Positions 1-64,000 of a stretch of 64,000 bases of DNA are shown here, in pieces (within the stretch, counting starts at the first letter, position 1; every line of letters starts with the position of its first letter). The stretch is from Malus domestica (Eukaryota > Streptophyta > Magnoliopsida > Rosales > Rosaceae). The notes under the pieces were generated by a model. It did no database searches, was not told where the DNA came from, and worked only from the letters and a program-made list of their open reading frames with translations. The stretch is taken from assembly GCF_042453785.1 (NCBI RefSeq), contig NC_091664.1:983001-1047000 (forward strand), written 5' to 3'. A program made the position numbers and the translations under genes.

Positions 1-759
1 AATAATCTAAGCACTTGCGTGTCGTGAAACAGATGCACCACCTAATGTAGGCTGGATTATTGTTTGAACATCTTTTTAAATCGCATTGGATGAATTGCTT
101 TTGGATTTGTGGTTTTGAGAATTTTTGGATATGGATATAAGGTTCTTGTATGGTCTGCTCTCACACACACAATGTGTGGAATAGTTATAATAAAAAATGT
201 CATTACTCAAGAAAAGTTTAAGTTATTATCTAAACTACATTTGTTAATCAAAACTTCATAAAATTATTATTTTAACTCTTTCGTCAAAACTGAACAAAAA
301 ATATAAAACGCGGACAACCTAATAATTACATCTCACATAATTTTACTGTTTTTATACTAACCTTATAACCATCTAGACATAGCATGCCCCATTTAAAAAT
401 TAATAATTAAATAAGAAAACTTAATTTCTCTCTCCTCATCTTTCTCTCTCAGATTCTCCTCGTTCTCTCACACTCTCCTTTTCTTTCATTTATTTTTATT
501 TTTATTTTTTTTCTTTTGTTCAGTTATCATCCTTAATAAGTCATAGTAAAATAAAAGACAAACTTGGTTCCACTTCCACACACAAAATGTGGGCTGATTG
601 CTAGTTATTATTATTCTAACAAAAAGCTCTCCACCATATTGCTATAGAAATAAAGCCGTCTACAAGAGATGCCTAGCGAAACAAAAACACAAAAACAGAA
701 GAAGAAAAAAAATTAAAAAGGAACACATTTCTTCGCAAATTAAAATGGTTTGGCATAAT
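1..759. other. Gene-free flank, AT-rich
   Basis: No coding region or recognisable element is seen. The stretch holds a short CA run near 160-172 and a pyrimidine-rich tract near 425-530. The plus-strand open frame starting at 598 is only the antisense of the GASA last exon and its downstream sequence. Confidence 0.5.
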
Positions 760-1788
760 TCATGGGCACTTGCACTTGGGACGACCGGCTTCTTTCGCCT
801 TCCAGTAGTTGTAGCAGGGACAGTTTTCCTTGTGTCCATGTGTGCCCGATGGAACACAAAGACACTTAGCGCACCATTTCTCGCAAAAGAACATGCATGG
901 CTTCTTATGTGAAGTTGCTGAACATCGATGCTTGCATGCCTTTGGGCAATCTATCTCTGCTAAAAAAATAAAAACAAATCCACGTACAAAACTCAACTGG
1001 TTGTAAGGAAGTTTTGGGGGATTGTAAGAGAAAACATATTTAATTAGTACGTACCTTTTCTAGGAGGTGATCCGTGTCCTCCAGTCTGAAAATTTTGAAA
1101 CCACATGATCAGCGATGAAATCGAACTGATCTCAATAATATTCAATACTCTCATCAGTTGATTTCTTTATAGTTTGCATAATAATTACATAATGAATTCA
1201 GTAGATATGGACTCAAACAAAAAGGGGATCAGAAATCTTCATCATGTTTCGAAAGACTTTGTGCAAAACTGAGTACAACGGCGTTCTATAAATTATACAG
1301 CTGACCCCACTTAGTAGAATAATTAAGGCTTTGTTGTTGTTGTTGTTGTATGAACTACATGTAAAAAGAAGAAGAACGAAGAATGTTCATCGTTTGTGAA
1401 GTATGAGCTGGGTATAGAGAATAGATTAGTATGACTGTAGGACGCCCTTTTTGAGGATTTATTTGTTTCGGGGTCAAACAGGTGCCTCCCATTGTAATCT
1501 TTAACCATGTAAAATCCCCTTATACTGACTAGGTTTCCCAAAAGACAAAAAAGAAGAACGAAGAAGCCTTACAGTTAGAGGGACGGTTGCACCAGCATTC
1601 TGATCCTCTTGAGCCTGCAGTGAAAGTGATAAATAACTCAGAAAAAATCCACTCAGCACCCAGCATAGCACAAATTAATCAACAGATGAGATATAGAGGG
1701 CTACAAGTACCAAAGCAATATCAATGGCAAAGGTCATCAAGGCTAGGATGACAAAAAGAGCAGTTGGAATCCACGAGAGTCTGGCCAT
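760..1788 (-). CDS. GASA/snakin-family cysteine-rich secreted peptide
   Basis: Gibberellin-regulated (GASA/snakin) peptide of about 116 residues, in four exons on the minus strand: 1711-1788, 1573-1614, 1055-1085 and 760-959. The last acceptor could also be three bases further in, at 956. Exon 1 encodes a signal peptide starting MARLSWIPTALFVIL. Exons 2 and 3 encode a short variable linker. The last exon encodes the GASA domain from IDCPKAC to the end, with the motifs CMFFC, CLCVPSGTHG and CPCY. Family members are secreted or wall-associated peptides linked to hormone responses, redox and defence. Twelve cysteines are present, but the usual adjacent CC pair reads WC and the tail reads KCKCP instead of KCP, so one cysteine has moved. 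A TATA-like element lies at about 1891-1900. The family call is very firm; the exact role is not known. Confidence 0.9.
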
Positions 1789-1889
1789 TTTTCTTGTTTG
1801 ATGAACAAATATATTCTCCAAGCTATCTTCCCTCTGAGTCTGAGATGTAGTTTGAGTAATGAGTATGTATTAAGACTTGTCCGGTGGTC

Positions 1890-1901
1890 GGTATTTATAT
1901 T
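1890..1901 (-). promoter_or_regulatory. TATA box of the GASA gene
   Basis: On the minus strand this reads ATATAAATAC, about 100 bases upstream of the start codon, a suitable place for a plant core promoter. Seen by eye only. Confidence 0.5.
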
Positions 1902-2314
1902 TAGAATTTGTGTTGTGGTAGTTTTAGTGATGCTAAGATATAGGAAATTTGGATGCATTGCACGCCATATATAATTTCCTTTGAATCAGGGAGATATGTA
2001 GTGTCAAGTTTACTGCCATTAATTAATTAAGGCCAAATCTGAGAAAATTTTGGGTTTACTAGAAAGAGTCATACATGCATGCTCTGCATGTGTCAAAGGA
2101 AGTTATTTTTGTCAGTATTACAAGGATGAGGGAGAAGCTTAGGAGTCAAAGGAGGAGTGTAGTTGTTTACCCAAAAAAAAAAAAAAAGTGGAGTGTAAGC
2201 AGTATATTACCCTGAATTGCAAAACTAGTATTATTTACGATAAAGTGACTAATTGTGCACTATAAATAATGTCACTAAAAGAAATTGAATGAGTCCTCTA
2301 CCATAAATGTTATA

Positions 2315-2468
2315 ATTTTTTTAATAAACGATATTATCTACACTAAGAGATGAGGGAGTGGGTTGAACCATACAATGAGTTAGCAATAATGCGATTCAAA
2401 TTTGCTTTTAGCGAAAATCGAACCTACAAGTAAAAAGAAATATCATTAAATCGTAGTACTGAGTGACA
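2315..2468 (-). repeat. tRNA-derived SINE-like copy
   Basis: On the minus strand the copy has a B-box-like GGTTCGATT at 2417-2425. It ends in a short A-rich tail, seen as the T run at 2316-2322. The body, with its TAGATAATATCGTTT 3' end, resembles a SINE type common in apple-group genomes as I recall it. The family name cannot be assigned here. Confidence 0.5.
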
Positions 2469-3317
2469 CCACAAGTGTCATATTTACACATTGCATAATC
2501 ACACACGAATACAATTTGGTAATAAATAATTGTATTATGATGGAAATTGGTTATAAGCAAGTGATGGTTAGGCCCCATTATGAGTTCAAACTCTCCCGCT
2601 CCCTTTTAGTGTAGTTTAGAGTAGGAATTTCGCATGTTGCGAGACAAAGAAGCCAGTAGATGCGTTACTTGAAATGAAGCAAGTATAGCGTTTCACCTTT
2701 GAAATTTTTTTTCTCGTCCTATTTTTATGCAAAAATCTTCTTTCCATTGCACGTTTTACATATGAAAATTATTTGGCTATTCGTTTCTTTCTTTTTTATC
2801 ATATCTATGATTTACGTATTGATTTGTTTCTTTTTTCAGGTCCCATGTAAAGATGGACTCTATTTGTTATTGTTTTCGTCTCCTCAAACTCTTGATGCGT
2901 TATTCATATGAAATTTTAACGCTTTCAAACTTCTGTAGCTATGGCTAGAAATTTAATTATTTCATACCCTTTTTTTTTATGTGTCTTCAAAGTGATGGTG
3001 TTAATCACTTTTTTCTGAGTTCTGAGTCTCAAGTATTCAACAATGTTTTTCTTGTCTTCATACTCCTCAACAATATAAATTCGTTGAGAGCAAGCATTGT
3101 CACATTATTGACACCATTTCGACTTTTCTTGCCACGCTCACATTTGTCCACCTAAGTAACTTAACTTCCACTACCACACTCGGTTGGTCAACTCCTCACT
3201 CTTTATTTGATCGTTCTCTTGAAGAATACCACACGACTTTAGGCTCATATAAATAGTTAGAAAATTACTTTTCTATAGCAATTAAGAAAGTAATCTAATG
3301 GCTATCTCTTTAGCCAT

Positions 3318-3546
3318 GTCACTTAATGAAGTCATTTTTTTGTAAACCATCGTCTCCATTTGGACTTTGATCCAAGGGCGAAGCTACATAGGGGTAAGGA
3401 GGGACAGTTGCCTCTTCCCTTGTCTGAAATCAAGCTCAGAAACGATGGTTCCGTCCCTCTGATCCCGTCAGAAGTGATGAAATTTGATCTGTCACTTAAT
3501 GAAGTCATTTTTTTTTGTAAACCGTCGTCTCCATTTGGACTTTGAT
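3318..3546. repeat. Direct repeats (about 54 bp) flanking a 120-bp insert
   Basis: Two near-identical copies, 3318-3371 and 3492-3546, begin GTCACTTAATGAAGTC and end GGACTTTGAT. They flank about 120 bases. The arrangement may come from unequal exchange or an imperfectly duplicated insertion. No gene is present. Confidence 0.65.
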
Positions 3547-5012
3547 GTTTGATCCACATCAGGTCATAGGTGCATTATTTATCATATTTTCATATTAATT
3601 ATCCCTAAGTTTTGTTAAGGAATTGGTCTTAAAGGAGCCTTATTATTACTTTCCTTTTATCTGTTTCAGCCAATCTGCGTACTTAGGACGTTTTTGGTGA
3701 TAATTTGACTTTCCGGAGGAGTTGTGATGTAAGGCCAATTGGAGAAGGAAGCTAAGAGGTTGAAGATCGCTATGTCCGAATTTCATAATTTTCCCGTCAA
3801 AACTGCACAGTTGTAGGAGAATGAAGATTTGGAGGCTTTCCCAATTTTTCCTAATGGTGTGCGATATATGTTTGGAAAGATAAGAGATAAAGCTACGTTT
3901 CTCATATTTGTACATAATTTTCCAGAAGATAAATTGATCCCAAAACTGGCGTGCAAGACAGATGACGTGTTTCCCAAGCCAAGAAGGATTATTTCCTAGG
4001 TTGTGTCATTAATTGTTTAGGAGTTTGTTTTATTTTAGGAGAGTTTCCCTCAGACCTTTTAGGGTTTTTCTAGTATAAATAAGGTCCCTAAGCTTTCTCT
4101 AAGATAACCATCCACCCCCGCATCCCTCATATCACCCACACCACTACACCAATCACCATCTCCGCAATAAGTGAAGAAGAGCTTAGGGACGTGCTTTGCC
4201 ATGGATTCCGGGTTCTATCTTTCTTTTATTTTTACTTCTATGTGTAACTAAGTTATTATCTAAGGTTTATGATGAAGTCATGACATGAATATTTGCTAAG
4301 TACTTTGTTAATTATTATCCGATTACATGCCATGTTATATTCTTAATCTTTGTGGGTATTTTACTCTAGATTCAGATTTCTAATGATTGATCACCTTTAG
4401 GAATTTTGCATCTAGATATTTAGATAAATCTATGAGGATAACCAATCAATTAGGTTTATTGAAACTAAGATTAAGAAGAGTAGACAAACTAGTGAGGATG
4501 ACCAATATCAAGCTAGTCCTACTTGGTTGACATGATTCTTCTAAACTTAATGGGTTTTTATGTGTTTAATTGTATGCCTAACCAATATGATACAATTGAT
4601 ACAAGAGTTGATGCCTGATTACGTATTAATTCATACCTTAGAAAGAACAACCTTTAACATTGGCATGGTAATTGGATAGTAGTTGACTCTAGGAAAAGTA
4701 AATAGGATTGTTATTTGTGGATTCATAACCTTAGGTTTTCTTGTGTCGTGTGTTTGTTTTCATTAATTGTCTTTTACTTTTCTTGTTAATTTTAGTCTTA
4801 ATTAATTACTCAATTACTCAATTATTCAATTTAATCTATCCGTTGTTTGTTTAATTAAGTCTAGCGTGATTAATCGGTTAAATTGGTGTTAAAGCAATCC
4901 ATGTGGGATCAACCTCGTATTTGCATATATTACTACAATTGATTCATGTGCTTGCGAGTTTAGTTTGGTTTAAATTAATCTATTATTTAGGTTAGTTTAA
5001 ATACACATTATC
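3546..5012 (+). mobile_element. Likely solo LTR or LTR remnant, Ty3/Gypsy Tat-like
   Basis: A gene-free block with LTR character. It has a TATA-like GTATAAATAAGG near 4075. Its 3' part carries the phrase GGGATCAACCTCG followed by TTGCATATATTACTAC, typical of the ends of Tat/Ogre-type LTRs as I know them. The block ends in ATTATCA. The left edge is inferred and no matching target-site duplication was found, so family and limits are tentative. It is an old fossil without coding content. Confidence 0.35.
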
Positions 5013-5013
5013 A

Positions 5014-5256
5014 GGCATTGCATTGCAGTTTTATATTTTCCAACTTTGTATTGCAATTTATTTTTTATAGTAGTCAAATTAGTCACATCCAATATTCGAA
5101 TATTAGCAAATGACCATTTACCATAGTGATAGAAAAAAATTGAGTCATTGCATGATTGCGTGAGTTCGAATCCCGTAAATAACTAACAAAAAATATATTC
5201 AAATATTAAAATTAAGTATTTGATTATAATAAATTTAAAACTGCAATGCAAAGTCT
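5014..5256. mobile_element. Small TIR element containing a tRNA-like box
   Basis: Inverted ends match over about 20 bases: TTGCATTGCAGTTTTA on the left and its complement near 5237-5254. Inside lies an A-box-like stretch at 5121-5133 and a clear B box, GAGTTCGAATCCC, at 5162-5174. This is either a SINE inside a MITE or a tRNA-derived sequence with inverted ends. Confidence 0.45.
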
Positions 5257-5278
5257 GAGTTTACGTTTGCTTTACATA

Positions 5279-5334
5279 AACTGCATTGCCAATCTGGTCA
5301 AAAGCAAACTGCATTGCCAATCTGGTCAAAAAGT
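5279..5334. repeat. Two-copy tandem repeat, about 27 bp
   Basis: AAACTGCATTGCCAATCTGG is present twice in direct tandem, each followed by TCAAAA. It sits just outside the preceding small element and shares its CTGCATTGC word. Confidence 0.7.
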
Positions 5335-5444
5335 AACTTAATAATTATTACAGGAAGAAAATTACCAATCCAAACACAAAAGTGACTATAATTATGTGCC
5401 AAATTATCAAAACGGCACGTTGCTTTTCTAAAAATAAGATTAGA

Positions 5445-5590
5445 GTTGTGCTATCTACATACCTTATATTACTTCTCACATAATCTTTGATAATTTATAT
5501 CCGTTGATCTTTTTCAATTCATCCGATCCGACAGCCGAAAATTAAAAAAATGTGTAAAAAGTAAAATATGATGTATGAATATCACATCCC
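5445..5590. mobile_element. MITE, same family as the one in the F-box gene intron
   Basis: Inverted ends resemble GTGCTATCTACATACC on the left and GGTGTGTGGATAGCAC-like sequence, here decayed, on the right. The centre contains CCGTTGATC and CATCCGATCCGAC, matching in inverse orientation the centre of the element at 46778-46921. This copy is older and more diverged. Confidence 0.6.
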
Positions 5591-5959
5591 TAATATTAAT
5601 CGTGGAATAATCTGCTGCCGCAATGTCAATATCTCCTTCTTGACTTCTTGCATTAAATTTTGAGGACCCTCACGTTTCTTCAAATGATGTGTGAAATAAG
5701 ATTAAAATAAATACAGGTGTTCTTTAATAGATATGTCATATATGATGTGACAATTGAATCATTTAATTCTTTACTTTTTATCTGTTTTTTTTTCATATCA
5801 AACAAAGAATGAATCAAATATATTTAATTTAACAAAATCTATCGTTTGATCAAAAAAATATATAGATATTTAATTTAATTTTTAAAACATGAGTCCCATT
5901 GAACCAATAGAATAAAAACTAAAACCAATTTTAATTATTTTTTAATAGTTAATGTAACT

Positions 5960-6281
5960 ATAGGCCCAAGTGGAGGTGGAGAGCAATTCAACTCAAGCTC
6001 TTGACGCTTTCAGAGATCACTCAAGAGACTAGTTTGCGTTGGGATTAATAGCAGAGATACTTTTCAGAGTGCGGAAACTCTACACCTTCTAAGTTTCTAC
6101 ACGTCCCTAGAACTTGTAATGGAATAGCCCAAAGATTGGCTCAGTTTGCTACTTCCATTGGCAATGTGATAGTTTGGTTCGAGGATCCCTTGACCTTATT
6201 CAGGTTCTCCTCCTCTAAGATATGATGTAACGTTCAGTTTCAAGTCGATAATAAATCGTCTTCCTTTCAAAAAAAAAAAAA
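5960..6281 (+). mobile_element. 5'-truncated LINE tail with RNase H remnant and poly(A)
   Basis: The 3' end of a non-LTR retrotransposon. Translation gives a broken RNase H-like C-terminus with the signature NGIAQRLAQFATS followed by VWFEDP, close to the usual N-R-x-A-H-x-LA block of plant LINE RNase H domains. It ends in a stop at about 6224-6227, a short 3' UTR and a poly(A) run at 6269-6281. Upstream parts read VEVESNSTQALDAF. The frame shifts at least once and has an internal stop, so it is dead. Everything 5' of the RNase H is missing, as expected for incomplete reverse transcription. Confidence 0.65.
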
Positions 6282-6464
6282 TGACATATTATGATGCTTA
6301 TACAACATCTACAAAGGAGATGTCAAAAAGTAATGGTAATAAAAGACCACATTAGTACTTTCCAACTGAAATCTCAATTTTTAGGTGGTATGACGTGGAT
6401 TGCCAACAAAGGTGGTCGGTGTCAAATTTGACAATAACTTCAAATACATTTTTAATTGATTAAT

Positions 6465-7398
6465 ACTTTAAGGGAATTTTGCACAAGTACCATCTAAACT
6501 TTCAATTTTGTATTTTTACCACTTGAATAAAACTTTAAGGGAATTTTGCACAAGTACCATCTAAACTTTCAATTTTGTATTTTTACCACTTGAACTTTAT
6601 CAATTGTCAGAATCTACCACCTACTGTTACTTTCTATCCATTTTGTTGTTAAAACATATCCTTTGTGGGGAGCATTTTCGTCATAAACACCACCTAAACA
6701 TATCTACCACCTATGTTTGATGAAGCACAAGTTTTGCTATTTAGTATATGCCTAATTTCCCATAACTTATTTGTTATAGTTGATGAAGCACAAGTTTACT
6801 ATGGGCGATTTATGTTATTTTTAAACTTTATGGAATTACAAAAATCAAGAATCTATCGTTATGATGAAAAAACTAGTTTTACATGCCATGAAAAACACTA
6901 GATATTCATCATTTCCCCACCACACCAATTATTTTACTGCCTCTAAGAAGAGCAGCAACCAGAATTTTGGTTCACAGGTTGTCCCTTAATCTGCACAGTT
7001 GGAGGCTTGACGTTGTTCATCAATTCGCTTGCCATCTCGCAGGTAAAATGTTTTAGGACCATGCAACCATAACTATATCATACTTAACGAATTTATGCAA
7101 AAATCTATTAATTTTTTACAAAATTGGGGGCTTGACTTATGCATCCAATTTTGGCGCCATATTGACTTGGACAGTTGTATTTAGGAGTTATTTTATTCTA
7201 ACCAACCCTATGAAGTTAATTAACGAAAATACCCCCACAAGTGACGTGCTTTAACATCAAAATGGATGGAACGTAACAGTAGGTGGTAGATTCTAAGATA
7301 GTTTACATGGTAAAAAACTACAATTGAAAGTTCATGTGGTATTGGCGCACATAATTTTAAGTTCAGGTGATACTTGCAAAAAAATTTCAAACTTTAAA
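6465..7398. mobile_element. Non-autonomous element with long (about 150 bp) inverted ends
   Basis: The left end (6465-6660) and the complement of the right end (about 7245-7398) share blocks such as GAATCTACCACCTACTGTTAC and CCATTTTG, with extended similarity over about 150 bases. The outer left part is duplicated in tandem with a 67-bp period (ACTTTAAGGG at 6465 and 6532). The middle has no coding potential. This is a foldback-like or long-TIR DNA element; the superfamily is not assigned. Confidence 0.6.
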
Positions 7399-7631
7399 GA
7401 CGATCAAGTCATCAAAGTCCACGTAGACTTTCAAACTTAAATTTTATATTTAAAATAGTATAAACTAGGTTCTCATCCCTCTTTCTTTTATTGCATTGAC
7501 TAAAACCTTATTTCTTTTTAATTTTTTATTAAGGTCCCTAGCTTTTAATGAACGTCATTATTTCAATTATAAATTATTTACATACCAACATAATTAAATT
7601 TTATTTCTACAATATATTCATTTAGAGTTAG

Positions 7632-8268
7632 TGTAATATCTCACATCGCCCAGGGGAGTGATCCCTAAATGTATATTCACATCCCTACCTAGCACGAGGC
7701 TTTTTAGGAGCTCATTGGCTTCGGGTTCCGTAGAAACTTCAAAGTTAAGCGAGAATGAGGCCAGAGCAATCCCAAGATGGGTGACCCATTGGGAAGTTGC
7801 TCGTGAGTTCCCAAAAACAAAACCGTGAGGGAATGGTAAGCCCAAAGCAGACAATATTGTGTTACGATGATGAAGTGGTCCCGGGAAGTGGTCTGTCCCG
7901 GGCCGGGATGTGACAAATGGTATCAGAGCCAATCCCTGGCCGGAAGTGTGCCGACGAGAACGTCGGGCCCCTAAGGGGGTGGATTGTAACATCTCACATC
8001 GCCCAGGAGAGTGATCCTTAAATATATATTCACATCCCTACCTAGCATGAGGCATTTTGGGAGCTCACTGGCTTTGAGTTCCGTAAGAACTCCGAAGTTA
8101 AGCGAGAAGGAGGCCAGAGCACTCCCAGGATGGGTGACCTACTGGGAAGTTGCTCGTGAGTTCCCAAAAACAAAACTGTGAGGGAATGGTAAGCCCAAAG
8201 CAGACAATATTGTGCTACAGTGATGGAGCGGGCCTGGGAAGTGGTCCGTCCCGGGCCGGGATGTGACA
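7632..8268 (+). mobile_element. Cassandra TRIM element, structurally whole
   Basis: A terminal-repeat retrotransposon in miniature. The LTRs are 7632-7915 and 7985-8268, 284 bp each, beginning TGTAA and ending GTGACA. The internal part is only 69 bp and holds a primer-binding site complementary to initiator methionine tRNA (TGGTATCAGAGCC, 7918-7930) and a purine tract before the second LTR. A 5-bp target duplication, GTTAG, lies at 7627-7631 and 8269-8273. Each LTR carries a 5S-rRNA-like segment (AAGTTAAGCGAG, GATGGGTGAC), the hallmark of Cassandra. It is naturally non-coding. The LTRs differ at roughly a tenth of sites, suggesting an insertion several million years old at usual plant rates. 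Confidence 0.92.
7735..7805 (+). ncRNA. 5S-rRNA-like segment inside the Cassandra 5' LTR
   Basis: The segment reads TTCCGTAGAAAC, then AAGTTAAGCGAG, then GATGGGTGAC and GGGAAGTTGCTCG, which follow the order of the plant 5S rRNA internal promoter and 3' half. In Cassandra elements this region can recruit RNA polymerase III. It is part of the LTR and not a functional 5S gene. A second copy lies in the 3' LTR at about 8088-8158. Confidence 0.75.
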
Positions 8269-8681
8269 GTTAGAAACATTACAGTTGGTATATATATATT
8301 TATGGTTAAACTTTGTATTATATATTTATATTTTTAGTTTGTACCAATGTTCTTTTTAGTTTTAATTTGTACCCATATATTAATTTCATTTTGTGCCCAT
8401 ATTTTTAAAAGTTTTATTTATACTCATAATTAATTTATAATGTACCCATTTTTTTTTATAAATGTACCACTTTGTTAAATGTAAAATGTACCCTTTTTTT
8501 CGTGAATGTACCTTTTTTTATGTAAAATGTACCTATTTTTTACTTATAATGTATACATATTTTATAATAAAATGTACCCCTTTTTCAAAATTTTGAACAC
8601 TACGGGTACATTCGTTTTGACATTTATCATTTCAAAGTTATATTGTTACATGTTTTTATCTATACATCCAATAAAAAAATT

Positions 8682-9419
8682 TGTTAGATCCCACATCGTC
8701 CAGGGGAGTGGATCCTCTATGCCTTATATGTACATGCTCACCTCCATATAGCACGAGGCTTTTTGGGAGCTCACTGGCTTCGGATTTCATCGGAACTCCT
8801 AAGTTAAGCGAGTTCGCGCGAGAGCAATCCCATGATGGGTGACTCTGACTTGTAGGTGACTGCACTTAGCAAGCTTCACGTGATCGTAGCACTAGAACGT
8901 ATATTATTATTACACCCAATCTGTCGTACATGTCACGTTAGGTGACTCCGACTTGCGTGCTAGTATAGATTGATGAGCCATAGGTGACTTCGACTTGCGT
9001 GCTAGTATATTTGTCAAGCACATGCCTATATTTCTATTCTTGTGAATTATTCCTGTTGTGGCATATTTCTGATATATATTGTTGGCATACATTGAGTCTT
9101 CATACTTATACGTAGTATGATTTTAAGGAAACTATACTTGTTTTATAGCGATGAGTTAATATGTTCGAAAATAAAGGTTTTCTTACGAACGTTGTTTTGC
9201 TGACCCACTCAACTTTATTTTTCGCCCCTCCAGGTTTAGTAGCTGTGCTTACTTGTAAACGAGGATTCTTGCAAATCTCAGGAGATAGTTATCATTAGTG
9301 GTATAACCCTCATCCTATTTACTATACTGTCTCATGCTCTGACATCACGTGTGAAATGGGTGCAATCCCGCTCAACTTGATTCAGAATTCAAGTGAACTT
9401 TCTGGATTGGGGTGTGTCA
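8682..9419 (+). mobile_element. Chimeric LTR: Cassandra-like 5' part joined to a long-LTR family 3' part
   Basis: The first 160 bases (TGTTAGATCCCACATCG onward) are Cassandra-like, including 5S-like AAGTTAAGCGAG and GATGGGTGAC. From about 8840 the sequence instead resembles the 3' part of the solo LTR at 37701-40172, with shared TTACACCCAATC, TGTCGTACA, CGCCCCTCCAGGTTT and the end GGGGTGTGTCA. Flanks are nearly a 5-bp duplication (AAATT before, AATTT after). It sits inside the MITE 7496-9610, so it inserted as one unit. It has no coding content. Confidence 0.65.
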
Positions 9420-10182
9420 AATTTTGAGAATTTTCTCTTTTATTGTAATCATTTTTAATTTATATGCCATATAATATGAGATTTTAAATCCCACTAACAT
9501 GTCAAGTAATTAATATCAAACATATGAAAATACATATTAATAGCAATAATGAGGTGTACAAAGTCAAAGAACTTTAATAAAAAATTAAATACCATTAAGG
9601 TTTTAATCAAGGGAACTGCTATTAGCACTCAAAAAATCTCATTCTACGCTCATAACAAGTGTATTTTTTTTTTCTAATTATAAAAAATTAATATACCAAA
9701 TGAAATTTTTGAAATGCTAATAACAATTTCCTTAACCAAAGAATATTAATGGTTAGGAACTGAATCCTTTTAAAAAATCACATCTCTAGGATATGCTCGG
9801 AGAATTTACCTTTCAAAAACTCAGCGTTTTGAACCTTTTCACCTCTTAAAAAAATAAAAAGAAAAGGCAGGTAGTACTGTGTAATTAATTGTAACCCTTT
9901 TCAAATTCCACCAACCACAAAATCCTTCGTCTCTCTCGGCTTTCTCTCTATTTACCAGTTACCCACAGTTACTCTTTACTATCTCTGCCTTTCATTGGGG
10001 AGGGTAACTAGTAAGCAGAAAGATTAGGGGGTGCGCCAAGAGCCCTTAAATTTACAACACCCCTCCGCCTCTCCGACCTGGATAGATCCTAAACGTCCTA
10101 CACCAATCTCTCCCTTCATCCCATGCGACAATTTCCCTGAAAAGCTCTCCGGGCTTTACTGGTCTTCTTCTCCAGATTTTGA

Positions 10183-10659
10183 GGTAAAACAATGAATATT
10201 TTTAAATATTTTAATGTTTTAGTTCAATTAATTTTCGATTGATTTGTGCTTAAGCTTCACCTTATCGATTGCCCGTAAACTGTTATTTGCACTTTACAAT
10301 CCAAATCTTTGTTGTGTTCTCTGTAAAAACTGAATCTTCATAGGCGTCTCTTGCCCTTGCGTAGTTAGTTTATCGTGTAGCAGATAGTGGGTTTTGATTG
10401 TTCTCCTCGTTTCTTGGATTTGTTTTCAATTATTGCAAAAGGGTTTCTCTTCAAATTTAGAATCTGTTATGGGTTTTGCTGCTTCTTTTTTTTCATGTAA
10501 TTTTGAGCAGAATCTATTTATTTGAGTAGATAATGGGATTCGGTTTACATTTTGTACTTGGTTGTTTGCGGTAGTTGCTAATGGTTATTGATCTTTTGCT
10601 CATATTGTTATCATTATTATTGTTGTTATAGTTGGCGTGTTTTGATTTGTTTTAGGAAT
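10183..10659 (+). other. Probable 5'-UTR intron of the UBP gene
   Basis: A donor-like AGGTAAAAC at about 10181 and an acceptor TTGTTTTAG just before the start-codon context at 10656 suggest a leader intron of about 470 bp. Leader introns are common in plant housekeeping genes. No transcript evidence is available. Confidence 0.45.
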
Positions 10660-10661
10660 TT

Positions 10662-13600
10662 ATGGGGAAGAAAGTTAAGAAGAAGGCTAGAGCTCCTCCA
10701 AGGGAGAAGTTGGTTGCAGCGGATTCCCCCAAAAAAGCCCCCCAACCAAGCAACCCAAGTGTTAAGGACGGTGATGATGGGGTTTCAGTTGCGAAAGAGA
10801 GAAGGCCTTGTCCTCATGTTGACAAAGGTGTTGATTTGGATAAATTGTCTGCTAAAATTGGGTCTTCAGGACCTGTTAGGTGTGAAGATTGCAGGGAAGG
10901 AGCACTTGATAGGAGGGGTGGTAAAGGAAAGGGAAAACATGGGAAGAAGAAAGGAAGTTCCTCAGTGGATTCAAAATCGGAGTCCAAAGCCATTTGGGTT
11001 TGTTTGGAGTGTGGTCATTATTCTTGTGGTGGGATTGGACTTCCTACAACCCCTCAATGTCATGCAGTTCGGCATGCTAGGCAGACTCGTCACCCAATAG
11101 TGATCCACTTTGAAAAGCCACAGATGCGGTGGTGCTTCCCGTGCAACATGCTTATTACAATTGAAAAGACGGAAGAGGATGGTGAACAAAAAGATGTGTT
11201 TGCTGATGTTGTAAAATTGATAAAGGGTCATTCATCGGAGGGATCATCAGTTAATGCTGAGGATGTGTGGTTTGCGAGTGGCAGTGTGACAAGCGAAATC
11301 AAATCAGCTAGCAATATATCAAGTGGTTTGGATGGAAGAGGTGGTTATATGGTTAGAGGCTTGGTTAATCTTGGTAACACTTGCTTCTTTAATTCTGTCT
11401 TACAGAACCTTCTAGCCATAGATAGGTTGCGGGGTTACTTCTTAAATTTAGATGCATCTACTGGAGCTCTTACTGTTTCATTGAAGAAACTCTTTACTGA
11501 AGCAAAACCAGAGGCAGGACTTAAGAATGTGATAAACCCAAGGTCACTTTTTGGTTGTGTTTGTTCCAAGGCTTCCCAATTTAGGGGGTATCAGCAGCAA
11601 GACAGTCATGAATTGCTTCGTTGCTTACTGGATGGATTGTGCACTGAGGAGTTGAGTATGAGGAAACGTATAAATTCTTCTCAGGAAAATGGGAATCCAT
11701 CAATCTCAGGTCCTACTTTTGTGGAAGCTGCATTTGGGGGCCAAACATCAAGTACTGTTTGCTGTGTTGAATGTGGTCACTCCTCAATTGTGTACGAGTC
11801 ATTTTTAGATCTGTCATTGTCAGTTCCAACCAGAAAATCCCCATCTAAGGCTGCCCAACCCACCTCTCGAGCAAAGAAGACGAAGTTGCCGCCCAAGAGG
11901 AGTGGAAAGCTTCGGCCTAAAAATAACAAAGAGAAGAATTCTGTACCATCACCAAGTGTTCCAACGCCATCAACCAGCGGTGAGGTTTCTGACCATTCTG
12001 ACCAGCCACAGTCTAGTTCAACCGACCCAAATGTGGCTGAACAAAAGGAATTAGTTGTAAATAGTCTATCTGCTGTCCAAGAATCTCCAAATGAACAAGT
12101 CTGTGAGGATGCAGCAGAGCAAACATCAACTTTGTTGGATGACTGTTCAGGGTTGGATTATCTTGATTCGGGAAATATGGTAGATGACAATGAAGTCTGT
12201 GAGGATGCAGCAGAGCAAACATCAACTTTGTTGGATGACTGTTCATGGTTGGATTATCTTGATTCGGGAAATATGTTAGATGACAATGATTTCTCTTCAC
12301 AAAATAATGATGTCTCAATTGTTCAAGATTCCGAAAACAAGAGTTCACATCTTAATGATGTCTCTCTACAGAGTGGCTCTGAATCTAGTAATCAGGTTTT
12401 TACACTTAATAAGGAACCGAATGTAGAACCTGACCGTTCTTCAGTGAATTCTTGGGAGGAAGAGCTCCCATTACAGGTTCAGGATTCTGAAGTTTTGTTG
12501 CTTCCATATAAAGCAGAGTGTTCTACCACTGAGGAAATCATGGGAGGCGAAGGTGAGGCCTCCTCATCGGTTGTGGGTTGTGGACAAGATGACTTTGGCT
12601 TTGGGGACTTATTCAACGAACCTGAAGTTTATGGGCCCCCTACAAGACCCTCTGTAGGTGAGGGAGGCACAGACACTAGTATCATAGCTAGTGAGTCTGA
12701 TCCTGATGAAGTTGATGATACTGATTCTCCAGTGTCTGTAGAGAGTTGTTTGACTCATTTCATAAGGCCTGAGCTTCTTGCCAATGAAAATGCTTGGCAT
12801 TGTGAGAACTGTTCCAAAATTCTTCAACGCCAAAGGTTGGAAGGAAAGAAGCAGGGAAAATCTGCTGCTAAAGTTTTGATAAATGGATGTGAGGCTAGAA
12901 CACAAAGTGATTCACTGAGTTTAAATACGGGTCCTGCTGATGTCAGAAGGCTTGGTAATGGGAATGTCAAAAGCAATACTGGTTGTAATCAGTTTGGTGA
13001 AAACTTCGTTTTGCATGATGGAAAAATAAATTGCTGGAACCAAAATTGCTCAGCAATTGAGAATGGTCGATCAGATAAGTCGAATTCTGTTGTTTGTCAA
13101 CGACAAGATGAGATGGAAGATGCTCCTCCAGTGCAGTCAAATACGTCAGATTGCACTAACGCTTGCAGTCTAGAAAGTTTCAGTGATCAAGTCATTGATT
13201 CTAGGGCTGATGAGTCTAGAAGTGCTAGTTTCACCTGTGACATTGTACCACAGACTAATTATGGGATATTGGATGGACATCGTGAATCAGAAGAAAGTGA
13301 GGATGAGGAAGTAAATTCCAAACGTGTGAATGTGAAGAGGAATGCGACTAAAAGGTACCTCATCAACAGGGCCCCACCTATTCTGACTATTCATCTTAAG
13401 AGGTTCAGCCAAGATGCTCGTGGTCGCTTAAGTAAATTGAATGGCCATATCAGTTTCCAAGAAAAAATTGATCTTAGGCCATATATGGATTCCAGGTGTC
13501 TATCTTACTCTTATTAAAGTTTATTTTACATTTCAAAATGCCACAGAAACATTACTGCTTGTTATCATGATTCTGTTTTGGCCCTTTCTTGGAAGAAACA

Positions 13601-15001
13601 TTCAAAATGTTAGGAAAACCATTTTATACCATCTTAATGGGAGGGGGAGAGCAGGGTTAGCACTAGTAGGTAGACAACAACAGCTTGCGAGGGGGTTGTG
13701 GCACGTGATTGGCAGATCATTTGTCACCTCAAGAACTTGAACTCTTAATATACTACTCTGAAATAGAATTATTCTATGACTCCATAGGATGTCCCTGCAT
13801 AGAGCTGAATGGTGACCATACTGTTAATATTATCTTTATATCTTGTTTCCTTTAAATAATGCACTATAGTTTGTGTGTTTGTTTTGGAATTATCATTAAA
13901 TAATGGACTATAGTTTGTGTGTTTGTTTTGGAATTATTACCTCAATTTGGTGTGGGCCCCCTAGTTTTTGGGGCTAGATGTAACCTAACTCTTTGCTACC
14001 CAAGGATTGAAGTTGCTAGCCCATGTGGTGGATGTAGCCCCATTTTCCGGCCAACTAGGGATGAAAATTTTCATTAGAGCTACAAATGTGGTAGCCTCAA
14101 GGAGGATAAAGCCCCCATTGGGGATGCTCTAAGGTCATTAGCACTGGTAACTTTTTTTTTTTTGGAAATAGGAAGAAAAAAGGTATTTAGTCCTTTTTTT
14201 CCTGTCGGAGATAACAGGAGTGAAATTATTACACATAATGGAGGAAGCATATTAAATGAGAGTTAATATGTCAATAACACCAAGGAGAAATTAAGCTACA
14301 TTATGCTTTCGACATTTAGAACTTTTTTTCATAGGTTTCCATACTTGTTTAAGCCTTTCTGTTCTGTTGTTCCATGTGTTGTTACATACATAGAGCTTGT
14401 TTTGATGTCTTTTGGAAACGGAATCAAGTAGTCATCTATGCATAATTTTTAATTTTTTTCACGTGGTTGAAATGATTCAGTTCTAAAAACAATTACAATT
14501 TGCTTCATCTGATTTACTCCTAATGCCAATACATGGGTGAGCTTCTCTCTGTGAAATTATCATAATGTAGAAGATATTGCCGATGCGTATATTGACTCAT
14601 AATGTAGTTACATGTGCTTCACATGGTACTTGCTTGCTCGTTTTGTTCCTAGTTTCCTTTGTGTGGTTTAGACTGAATTAATTGGTTATACAGATTGCAA
14701 ATTATATTTCCGATTGCCAAGTGTATTAATAGTGTGGCCATGGTGTTCTTTTGAGCTTTACAGGTGCACAGATGGGGAAAAGTATGAATACCAGCTACTT
14801 GGGGTTGTGGAGCATTCTGGAACCATGAGAGGGGGCCACTATGTTGCATACGTGAGAGGGGGTGAAAGGAGCAGAGGAAAAACTGAGAGAGAAAATACTG
14901 GTCATGCGTGGTATTATGCTAGCGATGCACATGTGCGTCAGGTTCCCCTAGATGACGTTCTTCGCGCTGAGGCCTATATCTTATTCTATGAAAAAACTTG
15001 A
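10662..15001 (+). CDS. Ubiquitin carboxyl-terminal hydrolase, UBP1/UBP2 type
   Basis: A deubiquitinase of the USP/UBP cysteine protease family, closest by architecture to Arabidopsis UBP1/UBP2 and animal USP16/USP45. There are two exons, 10662-13495 and 14764-15001, together encoding 1,023 residues. The N-terminus is lysine-rich ([13 protein letters not shown]). A ZnF-UBP domain follows ([34 protein letters not shown]), which in the family binds the free ubiquitin tail. The catalytic Cys box is [13 protein letters not shown] with Cys241; the His box is [15 protein letters not shown] with His970. A long acidic insert separates the two catalytic halves, as in relatives, and contains a 32-residue tandem duplication. 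The intron joins SR to CTDGEKYEY in frame. A GA repeat occurs in the downstream sequence. All catalytic motifs look intact. Confidence 0.93.
12101..12292 (+). repeat. In-frame 96-bp tandem duplication in the UBP insert
   Basis: Two consecutive 96-bp units start at 12101 and 12197, encoding the 32-residue repeat [16 protein letters not shown] through DNE/DND. The copies differ at only a few bases, so the event is recent. It lies in the acidic spacer, where length variation is tolerated. Confidence 0.9.
13853..13940. repeat. 44-bp tandem duplication in the UBP intron
   Basis: TAAATAATGCACTATAG and the following bases repeat with a 44-base period at 13853 and 13897. It is intronic with no coding effect. 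Confidence 0.85.
13940..14135. mobile_element. MITE-like insertion in the UBP intron
   Basis: A GC-richer block, different from the surrounding intron, starts near GTGTGGGCCCCC and ends CCCCCATTGGGGATGCTCTAAG. The phrase GGGGATGCTCTAA is typical of the ends of short plant elements. The limits are approximate and no clear target duplication was found. Confidence 0.4.
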
Positions 15002-15100
15002 GGTGAATCCAACTTTCAATAGGACGTTGCTGGCGTTTCAAAAGTTCCAGTTCTCGGCCTAAAAGACACCTGAGCTTCCACACATGGGAGAAAGAAGAGA

Positions 15101-15128
15101 TTGAGAGAGAGAGAGAGAGAGAGAGAGG
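15101..15128 (+). repeat. GA microsatellite in the probable UBP 3' UTR
   Basis: A run of GA dinucleotides about 100 bases after the UBP stop codon. Confidence 0.85.
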
Positions 15129-16499
15129 AACACCAGAGGTGAGTGTACAACTCTGATAACCATATGTTTTTTATACCCATTCTTTGAAGATGTAATGATC
15201 TTTTAGATGTATACCGCTAGTTATATCATCAAAAAACGGGGTTTTCTTTGTTTTACAGCCCCATTGCCCCAGGGGCCTTTGCTGCATCAATTACTCAAGA
15301 TTTCTAAGTAATGTTTGTTGTTTACTAAGATTACATTTTAGGCAAGAAGCATTGCTCATTTGTGCTTCAATGAGAATTTCTTTTCATCCCTTTGATTGAG
15401 AATTGTTTCGGCAACTTAATACACCGTACATTACATTACATGATCCAGGCTTGAATATGAGCACGACTTGTGGCTTGAAAGAGGGTTGGTGCATGCACTG
15501 TATGTACTTAAATCTATTGCAACTGGTAAACTATCTTGTCAGCTGCAATTTTCCTCACGCTAGAAGTTCGACGATTCTCACTCTTTAGTTTCTCAGGCTC
15601 TTCGTTATTTATGGCCGTCTGATTGAATGAATCAAAGTCTCCTCCATTGTTATATTATCTTATACAAAAGCTCTAGTACTAATGTGTGAAGATTAGTTTC
15701 TAGTTTAATCTTGAGCATTCTTATCTTTCTCTTTGAGTGTTTAGGGTTTGTCTTAGGAGTGTGCACAATTTTGACAGACAATAGGTGTAAGGTCGAACTT
15801 TATTGTATTCACAAGGCTTATTCGCATATTCACTTTGCACATTAAATGTGGGGGCGAATAGAGTCTGAATGATAGCATATTTATTCAACAAAAACAAAAA
15901 TTAACGTATTTGTACGTGCGCTGAAGCAATCTTTAATCCTTTATTATTGCCATAACCCACATGTTTACTAACAAATTTCAACAACTTTTAGCCGGAATTT
16001 GTGCAAAACATGTCTCCAACCAAGGGCTAAAGAAAACTTTATAAGAGCAGGTTTATTGAGCACTAAATGTAAATTTAAGTCGAAAACTAAAAAAATATAG
16101 TAGTGAGGCCCAAAACATTATTCAAATGGGGTTCCGTCCTTCAAAATATCAACAGAAAGTCTTTACTTTAATTTTCAAAACTTCACACACAGTGAGGTTA
16201 GGTGATAATAAATAGATTGAACGATGATTTATGTATGAATTTACGAAACTGACTAAAAACAATAGCCCACGTTTTTTTGTCAGAAATGCAAATTTTTTAT
16301 TTTTGCTAAATATTTTCCATCACCATTAAGAAAAACTTTATAAGGCATTTGAAATCAGATTTACGATTTATTGAGCAACATGTTTAAATATGAACAATGA
16401 TTTAAATTAATGTAAGACTGGGCGAGACGAAAATGAAAATAAATAGATAGAACGATGACTTAAGTACGATTGGGCGAGGATCGGTAGAGTGGTACCAAT

Positions 16500-17010
16500 C
16501 TTTCCCTACTCCAATTTATTTACTTTGTTTGACTAACCACTATTAAATTCAAATGTCTTTATATTTAGGTTTTACATCGTTAATTACAAGTGTCTAAATA
16601 TGCAATAATAGATTTTGTACGGAAAAATATATTTTGAAGAAAATAAATATGATAGTTTATTGTTATGGTAAGAGAAATAAAAGAAATATTAACAACAAAA
16701 AAAAACTAAAAATGAAAAAAAATTGAAAAAAAAGGGGAGGGGAGAATCGTTATGATGGTAGCGACAGTTATTGGAGTTGATCGGTATAACAATACCGATC
16801 ATATCATTTTTTATTTTTTATTTCTCTTTTTCCATTGAATTTTTTTTCTTCCTACCTTACTTTATTTAAATTCAAATATCTTTATATTTAGATTTTTACC
16901 ATTGTTTTCGAGTGTTTTGATGTGGATTATAAGAAATTTTTTGCAGAAAATACATTTTGTAGAACATGAAGATGATTGTTTGGCGTTATGGTAAGGAATT
17001 TTTTTTAAAG
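16500..17010. repeat. Diverged direct repeat pair of about 160 bp
   Basis: Units at about 16520-16680 and 16860-17005 share, in order, TTAAATTCAAAT, TCTTTATATTTAG, GAGTGT/AAGTGT, and GTTATGGTAAG. They are separated by about 180 bases that include GATCGGTATAACAATACCGATC, a perfect-looking palindrome. This could be the decayed long terminal repeats of a tiny element. Confidence 0.5.
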
Positions 17011-17639
17011 CAAAAACATAAAACAAATAAAATTGACGGTTTGGGTGCGGGGAGATGCAACAGTAGCCCAAGCCCAGCGAGCTCAAGCACTAGCCGCATC
17101 CCATACCCATGCCCTTGGGAAGGCCTAAGACGCAGTAGAAGCAATGGAGGCCCTTGAGGTTTAGGGTTTAGAAGCGTGTGAATAGTATGGGCCATAAAAT
17201 TAACACCTTGAGTTCGGCACGTTTCAACGCCCGACATGTGTATCCCAAGTGAAGATGGAAATATTTAGTCCTTCATGGCTAAAGATGGAAAAGTTTAATC
17301 CTATAGTAGTCTCAAAGATTAATTTTTGAACAGCTAATACATAGCTAAGGGTTATGCTTATAGCCCTCCACAACCAGAGATAACTTGAGGGTTTGCTATT
17401 TGCAAGGCTAGGCCAAATTTAGCCCTAATTCTTTTTAGCATATTCATTTTGGCTCTTAGCTGAATATGAGTTTAACATAAATTGTGGCTAAAATGGCATA
17501 TAATACTGATTGGAGATTGTGTGACTAATGCTTGCATTTTCGTTGAGAAAATGAAAGATTTTATTTTAAAAGTGGGGTGAACAGCATTTACACCCAATAA
17601 CAGCACTCAATTTTATTTTTTTAAATCTTTTATACAAGT

Positions 17640-17715
17640 GGGGAGGGTAAAATCAAATATAGAATTTAAATATATAAATAAATGCTCTTAACCACTTCAA
17701 CTACAAATTTCAAAT
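17640..17715 (-). repeat. tRNA-Leu-like SINE remnant
   Basis: On the minus strand the sequence reads GTAGTTGAAGTGGTTAAGAGC, an A-box-like start as in tRNA-Leu-derived SINEs. The B box is decayed. A related copy lies at about 50500-50575. Confidence 0.4.
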
Positions 17716-18076
17716 ATAACAAAGAGCATGAATATGCCAATCTTAGTATACAATTCTCCTATAATTTGGTTTCACTGACATCGTGCGATCCTCAATCAGT
17801 GTACGAGTTGCCAGTCAGTAGCCCTAATCAATCTCTTTTGCTATAACATTCATTCAACTTATTGATTCTCCTACTTATTTTCTCCTCTGCACACTCATGT
17901 TTCTTTATGGTCATAATATCTCTTACGAACATATATTAAATTGCAATAGTAAGTGACGTTTATAATCATAATAAAATGTAAATCAAAAGAAAAATCAAAC
18001 AACATGAATGGGTAATAGTGCGTAGAATGAAAAAATAGTACGTAAAAATTAATTTTCTATTTACTATTATTTATTA

Positions 18077-18231
18077 AGGAAACTGATGAAAAGAACTTGA
18101 AAACTTTAAGTTTTAAAGATAAGATAAAGATAAAATAAAAGATAAAGTGAATAGTATCAGGATTGATTTTTTAATATAAAAATATAATTTTTCGTTAAAG
18201 TAAACAGTGCTATAAACTTTTTGTTAAAGTT
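18077..18231 (-). mobile_element. 155-bp MITE, copy 1 of 5
   Basis: One of five copies of a short AT-rich element. The consensus in plus orientation starts AGGGAATTTTAACRAAAA, includes GTACTATTCACTTTA in the middle and ends TTCATTAGTTTTCCT. This copy is inverted and lies about 100 bases before the promoter of the X8 gene. Confidence 0.7.
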
Positions 18232-18315
18232 CGCTATTTATTATCCTCTTGGCCAATGAAAACATTCATTACCTTCCAAAAATAACAAATGAAAACATTC
18301 ATTCAATTCAGATTA

Positions 18316-18328
18316 TCAGTATAAATAC
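18316..18328 (+). promoter_or_regulatory. TATA box of the X8 gene
   Basis: AGTATAAATACG lies about 175 bases before the start codon, leaving a leader of roughly 150 bases that includes a CT microsatellite at 18404-18443. Confidence 0.55.
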
Positions 18329-18403
18329 GAAATACTGAGCAAAAGAAAAAGAAAAGCACCACCAGCAGGCACCAAAGCCAGAGAAACATAAAAAAGAGCT
18401 AAA

Positions 18404-18443
18404 GCTCTCTCTCTCTCTCACTCTCTCTCTCTCTCTCTCTCTC
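18404..18443 (+). repeat. CT microsatellite in the X8 gene leader
   Basis: A pyrimidine dinucleotide tract, briefly interrupted, in the 5' UTR. Such tracts are frequent in plant leaders and vary in length between individuals. Confidence 0.85.
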
Positions 18444-18501
18444 TTCCTTTACCAACTTAGTTTAGCAGCAGCCATTAAGTTCATAACTTTTCTTTCTTTC
18501 C

Positions 18502-21046
18502 ATGGCTCCACTCTCACTCTCCAACCAGCACCCATTAATCTCCTTCCTCTTCTTCCTCACACCCATTGTCATGGTGGTGGGCATGCTTGGAGTTTTCGGG
18601 GTGGACGGAGCAAATTCTCCGACGTCTTCCAGCACAACATGGTGTGTGGCTAGGAGTGATGCGAGCGCACAGGCTCTTCAGACAGCCTTGGACTATGCAT
18701 GCGCAGCTGGTGCGGACTGTTCTCCAATCCAATCCGACGGACTATGTTATCTCCCAAACACCATCCAAGCTCATGCCTCTTATGCCTTCAACAGTTACTA
18801 CCAGCGCCAGGCTAAGGCCCCTGGTTCTTGCGGCTTCTCCGGCACTGCCACCATTGCCCAAACAGACCCCAGTACGTCGTTCATTTCTCTCTTCCTTTTC
18901 CAATCCTCCATAAAAAAACCAATACAAAATATTTTTTGATATTTTTTGATATTTTATAGTGGGGGACTAATTTGTTTATTGTTAATTTCCTTTTGTGTAG
19001 GTTATGGATCTTGTGATTACCCATCTTCCACAAGGTACGTTGCTCTTCTTTTAATTTCTTTTACCAAAAAAATAAAGTAGTCTTATATTTTACTCCTAGG
19101 ATGCACTGTTTCATTTGATGACTGGATTTGCGTGTTTTAATTTAAACGTTACATTTTAGCGGTATATAAAGCGATTGAATCACATACACCGGTGTACTCG
19201 TATGAATTTCTAGTTTAGTTTGGGTACATTTCTTGGTGATTGAAATCAAATTTCTTCATGTTCACGCAATTAGATCCTTCTCTTTTTCTTCTTTCGAATT
19301 TGTTAAGAGATTAGAAAATAAAGAGTTGATTTTTATATGATGAATATTGAAAAGAAGAACACTTTGTAGAAAACCATTCTCTTTGGTTGCTGTAATTCTC
19401 TGTACCCAACAGAAGAAAAAATTACTTTGGTTCATAGAGAGAGGATTGTGTCTCTCGGGGGAAACTTCTTATGGATGTTTGACACGTGTCTTTCTGCATG
19501 GGACGCTGGTACTGACACTTAAATCAAACCGTCCGTTTCAAGTTATTGCTGTCAGTCTTTTCGCAGTTTCTCTCTCTTGGAAATCTTGGGTTGCCCATTG
19601 TTTTTGTAATTGTGTATTTTAACTCTATTTATTTTTTGGAAAGAAAAAAAAGATTCTATTTATTTGATTTTTTAAAAAATTATTTTTCTGGGTGCATGCT
19701 TGGATTCGAAATTGTACTTGTTTTTTGGTTCTGAAATCAGACTTGACCTTAATTTCCTACCGTTGGATTTGTCCTTAGATGCAACCAAACTAATGGTCAA
19801 GATCACATCTGATGGTTCACTTGGTTGCTTTTTTAGTGGGCACAGTGAGTGACTGGCATATGGTACCTATTCTGGTGTAATGTAATTATGCACTCTTCTG
19901 ATCCCTCTCTGCTTCTTTTTCTGCTTTCTTCACCACACTTTTACCGTTTTGGACATGTTTTGAATTTTAATATTTTTTTTTAGTATCAAGATTTTTAGTC
20001 TCAAAAATTTAAGTGTACAAGATACACCAGAGCATATTAAAAAAATTTCGATTTCATTTGATTGAACTAAAATTCCTTTTTTGGGTAGAACAAAAACCAA
20101 ACTTTATTTCACTAAGTAGAGTTAGCTCGACTGCATCAATCCTAAAATATCATTGAGTTCAATTTTGCATTAAGTCTTCCATTAGGTCTTTTTTTTTTGG
20201 GTGGGGTGTGTTTTGAATTCTATTTATCTTCTTATTAAAACATTTAATGTAATTACATTTTCTTGATCCCTTGCTTAAGTAGCACATAATGGTAGATCAT
20301 AGAAGATTAGTCTTCGCATTTACCCTCCTAATTTTGATTGTGGGCCCAAGATTAATTAACTGTCCAAAAGGAAATTCAAAGATGGAAAAGGAGGCTTGGG
20401 CGTGTGGGCCAGTTTCCAGTTTGGGACTGTATCTATATCTCACATGTGAATGTTCTTATTCTTGCATTAAGAGTATTTTGACTGATCATCTTCTGTTTTC
20501 TTTTTAATTTAAAACTTTTTTTTTCTGTTTATTTATTGTTGTGCCTTATAATTTAGGAGATTTTAACGAAAAACACCCGATACTGTTCACTTTAACAAAA
20601 AATCACATTTTTACACTAAAAAGTCAATCCTGGTACTATTCACTTTACCTTTTATTTTATCCTTATCATTAAAACTTAAAGTTTTCAAGCTATTTTTATT
20701 AGTTTTCCTTATAATTTATTGGTGATTTTGATTATGTGAGAAGAGAGTTGCTCTCTTTATAGTTTGAGAACAGCTTAGCTTACATGACACGATTAGATTC
20801 TGTATTAATTTATTGCAAATTTGCAGCGCGGCTGGCGGGACAACTTCACCTTCCACACCACCAACAGTTCCGAATCCACAAACGCCGCCATCAACATTCG
20901 CACCACCCTTCACCGCCTCCACCGGCGGATTCACTCCTGGATCGACCCCGATGATCCCTGACGATAACTCAAAAGCGTCCCTCGACTCCATGTCCCCAAC
21001 AATCTTGATGCCCATTTCCCTTGTGCTCGTTCTTTTATTCACCTAA
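18502..21046 (+). CDS. GPI-anchored X8-domain protein, plasmodesmata callose-binding type
   Basis: A 207-residue protein in three exons: 18502-18871, 19001-19034 and 20827-21046. It has an N-terminal hydrophobic signal peptide, then an X8 (CBM43) domain from TWCVARSDAS to YGSCDYPSS with six spaced cysteines (WCVA, DYACAAG, ADCSP, GLCYLP, GSCGF, GSCDYP). A Ser/Thr/Pro-rich linker follows, and the C-terminus is hydrophobic (ILMPISLVLVLLF), indicating a GPI anchor. The mini-exon of 34 bp joins both neighbours in frame. X8 proteins of this plan (PDCB family) bind callose at plasmodesmal necks and restrict cell-to-cell movement. PDCB is the likely subgroup; other small X8-GPI proteins cannot be excluded. 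The 1.8-kb second intron holds a MITE and a SINE-like remnant. Confidence 0.9.
20095..20200 (+). repeat. Au-SINE-like 3' remnant in the X8 gene intron
   Basis: TTTATTTCACTAAGTAGAGTTAGCTCGACTGCATCAATCC follows the pattern of the conserved 3' part of Au-type SINEs (CCACTAAGTGGGGTCGGCT...). It is decayed and lacks a tRNA-like head. Confidence 0.45.
20554..20711 (+). mobile_element. 155-bp MITE, copy 2 of 5 (X8 gene intron)
   Basis: Starts AGGAGATTTTAACGAAAAAC, contains GGTACTATTCACTTTACC, and ends TTAGTTTTCCTTATAA. Same family as copies at 18077, 43646, 44257 and 60374. Its right end lies about 115 bases before the last X8 exon. Confidence 0.75.
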
Positions 21047-21409
21047 AATTAAACCCCCCAATGTAGGTCGTTTATTTTTTTAATTTCCTAGTTGCAGCAA
21101 CAATATTGCCCTGATGCGGAAAAGAGGCTATACATTTTTTTGTTAGAAGTTGAACCTTCTTTGTCTGCCTCTTTCTTGCTAAGCCTCCCGATTAGTATTT
21201 TTCCAAACTAAATTTTGGGTCTCAGTCTCTTAATTTCGAACCAATAGTTCAATAAATTCATTGCCAAATATATCGTCGATTTCAATTTTTTACAGCCAGG
21301 TTACACGTACCAAGTAAAATAACGGTGATTACGTTCAAAATGTACCTTAAAAAAAACACAATGAACTGCCTCTTTGAGGCTTTGAGTATAACCAGTTTCA
21401 ACGTCAATG

Positions 21410-21494
21410 AGCTCGTTTGGACATGCTTTAAACTCGTTTGGACATGCTTTAAACTCGTTTGGATGTGTTTTAAACTCGTTTGGATGTGTTTTTG
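21410..21494. repeat. 21-bp minisatellite, four copies
   Basis: CTCGTTTGGACATGCTTTAAA is repeated four times with a shift to GGATGTGTTTT in the last units. It adjoins a block with AAAGCATTTTAA-type inverted words, so it may be an expanded end of a MITE. The open frame across it is periodic and not a gene. Confidence 0.8.
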
Positions 21495-21499
21495 AAATG

Positions 21500-22160
21500 A
21501 CTAAAAACGCTTTTAGTGAAAATGTTTTTAAAACCAATCATTAGTAAAGATGGAAGTAAATCCTAGAAAAGCATTAAAATGCTTCCTGAACAAAGCACAT
21601 AACTAATGTTTATTGCATAAAGCACTTTAACTGCTTTGAAACCTAAAAATTTTTTTTTTAAAATGCTTTCAGTCATTTTAAAAGCTCATGAGCCCAATTT
21701 CTACGGCAATGGTCGATATTGGGTCGATATCACGTCCTATATGCAAGAATGGCATCAATATGAATATGTGCAAGCAGTGACACAACTGCTACCAGCAAGA
21801 ACCTATGGAACAAATTGGCAGACCCTGGCCTTGTGCTCGACATCGGGCGAAAGAACAAATCGCATTCGACACGTACATAAAAATAACCAAATGAAAACTT
21901 GCAAGAAGAAAAATAGGACTGACTCTTTCCAAGTAAGGAATTATTTTTCTCATTTGCATGGCAGTACTGTAAAGAAATCATAAACAAACTGCAATGGAGA
22001 AACCAACAATGAACAAGACGAATGAAAAGAGCAAGAGTCTGAACAAACTGCAATGGTGACAATTTCATTCATATATAGAAACTATACGGTCTTAAGATCC
22101 TGCCTAAAAAACACATTTACCACATCGATTCCTCCCATGTTGTTATAGGATTTGACCACG
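21500..22160. other. Spacer between X8 and TPR genes
   Basis: Convergent gene ends face each other here. A repeat-like AT-rich block occupies 21500-21690. A more complex stretch, 21700-21900, shows no recognised protein in any frame. It probably includes the 3' UTR of the TPR gene. Confidence 0.4.
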
Positions 22161-22166
22161 GCCGTG

Positions 22167-24254
22167 CTAACGTTGGAATGAAAGAGAATATGAGCCAGTG
22201 TTTGGATCTTTGACAGCTTTAAAGTTGTCGACGCTCATTCCAAAACGGCCCAAGAGAGAATTGCCCATTTCTTTCAGCTTCCCTGCTCACACACACAACA
22301 ATTTCAAACCCTTAGTCCATAAAAGATTTCTTTTACTTTTATCCTTCTTATGAGAAAATTTAATGTTAGCGAGTGAAAAGTACAGAAACGTAGATTACAG
22401 AGATCAATGCGTCACACCAACAGCCTAGGCTAAGACTTATGCCACATACATGCAAAATATATCACTCATAGGCATAGCAATTTTGGACATGACGTCTGAT
22501 GTCACCAGAAAGCACTGAATATGCGAACAACCACCACAGTCATGAGATAGAAGAATTGAAACAAACATCTTTAATAACATAATCACTTATCTTTAATAAC
22601 ATAATCACTTCCTAAAAGAGAACCAATGTGTTAAATATTCATTTAGTTGACAGCATCTAGAAGGATAAAAAATTGCCCTACCGCTCCCTAGCAACTCCTA
22701 TGGAAACCATGATCAAGTTTCTATGAAAAGCTAGCGAGTCATGAGAAAAGATCATATGTCATCAAAGAATTGACCAGTAGGCTGCTTCTTAGTACTTTCT
22801 TCTTTCCACTATTAGTTACTTTGGTCATTCGGCAAGTAATTATTTGACTTCGCAAAACCACATTGCTTATTGCCAGGTAATACAGTCCAATTTGCGCATC
22901 CTTTGGTCTTTGTTTCTCAAGATAAAGAAATAAGCCATGTTAATGTGAAGGCTTGCAGAATGGTCTGTCTATGAGATGGATTGGGATTCTTTTCCGTGCT
23001 TTACTGGAAAATTATGTAATCATGGTACGGATAGCATTTGGGAATAATTTGATTGAGTGGGCACAAGAAAGAAAATATAAAACCACGAAACATGAAGCGG
23101 TCAACAATATGCACAAGGAAACAATTAAATCAAACCACCAATAATTTATATACCAAAAAAGGGAGAGAAACTCACCTATCATCTCCTCTTTCATCTTTTC
23201 TTTCTTTTCTTCAGCTAGCGGCCCCAACCGGCGAATAGCCTTTTTGGCTTGGTCATTTGAAGGATCAAGTTCCAAGACACTTTTCATATCTGCAGAATAT
23301 AAACAAGAATTGAGCAATACACATTACTATTAATCTACCAGACCATACAAATGGGAAGACAAGTTGCTTATAGTGGTTAAGTTGTTGTATTGAATTCGAA
23401 CTTACCAACAATAGCCTCTTCAAAATGCTCGAGCTTTTCATGAGCTTCTGCTCTTCGAAGCAGAGCTTTCATATACGAAGGATTTAGTTCAAGCGCTTTC
23501 GTGCATTCCTTGATTGCGTCCTCATACTTTTCCTGTTACATATTTCGAAATTCGGAATCACAGATTGTCTAATATGTGAGAATCAAAGGGGAATCAGAGT
23601 CCACAAGAGTTTCCAAAGATGTGAACCGCATAACGTACCAATTTCAAGAAGCATACTGCGCTGTTTAAATGACAAATGGAACGTAATTCGACAGACGATG
23701 GCATGTCAGGTGCAAGGTGTAAAGCAAGCTCGTACTGGGATAATGCCTCTTGGTATTGCCCACTGCCAAACAGTCTATTGCCTTCAATTTTCACATCACT
23801 TGCTTCTTCAAACGCTTTCTGTTTCCAATGAAATACGAACAAATCGAAAAAAATATATTTCAACACAAAATCAGTTCTCCGATCAGATATGAACACAATG
23901 GGTTTTCAGATTTCAGAACAAAATTGAACTCCTCAAGCATCAATTAAGTAATTGATTCGTACAACCCCATATATAACCAATGAAATTAACCAGAACAAGA
24001 AATGAAGAGTCGCTTCGATTGGGAGATACCTGATTCGATTCAACGTCGTCGTTCTGGGAGGGAGTTTGTTGTGGCTCGTCTTGGAGATGGAGTTGTTGAG
24101 GGATTTCGTCGTCGTTGAGTTCGCCGTCGCTGGCGGTTTCGAAGCCATCGGAGGCATCTCTGTTGGTGGCGGTGGAAGAGGAGGAGGAGGAGGGCTTTGG
24201 GGGATTCATATCGCTACGGCATCCATTCTCTTCTTCTTCTTCCTTTATCAGCAT
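22167..24254 (-). CDS. TTC1-like tetratricopeptide repeat protein
   Basis: A 253-residue protein in five exons on the minus strand: 24030-24254, 23639-23818, 23406-23532, 23176-23289 and 22167-22282. The N-terminus is acidic and serine-rich (MLIKEEEEENGCRS). Three TPR units follow: KIEGNRLFGSGQYQEALSQY, then ELRSICHLNSAVCFLKLEKY, then ELNPSYMKALLRRAEAHEKL. A linker RRLGPLAEEKKEKMKEEMI leads to a conserved C-terminal block, LKEMGNSLLGRFGMSVDNFK, then DPNTGSYSLSF, diagnostic of TTC1 and plant TPR1 proteins. These are co-chaperone-like adaptors that bind Hsp70/Hsp90 tails and signalling partners. The start is chosen at 24254; an in-frame ATG at 24359 would add 35 residues and one further downstream at 24209 would shorten it. 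Confidence 0.88.
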
Positions 24255-24494
24255 CTCTGTTGGTTGAGAAGGTTTTAGGGATTTCGACCGCGTCGCCGTC
24301 GATTGCGTTTTCTTCTGGAAATGGAAATTTGATATACGAATACGTATAGATGACTGCACACTCCCCGTGTTTCCAGAAAGCTCTTTTACTCCCTGTTTTT
24401 CGTGGGCTGGAATCGGTTCGGTGGGCCAAACCGAAAATTCGAATTGAGTTCGGTAAGACCAAAATCCGAACCGAAATCATATTTGTTATTTTCA

Positions 24495-25094
24495 AAATTG
24501 TTTGTTACTAACTCATAGAACTTCATGTTTATAATTAGAACCATTTATATTATAAACCACTTTATAATGATTGTTTCCACTAAAAATTCAATTAAAATTA
24601 GGATCGTTTAGTTATTGAATTGTATAAAAACAGATGAACGAAATTGGTAAAAACATTACAAACCGTTCATGTATTCACTATTATCGATTGACTAACCGAC
24701 CTTAATTTTAATTTATTTTTTGCAGAGATAATCTTTACAATTGGCTTCATAATATGAACGGTTCTAATCTTTATTAAGGGTACAAGTCAGCAATACAGTT
24801 AGAAATATAGTTAGCAAGTTTGTTAGTATTTGGTTAGAGTTATTAGGCTTACTAGTATACATACGAAGTGTGTAATCTTCATTCTTTTGGTTAATACAAA
24901 TCATATTTGTCTCTCTAAACTCTCTCTAAGATCTTTGTGTTCATCCTTCTATTCATCATTTCTTCTTGATTTTCTCTTCAATTCCCAAACATTTCAATGT
25001 CGTTAACAATCTTAAGCACAAAGCTCTATGATAACACGAAGAGTTTTGAGTAGGAGTTCTTATTCATCATTGAGTGGAAAAATCGGTCAGTACA
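24495..25094. other. Spacer upstream of the TPR gene
   Basis: AT-rich. The part at 24800-25000 reads like the 3' portion of an LTR (pyrimidine-rich end, CTCTCTAAACTCTCTC), but no ends or target duplication can be fixed. No gene is seen. Confidence 0.35.
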
Positions 25095-25433
25095 AGCCAG
25101 TTCAGTTTTTAATCTAAGCTACAATTGTGGTTCGCTACCCACCTATCAGTTCCTATCAGTTTTTAATCTAAGCTGCAATGGTGGTTTGCTACGCATCTAT
25201 TAATTGTGGTTTGCTATGCACGTAAACCGCTGGAGGATTACAGAAGAAATTAAATTTTATTGGAAGAAATTGTATTAGATTATGTGAAAGATAATTTAAC
25301 CCTGTCGTCCACAAGTTGAAGACACGGGCTCACAACTAGAAATCTGCAGAAGTATTACAAAAATGTAGGGATGAACCAATCCGTTGTTATGATATTATTC
25401 AATAACGTCCTTCGGTTTCCCGCTCGCCATTGT

Positions 25434-28400
25434 TTATGCACCGTTGTCTGTAACCGGACACCTATCGGGCTGCCTTACAATGTAAATTAGGTCTGCAGAG
25501 TTGCTGTACATGTCCTGATTCCGGTGCCAAGTCCATAGAGCATAAGTCTCGTTTTTCACCTGCAAGTCGCACAGAAATACTTCTTAATCTTGTAACCGCG
25601 TAATTTTATACAAATTGCGTTGGTTGGATCTATTTTTCTACACAAATGCAGACATTTTTCAAGTCGGCTTCGAGTAGTGTTTTTCTAAACAGCAATCATG
25701 AGGAGTCGAGACCTTAGCAGTTGATGCGGTCACAGAATTACGATTTCACAGTTTAATGAAGTTCTAGTTTTGCAGCTCAACGGGGATTCGGAATATTAGT
25801 TTCCATGCATGTGAAAGTGAACGTTCATAGTACTAAAAACTGAATGCAATTTGTTAAAGAAAGACTTAAATATGAAAATAATTTATCCGTAATACTGTCA
25901 AGAGTTTGTGTTTTCATAGCAAAGAGAAAAGGGAAGTACCTCTAGAATCCCATGGCCAAAGCTACTCTCTCGATACGCACTGTATTCAGGCTGCTTGTCC
26001 CAACAGAACTTTCCTGCTGCTGGCCCTTCTGTGAAATTAAATGCGCAGAAGCCGCCCATAAACTTATCCGGAGTTGTAGATGGTTCTGGGCAGTTTCCAG
26101 GTTCATCAGTATGCGCAATTGCCATCTTCTCCCGGTTACCACCATCACCAACTGTGATGTAAACAGGGCCGCAGGGATCCAATGTGTAGTTATACACTCG
26201 ATTTGACCTCTCGTAGGCGTGAACCTGTTTATTAATTGTTTCCACACAGTCAGAAGTAACTCTCATATTTTTTCAACAGCTTGACAAAGCACATATAATG
26301 GAAACTGTTAAATACCACTAAGAATTCTGGATCGTATTTGGGGACTTCAAAAACAAGTTCCTTTGCTCAAACTAAACACTTACATGGCCGTTGAAGACGA
26401 TGTCAACACCATACTTATACAGTATGTCTTCCATCTCAACTTTCATACATTCCTCTTCTCTGTAATGTGCCGTGTAGGTGCTGTACCATGGCGGGTGCCA
26501 TGCTGCTACCAACCAAGGAGTCACATTTCTGTCAACTTTAGCCAAGTCTTTCTCCAACCACTTGTATTGATCGTCTGCGAGAGAAAACCTAGTCATCTTA
26601 GTATGTCCCTAACTCGTAACCATGCGAAAGAAGTGGAAATTTTCTTTTTAGGAAAGCAGATGCAATAACCTGATTTGTGATAGGCTGTGTAAGCACCGAG
26701 CATTATAAAGTGTATCCCGCCTGCGTTGAATGAATAAAACAATGTAGATGATGATCCACTCTCGTTGGAGGGGAATGCAAATCGCGAACTATAAGAAGCA
26801 AATGTTCGATTCCCAGCCTGTTCTTCGATCTCATGGTTCCCTTCTACCACCATCATTGGAACTTTAGACACTAGCGGCTGCATAAACCTGATAACAAACA
26901 TACCATAATTTTGCAATTAGGTACGTTGTGCGAAAAATGACCAGGTGCTCCCTCATCAAAATAAAGCACAGGAAAACTCACCTTCCCCAGTAATCCCAAC
27001 GAGGCTGATAAGTTTCGTGAATAGGAGTTTGCGAGAATGAGCAAGAGTAGCAATCAGACCCAGTGCCATTTGTGAGGTACAAGTTAGCATAAGTAACGTC
27101 CCCAACCAATAACATAAGATCAGGTCCGTTAGCCAACAAGTGATCGACCGTTGATGTAGTATTGTATGTAAGGCCAAGGTCCCCAACCACAGCTATTTTT
27201 CTGGGGTAACTCTTGGGACCGGAGGCTGGCATAGTCTTGAAATAAGATACTTTGCTCATATCTGCAATGCTAGGATCTCCACATTGATACTGATACAAAG
27301 TGTTGGGTCTCAATCCTGCACAAACCCTTTAAAATTCAGAGAACTGCACACAAAATCATACATCCGTAAGTCCAAACAAAAACAAATTCAGACAAGCGTT
27401 CGTGAACATAAATGCACGCGTATCATTTGATGATTTTGTTAATTTGATTTCGAAATCATGAATTTTAACTTATACGGAATAAAGTTAAACGATTAAACAA
27501 TGGATACAACTACATGTTAAGGAGCAGATCATAAAACAATTTCATATTTTAGGATACAAATTATTCATAAAGGGATTCAAGACTGATACGTACCTGTGAG
27601 ACGAACATGGTGTATAATTCCGGAAGTGTAGTTTTGGAGGCCTTCAAACGGATACAGCTGATTGTAAATAAGGGAATACCCCGTTGATTGGTTATCCATA
27701 GGGAATCCGTACCTTCCATATGTAACAATACTTGAAACATTATTCGGGTCCAGCGGTTTTATATTGTCTCCAATTTGAAATTCCCCTGCAAATTCGATCA
27801 TGAGATAGATTTGAGAGTCTTCAATTCATCATGCAACTACATAACTCAATAGTTTTCGTTTACAAAAACAACAATCAAGTCTTATCTCACTAAATAGGGT
27901 TAGTTGTATGAATTCTAGAATGTCACTGCGTTCGGTTTTCTGCCAAGTCTTCCGTTGTTACATAACTCAATGGTTTTGGTTTACAACATTAAAGTGCTCA
28001 AGTCCACCCCAAAACATGCCCATCCAAAGACCAAAAGAAGTAACATTTCCATCCATGAACTGGCATCAGTCAATTGAATTCTAACAGTAATTATGATTTC
28101 TGTGTAACCAAACATTTATCAATGCCCCAAATAGGAAACAGTTAAAAGATTTTATTTTTCTCGAAAGGACGATATTCTTCTTATAATCTAACATAAACTA
28201 CGGAAAGAGGTGTTAAAACTCGCATGCATGGGTGGAAGTACATTCACTCTAGCCAACGTGACTACGACATGAAATTAACATATCCTCGAAACAATCTCAC
28301 TAAAATGTGAAAACCAAATATAAAACACATTTGTTAGATTAAAAACTCTCAATCTGCATAAGAACTTGAAAACAACATATCCAACCGAAAGTACAAGGTA

Positions 28401-28738
28401 AAGAAAGCAAAAGAACAAAAGAACAAAAGCTTGAGAGAGAGAGAGAGACCTGTAATCCAAGATATCCAGACAGAGTCATGGGTTGTAGAGAGAGAGACAG
28501 AGATTTGTTCGGGCTCGAAACCTTTGACGATTCTTCGAACTCGAGGATCAGTGTCCGGCAAGTCAACGGCATTGCCTCGAAAGCTGTCGTCGAGAGGAAC
28601 AGTGACAGGCTTAAAGGGTCCTTCGAGGGTTGTCGGTATTCCTCCATTGACAAACGTGAAGCTCACGGGACTCACAGTCAGCACAAGCAGCAGATTAAAG
28701 GTTGCAACTTTGGGCGGTGGAAACAAAAACAAACCCAT
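25434..28738 (-). CDS. Purple acid phosphatase, PAP15/phytase-like (copy A)
   Basis: A secreted metallophosphoesterase of 544 residues in seven exons (minus strand): 28450-28738, 27594-27785, 26982-27315, 26670-26887, 26384-26574, 25940-26224 and 25434-25559. A signal peptide (MGLFLFPPPKVATFNLLLVL) is followed by an N-terminal Fn3-like PAP domain (SVSLSTTHDSVWISWITG) and the catalytic domain. All five metal-binding blocks are present: GDLG, GDVTY, GNHEIE, VAAWH and GHVHAYER. Several N-glycosylation sites occur. The family hydrolyses phosphate monoesters outside the cell, in the vacuole or in the wall. The length and the insert DPCGPVYITVGDGGN place it near Arabidopsis PAP13/PAP15/PAP23, PAP15 being a phytase. 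Phytase activity is inferred only. It is about 97 percent identical to copy B. Confidence 0.92.
27883..27960 (+). repeat. Au-SINE-like remnant in PAP copy A intron 1
   Basis: CTTATCTCACTAAATAGGG, then ATGAATTCTAGAATGTCACTGCG and CAAGTCTTCCGTTGTTAC, follow the 3' half of Au-type SINEs. A further decayed counterpart lies at 32150-32216 in copy B. Confidence 0.55.
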
Positions 28739-28782
28739 CTATTTTTACTATTATTATTGTTTGAATTAAACAGAAACGAAAC

Positions 28783-28796
28783 TCAAATATAAATAG
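28783..28796 (-). promoter_or_regulatory. TATA box of PAP copy A
   Basis: On the minus strand CTATTTATATTTGAG, about 50 bases before the start codon. It is identical in copy B at 32930-32943, so both copies kept their core promoter. Confidence 0.55.
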
Positions 28797-29708
28797 AAGA
28801 ACTGGACTTAGCTGCTGAAAGATCAGCAGCAGCAGTTGCTTACGACCAATCACAACTGGACACATGTCTAAGTTTTGATATTTGCTGCTGATCTGTTCAG
28901 TAGCGAAATTCTATCCTGATAGAAATAGAAACCCAACACGCCTTCCAGAAAAAACCAAAAAAGAAACCCAACAAAATTATTGAAGGCTTGCTGTAAAATC
29001 CTATGTTGAAGCTAAACGTCAAACAGACAAGGACAAAGAAAATATGGCCGGTTTTGACTTTTTTTTTAATATAAAAGCACTCCAAAATTTCGAGAGAAAA
29101 CATCTACTTGTAAGCTAGGGTTTTTTGGTTCCCTTCTCTTAAATCAAATGTTGTGTCATCAATAGAAATAAGCACGTTAATCAACCCTTGAATAATAATC
29201 CAATCAACAACTTCCATGTCATTTAATTTAACATATTTTGTCTACAAATTTAGTCTTCTTAACATTATCCTTTCTAAATTATTAAATTTGGTGTGCTTTT
29301 CTAAGTGTTATTTTATCGAAGTCTTACTTGTAAAAACAAATAATCTCAGAACCGGCCCTGGTCAGTACTAGCCAGTTCAGTTTTTAATCTAAGCTACAAT
29401 TGTGGTTCGCTACTCACCTATCAGTTCCTATCAGTTTTTAATCTAAGCTGCAATGGTGGTTTGCTACGCATCTATTAATTGTGGTTTGCTATGCACGTAA
29501 ACGGCTGGAGGATTACAGAAGAAATGAAATTTTATTGGAAGAAATTGTATTAGATTGTGTGAAAGATAATTTAACCCTGTCGTCCACAAGTTGAAGACAC
29601 GGGCTCACAACTAGAAATCTGCAGAAGTATTACAAAAATGTAGGGATGAACCAATCTGTTGTTATGATATTATTCAATAACGTCCTTCGGTTTCCCGCTC
29701 GCCATTGT

Positions 29709-32700
29709 TTATGCACCGTTGTCTGTAACCGGACACCTATCGGGCTGCCTTACAATGTAAATTAGGTCTGCAGAGGTGCTGTACATGTCCTGATTCCGGT
29801 GCCAAGTCCATAAAGCATAAGTCTCGTTTTTCACCTGCAAGTCGCACAGAAATACTTCTTAATCCTGTAACCGCGTAATTTTACACAAATTGCATTGGAT
29901 GGATCTATTTTTCTACACAAATGCAGACATTTTTCAAGTCGGCTTCGAGTAGTGTTTTTCTAAACAGCACTCATCAGGAGTCGAGACCTTAGCAGTTGAT
30001 GCGGTCACAGAATTACGATTTCACAGTTTAATGAAGTTCTAGTTTTGCAGCTCAACGTGGATTCGGAATATTAGTTTCCATGCATGTGAAAATGAACGTT
30101 CATAGTACTAAAAACTGAATGCAATTTGTTAAAGAAAGACTTAAATATGAAAATAATTTATCCGTAATACTGTCAAGAGTTTGTGTTTTCATAGCAAAGA
30201 GAAAAGGGAAGTACCTCTAGAATCCCATGGCCAAAGCTACTCTCTCGATACGCACTGTATTCAGGCTGCTTGTCCCAACAGAACTTTCCTGCTGCTGGGC
30301 CATTTGTGAAATTAAATGCGCAGAAGCCGCCCATAAACTTATCCGAAGTTGTAGATGGTTCTGGGCAGTTTCCGGGTTCATCAGCATGCGCAATTGCCAT
30401 CTTCTCCCGGTTACCACCATCACCAACTGTGATGTAAACAGGGCCGCAGGGATCCAATGTGTAGTTATACACTCGATTTGACCTCTCGTAGGCGTGAACC
30501 TGTTTATTAATTGTTTCCAAACAGTCAGAAGTAACTCTCATATTTTTTCAACAGCTTGACAAAGCACATATAATGGAAACTGTTAATACCACTAAGAATT
30601 CTGGAACGTATTTGGGGACTTCAAAAACAAGTTCCTTTGCTCAAACTAAACACTTACATGGCCGTTGAAGACGATGTCAACACCATACTTGTACAGTATG
30701 TCTTCCATCTCAACTTTCATACATTCCTCTTCTCTGTAATGTGCCGTGTAGGTGCTGTACCATGGTGGGTGCCATGCTGCTACCAACCAAGGAGTCACAT
30801 TTCTGTCAACTTTAGCCAAGTCTTTCTCCAACCACTTGTATTGATCGTCTGTGAGAGAAAACCTAGTCATCTTAGTATGTCCCTAACTAATAACCATGCG
30901 AAAGAAGTGAAAATTTTCTTTTTTGGGAAAGCAGATGCAGTAACCTGATTTGTGATAGGCTGTGTAAGCACCGAGCATTATAAAGTGTATCCCGCCTGCA
31001 TTGAATGAATAAAACAATGTAGATGATGATCCACTCTCGTTGGAGGGGAATGCAAATCGCGAACTATAAGAAGCAAATGTTCGATTCCCAGCCTGTTCTT
31101 CGATCTCATGGTTCCCTTCTACCACCATCATTGGAACTTTAGACACTAGCGGCTGCATAAACCTGATAACAAACATACCATAATTTTGCAATTAGGTACG
31201 TTGTGCGAAAAATGACCAGGTGCTCCCTCATCAAAATAAAGCACAGAAAAACTCACCTTCCCCAGTAATCCCAACGAGGCTGATAAGTTTCATCAATAGG
31301 AGTTTGCGAGAATAAGCAAGAGTAGCAATCAGACCCAGTGCCATTTGTGAGGTACGTGTTAGCATAAGTAACGTCCCCAACCAATAACATAAGATCAGGT
31401 CCGTTAGCCAACAAGTGGTCGACCGTTGATGTAGTATTGTATGTAAGGCCAAGGTCCCCAACCACAGCTATTCTTCTGGGGTAACTCTTGGGACCGGATA
31501 CTGGCATAGTCTTGAAATAAGATATTTTGCTCATATCTGCAATGTTAGGATCTCCACATTGATACTGATACAAAGTGTTGGGTCTCAATCCTGCACAAAC
31601 CCGTTAATATTTAGAGAATTGCATACAAAATCATACATCCGTAAGTCCAAACAAAAGCAAATTCAGACGAGCGTTCGTGGACATACATGCACGCGTATCA
31701 TTTGATGATTTTGTTAATTTGATTTCGAAATCATGAATCTTAACTTATACGGAATAAAGTTAAACGATTAAACAATGGATACAACTATATGTTAAGGAGC
31801 AGATCATAAAACAATTTCATATTTTAGGATACAAAATTATTCATAAGGGGATTCAAGACTGATTCGTACCTGTGAGACGAACATGGTGTATAATTCCGGA
31901 AGTGTAGTTTTGGAGGCCTTCAAACGGATACAGCTGATTGTAAATAAGGGAATACCCCGTTGATTGGTTATCCATAGGGAATCCGTACCTTCCATATGTA
32001 ACAATACTTGAAACATTATTCGGATCCAACGGTTTTATATTGTCTCCAATTTGAAATTCCCCTGCAAATTCGATCATGAGATAGATTTGAGAGTCTTCAA
32101 TTCATCATGCAACTACATAACTCAATAGTTTTCGTTTACAACAACAACAATTAGGTACGTTGTATGAATTCTAGAACGTCACTGCGTTCAGTTTCCGTCA
32201 AGTCTTCCGTTGTTACATAACTCAATGGTTTTGGTGTACAACATTAAAATGCTCAAGTCCACCCCAAAACATGCCCATCCAAAGACCAAAAGAAGTAACA
32301 TTTCCATCCTTTAATATTCTTCTTATAATCTAACATAAACTACGGAAAGGGGTATCCAAACTCGCATGCATGGGTGGAAGTACATAATACATTCACTCTG
32401 GCCATCGTGACTACGACACGAAATTAACAGATCCTCCAAACAATCTCACTAAAATGTGAAAACTAAATATAAAACTCATTTGTTAGATTAAAAACTCTCA
32501 ATCTGCATAAGAACTTGGAAACAACATATCCAACCAAAAGTACAAGGCAAGGAAAGCAAAAGAACAAAAGAACAAAAGCTTGAGAGAGAGAGAGACCTGT
32601 AATCCAAGATATCCAGACAGAGTCATAGGTTGTAGAGAGAGAGACAGAGATTTGTTCAGGCTCGAAACCCTTGACGATTCTTCGAACTCGAGGATCAGTG

Positions 32701-32885
32701 TCCGGCAATTCAACGGCATTGCCTCGAAAGCTGTCGTCGAGAGGAACAGTGACAGGCTTAAAGGGTCCTTCGAGGGTTGTCGGTATTCCTCCATTGACAA
32801 ACGTGAAGCTCACGGGACTCACAGTCAGCACAAGCAGCAGATTAAAGGTTGCAATTTTGGGCGGTGGAAACAAAAACAAACCCAT
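29709..32885 (-). CDS. Purple acid phosphatase, PAP15/phytase-like (copy B)
   Basis: The second tandem copy, 544 residues in seven exons whose lengths equal those of copy A exactly: 32597-32885, 31870-32061, 31257-31590, 30945-31162, 30658-30848, 30215-30499 and 29709-29834. The signal peptide and all five metal-ligand blocks (GDLG, GDVTY, GNHEIE, VAAWH, GHVHAYER) are intact. By eye, about 14 residues differ from copy A. Half of them fall in exon 3 (for example ASG to VSG, TPIHE to TPIDE) and none touches a metal ligand. The first intron is about 130 bp shorter. The promoter is also duplicated, so both copies may be expressed. Function as for copy A; subfunctionalisation is possible but not shown. 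Confidence 0.92.
32150..32216 (+). repeat. Au-SINE-like remnant in PAP copy B intron 1
   Basis: Counterpart of 27883-27960: TTGTATGAATTCTAGAACGTCACTGCG minus its head, then AAGTCTTCCGTTGTTAC. Shared by both gene copies, so inserted before duplication. Confidence 0.5.
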
Positions 32886-33215
32886 CTATTTTTACTATTA
32901 TTATTGTTTGAATTAAACAGAAACGAAACTCAAATATAAATAGAAGAACTGGACTTCGCCGCTGAAAAATCAGCAGCAACTATTGCTTATAACTAATCAC
33001 GACTGAACACGTGTCTAAATTTTAATTTTTTCTGATCTGTTCAGCAGTGAAGTTCTATCCTAAATAGAAATAGAAACCCAACACGTCTTCCAATAAAAAA
33101 CAAAAACAGAAACCCAACAAAATTATTGAAGGCTTCCTATGTTGAAGCTAGAAGTCAAACAGACAAAGACAAAGAAAATATGGCCGGTTTTGATTTGTTT
33201 TTTTTTTAATACAAA

Positions 33216-35560
33216 CGATGTATCTAATTCTAAACTCCGCTAAGGAGAGAAAGAGCGTTCAATTTTCTTAGATACTACGGAAGAAAAATGAACGTTTTAT
33301 TTAGCGGAACAATCCTACATTTGCAACCGGATTCAATGAAATGAAGAGGATGACAGGTTTGGAGTTTCTTTTTAAGAAACTAATAATTTTGTTACTAGCA
33401 GTTATTTTATATTTAACAATTTTGTCAGTTTCAATCCGAGGCTTCTTTTGTTTCTGTATGAACACATGTTATATATAGTTGTTTATGCTTGCTTGATTTA
33501 TGTTAACTAATTAGTATCTGAATTGTTATGTATGCATTGGATTGAGATTACTTTCCATTTACATTTAGGTTTTTATTTCTATTTTTAAAATGTATGAACT
33601 TATACACTTTTATTAATTTGTCATATAAATTAAAAATTTAAGAGATTTGTCACATCTAATTTATAAAATTATTAATTTGTCGTTTCACTCTAAGTTTTTC
33701 AACCAAAATAAGTAATGTGCAAAGGCACATGACTTGGTTTCAAGGTTATTTCAAACCCTTTAACTCGCGCCATGCCACTTCGAGATTGTTTTGAACATTT
33801 CAACTCCTTTTTTTAAGAATGCGATGGACCTCGTTGAATTCTCAAGGCTTGTAATTAGTTAAAGTCTATGTTAGTAAGCTTAATACACTTTTTTAGTAGT
33901 TAACTATAAAGTTTTTGAAAAAACACGACATTTTTTTCTTAGCCAAAATTTTGGGTTCGTACCAAAGAGAAGTAGATAACTTGTGAAAGGGATATCAAAT
34001 GTCCGATGCCAATTTATTCCTCCACCTTCTAGTGTAAATATGTTATTGTATAAAAATAAAAATAAAAATAAAAACTTGTAAAAATGGTCAAAATTCGGGA
34101 ATAATCATGAGCACAAGTTATGTGTAATGCACGTGATTAGTTTAGATAGAAAACTTAACGGAGTTAGGGTGGGATAACAAATTAATAATTTTGAAAATTT
34201 TGATATGACAAGTCGCGTAAAATTTTAGCTCATATGACAAACTGAAAAATATGTATAAGTTCATATGACATTTCAAAATATTTATGTTTAATTTTATTTA
34301 CTTTTTAACCTGTTCAACAAAATTTGCTTTCTAACCTTTAATAGGTGCGGTTAAACTGACTAAATGACCCCAAGATTTACTCATGGATCATGAATGCCAA
34401 AAGCCCAAAACGAAGGAAAATCCAAATTCAACCAAATAAGTCTCAAAAGCCCAACATCACTAATGTAAAATCATCACAAATTATTCAAGTTCCTTAACAT
34501 GTGTTTAATTAGCTCAATTCCTTCTCTTAAATATGAGACTCGCATTCAAGCAAAGAGAACATTCAGAAAAGAAGCAAGTTCAAGCCATTGAAATTAGATA
34601 ACCTCTTTGGCAAACCATACACCAAATACTCAAAGATTTTCGTGTTGCTAGTTCAAGCTCGTTGAGAAATACCAAACACAAAACGAGCGTCGATTCCTTC
34701 CCTACCAAACTCGAAAATCACTGACCACATAACACTTTTCGTGATATGAATTTGTTCAGCATTAAGCTAGATGGTCCTTGATCAAATTTCAATATAGTCC
34801 AAAATTAAGTGTTCACCACGCTTAAATTAACCAAATATTGAAGAAATTCCGCGCCCCCTAAAAAAAAAATTGTGTGTTAGGAAATGTCGACGATTTAATA
34901 GAGTAATATTTTCAAGAGATGTTGTACCTAGACATCTATTAACACACAAATTTTTCTATACACATGGACATGGTCTTATCTTATTGGTTTGCACGAAATT
35001 TCGTGTATACTACAGAGTTCGTAAAATGCGAACGAGTATTGATAAGAATTGTGTAATTCTACCAAACAATCATGACACAAGCCACACACCATATCATATC
35101 AGTGCTGAGGACCTGAGGTGATATGGTTCTCTTGCTGTAACCAGTTTGTTATAGTTTGTTACAGTGGGTTTCTTGCTTTAGTCTTTAGGTATGGGATCGA
35201 GAGCTCCTAGTAGCACCCATCACTTTTGCTTTCCTCACCCAACAAACTTTGGAAATCTTGTTTTGCCATTAATAATTTAAAACTAAAAAGCTGAAATAGA
35301 AAGTCTAACTTGAGAGATTCTTTGTTGTAACCGGTGACACCATGTGATAATTATCTAACGATTATATGATGTTTTATTTGAATTCATGACAACATTTATA
35401 TCATCAGTAGTATTATTGAGATAACATGTATTGGTTTCAAGAGAGTATCTCTCCGTTAACTCATATATGACCAGACCTCTACCGCTTTCTTCACTCACTC
35501 TCTCTCCTCCTCGTAGTTTTTTTCTAGGGATAATTTGATTGCAGCCCCTAATCCTTAACA
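33216..35560. other. Long AT-rich spacer
   Basis: No gene is recognised over 2.3 kb. A stretch at 34360-34860, rich in CAAA/CCAA words, and an open frame at 34870-35121 show no family signature. The codon pattern of that frame is unremarkable, and it starts next to a poly(A) run. I treat it as non-coding. Confidence 0.5.
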
Positions 35561-35564
35561 TTCT

Positions 35565-36488
35565 TTGATTAAAACCTTAATAGTATTCAAAGTTTGATCA
35601 AGGTCCCTTGACTTTGTACACATCATTATATTACTATTAATATTTATATTTTTATAGTTTTGACATTAATTGTTTGATATTTTCTGAGGTTTATAATCCT
35701 ATAAATTTAAAATCCCTCATTATAATACTATTAGACACGGTTATAATAAAAAAATTCAAACATTTTAATTGAATAAATGGATAAAAACTATGTAAAAATA
35801 AGAAATAATAAATGGCAAAAGAATGTATCCATAGTGTTAAAAAAATTGGTACATTTCACATATAACAAAGTGGTACATTAATAAAGAAGAATGGGTACAT
35901 TATAAATAAATTAGGGTACAAATAAAAGATTAAAAATTATGAGTACAAATGAATTTTTAAAAATATAATATAGGTGCTAAAAGAAATTAATAAATGGGTA
36001 CAAAATAAAACTAAAAAGAAAATACTACAAATTTAAAAAAAAAATGTTGCAAATTAAAAGTGGGTACAAACTAAAAATATAAATATATGATACAAAGTTT
36101 AGGCATAAAACATAAATATACCATATGTAATTTTTCTATCATTGATTAAATATACAATGTCACGTAATGGTATACAAATGGGTACAAACACAAATAAAAC
36201 TTTAAAAAATATGGGCACAAAAAGAAACTAATATATGGGTACAAATTAAAAATGAAAAGAAAATTGGTACAAATTAAAAAATATTTGCAAATTAAAATTG
36301 GTACAAACTAAAAATAAAAATATATGATAAAAAATTTAGCCATAAATATAAATATACTAATTGTAACATTTTTAACACTAAAGGAATATATTTAAAACTA
36401 AAAATATTTTATTATTCAAATAATTAATGATGTTATTAATACCCAAGGACCTTGATCAAAAATTGAAAATAAATAGGATTTTAATCAA
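35565..36488. mobile_element. MITE-like TIR element with internally duplicated core
   Basis: Left end TTGATTAAAACCTTAATAG and complement of the right end TTGATTAAAATCCTATTTA form imperfect inverted repeats that continue through TTTGATCAAGGTCC. The core is a dense series of GGTACA/GGGTACAAA words. The block at about 35825-36110 is repeated at 36175-36350, explaining its length (924 bp against about 740 in the relative at 7496-9610). It has no coding capacity. Confidence 0.75.
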
Positions 36489-36489
36489 T

Positions 36490-37414
36490 GGAGTAACAAA
36501 AAGAAGGATGTGAACCTAATTTTCCCTTTTTTCTAATTCTAATAATGGTGAACTAGAAGTTGAAATATTTGAGTTTTTAATGTACGAATTGATACTGAAA
36601 CTCTAAGTTTATGCATAAATACCAATTGAACATATTCAGTTTTGATTTTATGAAATACAAAGATTATTTTACACGACTTCACATGATATTAATCGTCGGA
36701 GTATAACGACTTATTGTGATCTTTTTCTCTCACTTTCCTTCATTTTCTTGCTCACCAAACACTGTTCTTGTGCGATTTTCTTCTCAAATTTTCTCTGCCA
36801 ATCTGTAATGTCTTCCATTTTGAATCCTTCATCGCCCGACGCAACTTGTATTCATTCTTAGCATCTCGTCTTACGCCAACTTCAAACCCTAGCTCTATGA
36901 TTCCATCTGTCACAATTCAAAATAGGGTTGCAATGAGAAATATGTATGCAATACGTGAATTTTGGGCAAGTTTCTTTTCTTTTAAAAACCAAATGAGAAA
37001 TATGTATGAAATACGTGAATTTTGCTTGTCTTATTGAAAATGTGTAAAAGAATACATGTATAGCTGTGTTAGTAAGTGTTTAGCACGTCCGTAATTGTTT
37101 AGGACATCTCCAAACGAATGAACATAATCCAGTTCAAAATTATAGCCGTGCAAGAATTTTTTTTAATGAACAATGTTAAGTCATATTTATATATCATCTC
37201 CAAGCGAAGAGGCTAAACATAACTCTTTCAATAAAAAAGTGTTTGAGGTGAATAGAATGCAAAAATTTGGATTTAAAATGAAATAAAATAGTATAAAAAA
37301 GGTGAAGAGGATGTGAGAAAGCCGTTGGAGCCTTGGGATAAATATGGGCGTTGGATCAAATGGCAAATTGAAGCATCTAGTGCTGGGTCCCAGCAAATAG
37401 GTTGGCTATTAGGC
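36490..37414. other. Spacer with short repeats
   Basis: A 36-base direct repeat (ATGAGAAATATGTATG...ATACGTGAATTTTG) occurs at 36931 and 36990, inside an open frame (36768-37037) that has no recognisable domain. The stretch 37090-37210 contains ACATCTCCAAACGAATG and ATCATCTCCAAGCGAAG, decayed words of the next MITE family. No supported gene. Confidence 0.45.
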
Positions 37415-40400
37415 TAAGGCCATCTCCAACCAAGCTGGCCAAAGGGCTATAGGCCAAAACATAGTCTGTTTTGACACAAAACCCATCTCTAATGGTGGGC
37501 TGGGCCAAAAAATTTGGGACCCACCGGACCAAAATATAGCCAAATGACCAGAGGGCTAGGCAAACATAGCCAACCAACCAGCCCTGAAAGTTAGGCCTAG
37601 CTGTGCTGCTAGCTGACGTCATGTAGACCTTTTTTTTTCAAAGACGAAATTAAAAAAATAAAAAAGATAATTTTTTCTTATAAATACCTAAGACATTTCT
37701 TGTTACAGCCCGTCTCGAACTACTTAATTCGACGGTGTGAAATGATGGTTTTACCCTTAAACGTGGGTAGTGGTGTGTGCATGACTTAGTTTAAGTCCCA
37801 AGTTATTTTCCTAAGTGTGGAGCTAATTGGAAGTCAAGTTGTTTTGTTATTTTGGTTGGTTGGAGTGGACAATTTTGGACCACACATACACCCCAACACT
37901 CCCTCTCTCTCCTACCCGTGTGCTTTCTCTCATTCCTCTCGGAATTTCCCTTATTATCCGTACAACTGTACGGACAACCCTTCGAACCACATCAAAGCCT
38001 CACGGATCAAACCATTTAAGATCACCACTTTGTCCCTTGTGTTCTCTGGAGTCGAGAGATACCTTTGTTTTTAAGAAAGGACGTCGGGAACCCTGAGTTT
38101 TCATAAGCTCCGGCGCAGTAAATAGTGTCTTGATCGTGATTGTGGGCGACCTAGGAAGTTTGAGGACTCAAAAAGGTATTATTCTAACTTCCTTGACGGT
38201 TTGGAGTAGTCTTGGAGTAGTTTTAACGTCGAGATTGTGGAAACCAGAAAACCCTGATTAGAGCATTGTTCACATGGTCGAAATTATGGACGTTTCAGGT
38301 GATTTAAAGCTTGTAGGAAGTTTTGGACCATCCTCACGAAGCTCGGAGAAGAAAAATGAAGTGATTTGGACGTCGAAAAGTTGAGATTCGACGAGTTGTA
38401 GGTTTGGCCGGAGTATCGAGGAATTTTACGGCGAATTCTGTGGGTTTTAGGGTTTTTAAAAGGTATGGTTGTGTTCTATTTGTAGTAAGCTTTAAATTGG
38501 GTTAAGTTTTCATGCAAATTGGTTGAGAAATGGACGTGAAATGAAGGTTTAAAGAAATTCCCAGTTTCCAGCGCTGGCGACGGTCGTCGAAGTTCTGAGT
38601 TAAGGGATGATGGAATATTCCGTCAACTTTGACGGAATATTCCTAACGGCGTTGGTTAGTTTAATGGTTTCTGTTATTATTTAACGGAATATTCCTAACA
38701 GGGTTAAGGGATTCCGTTAGGGTCTCTGCGCGTGGGCGGCGCGTGTTGCCGTGCCTTGGCCGGCGCATGAGGGCGCGTGGGGTCATGAAAAATTATTCTA
38801 AAAATATGGGGACGTTCGTGAGGTTGTGTAGATCACGTTGGTATATTTATACACCTCATTTGAGCAATGTATGAGAAGTTATTAGCTAGTTTTGTCTATG
38901 TGCTTTAAAGTAGCGTTTTTATAGTTGTTTCGTATATAGGGGAGACTTATCCCGATGACGAGCGCGGTCAAGGGCGACTCGGGGGCTACAACCCTTCGAC
39001 ATACTAGTGAGTGGGCTTTTGGTTTTCAGTATATACTTATATACTTGATATTTTCCCAGAAAATGCGTTTAAATGAAAGTATGCCTTGAATGCCATGCAT
39101 ATAAATTTATAGTTCGTATATGAATTAGTATATGATGCATAATATATAATTGTGGTGCAGTGGACGCTCAAGTAAGCCCAGGTGAGTTTATGAATTGTGA
39201 ATGTGAATAACGGTTATGATTATTTGAGAAGCATAGAGCTCATAAACCTACACCTAGGGTGATTGTGATTTAGCCAGAGATATGGCACATGCCTGTTTAT
39301 AATGTCACATCCCGCACCATATGCTCAAATTGGATCAAATTTAGGTGCACAGTCTTGTCGTACAGACCATCATAGGTGGTTCCGACTCGTAGGTGACTAG
39401 CGATTTATGGCGCAACTATCATGAGAGCGTAGTATTGAGCATAACTATATTACACCCAATCTTGTCGTACAGACCCTTTTAGTGGTTCCGACTTATGTGC
39501 AGTGTAGTGCCGTATAGGTCATTGTAATGACTCCGGCTAGATTGAATAATGAGCTATGAACTCAGCCGTACAGACTTATGCAGGGGATTTCGGCTAATAT
39601 GTTATTTTCCATAAATTTATTCTCACCTGAATTACTTATTCTGTTTATATCTTAGCATGGCATACTTAGGAATATGTTATGTGAGGCATGATTTGAATTG
39701 AGATATTTATATATATTTAGGCATATGTGTATATTCTATCTCTGGGAAAAGTTATACATGTTTTACGGCGATGGGTTAGAGCATTTTAATAATGAAATGA
39801 TTTTGAAAAACATTTGTTTTTGCCCACTCACATTTTCTGTTTTACGCCCCTCCAGGTTTTAGGTTGACTGTCTGTTGGTGGTGTGTTAGGAATTCAGTAG
39901 TTCTGACATAACTAAATAATTGTAGGACATTTGTTGGTACTGTATAACTAGTACTTGTCCTATTGGACTGTACCTAGACTTTCTACGCTCTGATTAGGAG
40001 TATTTACACTTATATCTCACTTCTAGCACTTCCTGTTTATTAATGCACATTAGTAGCTTTCGATTTTTTATTTATTCGTATGTTTCTTATCTTTATTGCT
40101 TTCACATTGTGCACATGGCTACGTCACCTCATGTGACGGCCAGCATGCCTCGATCTCGGTCGGGGTGTGTCATTTCTACACCATTTCTCACATTATTTTC
40201 ACAATTTCATACTATCTTACCTCATTTTAATGTCTAAGTCGTTAACATGCAAGTAAAATTAAAATATTTAATAACATGAAACGTAAAACAACATTTACCG
40301 ACAAGTGATTCTCAAAATATGTCAAAAAACCTTATTTTAATATGATAGTTTAATTTAATTAACCGATAAAATTAAAGAACAAACTTAAAATAATAAATTA

Positions 40401-40634
40401 TTAAGGAGGCTAAAAAATAGCCCCATTCGGTTAGAAATTGTATATAATCTGAACAAGGGTTAAAGATAGCACATTCAATTGGAGATGGCCTGAACTTGGC
40501 CAGCCTGATGCCCCATTGGTCATATTTTGGCTTGGTGAGCTTCATCAATTTTTAGTCGAACCTTTGGTTAGAGTTGGGTTTTGTCCAAATCAAAACGTGT
40601 TAGGCTCTAGCCCTCTCAATTAGAGTTGGCCTTA
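37415..40634. mobile_element. MITE (GGCCATCTCCAAC ends) split by a solo LTR
   Basis: The left end TAAGGCCATCTCCAACC and the right end, whose complement reads TAAGGCCAACTCTAATTG, enclose about 740 bp of element sequence interrupted at 37700/40178 by the LTR below. An inner sequence at 40465-40492 (CAATTGGAGATGGCCT) repeats the end word, suggesting a nested or rearranged copy. The family occurs again at 48345-48846. Confidence 0.6.
37701..40172 (+). mobile_element. Solo LTR, 2,472 bp, long-LTR Ty3/Gypsy-like family
   Basis: Starts TGTTACAGCCCGTCTCG and ends CGGGGTGTGTCA, with a perfect 5-bp target duplication TTTCT at 37696-37700 and 40173-40177. No internal retroelement region is present, so it is the usual product of exchange between two LTRs. 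It holds a GC-rich patch near 38720-38790 and inverted words around GGAATATTCCGTC near 38610-38650. It lies inside a MITE. The clean duplication suggests moderate age. Superfamily is inferred from length and ends only. Confidence 0.85.
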
Positions 40635-41173
40635 TTGTTTCCCTTCCAATAATATGAGAGATATTGGACAAATCCATAGGTTGTCTTTTTTTTTTTTTTT
40701 TTCCGGAAAGGGATTCTTTCCGGATCTCTTCATTCTAATATACTAAATCAGGGAATCCGTACCGTTGAAATTTGATCCAACGACTACAAGTAGAGGCTTA
40801 TTTTAAAAATTATAATAACTTCAGTTATTGGATCAAATTTTAGCAGCACGAATTTTCTAATTTGGTAAATTAGGAGGAAGGGATCTGGTCCGTTTTTTTT
40901 TTTTTTTTTTCTTCTCCTTTTACTTTTGGTAATTTCTTAACAGTTACTATTTGCTCATCTATATAGCTTCTTGCTGTCCTAAAAATCCAGGAAAGCGCAA
41001 ATTAGGAAAGAATCGAAATCAATAATATAGTCGAAGAAGAAACCCATTCTTTGTGGGAGGTGGATCAAATGGGAGGAGAGATCTGCAAACGCATCGGATA
41101 AAAATATTATCCAGTTGATCCAAACACCCCCATAACCCCCACACTTTCAAGTTTCCTCCATCAAAGAGAGAAG

Positions 41174-43368
41174 ATGAATATATTCAGATTAGCAGGGGAT
41201 ATGACCCATTTGGCCAGCGTTCTGGTTTTGCTTCTCAAGATCCACACTATCAAATCCTGTTCTGGTTAGCTTCCTCTTCCTCTTTTCAATTTCTGTGAAT
41301 TTAGCTCCCAATTAGTCGTCTTTTGTGATTTCATTTTCTGGGTTTTGTTTGGTTGCTGAGAAATGGCGGAATACAAGGAAAAATTTGAAGCATTTTCGTT
41401 TTGTTTTCGCTGTTTTGGGTTACATGTCTGAGTTTTCTAGATTTCTGGAGGATGAGTTTACTTAGTTTAAGCTAAACATTATGAGATCTAGGGTTTAATG
41501 TTTCTGCAAAATTGGATTGACTTAGTTGTAAACATTATGAAATAAAAATTGAGCACCAATTAACAATGGGTGCTTCGAAGTGAACTTTTGATGCAAAACT
41601 AAAAGATTTAGAAATTCTGCAGTGCAACTGACTAGGCATATCAAGGACGAGGTCATGTGGTTGATGTTTGTAGTCATGTGGACCATATTATTTAGTCTGA
41701 AGGGAAACACAAGTTGCAAGATTATAAAGAGCTTCTTCACAATTAGGGTTCTGTATGAGTTTGTAAGTGAAAGATTTTATTAAATTCATATAAGGAGTTT
41801 GCACAATCGGACTGGGATGATGGCGTAGAGGTATGTGTATGAGGGGTGCTTGGCCGGTTCATTAAGGAGAAAGGACCAAGGACAAAGATATACCTATATG
41901 AGGGGTTCTAGGATGTATATGGAGGGGCATGAATTAATGTAGTGTATGCAAATTATCACGTGATCCTAAACGTCCACCAAATTGGAAAATAATTTCTTTA
42001 AAATAGGTTGAAACATTTGACTGCATCCAGTACATCATATGCTAAATTGATTGTCGAGTATCTAATAATTAATTGTAATGTCCTATTCTTTTCGCTCCTA
42101 ATCTAGTATGTAATGCCTGCTTGAAACTTGTATTGTCTCTTAAGTTCTACTTCGCTTGTTCTGCTCAGGTGTTTCCTTGAAGACTCAAGAACTCTATGCT
42201 CTTGTCTTTGCAACCCGCTATTTGGATATTTTTGTTACCTACGTCTCGTTTTATAATACTGTGATGAAGTTGATATTTTTGGGTAGCTCTTTCTCAATTG
42301 TTTGGTACATAAGGCGCCACAGGGTTGTTCGGAGATCATATGATAAGGACCAAGACACATTCCGCCATTTATTTCTTCTGCTCCCTTGTCTTGTTTTGGC
42401 CCTGGTTATAAATGAGAAGTTCACTTTTAAAGAGGTATCTATTTAATTCCATTTATTTCTTATTGGATAATTTGATGATATCCTTTTATCTTCTATGTTT
42501 TGTGGCTTCGATGTTGTTCATGTTCTAGTCGAACTGTTTGACCACATTCAGGTTTGCAGTAAAAGTATCAATTGAGATTATGACAGAGCAAATACCGTTC
42601 TTTTCACATTGCTCACATTCTTGTGTGCTTTTATTAAATTGATTGAGCAGGTGATGTGGACGTTTTCCATATATTTGGAAGCAGTTGCCATACTTCCTCA
42701 ACTGGTGCTGTTGCAAAGGACAAGAAACATTGATAACTTAACAGGGCAATATGTTTTCCTTCTTGGGTAGTAACTACTTTTGACTTGCGTGTGGTACTTC
42801 AGAAATATAAACTGTGGTTCCCCTATATATAAGATTGTATTTGATACATTATACGTTTTTCTTTTATCACAATGCTTTGTTGTGTTCTCATGCTCATCAT
42901 GTTTTCCAGCATCATATTTATGCTGTATGTGACCGTAATTTGAATCTCTTATTACAGAGCATATCGAGCATTATACATATTGAACTGGATTTATCGCTAC
43001 TTTACTGAGGAACACTATGTCCACTGGATAAGTATGATCTCTCTCTCTCTCTCTCTCTCTGTGGACGTGTTATCTTGTGATCTGTCATACATTCTCACTT
43101 CAACTAAATACCACTTCTTGTTGTATCTTCTTATGTCTTTGCTTAATGCGCACTTCTCAATTATGCCGTTTTTCTGTTCCTACAGCTTGGATCGCAGGGA
43201 TTATCCAGACTTTGCTCTATGCTGATTTCTTCTACTATTACTTCCAGAGGTATAAGCTTAGCCATTTTCTTCATATCAGTAGCATATGGTATAGTTGTAC
43301 GAAACGCTGACTTCCTTTTATTGTTCTGCAGCTGGAAGAACAGCGTAAAGCTCGAGCTACCAGCTTGA
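41174..43368 (+). CDS. ERD2: ER lumen protein-retaining (KDEL/HDEL) receptor, ERD2 family
   Basis: A 215-residue receptor in six exons: 41174-41264, 42169-42434, 42651-42766, 42958-43031, 43186-43249 and 43332-43368. The product begins MNIFRLAGDMTHLASVLVLL. It contains the family signatures SCSGVSLKTQELYALVF, RYLDIFVTYVSFYNTVMK, EAVAILPQLVLLQ and LNWIYRYFTE, and ends LELPA. It has seven membrane segments, and the length equals that of Arabidopsis ERD2. It cycles between Golgi and ER, binding K/HDEL tails of escaped ER residents at low pH and returning them in COPI vesicles. All exon joins keep frame. A CT microsatellite lies in the intron after exon 4 (43040-43062). The gene appears intact. 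Confidence 0.95.
43040..43062 (+). repeat. CT microsatellite in an ERD2 intron
   Basis: Uninterrupted TC dinucleotides immediately after the exon 4 donor site, close enough to lengthen the local pyrimidine tract but on the donor side. Confidence 0.85.
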
Positions 43369-43645
43369 AAGGGTCTTACATGTCTACTGCCTGTCAAAGG
43401 TTGCAAAAGGATACTTGAATCAGTGGTATTTTGCAGAAGCTTCACATTTCCTTTAAATTTTTTTCCCCTTTGAATCTGTGGTAGTATTTGTTGCTCCACG
43501 ACAAATATTCAACGTTGTCATTAAAGCGGGGATTGGACTCGTAAAACTATATTACTCAGTTTGTAGCACAGTACTTAACACTCTCCACCAAACAGTTTGT
43601 ATGGATGGTATTTTAAGATGAAAATGTTGTACTGCAAAAAATTTT

Positions 43646-43801
43646 AGGGAATTTTAACAAAATGTTATCGGTATTGTTCACTTTAACAAAAAACCATATT
43701 TTTACACTAAAAAATCAATCCGGGTACTATTCACTTTACTCTTTATTTTGTTTTTATAGTTAAAACTCAAAATTTTCATGTTATTTTCATTAGGTTTCCT
43801 A
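43646..43801 (+). mobile_element. 155-bp MITE, copy 3 of 5
   Basis: Begins AGGGAATTTTAACAAAATG, contains GGGTACTATTCACTTTAC, and ends TTCATTAGGTTTCCTAA. It lies about 280 bases after the ERD2 stop and faces copy 4 in inverted orientation 450 bases away. Confidence 0.75.
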
Positions 43802-44256
43802 ATTTTTTAATCATGCGTTTATTTTATGTCAATCGGTGTGTGTAAAGTTTTAAAGGGAAACAATTTTCTCGCTTCCTTTTTCTCCTCTGGCACTCCATTG
43901 CTTGTTTCTTTCCCTTGATTCACCGTGGATTTGTTCAATCTCTGGCTGAAAACAAGGGGAGTATAAGGGGATAAAGACGGAGGTGAAAATCATTTCTCAC
44001 AAGTTAAATGTATGTGAAATGTTGTCACATGACACGCTGTGTTCAACATTTAGCCATCTTCTCAAAAGTTAAATGTATTTGAAGCACAAGAAAGACAAAG
44101 ATTGAACTTGGTCCAAAACAGTCTCCTATTCGAGAGAAATCTAGAGATGATGATGATTAAAGAATGAATGGTTCTGTATAAACAGTAATGATGATCGCCA
44201 TCATCGTTCAATAAGGCATGATTTCTTACATGTAAGAATCCAAGTATTGTTTGGGA

Positions 44257-44411
44257 AGGAAAATTAATGAAAAGAACTTGAAAACCTTGAGTTTTAACAA
44301 TAAAGACAAAATAAAAGATAAAGTGAATAGTAACAGAATTGATTTTTTAATGTAAAAATGTGATTTTTCGTTAAAATAAACAGTACCATAAGTTTTTTTA
44401 TTAAAGTTCCT
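44257..44411 (-). mobile_element. 155-bp MITE, copy 4 of 5
   Basis: Inverted relative to copy 3: AGGAAAATTAATGAAAAG on the left, AAAGTGAATAGTAACAG in the middle, and ATTAAAGTTCCT on the right. Together with copy 3 it could form a large hairpin in a read-through transcript. Confidence 0.75.
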
Positions 44412-44594
44412 AAAATAAATCCTTGAAGCCGTTGAAACATAATTGACACTTTGAGGCTTGAAATGAATTTTTTACCCATTCAAGTGAGATAATCAAAGGG
44501 TTAGGATGCAAAATTCGATGCAGAAGAGTTTATGAACGTTACGTGGAAGTAACTACAAAAAATAAATAATAAAATAATAAAAAATCAATGATCC

Positions 44595-45014
44595 TCAAAT
44601 TTTCAGACGTTTGCTCGGCCTGGAGCAGCTCGGCCACTCCTTCTGGGCCTCCTCGCAGCGCTCCAAGAGACTTTCAAGCTCGTTCATGAGAGGTTCGTCG
44701 GCACGAACCGAGTCATCGACTATGTTTAGAAACTCGGTCAGGTCTACAACTTTCTGGGAATATTGGTGCAGATGCTCCAGGAATTCGACATACTTGTCTA
44801 CATCACTATTAAATATTTCTTCAACTTTTGCGCACAGAAAATGGGACTTATCGTCAATCTCTTTATTTTCCAGTCGCATATTCTGTCTCTTTTCTTTCAA
44901 CTCCCCCTCCATCTCCCCAGGAGTCTGGGGACGTTTTGGGGCCATAATTCTGCGCATTCCACTCTGTGAAAACTCCTCGTCTTGTAGCTTGCGTTTCGAC
45001 CCGATTTTCTTCAT
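44595..45014 (-). CDS. Small intronless protein of unknown function, weakly PAH-like
   Basis: A 139-residue intronless frame starting MKKIGSKRKLQDEEF; an in-frame ATG at 45062 would add 16 residues but lies in a CT-rich leader. Basic clusters at both ends (KKIGSKRK, RPSKRLKI) look like nuclear signals. The middle, KVEEIFNSDVDKYVEFLEHL through LMNELESLLERCEE, is predicted helical and faintly recalls a paired amphipathic helix unit of SIN3 co-repressors (K-x-F, Y-x-x-FL). That comparison is from memory and not firm. A TATA-like TATATAGG complement lies near 45119-45127. Composition and basic/acidic layout favour a real gene, but without a homologue this stays tentative. Confidence 0.5.
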   Translation of the reverse strand: MKKIGSKRKLQDEEFSQSGMRRIMAPKRPQTPGEMEGELKEKRQNMRLENKEIDDKSHFLCAKVEEIFNSDVDKYVEFLEHLHQYSQKVVDLTEFLNIVDDSVRADEPLMNELESLLERCEEAQKEWPSCSRPSKRLKI

Positions 45015-45129
45015 TCTGTATTGTGAGAGAGAGAGAGAGGGGCACGCGATCGATTTGAGCAAATTGGGGTTGTGATGAAAATTGTTCAGAGAGAAGGGAT
45101 TGTGATGGTTTGGTGGGTAGATATATAGG

Positions 45130-46004
45130 TTTAAGTGGCTATTTCCAAATCCGACTGGGAATTGGAATTGGAAATACTAGCCGTTAAGTTCCTTGCGAGT
45201 TGGGTAACTTACTTCTTTCAATTTTGTTTTCCTAATCTGTTATGGAAATCACAATCAGACTAACAATCGAATACCTGAGCAGTGAAGGTGTGTTCGTTTT
45301 TTCAATTCTTTTTTTCAGTTTATATTTTGTGCATTGTAATTTTTACTGTTAGAGTAATAAAAATAAAATGAGATAATAAGTCAAAAAATTCCATACATAC
45401 ATGTTATATATTGTAAAAACGATACTATTCAGACACAAAAAAATGTCATACTTGCTGACACACTCTCTAATAATGTGGTCATAATAATAGTGCATGAGAC
45501 TCGTATGTATTCGTCAATAGCGGAGTTGTCCATCAATAAAAAATGAACACCAATCACGCTCTCTATACACCTCCTAAGATAAAAAGTCATTTAGGAACTC
45601 CTAAATCTAAAGGAAAGAAAGAGATAGTCGTAATGAAGTAAAACTTTTCTGAAGAGCCGTGTGACCCAAGTCAACACGGCTCCCCGCTTTGCGAGAGTCG
45701 GGGAGGGAACATCTATCATATGACTAACTTTTATCTTTTTAGCTAAACTTTTGTTCAGCAGGATTGGAATGCTCGTAGTTTTATTAATTGTGTGTCTAAA
45801 TGGAATGAATTGGAAATATAGGTCTAACATATGCGATATCTTCATAAGTATAAACACAAGTTACAGTCCCCTAAACGAAATAGGGATTTTGGACGATAAT
45901 AATTTTACAAACTATATATGCTAAGCATTCACGTTTAGAGCAAATTATATAATTTAATGTGCGATATTTTAGAACATCATCAGATGTTTGGTGTTGAACT
46001 TCCT
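45130..46004. other. Spacer between two minus-strand genes
   Basis: AT-rich with no recognised gene or element. The open frame 45591-45857 lacks any family signature. The first part is the promoter region of the small gene at 44595-45014, and the last part should include the F-box gene 3' UTR. Confidence 0.45.
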
Positions 46005-47320
46005 TCACTCATTAACCTCCTCGTCAACCTCTTCTTCATCACCATCAACCTCAGCAAACATTGTAGAGAATTGAGAGAAATCAAAGTTCTGCATTTCCGA
46101 CATCATAGCTTCCATAGCAACAGAAATTTCAGAGCGCTCTTTTGATCCCTCGCACATAAACATCTTAATGTTGGAAGCTAGCTGAGATATCTCCTCATCG
46201 TCCTCATTAAACCCAATACAATCACTGGCATCCAAATAATCAAGATCTTTGCAGCCCTGCAGTAAAACGACGAGACTGTCCCTATCAATGTTTGCCCGAT
46301 GCAGGGTAAGCCGCTTGATATTAGGCACCAAGTTGACAATCGCCGTTGCCTCATCTTTTCCAACGTTTGCATTCGACAAGATTAAATGAAGAAGAAACTT
46401 GCAGCGGACGCTAACCACGGCAAGTATATTCTCCAATTTGTGGCAGCAGCCCAAAGACAGTATCGCCAACCATTTGAACTTTCCAATTAATTCTACATTT
46501 ATGCTACCATACAGCAGAAATCTGGGTAAACCCAGAATCACAATGTCAGGACACCTGCAAAAAAGTAATAGTATATAAGCAATCCATGTCGAAGAAATTG
46601 AAGCAAAAGTGATACATTCTCATTCTCTAACAGAGAGGCGAGCCCTACCATTATATGTAGAACTAAATTATTTTTCTAGAGGGTGTGTCCTTTTTGTAAT
46701 TAGACGCAATGGATGTTGCATGTCCCAGATAGAAAATAACAACAGTTCAAGGTATACCAAAAGACATAAAAAAATTGGGATGTGATATCCACACACCCCA
46801 TTTTGCTTCTCACACTTTTTTAAATTTCGGCCGTCGGATCGAATGAATTGAAGAAGATCAACGAACAAAAATTATCAAGGGATGTGTGAGAAGTAAAATG
46901 GGGTGTGTGGATAGCACACTCTAAAAAAATAAATAAAAAAAGACAAGAAGAAACGACTTACACATTAGCAACATGCTCAAACGCTTCATCTGTGCAGCAA
47001 CCAGGTAGCTTGACAGAAACAGCACTTCCGCGGCTACGATTGACTACAAGCTTTATAAAATCAGTGACAGAGAAGCGATCCTCACCGACCCGATATTCAG
47101 TAAGAAATCTATCGTAAAAGGGATATGGATCGAACTCAAAAGGTTCGGGTTCAAATTCAGGGAAAACAAGATTTTTCCAGCATGAAGGATTTAGGGTTGC
47201 TTTGTGCCACGACTTGCACACAAAAGGGACATCCAACAGCAGCGACTCCACTCCAACTCTTTCAAATACTTTCACCAAGCAGTCCATCTTTAAGTCCTCC
47301 CATCTTCGTTCATCTTCCAT
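46005..47320 (-). CDS. F-box/LRR protein
   Basis: A 302-residue protein in two exons on the minus strand, 46962-47320 and 46005-46554, joined across a GTAAGT donor to read HVANVCPDIVILGLP. The N-terminus is a typical F-box of the plant FBL/FBW2/SKIP19-like group: RRWEDLKMDCLVKVFERVGV, then VPFVCKSWHKATLNPSCWKNL. Degenerate leucine-rich repeats follow (LAILSLGCCHKLENI, IKRLTLHRANIDRD, LDYLDASDCIGFNED). The tail is strongly acidic (EVDGDEEEVDEEVNE). Such proteins bind SKP1 through the F-box and act as substrate receptors in SCF ubiquitin ligases; the target is unknown. The intron carries a palindromic MITE at 46778-46921. At about 300 residues the length suits the group, and the gene looks intact. 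Confidence 0.88.
46778..46921. mobile_element. Palindromic MITE in the F-box gene intron
   Basis: The left arm GTGATATCCACACACCCCAT and the complement of the right arm GTGCTATCCACACACCCCAT match over about 33 bases with two differences. The centre holds CGGCCGTCGGATCG. The arms are far better preserved than in the relative at 5445-5590, so this copy is younger. Confidence 0.8.
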
Positions 47321-47599
47321 CTACATTAATAGAAATACAGACATATAATATAAACATATATCAATATATCAGGAGTTATCAATCAACTAATTTTTATTTA
47401 ATTAAATTTATTTAAAAATTTTAAGAAAATAAACGGAGAAAATAGAGAAAATAATCACCTTTCAACTTGAGGGATTATGAGAGAAAGTGTGCTAGTTTAA
47501 AGATAAATTATATAAGAAAACAAAGTAATGCTCGTTAATTCCTACAATTTAAATTCAAACCCTAAATGAACCCATCTTACCTTATCCTTCAATTTTGAA

Positions 47600-48344
47600 T
47601 GTAGCGCAGAGGAAGTCGTTCCCAGAGAGAAAGAGTAAGCTCGCTGTGATGTCGCGTTGTAAGAAATCTGAGAAATCGTTCTGAGAAAAAGAGATTATTT
47701 GGGCAACTTCTGCTTTTTTTAAAGTTTTCAATGGTTATTTATTTTGTCGTAAGTTTTCAATGGTTGAGGCGTTTGAAGTTGCCCAACTTTTTCCCACCGC
47801 AGTAGTGCTGCTTTTTTAAAGTTAAAGTTGAATTCACACTTCTTCCAAAAAAAAAAAAAAAAGTTCAATTCACACTAAAATTCAACTGCTTTTTCTGCAT
47901 TTGATCAAACTGAATTGGTGGGGAAAAAGTTAAATTAACACTAAAATTCAAAAGCAATTACAATGCTGCTTTCATTTCGGCTTTTCAGCTTTTGAGCAAA
48001 TTAAGGCTGGTTTAGTATCGTTGTACTTTGAAATAAAAAACTGATTCTGCTGTGTTGTGAGAATAAGCTCATTTTTACTGCTTTATGTTTTCAACTTTTT
48101 TTTTTCACCCAAAATTGTGAAAATAAGCTGTTTTTAAGTGTTTACCAAACATTGTTTGAATTGAACTTTTTTTATACCCACTTTTTATAAAAGCATTACA
48201 ATACCAATGAATTATTGAGAAAAAGTTAAATTCACACTTTAAAATGCTTTTTTATTTCAGCTTTTCTGCTTTTGCTCAAAGCCTCAAACTGAATTGGTGA
48301 GAAAAAGTTGAATTCATACTAAAATTCAAAAGCAGCTGAATTGA
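47600..48344. repeat. Decayed AAGTTGAATTCACAC-type repeat block
   Basis: Words such as AAAGTT(G/A)AATTCACACT, AAACTGAATTGGTG and TTTCAGCTTTT recur several times between 47810 and 48320 and resume at 48847-48895 on the other side of a MITE. It is non-coding, probably an old transposon relic into which the MITE inserted. Confidence 0.5.
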
Positions 48345-48846
48345 GTCCATCTCCAACTGATCGGCCAAAATATCATTGGCTAAAAATAGCTGAAAATGAC
48401 ATGAAAATCGTCTTCAACTGATGACCAGGTCAAAGGGCTTGTGGACCCCACCGTGCCAAAAACCACCAAATCAAACCAGTGGGCTAGCCATTTCCAGCAA
48501 GTATCTTACCTCATTTTATTTCAATTCTTCACATTCTATTCTCTTCCAATAATTTTCAAATGGCCACCTCTTTCAATAATCTTCCAATATGTTCGAAAAT
48601 CTTATTTTAATATGGTAGTTTAATTTAATTAACTATATTAATTCAATTAAAATAATAAATTATGTTTGGCCTATGGCCCTTTGGCCTCCTTGATTGGAGA
48701 TGGTTTTTTATGAAAGGGATATGTTTGGCCTCCTCGGTTGGAAATGGTATAAAATATGGCCTGACACTGTTCATTAAAATATAATTTCTTGCAGGGCTAT
48801 AGGGTTAAACATAGCCCTTTGGCCCTACTTCGGTTGGAGATGGCCT
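48345..48846. mobile_element. MITE with GTCCATCTCCAACTGA/GGTTGGAGATGGCC ends
   Basis: Inverted ends GTCCATCTCCAACTGATCGGCC and complement of TTCGGTTGGAGATGGCC. Two internal copies of the end word (near 48692 and 48741: TTGGAGATGG, TTGGAAATGG) point to partial internal duplication. Same family as 37415-40634. Confidence 0.65.
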
Positions 48847-48899
48847 GATGCTTTTATTTTAGCTTTTCTGCTTTTTCGCAAACTGAATTGGGAAGAGGT

Positions 48900-50900
48900 A
48901 GATGTTGGAGATTAAGCTTGTTGCAGGATTGAAGTTTGCTTGGATTTCAAGTTTCCTATAAAAGTTGAAGTGTTGTTCTTAGTTTTAGCTAGAACACTCG
49001 GTCACAATGTATGACTGGGATTAAAACATCTTAATGGCTTGTATTGTGCGATCTGTCTTTTCTATTAGAAGTTTAAGTGAAAACATGTGCTGCTCACATG
49101 GGATTTGTTAGCTCTAGACTTGTGTGAAGCGTGTGAGGCCTAACGGCTACATTCCTTTTGTTTATATGCCTTCATGCTTCTCGTGTGAAGATGAGTGTGA
49201 TCCAATACATCACACTGCCCTAAGAGCAACGAACTCTCTCTGCAAGTTTAAAGAACATTCCTCTTGCCTTCATCATCACAATCTTCGTTCATTTTTTCAG
49301 ATTTTGGAATCCAATTTTTACACAAAGTTAACAGCGGATAGGTTTAATAAAATTTTCAATATGCCTGTATTGTCCTCGTTTGTTTTTGAAAATGGTGCGA
49401 ATTACCCTCGATCATTTTCACGATTGAACTTCTCTAGCAGTTTCTTCCAGCAGACCACAGGCGACGAGTTCTTTATGTTCCTATCTTCAAATTCGTCATG
49501 AGTTCTTTATGTTCATGGATTGCGCACCCCCGTTCTTTTTCTTCGATGAAGTAACTTATTTCCGTTTGAATTTTGTTTTCAGGACGATATATCAACATGA
49601 CGGAGTGCTGCAAAAAGGAGGTTCAGTTGAGTTAACTTGTTAGAACTGGTGTCTATATTTTTAAGAATGTTGATGGGAAAGGACCAAAGAGCTTCGTTGA
49701 TGCTTTATCTTCGAAGTTCTCTGTTGTATGACTTGATTGGTCCCTAAGTCGAGAAAGCATTCCTTCCTTGAATTCTGTGGTGTTAAGTTTGTATTGAACA
49801 TGCTTAATTAGTTGAGTTTGTGTTCTGATTCTGTTGATGATCAGCCTAACGTGGAACCAAATTATCTAGGTTTTGCAAGGTCTTGGGTGCCGAAATTAGT
49901 CATAAGCGGAATACTGGCTCAGTGCTGATTCTTTTTTATGCTTTTATGATCAATCAATTCATTGTTGAAAGTAGTTAGTAACATACGAAACGACCATAGT
50001 ACGTGTATTATTCGGCAACTTTGCTAGAAGTTTACTTTGAAAAGTTTGGCCATTTTTTTAATTTTAATATTTATTTATTTAAATCAATTACTTATTTTAT
50101 TTTTAAAAAGTATATTAAAAATACGTGTAGAATATGTGAGTCTTATATGTATTACTGAAAAATATGTGAAAATAACGTGTATTAATGTGAATAGTACGTA
50201 CGTGTTTAAAGCATGTATAGTACGTTGGAAATTTAAAAAACATATAATTTATTGATTTAACGAATCATTAAAACGTGTATGAAAAATAACATTATTTTGA
50301 ATACTACGTAAATATATATATATGATAGGCATATTAATATTATACACGAATTGAAACAGACATTTAGACAAATTGGGCCATATCTTACAAAAACATTAAA
50401 ACAAAGGTAATTAGGTCTATACTGATTTAGGGCCAAAATGGTTTTTATTTTACACGAATTGAAACGCTAGTTTTATATTTTTCTTTTTTTGACTCAAGCA
50501 ATATTCTGAAGGGCTGTATCAAACTTAGAACCTCGACTATAAACAATAAACACTCTTAACCAACTTAGTTACGAATTTATTGCACGCTTTTTCTTTTTTG
50601 ATCATTTCTCTCTTTTTCCTCCAAAAATTAAACTCTGGTTGGGATTTTTGTCTCTATAATTAGGTAAAAAAATCATGTGACCCCAATTGCATGGAAAAAA
50701 AAATTGAGCACCAATTAACAATGGGTGCTTATTTTCTAAAAAAAGGGGAAGAGGTTCTTGTTAATTAGTTATAACTTATTTTTAATTCCAGCAAATGAGT
50801 GTGTTTTCCTCAGACAAACATCAAAGCAAACAGCTCAAGCACTTGTAAGAACACGTCGAAGGTCGTAACAGAAAGTCCAAACTGATACAACTACCATCCC
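48900..50900. other. Spacer upstream of the beta-galactosidase gene
   Basis: No supported gene. Open frames at 49124-49501 and the phrase GTGTCTATATTTTTAAGAATG near 49650 show no recognised domain. They could be remains of a decayed gene. From 49990 the sequence is AT-rich with repeated ATACGTG/ACGTGTAT words (50110-50280). A tRNA-Leu-like SINE remnant sits at about 50500-50575. Confidence 0.4.
50500..50578 (-). repeat. tRNA-Leu-like SINE remnant
   Basis: On the minus strand it reads TAACTAAGTTGGTTAAGAGTG and then GAGGTTCTAAGTTTGATAC. These correspond to A and B boxes of a tRNA-Leu-derived SINE. A more decayed relative lies at 17640-17715. Confidence 0.45.
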
Positions 50901-50910
50901 TCAATCTTCC

Positions 50911-50920
50911 CTTATATACC
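50911..50920 (+). promoter_or_regulatory. TATA box of the beta-galactosidase gene
   Basis: CTTATATACC about 115 bases before the start codon at 51033. This is a normal distance for a plant promoter and shows that the intronless gene has a usable core promoter. Confidence 0.55.
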
Positions 50921-51032
50921 ATTGGGTTTCATGGAGTTTCTCAGCAATCTTCTGACCGCCTCCTCCTTCTAAGGAGGACGAATAAGTTTCTTGCTCGAAT
51001 CAAAAGAACAAAGTTTCTTGCTCGTATACACA

Positions 51033-53561
51033 ATGGCAGTACCAATGAGTCGAGTGCTCTTGATTTCTCTTGTTTTCGTAGTGATCACAGCCGCGCTAGT
51101 CCATGCCAAAGGCCACGGACCTCATCATCATCATCATAATCAATCATTGCAGGTTGGCCCCGTGACATATGATGGCAGGTCACTGATTATCAATGGGAAA
51201 CGCGAGCTTCTGTTTTCGGGTTCAATCCACTACACGCGAAGCACGCCAGAAATGTGGCCTGATATTCTCGAGAAGGCCAAGCGCGGAGGCTTGAATGTGA
51301 TTCAAACTTATGTGTTTTGGAACATTCATGAGCCTGTGCAAGGGCAATACAACTTTGAAGGAAACTATGATTTGGTGAAGTTCATCAAGCTGGTTCAGGA
51401 GCATGGAATGTATGTTACCATTAGGCTTGGTCCATTCATCCAAGCCGAATGGAACCACGGAGGACTTCCTTATTGGCTAAGGGAGGTCCCTGGAATCATA
51501 TTCCGTTCTGATAACACAGCATACAAGTATCACATGAAGAATTTTGTGGATATGATTGTGAACAAGTTGAGAGATGCGAAGCTGTTTGCTCCACAGGGAG
51601 GTCCGATTGTCTTGGCGCAGATTGAAAATGAGTACAATATGGTCCAGCTTGCATATAGAGAGTTGGGAAACAGTTACGTGAAGTGGGCAGCAGAGATTGC
51701 GGTGAATCAGAACATCGGAGTGCCATGGATCATGTGCAAGCAGAAGGATGCTCCTGATCCAGTTATTAATGCTTGCAATGGAAGGCATTGCGGAGATACA
51801 TTCACAGGCCCTAACAAACCCAACAAGCCATCTCTATGGACTGAGAATTGGACTGCTCAATACAGAGTATTTGGTGACCCTCCTTCACAAAGATCAGCAG
51901 AGGATATTGCATTTTCCGTTGCTCGCTTTTTCTCAAAGAACGGAGCTCTAACCAACTACTATATGTACCATGGTGGCACAAATTTTGGAAGAACAAGTTC
52001 TATTTTCACAACCACCCGTTACTATGATGAAGCTCCTCTCGATGAATATGGTTTGCCAAGGGACCCCAAGTGGAGTCACCTCAAGGACTTGCACAAGGCC
52101 TTGAAGTTGTCCAGGAAGGCTTTGCTCTGGGGAGTTCCGGGAGTTCAAAAGATAAGCAAAGATACAGAGGTTCATTTCTATGAGACGGCCGCAACCAACA
52201 TCTGTGCTGCTTTCTTGACAAACAATAACTTCCAAACTGAAGCAACTGTTAATTGGAGGGGCGTGGATTATTACCTGCCACACCGTTCCATTAGCATCCT
52301 CCCCGACTGCAAGACCGTGGTCTTTAACACTCAGAGAGTTGTTTCGCAACTGAACTCTAGGAACTTTGTTCGATCAAAAGTTGCTAATAATCTCAAATGG
52401 ACCAAGTATGTAGAACCAGTTCCTAGCACCCTTCAAGTTCCAGTCAATAACCCGACCCCGCTGGAGCTGTATAGCTTGTTAAAAGATACCACAGACTACG
52501 CATGGTACACCACTAAGCTTGCACTGAGTCCACAAGACTTGCCCATGAAGGAAAGTATTCGACCAGTTCTTCGAATCGCAAGTCTTGGTCACGCATTGCA
52601 CGCATTCGTCAATGGGGAATACATTGGTTTCGCACACGGGAGCCACGATGAGAAGAGCTTTGTTTTCGAGAAACCAGTTCCCTTGAAGGCTGGAGTCAAT
52701 CAGATTTCTCTGCTTGCGATGACAATAGGACTTCCAGATAGCGGAGCCTACATGGAGCACAGATATGCAGGGCCTAATCTCGTAGCAGTACTAGGACTGA
52801 ACACCGGAACACTGGACCTCACGCGAAACGGATGGGGGCATCAGCTTGGTCTGAGCGGAGAAAAGCTTCAAGTGTTCACTGAGGAGGGATCGAAACAAGT
52901 TCAATGGCATAAAACAAAGGGAGCAGCAGAGGGTCTCACATGGTACAGGACTTCTTTTGATGCTCCAGAAGGCCATGACCCTGTTGCTATACGAATGGCT
53001 GGAATGGGAAAGGGAATGATTTGGGTGAATGGTAAAAGCATCGGCCGCCACTGGACGTCCTTCCTCTCTCCTCTTGGAGAACCAACTCAAGCCGAGTACC
53101 ACATCCCAAGGTCCTTCATTAAACCTAAACAAAATCTCCTTGTTGTGTTGGAGGAGCAGCCAGCCAAGCCCAAACCCATCGAGATCCTAACCGTCAACAG
53201 AGATACTATCTGTAGCTTCATTACTGAATATCATCCTCCGAATGTGAATTCATGGGAAAGGAAGGACAGCGTTTTCCAACCTGTGTTCGATGTTGTCAAA
53301 TCATCTGCAGACATCAAGTGTCCAAAGAACAAGAAGGTTGTTGCTGTTGAGTTTGCAAGCTTCGGAGATCCAACTGGCATCTGTGGCAGCCTTGTCTTGG
53401 GAAAATGCAACTCCCCTGTATCGAAGGAGGTTGTTGAACGACATTGCTTGGGAAAAACTAGCTGCTCGGTCCCGATTGATCGCAATCTTTTCGCCAGCAA
53501 AACCGATGGTTGCCCTGATATCAAGAAGACACTTGCTATCCAAGTCAAGTGTGCTATATAA
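51033..53561 (+). CDS. Beta-galactosidase, GH35, with C-terminal lectin domain (intronless)
   Basis: A secreted exo-beta-galactosidase of 842 residues in a single open frame. The start at 51033 (MAVPMSRVLLISLVF) gives a clean signal peptide ending near HAKG; an ATG at 50991 would add 14 residues before it and is less likely. A His-rich patch (GHGPHHHHHN) follows. The GH35 domain contains GGPIVLAQIENEY with acid/base Glu200 and SLWTENWTA with nucleophile Glu271. Beta-sandwich domains follow. The tail from about residue 755 is an SUEL/Gal-lectin domain (VVAVEFASFGDP, CSVPID). It acts on galactose side chains of pectin, xyloglucan or arabinogalactan in the wall. By sequence it resembles the BGAL11/13/14 group. 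Genes of this family normally have many introns; this one has none. Confidence 0.95.
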   Translation: MAVPMSRVLLISLVFVVITAALVHAKGHGPHHHHHNQSLQVGPVTYDGRSLIINGKRELLFSGSIHYTRSTPEMWPDILEKAKRGGLNVIQTYVFWNIHEPVQGQYNFEGNYDLVKFIKLVQEHGMYVTIRLGPFIQAEWNHGGLPYWLREVPGIIFRSDNTAYKYHMKNFVDMIVNKLRDAKLFAPQGGPIVLAQIENEYNMVQLAYRELGNSYVKWAAEIAVNQNIGVPWIMCKQKDAPDPVINACNGRHCGDTFTGPNKPNKPSLWTENWTAQYRVFGDPPSQRSAEDIAFSVARFFSKNGALTNYYMYHGGTNFGRTSSIFTTTRYYDEAPLDEYGLPRDPKWSHLKDLHKALKLSRKALLWGVPGVQKISKDTEVHFYETAATNICAAFLTNNNFQTEATVNWRGVDYYLPHRSISILPDCKTVVFNTQRVVSQLNSRNFVRSKVANNLKWTKYVEPVPSTLQVPVNNPTPLELYSLLKDTTDYAWYTTKLALSPQDLPMKESIRPVLRIASLGHALHAFVNGEYIGFAHGSHDEKSFVFEKPVPLKAGVNQISLLAMTIGLPDSGAYMEHRYAGPNLVAVLGLNTGTLDLTRNGWGHQLGLSGEKLQVFTEEGSKQVQWHKTKGAAEGLTWYRTSFDAPEGHDPVAIRMAGMGKGMIWVNGKSIGRHWTSFLSPLGEPTQAEYHIPRSFIKPKQNLLVVLEEQPAKPKPIEILTVNRDTICSFITEYHPPNVNSWERKDSVFQPVFDVVKSSADIKCPKNKKVVAVEFASFGDPTGICGSLVLGKCNSPVSKEVVERHCLGKTSCSVPIDRNLFASKTDGCPDIKKTLAIQVKCAI

Positions 53562-54621
53562 CTATATAAGGTGTTATAAGAGAGAATTTATGTTTCCTGT
53601 GATATTTGTCATTATGAATTCAATAAAAAATACTATTGCAAGCTTAAGTTTTATATTTCTTCGTAGTAATTAAGATTGTCGTTACCTCCTCAGTAGAAAA
53701 AATGATCATAACGTAACCCATAGAATTTCATTTTTCTATTTTTCCTTGCAGCTCAAGTTCATAGACAAGAGGAATGGTTAATGACATACGTTGTGTACGC
53801 TATAATGAAATTTACAACAGAATCTAGTAGCACATCTGTACAGACGAAACACGAACATAGAAGAAGCCTGCCCGATCCAGAATGCTTCGAGTCTGTTACC
53901 TTTTTCATCAGCTTATGCTCCAACTTTTTTAAGAAGCTGCTTTTAAAGAAATTTAAGCAACACCAAACAAGCCCTTAGTAGCATGCTTGTTAACTGATCA
54001 CACCAACAAAACAACAAAGCTTCACATGCTCTAGGCTGACTTGATAGAGCGCTCAGACCTGAGAGAAAACCAGATAATAATTCCGGTTTTACCATGTTTA
54101 TCCGCCAAAACGGAAGCTACTTGACCTGCATCACAGAAGGATTTTCCGGAATTTAGATCAGATCGTGCTGATTAATTACATAAGCGCACATAATTTCTTT
54201 CCAACCCAAGCTACTTTGGCATATCAAGCTCAAACTTATACATGACCTACAGCACAACATATGAAGGCATACAAATAATGACAAACTGCAAAGTCGTAGT
54301 CATATTACCTTGAGCAATGTATCTCTGGCGTATCAGTTAAATGACATACGATAGCGCATATATCACCATCATCAAACATAATGGACTTACAAACGTTGAA
54401 AATACAGAAGCTGAGTAAATAGTTCGATCATATAATATAAGTCAATTGAAATCGTAAAACTCAAATTCAGGCCACATACATAATTTACTTGTATTTAGGG
54501 AGCACAACAATCTCGTTTGCACAAACTAATTCCAATCCCTTTTCAGCATCTTCGATCTTCTTCAGAATATAATCATCTCTCTCCCTCTTCAAGCTTCACC
54601 AAACTGAACCCTAATTAGTTT
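53562..54621. other. Spacer downstream of the beta-galactosidase gene
   Basis: AATAAAAAAT near 53621 can serve as a poly(A) signal of the beta-galactosidase gene. The rest, 53700-54600, has no recognised gene or element. No poly(A) tract follows the coding region. Confidence 0.5.
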
Positions 54622-55136
54622 TGTTTGTACCATACTTGACTAATCCCGAAACTATTGAGCACCGGTCAACGTTATACCGTCAAGAACCCATAAGAGTTTC
54701 CCTCCAACCAGGAAGCCAATCACAGTGCGACACGTGTCGACATCAGAAGTCAATCATAGCGCGACATGTGTCAACATCAGAAGCTAATCACAACACGACA
54801 CGTGTCAATGTCAGAATGAAACTAGAAACTCTCTTCTATAAATAGAGATCATTCTCTCACAATATTGCCTAATGTCATTTGTACTAAATCATTCACTAGT
54901 ACTCACTAAAGGAGAGCTTGAACTTATGTACTTGTGTAAACCCTTCACAATTAATGAGAACTCCTCTACTCCGTGGACGTAGCCAATCTGGGTGAACCAC
55001 GTATATCTTGTGTTTGCTTCCCTGTCCTTATTCATTTACATACTTATCCACACTAGTGACCAGAGCAATCTTGCGAAGGTCACAAACTTAACACTTTCTG
55101 TTGTACCAAAGTCCTCACTGATTTTGTGCATCAACA
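54622..55136 (+). mobile_element. 5' LTR of the gene-capturing element
   Basis: TGTTTGTACCATACTTGAC to GTGCATCAACA, 515 bp. It contains three tandem copies of a 35-bp unit around GCGACACGTGTCGACATCAG (54726-54815), each with a G-box-like ACACGTGT or close variant, then a TATA box TCTATAAATAGAG at about 54836. Confidence 0.8.
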
Positions 55137-55439
55137 TTTGGCGCCGTCTGTGGGAATCGACACGAAAAGCTATGTCGGTTCTCTTTCATTTTTTCATCTC
55201 ACCACCGCGAGACCTCATCACTGTCCACCGTGAATCTGCAAAACCCATCTATCAAAAATGCAGAAATAAAAACACCTAAACTCAACCACAATTTCTTCTC
55301 TCTCCTCACCAACCCATCTCAGATCCTTTGGTCCTTCCAAAAAGATTAGCCTGAGCAGCATCAAGTGTGGTGCTGTTGCAGACACTGAACCGCCTCTCCT
55401 GCCACTTAACGGAGATCAGGCGTGAAGTCGTTGTTCACC

Positions 55440-55690
55440 ACGTGGATGTACCCGCGTCTGCACCGCGGCATACGCTACACCAGTGCCACACCGAAGTGGT
55501 TAAACGCTATCGTCACCTGCATCACGGAGTCCGGCAAATACTTGTCGTTGACGCCCAACAGCATCACCTCGTTATGGTGGGCAAAGTAGTTGTTGGAAAT
55601 CGTGATTCCGGTCGACCTCATGATGACGTCGATTAATCCATCAGCGCAGAACGAGAGGGAGCAGTGGTCGATCCAGATTTTGTGAGCGCT
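55440..55690 (-). pseudogene. Captured pectate lyase fragment inside the LTR element
   Basis: On the minus strand this encodes a run typical of pectate lyases (PL1): [20 protein letters not shown], then [28 protein letters not shown] and [11 protein letters not shown], followed in the same orientation by RMPRCRRGYIHVVNNDF. These are the catalytic-core blocks of the enzyme that cleaves de-esterified pectin. Both ends of the gene are missing and the fragment is broken, so it is a relic carried by the retroelement. No intron is seen in the retained part, compatible with capture from mRNA or from one exon. Confidence 0.8.
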
Positions 55691-56014
55691 GAAGAGGGAG
55701 ATGTCGTCGCTGTCCAACTCGCCGCGCTCTGCCTCAAACTCGCTCACCTCCTCCAGTTCTCTCCAGCCGCCGAGGCCCGAGCAATGTCCGCCATTCTCCT
55801 TCGCAAGCAGTTCGGTTTCGCCTCCTGACACATAAACCCTCCTTGAACCATCCACAATCCACACTCTTTCCCAATTCGATTTCCTTGCACTGACTGAGTT
55901 TTTCAGCAGAGAAAATGAGTTCAGTCATTGCCAGATTCATCAAGTTTATGAGGGTTTCCGTTCCTTCCTCGCCTACCTCCTCACAAGGAGCAGAAGCTAG
56001 ACTCGAAGAGCAGA

Positions 56015-56235
56015 GAGCTGCTGACGTGGGCTCTGGTCAAGGTGGTTCAACCTGGTGACCGTGTGATTGCCCTCCATGTGCTCTGTAAAAATGAAATTGT
56101 TGATCGAGATGGGAAGTCATTGCTTATCTCTCTTGTCAAAGCGTTTGATTTTGTTCTTGCAGTCTATGATGGTTTCTGCAACTTGAAGTAGGTGGATCTC
56201 AAGCTCAAAATCTGTAGGGGAACATCAATCAAGAA
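56015..56235 (+). pseudogene. Captured fragment of a USP-domain receptor-like kinase
   Basis: Forward-strand translation shows LVKVVQPGDRVIALHVLCKN, then EIVDRDGKSLLISLVKAFDF, then VLAVYDGFCNLK and VDLKLKICRGTSIKK. This matches from memory the N-terminal universal-stress-protein-like domain of plant RLCK-type (often inactive) kinases. The kinase domain is absent. It is broken and lies in the opposite orientation to the pectate lyase fragment, so the two captures were separate or rearranged. Confidence 0.65.
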
Positions 56236-56739
56236 AAGCAAGTGTTGTCACTTTAGAGAAAAGGAATACAGAAAGCAAAAGCAAGGAGTGAGGAGATCAA
56301 GAGAAGCAAAAGATAAGCTTCATATTAATTCTATCACGATTCCTTTTGTCTGCCAGGTGGAGAGACAGAAAGAAAAGCAAGAAAAGCAAGTGGGTGGTGT
56401 CAAGGCTATCTAGGCACTGTTACGTTTTACAGGAGAACATGCAGGAAATGGAAAAGAAAAAGTAAAAGCAAAAGCAAAAGCAAAAAGCAAAAGAAGATAA
56501 AAAGAAGCAGACATAATTGCGGTGGTGATGGCATGCGGAAAAAAGGAATTATGGGCGTGACCCATTGAGCAAAGGGTCGGATTTATTTTTGAATGATGTA
56601 ATTTATTTTTCTTATCTTTCGGAGACATCTGTATAACCCCATCAGAAGGTAATAAATTTTTTTTTAAAAAATACGGCAAGCCCAAAATAATGGGCTAGAA
56701 TGTTATGTGGAGGGTCAAGGCCCATATGCCCAAAAGAGC

Positions 56740-57190
56740 CAAGCCCTCCATTATCACCAACCAGGTGATCAGAAGTACGTCCAGTACTACAAAAAATTAT
56801 TCAGCAGTCTGCCGCTATTACCACCAACCAGGTGATCAAAAGTACGTCTAGTACTCCAAAATTATTTGGCAACCTGCCACTATTATCACCAACTAGGTGA
56901 TCAAAAGTACGTCCAGTACTACAAAAAATTATTCGGTAGCCTGCCACTATTATCACCAACAAAGTGATCAAAAGTATGTCCAATACTCCAAAATTATTCG
57001 GTAACTTACCGCTATTATCACCAACCAGGTGATCAAAAGTAAGCCTAGTACTACAAAAAATTATTCAGCAGCCCGTCGCTATTATCACTAACCAGGTGAT
57101 CAAAAGTACGCCCAGTACTCTAAAATTATTCGGCAGCCTGCCGCTATTATCACCAACTAGGTGATCAAAAGTACGTTCAGTACTCCAAAA
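56740..57190. repeat. Tandem repeat of alternating 67- and 65-bp units
   Basis: Seven units keyed on AGGTGATCAAAAGTACG begin near 56765, 56832, 56897, 56964, 57029, 57096 and 57161. Spacing alternates 67, 65, 67, 65, 67, 65, because one type reads TACTACAAAAAATTATT and the other TACTCCAAAATTATT. So the true repeat is a 132-bp dimer. It is internal to the LTR element. Confidence 0.85.
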
Positions 57191-57194
57191 TTAT

Positions 57195-57405
57195 ACATGA
57201 GCATCACTCATGTCAATCATACATAAACATTCATGAGTATCACTCATGTCAATCATACATAAACATTTATGACCATCATTCATGTCAACATTCATGAGCA
57301 TCACTCATGTCAACATTCATGAGCATCACTCATGTCAACATCCATGAGCATCACTCATGTCAATCAACATCAACATTCATGAGCATTACTCATGTTAATC
57401 AACTT
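57195..57405. repeat. CATGAGCATCACTCATG minisatellite
   Basis: About eight copies of a 23-35-bp unit containing the imperfect palindrome CATGAGCATCACTCATG joined by TCAACATT or TCAATCATACATAAACATT. It follows directly on the dimeric array and precedes a few AAAGCTTCA words (57405-57500). Confidence 0.8.
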
Positions 57406-57539
57406 CGAAAGCTTCATTTACAGAGCTCCAGCTTTAAAAGCTTCATGTACAAAAACTCCAGCTTCAAAGCTTCACTTGCAAAGCTTCACCTATAAAGCTT
57501 CAATGCAAGGTATACAAATACCACATCCGAACCACTGTC

Positions 57540-58200
57540 ATTTCGGCCTATACATGGATTGAATTTGAAGTCTCCAGCCAATAACCTCTATTGACTGAAG
57601 ACTTGGGGGACTACATTATGTACCATATATTGGGCCTCAACTGGGCCTCATGAAAAATACTTGGGGGACTTAGCCCATTATTTATGTACTAAGGAGCGAA
57701 CCCTTATTATATAAAAGGGACTCTTTCACTTTCATTAGAGAGCACCCATTATTCATGTACTGAGGAGCGAGCCCTTATTTTATAAAAGAGACTCATTCAC
57801 TTTCATTAGAGAGCACTCATTATTATGTACTGAGGAGCGAGCCCTTATTTTATAAAAGGGACTCCCTCACCTTCATTAGAGAGCATCGCCGCCAGCTGAG
57901 CAACCGCCTCGCCGCCAGCATCACTGCTAACCCTTATTATGGCGCCAACATTATGTCCCATGTATTGGGCCTCAACTGGGCCTCATGAAAAATACTTAGG
58001 GGACTTAGCCCATTATTTATGTACTGATGAGCGAACCCTTATTCTATAAAATGGGCTCCCTCACCTTCATTAAAGAGCATCGCCGTCAGCTGAGCAACCG
58101 CCTTGCCGCGAGCATCACTCCTAACCCATCACTTATGTATTGAGGAGCGAGCCCTTATTCTATAAAAGGGACTCCCTCACTTTCAATGCCACAAGCCGAG
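57540..58200 (+). repeat. Repeated LTR-promoter-like units and an inner LTR edge
   Basis: Around 57590-57612 the sequence GAAGACTTGGGGGACTAC and then TATGTACCAT copies the purine tract and LTR start found at 58381-58409. After it, five copies of GAGGAGCGA(G/A)CCCTTATT followed by TATAAAAG (near 57692, 57764, 57831, 58027, 58142) match the core promoter part of the 3' LTR (58500-58525). Thus LTR promoter sequence has been multiplied inside the element. Confidence 0.7.
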
Positions 58201-58398
58201 CCAACCAAGGCAACATAAGCCACAAGCCGAGCAGCCTCGCAACATGTGCTACTTCTAGTTAAGCATCATTTCACATTGAGCACCGCCTCATATCAAGTAT
58301 TCAGTTCTAGACGACATCTAGTTACTTCGGCCCACACATGGACTTAATTGCAAGTCTCCACCCAAAAGACTTTCTTGACTGAAGACTTGGGGGATTAC

Positions 58399-58779
58399 TG
58401 TTTGTACCATACTTAGGGCTTTCGTATTTAGATCTCGTATAAATACTCGGGGAATTTAAATGTAATTATGTAATAAATGAAGGGGCAAATATGTAATAAG
58501 TGAGGAGCCCTTATTCTATAAAAGGACTCCTCACTCTCCTCATTGGGGGAGGCCAAGTCTTAGGCCTGAGATCCCCAAAGCTTCCCATATTCAAAGAAAA
58601 GCCTCATTCTCATTACAGAGGCTCTTTCCCTCATAATCCTCTCAGAGAAATACAATATCAGTGTAGACGTAGCTCAAACATTGGGATGAACCACGATACA
58701 TCTTGTGTTATTTACTTTCTTGCAGATTCACGGTTGGATTTACGTTGTTCCAAGACCCTTCCAGTTTTGTGCATCAACA
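58399..58779 (+). mobile_element. 3' LTR of the gene-capturing element
   Basis: TGTTTGTACCATACTTAGG to GTGCATCAACA, 381 bp, with TATAAAAGG at about 58517. Its middle is unrelated to that of the 5' LTR and instead matches the repeated units at 57685-58200. Confidence 0.8.
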
Positions 58780-58849
58780 AGTTTTTACCCCAATACATCT
58801 TCCACCAACACCAACAAACTTAATCTCAAACTAGTTACAAGTTGCACAG

Positions 58850-59825
58850 TAGGGGTGGGTTCAAAAAACCGAAAATCGAAAAAAACCGAAAACCAAACCG
58901 AACCGAAACCGAAAAAATCGAACCGAACGAAAAAACCGAACCGAATTGAAAAAATCGAACCGAACCGAATTCTTTTGGTTCGGTTCGATTTTAGTGATCT
59001 AGAAACCGAACTAAACCGAACCGAACCGAATTAATTAAATTAATTTTTTTATTTAATTATTTGTTTTGGGTATTATTTTCTAAACCCAATTTGTAAGTTA
59101 AAATGTGCTAAACCCAATGTGTTGCCAAACTTTAAGCTCAAAATATTTAAAAAAGGCCTATAAAAACTCTAAACCCTAACCTATTATTTATCCCCCATAT
59201 AAGGTTCCGGAACCAAACCTCCTCCAGAAGTACCTACATCCATCTCCATAGCACTGCCTACTTCTGCCCTAGCTTTCTTTTCCAAATCTACTCTCATATA
59301 ACATGTAACAGAATCCATAAACATTTATTTCGGGTAGATTACTTGGGTAATTTGTGATGGAAAAGAATCTAACACACACTAAATAAATCCACCCACGCAT
59401 TATTTTTACTAATCAAGTTGTCAACATGCAATTACAAGCAAACAACCTTGATCTTTGAACAACATCATACAATTTAACTTTTCTAAGTCATTTGTACGAT
59501 TTTTGTGTTGTGAGGTTGTTAGTTTGGACTTTGGAAGACTTGATTGATGATTTTAGTTCAATTTTAAATGTTTATTTTCATTGTCTTTGATTCTAGTTAG
59601 AATGCTTATGTTATGATTGTGTTGGATATGTTAAAATTTAAATTTTCAATGTTTTTCATTTTTTGAAAAAAAACAAAAACAAAAAACCGAAACCGAACCG
59701 GAAAAAACCGAACCGAAAAAAAAACCGAACCGAAAAAAACCGAAAAAAAATGAACCAAACCGAAATTTCGGTTTGGTTTCGGTTTTGGCAAAAAACCGAA
59801 CCGATTTAAACCGAACCCACCCCTA
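58850..59825. mobile_element. hAT-type non-autonomous DNA transposon, 976 bp
   Basis: Perfect 13-bp terminal inverted repeats, TAGGGGTGGGTTC and its complement, are flanked by a perfect 8-bp target duplication TTGCACAG (58842-58849 and 59826-59833). An 8-bp duplication is the hAT signature. Both subterminal zones are dense arrays of ACCGAA words (58870-59030 and 59685-59820), in both orientations, as expected of transposase binding sites. The centre (59040-59680) is AT-rich without a transposase. Clean ends and duplication point to a fairly recent insertion, later than the LTR element 70 bases away or independent of it. Confidence 0.92.
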
Positions 59826-59884
59826 TTGCACAGTACAAAAAGGCAAAACAAAGAGTTATCTTGGCAGCCTTTGAAAGAACTAAT

Positions 59885-60336
59885 GAATCCAGAAGAAGCT
59901 AGTAGCGTCCATCAAACCGGGGCATAAAGCAAAGAGCGGGTGAAACGCTTGGAGAGTAATGCTTGGTTATGGTTTCATCCTCTAAATTGAAAACACCTAC
60001 ATCGCTTGGCCTGATATCACTATCAGATAATCGCCCTCATCCAAATTTTGTCCTGCCATCCATGTAACATAAATAGAATAACTATCAACCAGGAAGAAAG
60101 TCTTATCTCCAATTATTTTTAGCTCAACATGTTGTGCAACGGATCCATCCCTCTCATCGAACACCAACTTGTAAACCACGAATACAACAGTCCAACACTT
60201 CTCGCCACAAGAACCTGCATTAACATTTGAACAATCTCCGAACATGTAGTAGTTTTCCCTTGATTGATTCCACGAGATACACTTTATCGACATAAACCGA
60301 GAAGGGACATTCTTGCGGGTCAAGCATCTTTGCTTC
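59885..60336 (-). pseudogene. DUF295/KIB-like F-box-associated relic
   Basis: On the minus strand: VVYKLVFDERDGSVAQHVEL, then IGDKTFFLVDSYSI, and in another frame DVGVFNLEDETITKHYSPS. This order (kVyKLd.., iGD..lF.., Gvy.led) is that of the DUF295 domain found in plant F-box/KIB proteins. The C-terminal part is frame-shifted relative to the first part and the N-terminal F-box is absent, so it is a truncated dead copy. A MITE (60374-60507) and a solo LTR lie just upstream of it. Confidence 0.6.
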
Positions 60337-60373
60337 TATCGGGTTGTTATTGACATAGAAGAACAGAATGCAG

Positions 60374-60507
60374 AAAACTAACGAAAATTCCAAAAAAACT
60401 GTAGTTTTAATGAAAAATGATAAATAAAGGTGTAGTGAATAGAAAAGGTAAAAATGTGGTTTTTCATTAAAAGTGAACAATATTAGAAGTGTTTTATTAA
60501 AACTCCC
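60374..60507 (-). mobile_element. 155-bp MITE, copy 5 of 5 (shortened)
   Basis: AACTAACGAAAATTCC at the left, TAGTGAATAGAAAAGG in the middle and TTATTAAAACTCCC at the right. Inverted orientation, somewhat deleted compared with copies 1 to 4. Confidence 0.6.
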
Positions 60508-60526
60508 TTATAAAATTGTTTGGACC

Positions 60527-61686
60527 CTAAAATATTGTTTAGGCCGAGTTAAAGTTAACTTGTCTAACTCGGCCCAGTGTTGGATATGCCGGGTTTAAAT
60601 CCTCTCTCGGCCCAGAATTCGTGTACAGGTGTCAATGGGAGATATTTAGCCCATAGGCTGCCCGGTCGAAATTGGCCATATTCTATCGAAAAGTGGAATG
60701 TGGACGAATCCTGTTGTGAGAGGGAGTCTCGACGGGATCAGGATGCTGAGATTGAATACGGTCTGATAACGAGTTATGTTCGGAGTCCTCGTAAGAATAG
60801 GATTGGCCGACATGAAATTGGATAATGAGAAGGAGTTTTAATCCAAGAGTGATTAGGATTCAATACAGGCTGGCTGTTATAAATAGAGAGGAAAGACATC
60901 GAAACAACCCCCTTCAATTCAACACACAACTGCCCTGCGCAAATTATCTCAACAAACTTGAGATTTTTTCCTTTTCTCTTTTCGCCGACACATCTTCAGT
61001 TTGGATAAACAGTACTGCGAAGGTAACCGATGATATCTTCAGTCGGCATAGATAACACTGTTACCGTAGAATTAGCCGACCTCGCAGCATCTTCAGTTGG
61101 CATAAATAGCACTGCGTCGAGGGCGACTGGTTATCTATCCAAGTCTCGATTGAGAAGGATTTCCGAATCCTTGTTGGTCGATGTCATCTTATCAGCCTTC
61201 TAAGCGAAGTGAGGTGTTACAGTTTACTGGGCTCGGCACATTGCACGCCGAGTTATTTTATGATTGGATACTCACAAGTGGGATTTAGAGTTCGGCGTTC
61301 CAACGGCCGAACCACGTTTACTGTTAAGACTTATATTCGCTTTGAGTATTTGTGGCCTTACACTTTGGTGTCGATTCGGCGTGAGTTTACTCTGACGAAT
61401 ACTATCACTGCGATCGAATCCGACGACGACGATTTGTGAACTTCGTAAGAATAGTAGCCTTGTCTTCAGGTTCGAGAACTCAAGAGGCCGAGACGTGTTC
61501 CTTCCTCGGTCAGAATCGCAAGACGCAGAAGTCGACCGCGCACCCAACGCAACATCAGCATATTTTACTCCTCAGCCGAGCTCGGCCGACGAGTTGGCAC
61601 ACCCCGCATTCAACCGAAGGACGTAGTTAGCTCATAGATTACTCGGCATGTGCGCCACGTAGGCTAGGTAGTTTTTAGGATCAACA
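60527..61686 (+). mobile_element. Solo LTR, 1,160 bp
   Basis: Starts TGTTTGGACCC and ends GGATCAACA, with a perfect 5-bp target duplication AAAAT at 60522-60526 and 61687-61691. A TATA box (TTATAAATAGAG) lies at about 60878. The interior is GC-richer than the flanks and has repeated TCTTCAGT(T/C)GGCAT words (61035-61110). No internal element sequence remains. Family inferred as Ty3/Gypsy from size; open frames in it are incidental. Confidence 0.85.
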
Positions 61687-62126
61687 AAAATACAACATCA
61701 TTAAGCAAGTACCCTCTCCATCGCTTTCTGTAAATAGAATTGTAATGAAAATTTATATGGTATAAAATGTTTCACGTTATTTGGTGCAGAAATTTAATGT
61801 ATATAACTATTTTTTAAATAAAAAATTCCGTAGCATGGAAGCAAAACCCCATTTGACACTAAAAAAACTCAAAGCCCAAAGTAGGCAAATTTGTGATTAA
61901 ATCAAAAGAAAAAAGCAAAATTAAGAGCAAAGAAGAAAAAAAATTGAAAACTCCCCAACAGAAATAGCAAAAAGAAAAAAAAGAAGAAAAGAAAAGCCTA
62001 ATCTCTTTTAATAACCATTGCAACGACAACGTTTCAAGCAGTTTAAGCTTTTCATTCTTTACAAACCAACGCCGCCGTCTCCACTTCAGTCTCTGGTGCC
62101 CCGTCTGAAGCTGAACACATACAGAA

Positions 62127-63721
62127 ATGGCGTCCTTGATGACAATGCTAAGAAGCAGCAGAGGGAACGCTTCCATCTTCGGCACTAAGAGGTGGGCCCA
62201 CATCGCTGCCATGCCTCCGCCGATGGGTGGGGCTATGCTTCAACCTAACATTTCATCGCCACCGTTGGTTCTGCCAGAGTCCGATCGGGATCCAGAGAAG
62301 AACAGCAACATCGGGTTCGGGTTCCCGAGTTTCTTGTTCGGTGGATCCATGGAGCTCATGGCTGTCCCCAAGAGGAAGGTATATATATGTATTTCTATGT
62401 ATCTGGGGATTGGGGTTTTAGGGTTCTTGGTTCTGGAATTTATTTACTGGATCATATTTTTGGATTAAAAATGAATTCTTTTTGTTTTCATGTGGAATTT
62501 CATTTGAAATTGGTTAATGGGTTTTCAATTCCATGTTATTATTTGCTCTGATGACTTTGTATGGGTTCTGTGTATGGTAGAATTGCCCTGTTCTGTGTAA
62601 TTAGTATGTAGCGCTTATACCAGTAGAAATTCGATTTCAACTTTCGGATTCATGGTATGGAGGATTTATTTATTTATTTTTTATTATTACCTGCTGTGAT
62701 TATCTTTCTCGAACGCAATCGTCCGCTGTCTGATTCATCGTGGTAATCTTTCATATATGCATTTCATTTTCGTGCATTTCATCACTTGTTGAAGATTTAC
62801 AATCGAAGGCGGCATGTCATACATACTATAACTTTGATGTTTCATTTGCTTTTTTGTTGTCATTGTGTTATTGTAATGCACGTTTAGAAGATTTGGAGAT
62901 TTGATATATAAGGATGTATATCGTGCAGACTTCTCCCCACAAGAGAGGCATAAGAAATGGCCCGAAGGCTCTGAAACCTGTTCCGGTGATAGTTCGATGC
63001 AGGTAAGTGCTTTGTGACTTTTGTAAGCCTTTCCTTCGATGTGGAAGTAAAATACTTCTGCAAATATTTCTTCTGTTTTATAATGAAATATAGTTGAATA
63101 GTTAGCTGGAGGTTTGAATTGTTATTGATAATTTGGTTGCGGATTATCGGAGAGAAACAACCGTGTCGACTACTTTGACAATGGAAGTTTATGGTATTCT
63201 TTCTGTGACTTCTTTGACAATTGAAGTTTGTGTTTTATTTAGAATCCATGTGTTGAGTCGATGAAATAATTTTTGGTTATCAAGATAGTGTCCATTGTAT
63301 TACCTGCAAACAGCATGGAAAATGATTTGGCGAATTCGGAAAAAGCATGAAACGAACAAATTTAGATGTTGATGTTTTTATTGGAGATGTATCATAATGC
63401 TTCAGCTATACTTTTAATTATTAAAAGAAGATATAATATCATTCTATGTCAGAAAAATATGAGAAGTTGTGTGTTCTTATGTTTTTCTCTTGTTGTTGAG
63501 TAAACCCGGAACCTAGTTTCCTGATGTGAACTCAGTATCTAGTTTAATTGCTTGTGATTTTAGCCTATATTTGCAATGAAATCCAGCATATAGCAATAAA
63601 ATCTTAATTTTGACATATAACAATATTTGGTTACAGGGGTTGTGGTCGTGTCAAGCTACCGCACTTTTATTGTTGTAGCGGTAGAGAAAATGCCGGTGAG
63701 CATGATGGCTCAAGAAGTTGA
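62127..63721 (+). CDS. Mitochondrial large ribosomal subunit protein bL32m
   Basis: A 136-residue protein in three exons: 62127-62378, 62929-63002 and 63637-63721. The N-terminus MASLMTMLRSSRGNASIFGT is a mitochondrial presequence (Arg/Ser-rich, no acidic residues). The core is the ribosomal protein L32 domain: AVPKRKTSPHKRGIRNGPKA, then CRGCGRVKLPHFYCC, with two CxxC/CC cysteine pairs forming the zinc site. The exon joins keep frame (RC-RGCG). It is part of the large subunit of mitochondrial ribosomes, near the peptidyl transferase entrance in bacterial structures. A pyrimidine-poor, A-rich stretch precedes the leader. The 5' and 3' ends look complete; the downstream 280 bases are 3' UTR or spacer. 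Confidence 0.93.
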
Positions 63722-64000
63722 GATTGAAGTCACTGTGGTGTAGGGCACCCAACTGTAGTAGACGTGTTGGATGGAGAGGTTAAAACCCTAGAATTTACTA
63801 TCAAATGGCTCCTTTCGTTTCTGTTATGGTTCCAAAACTGAGATTTGTGGTAGGTCTTCAAGAAAAACAACTGAATTGATTTTTTGTTCACTTAATCAAA
63901 GGCAATTTTGTTCGCCCTCAGTTTCTGTTCGTCCTTCTAAAGTTTTTCGCCCTCACTTAATGAAGGGTGTTGTTTGCATTTCGAGCATGGAGAAACTTGT

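Follow-up and report, generated by a model that had tools for sequence, protein, structure and literature searches.

An Insertion with Mismatched LTRs, a Target-Site Duplication and an Antisense Pectate Lyase Fragment

Structure of the Insertion

Positions 54622–58779 of the window (the whole stretch of DNA analysed, 64 kb in length) are occupied by an element of 4,158 bp starting with TGTTTGTACCATACTT at its 5′ end and finishing with TTTTGTGCATCAACA at its 3′ end. The features recognized in the element and at its borders, from left to right, are as follows.

54617–54621, no strand: target-site duplication, left copy AGTTT, identical to the right copy
54622–55136, plus strand: 5′ LTR-like terminal sequence (family A), 515 bp, TATAAA at 54837
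55139–55156, plus strand: PBS-like site TGGCGCCGTCTGTGGGAA, 2 nt past the 5′ LTR, starting with TGG, the complement of CCA
55421–55717, minus strand: fragment of a pectate lyase gene, 99 codons with a single in-frame TAG (Pfam PF00544; PDB 1pxz, Jun a 1)
55733–55810, plus strand: possible importin-5-like fragment, 26 codons (presumed resemblance)
55997–56236, plus strand: possible fragment of a USP-domain kinase, 80 codons with a single in-frame TAG (presumed resemblance)
56750–57194, plus strand: non-coding tandem array, period ~65 bp, 6.8 copies (repeat analysis)
57537–57635, plus strand: second, internal copy of the pre-PPT/PPT/LTR start, with GGGGGA at 57605–57610, 79–80% identical to 58321–58419
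57674–57885, plus strand: LTR-U3-like segment with a TATA box, three tandem copies, period 71 (repeat analysis)
58389–58394, plus strand: polypurine tract GGGGGA, ending 4 nt ahead of the 3′ LTR
58399–58779, plus strand: 3′ LTR-like terminal sequence (family C), 381 bp, TATAAA at 58438 and 58517
58780–58784, no strand: target-site duplication, right copy AGTTT

The element displays several features expected of an LTR retrotransposon, namely TG…CA termini directly abutted by AGTTT on the left and on the right, a 5-bp duplication, a PBS-like site, and a polypurine tract. The coordinates and AGTTT flanks proposed in the first-pass annotation hold, since the termini, the PBS-like site, and the purine tract are all in place. 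For the PBS-like site, a match of 17 bases occurs once in the window (at up to three mismatches), with 0.02 occurrences expected. The AGTTT match could be a chance event, though with low odds: two random sites share a 5-mer with a probability of 0.0015 when positions are drawn within 50001–64000, and of 0.00135 when it is calculated from base composition, the frequency of AGTTT itself being 0.0027. In the 64-kb window, no second copy of the element was found at E 1e-3, its own internal repeats aside. Overall, 54622–58779 is a real, single-looking insertion carrying a host fragment.

Scanning of 43 stop-to-stop frames revealed no retroelement domain at E up to 0.1. In total, 56 such frames of at least 40 aa exist; the other 13, outside the domain scan, are wholly or mainly LTR or flank, with two of them (54983–55279 and 55036–55185) extending into the beginning of the internal region. 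The earlier statement that all retroelement genes had been replaced is borne out to this extent, i.e., as the absence of a gag–pol domain from these 43 frames. Pectate lyase aside, the interior matched no Pfam family better than DUF4330, which was hit by one of the 43 frames with an E value of 0.0013. The right half of the element is a patchwork harboring a second PPT/LTR start, and further copies of the U3-like TATA-box segment lie at 58017–58127 and 58133–58243. The search of the window at Rfam gathering thresholds and the tRNA search of the window both returned zero hits.

Confirmed and Possible Host Gene Fragments in the Interior

The minus-strand fragment was matched to the pectate lyase family PF00544 with an E value of 5.1e-08 as read and 7.8e-14 with X at the stop, and to Jun a 1 (1pxz) with E values of 7.5e-22 and 1.6e-29, respectively; the alignment to Jun a 1 spans 97 residues with zero gaps. 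Both comparisons uphold the pectate lyase and the strand assigned in the first-pass annotation, with an extent (55421–55717) slightly beyond the 55440–55690 given there. The in-frame TAG takes the position of a Q in Jun a 1 and would fit a C-to-T change in a CAG codon. Thus, as in gene-capturing LTR elements of the Bs1 kind, a host gene fragment lies between the LTRs. A full-text literature search revealed nothing joining a captured pectate lyase gene fragment with an LTR retrotransposon.

Of the two unrelated host genes claimed, only the pectate lyase is supported, the USP-domain kinase being a possible resemblance unconfirmed by any tool. The frame 55997–56236, which we take to resemble a plant USP-domain kinase, matched zero Pfam families at E up to 10, and its comparison with PDB yielded just seven myoglobins at chance level (E 0.58–1.7). 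The frame 55733–55810, presumably resembling plant importin-5, had zero Pfam or PDB matches. Hence, one host gene is established, the USP-domain kinase is a plausible second, and the importin-like frame is a lead to a third. In addition, 55273–55416 and 55915–55983 appear gene-like by eye only, and no Pfam family was matched in the frames tried.

Several other approaches were applied to the second fragment. A full-text literature search with six peptides gave no match. Scanning of GTDB contigs with the USP-kinase-like frame returned 164 stretches fitting the pattern, a single one of which passed; this stretch (Anaerolinea MAG, 21 residues, 67%, query residues 5–25), whose E value is relative to the candidates only, was judged a chance match. 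Viral contigs contained 25 stretches, none of them a relative, and zero occurrences of the PBS pattern. The single-sequence AlphaFold2 model of the fragment (68 residues, mean pLDDT 58.8) was too poor for use. Codon-usage scoring trained on four ORFs of the window ranked the USP-like frame at the top of its six; the same scoring missed the right frame of the confirmed pectate lyase fragment and, therefore, carries no weight for or against the other fragments.

Mismatch of the Two LTRs

The LTRs are not copies of each other, since most of their length is non-homologous. They have in common the first 16 bp, the last 15 bp, and a R/U5-like sequence of ~60 bp; three tandem 34-bp repeats are situated in the 5′ LTR-like sequence at 54712–54816. 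Short-word BLAST aligned the R/U5-like parts over a block of 66 columns with 51 identities (~77%); the other blocks comprised 42 columns with 32 identities, including the shared end, and the first 15–16 bases. The local score of the whole LTRs was 49, against maxima of 30 in 200 shuffles and 28 in 400 random pieces of the window, so the two ends of the element are related.

The central U3 parts gave a local score of 23; the mean and the maximum of 300 shuffles were 18.3 and 25, and the 95% point and the maximum of 400 random window pieces were 22 and 27. The similarity of the U3 middles is within the chance range, near its upper edge. By comparison, the U3 of the 3′ LTR scored 61 with the internal repeats at 57600–58190 (control maximum 28 in 400 pieces), so it is far nearer to the internal U3-like repeats than to the 5′ LTR (61 vs. 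23). The U3 of the 5′ LTR scored 29 with the internal region, the maximum in 200 control pieces being 27. Judging from these scores, a weak relation of the 5′ LTR U3 with the internal region may exist, and the U3 score of 23 is also just above the 95% point. The LTR mismatch is the new point here, overlooked in the first reading, whereas the capture of host genes alone is well described.

Relation to Known Chimeric and Gene-Carrying Elements

Normally, both LTRs are identical after reverse transcription (PMC1950507; PMC13317346, excerpt). Two classes of complex elements were distinguished by Sabot and Schulman: post-insertion recombinants, with different outer LTRs and without a duplication, and template-switch products, with a duplication and similar outer LTRs (PMC1950507). 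As the element described here combines different outer LTRs with a duplication, neither class fits. It resembles the template-switching complexes reported in 2007 in being a mixed element with a 5-bp flanking duplication; however, the outer LTRs of those complexes are highly similar and enclose two full internal regions (PMC1950507), whereas the present outer LTRs are different and the interior yielded no domain. With the recombinant complexes of Devos and colleagues, it shares the differing outer LTRs, but those complexes, as described in PMC1950507, lack flanking duplications, one of which is present here. Within the available portions of PMC1950507, PMC7251063, PMC5668417, PMC12786077, and PMC10085805, there is no case of different LTRs together with a duplication, which is not proof of the absence of such cases.

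LTR elements capturing one or several host genes are known (PMC13317346 and PMC4717578, excerpts). Thus, Bs1 of maize is an LTR element with segments of host genes, three in number (PMC13317346, excerpt); here, in contrast, just one fragment is confirmed, it is antisense, and the outer LTRs are mismatched. According to PMC7264820, transduced sequences are usually in sense orientation, antisense capture being the rarer direction. The soybean TRIM GmaRetroS15 is alike in its 5-bp duplications and its non-coding interior, which comprises fragments of three host genes; gene-carrying TRIMs are 1,172–1,449 bp long and mostly multi-copy (PMC4717578, excerpts). The present element, with its 4,158 bp and LTRs of 515 and 381 bp, is outside the size range of gene-capturing TRIMs.

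In rice, 672 genes captured by LTR elements are listed in PMC3726574, and in sorghum, 1,343; unique small RNAs occur on 12.6% and 60.5% of them, respectively. By analogy with these small RNAs, the proposal that the element could feed small RNAs against the parent genes is plausible in general. The companion proposal that it could spread antisense pectate lyase sequence is unsupported as it stands, since the LTRs differ and the copy is, hence, not readable as a product of the normal replication cycle. As a whole, there is only partial support for the initial reading, in which the locus would be an ordinary LTR element harboring two host genes.

Origin of the Insertion

The combination of a target-site duplication with non-matching LTRs can be accounted for in several ways. 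Two neighboring elements of different families might have been fused after their insertion by recombination or deletion, the AGTTT match being accidental. Differing outer LTRs are typical of post-insertion recombinants, which form the majority class (in the Triticeae set, they number 20, and template-switching complexes 2; PMC1950507), and the right half of the element contains pieces from more than one LTR. On the other hand, such recombinants occur without flanking duplications (PMC1950507), and here the 5-bp match falls exactly at independently defined termini (chance ~0.0015), so the fusion of neighbors seems unlikely, albeit worth serious consideration.

Alternatively, an ordinary single insertion might have had its 5′ or 3′ LTR replaced later, another family serving as the donor for gene conversion or repair, with the outer bases and the duplication kept. 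This scenario explains the duplication and the different LTRs at once, and gene conversion of plant LTRs has been documented (PMC7251063, excerpt). Still, conversion requires homology, of which the U3 parts display none beyond the shuffled range, and conversion within an element is far commoner than between elements, as stated in PMC7251063, making LTR replacement improbable.

We are still less inclined to believe in a very old element, whose once-identical LTRs decayed with large indels. The similarity of the whole LTRs does exceed chance (49 vs. a maximum of 30 in 200 shuffles), and ~77% identity is retained across the 66-column block; the decay would, however, have been uneven, leaving perfect ends (16 and 15 bp) and a U3 without clear similarity, and the pectate lyase fragment has just one stop in 99 codons. 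Finally, the gene fragments might have been brought in by a Pack-MULE, Pack-CACTA, or Helitron nested within the element, since such elements gather fragments of several genes (PMC13317346, excerpt), but the five inverted 16-mer pairs (at up to three mismatches) found in 55137–57000, the range of the TIR scan, included none with a target duplication, and no hairpin with CTRR T after it turned up on either strand of 54622–58779, so this origin appears very improbable.

The reading we prefer, and to which we give about an even chance, is a single insertion of a chimeric cDNA of a non-autonomous LTR element, with its ends from two related families and host filler. Starting from the observed termini, duplication, LTR mismatch, pectate lyase fragment, and absence of detected gag–pol domains, we infer that the ends come from two families, as well as the route taken, the involvement of a helper, and the succession of events. 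The left end (LTR and PBS) would stem from one family and the right end (purine tract and LTR) from another, related to the first yet separate from it; just past the PBS, one or more antisense fragments of host genes would have been filled in. RNAs or cDNAs of the two families and those of host genes would have been gathered in one particle, where, due to a strand-transfer error, the plus-strand strong-stop DNA of one family would join the minus strand of the other at the PBS; alternatively, two cDNAs could have been end-joined with host filler between them. Either route would yield, before integration, a linear cDNA whose two LTRs differ. This cDNA would then be taken by a helper integrase, generating the 5-bp duplication on insertion; presumably, the 16 and 15 outermost bp common to both ends would allow the helper to act on either. 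The position of the host filler adjoining the PBS, its left edge being approximate, would fit an error located there.

Separate steps of the chimeric-cDNA route have parallels. In ONSEN, frequent recombination among family members takes place during reverse transcription/transposition, and for one copy with three parents, recombination of extrachromosomal DNAs was put forward as a possible source (PMC5668417, excerpts). According to a review, second-strand transfer is mediated by the alternative end joining of the host via PBS microhomology (PMC12786077). The published template-switch model yields identical outer LTRs (PMC1950507); hence, the error proposed here differs from the described one. 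A more far-reaching suggestion, which we regard as rather doubtful, is that chimeric LTR insertions include a third class, represented by this element. In that class, second-strand transfer would go wrong, the plus-strand strong-stop of one family being linked to the minus strand of another via host alternative end joining; the resulting cDNA would have two different LTRs still acceptable to the integrase, and pieces of several host transcripts would serve as filler in both directions beside the PBS. If this were true, the gene capture and the LTR mismatch would be two traces of one repair event.

Implications

Both LTR dating and LTR-finding programs presuppose LTRs that are identical at insertion, so they would overlook or misdate an insertion that combines differing LTRs with a good target-site duplication. 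Such an insertion would also indicate the mixing of families and the pickup of host sequence via intermolecular second-strand transfer or cDNA end joining. Should the host genome contain more copies, the filler adjoining the PBS would be a direct record of the mixing step.

Sequence Surroundings

To the left of the element, a plant-type beta-galactosidase (GH35; PF01301, E 1e-117; SUEL lectin domain) is encoded at 50973–53561 in a single uninterrupted frame of 862 aa. Plant GH35 beta-galactosidase genes usually contain many introns, so this gene may be a retrogene. This gene and the pectate lyase mark the host as a plant, perhaps a rosaceous one. A minus-strand frame of 36 aa at 54485–54595, coding-like by eye and with zero Pfam matches, stops shortly before the element; it may represent the last exon of a gene adjacent to the insertion.

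Elsewhere in the window, a tandem segmental duplication extends over 25085–33204, with 25085–28054 and 29360–32309 being 96.9% identical and a second pair, 28172–29067 and 32314–33204, 92% identical. Inside a ubiquitin-protease frame (UCH, zf-UBP), a stretch of 97 bp is tandemly repeated at 12097–12289 (97.9%), and part of the protein is, hence, repeated. An element of ~130–165 bp, MITE- or SINE-like by its size, occurs in both orientations at 18073–18236, 20578–20710, 43641–43803, and 44256–44416, the copies being 80–86% alike. To the right of the insertion, simple repeats of the AACCGAACCGAA type at 58860–59040 and 59635–59810 bracket ~600 bp.
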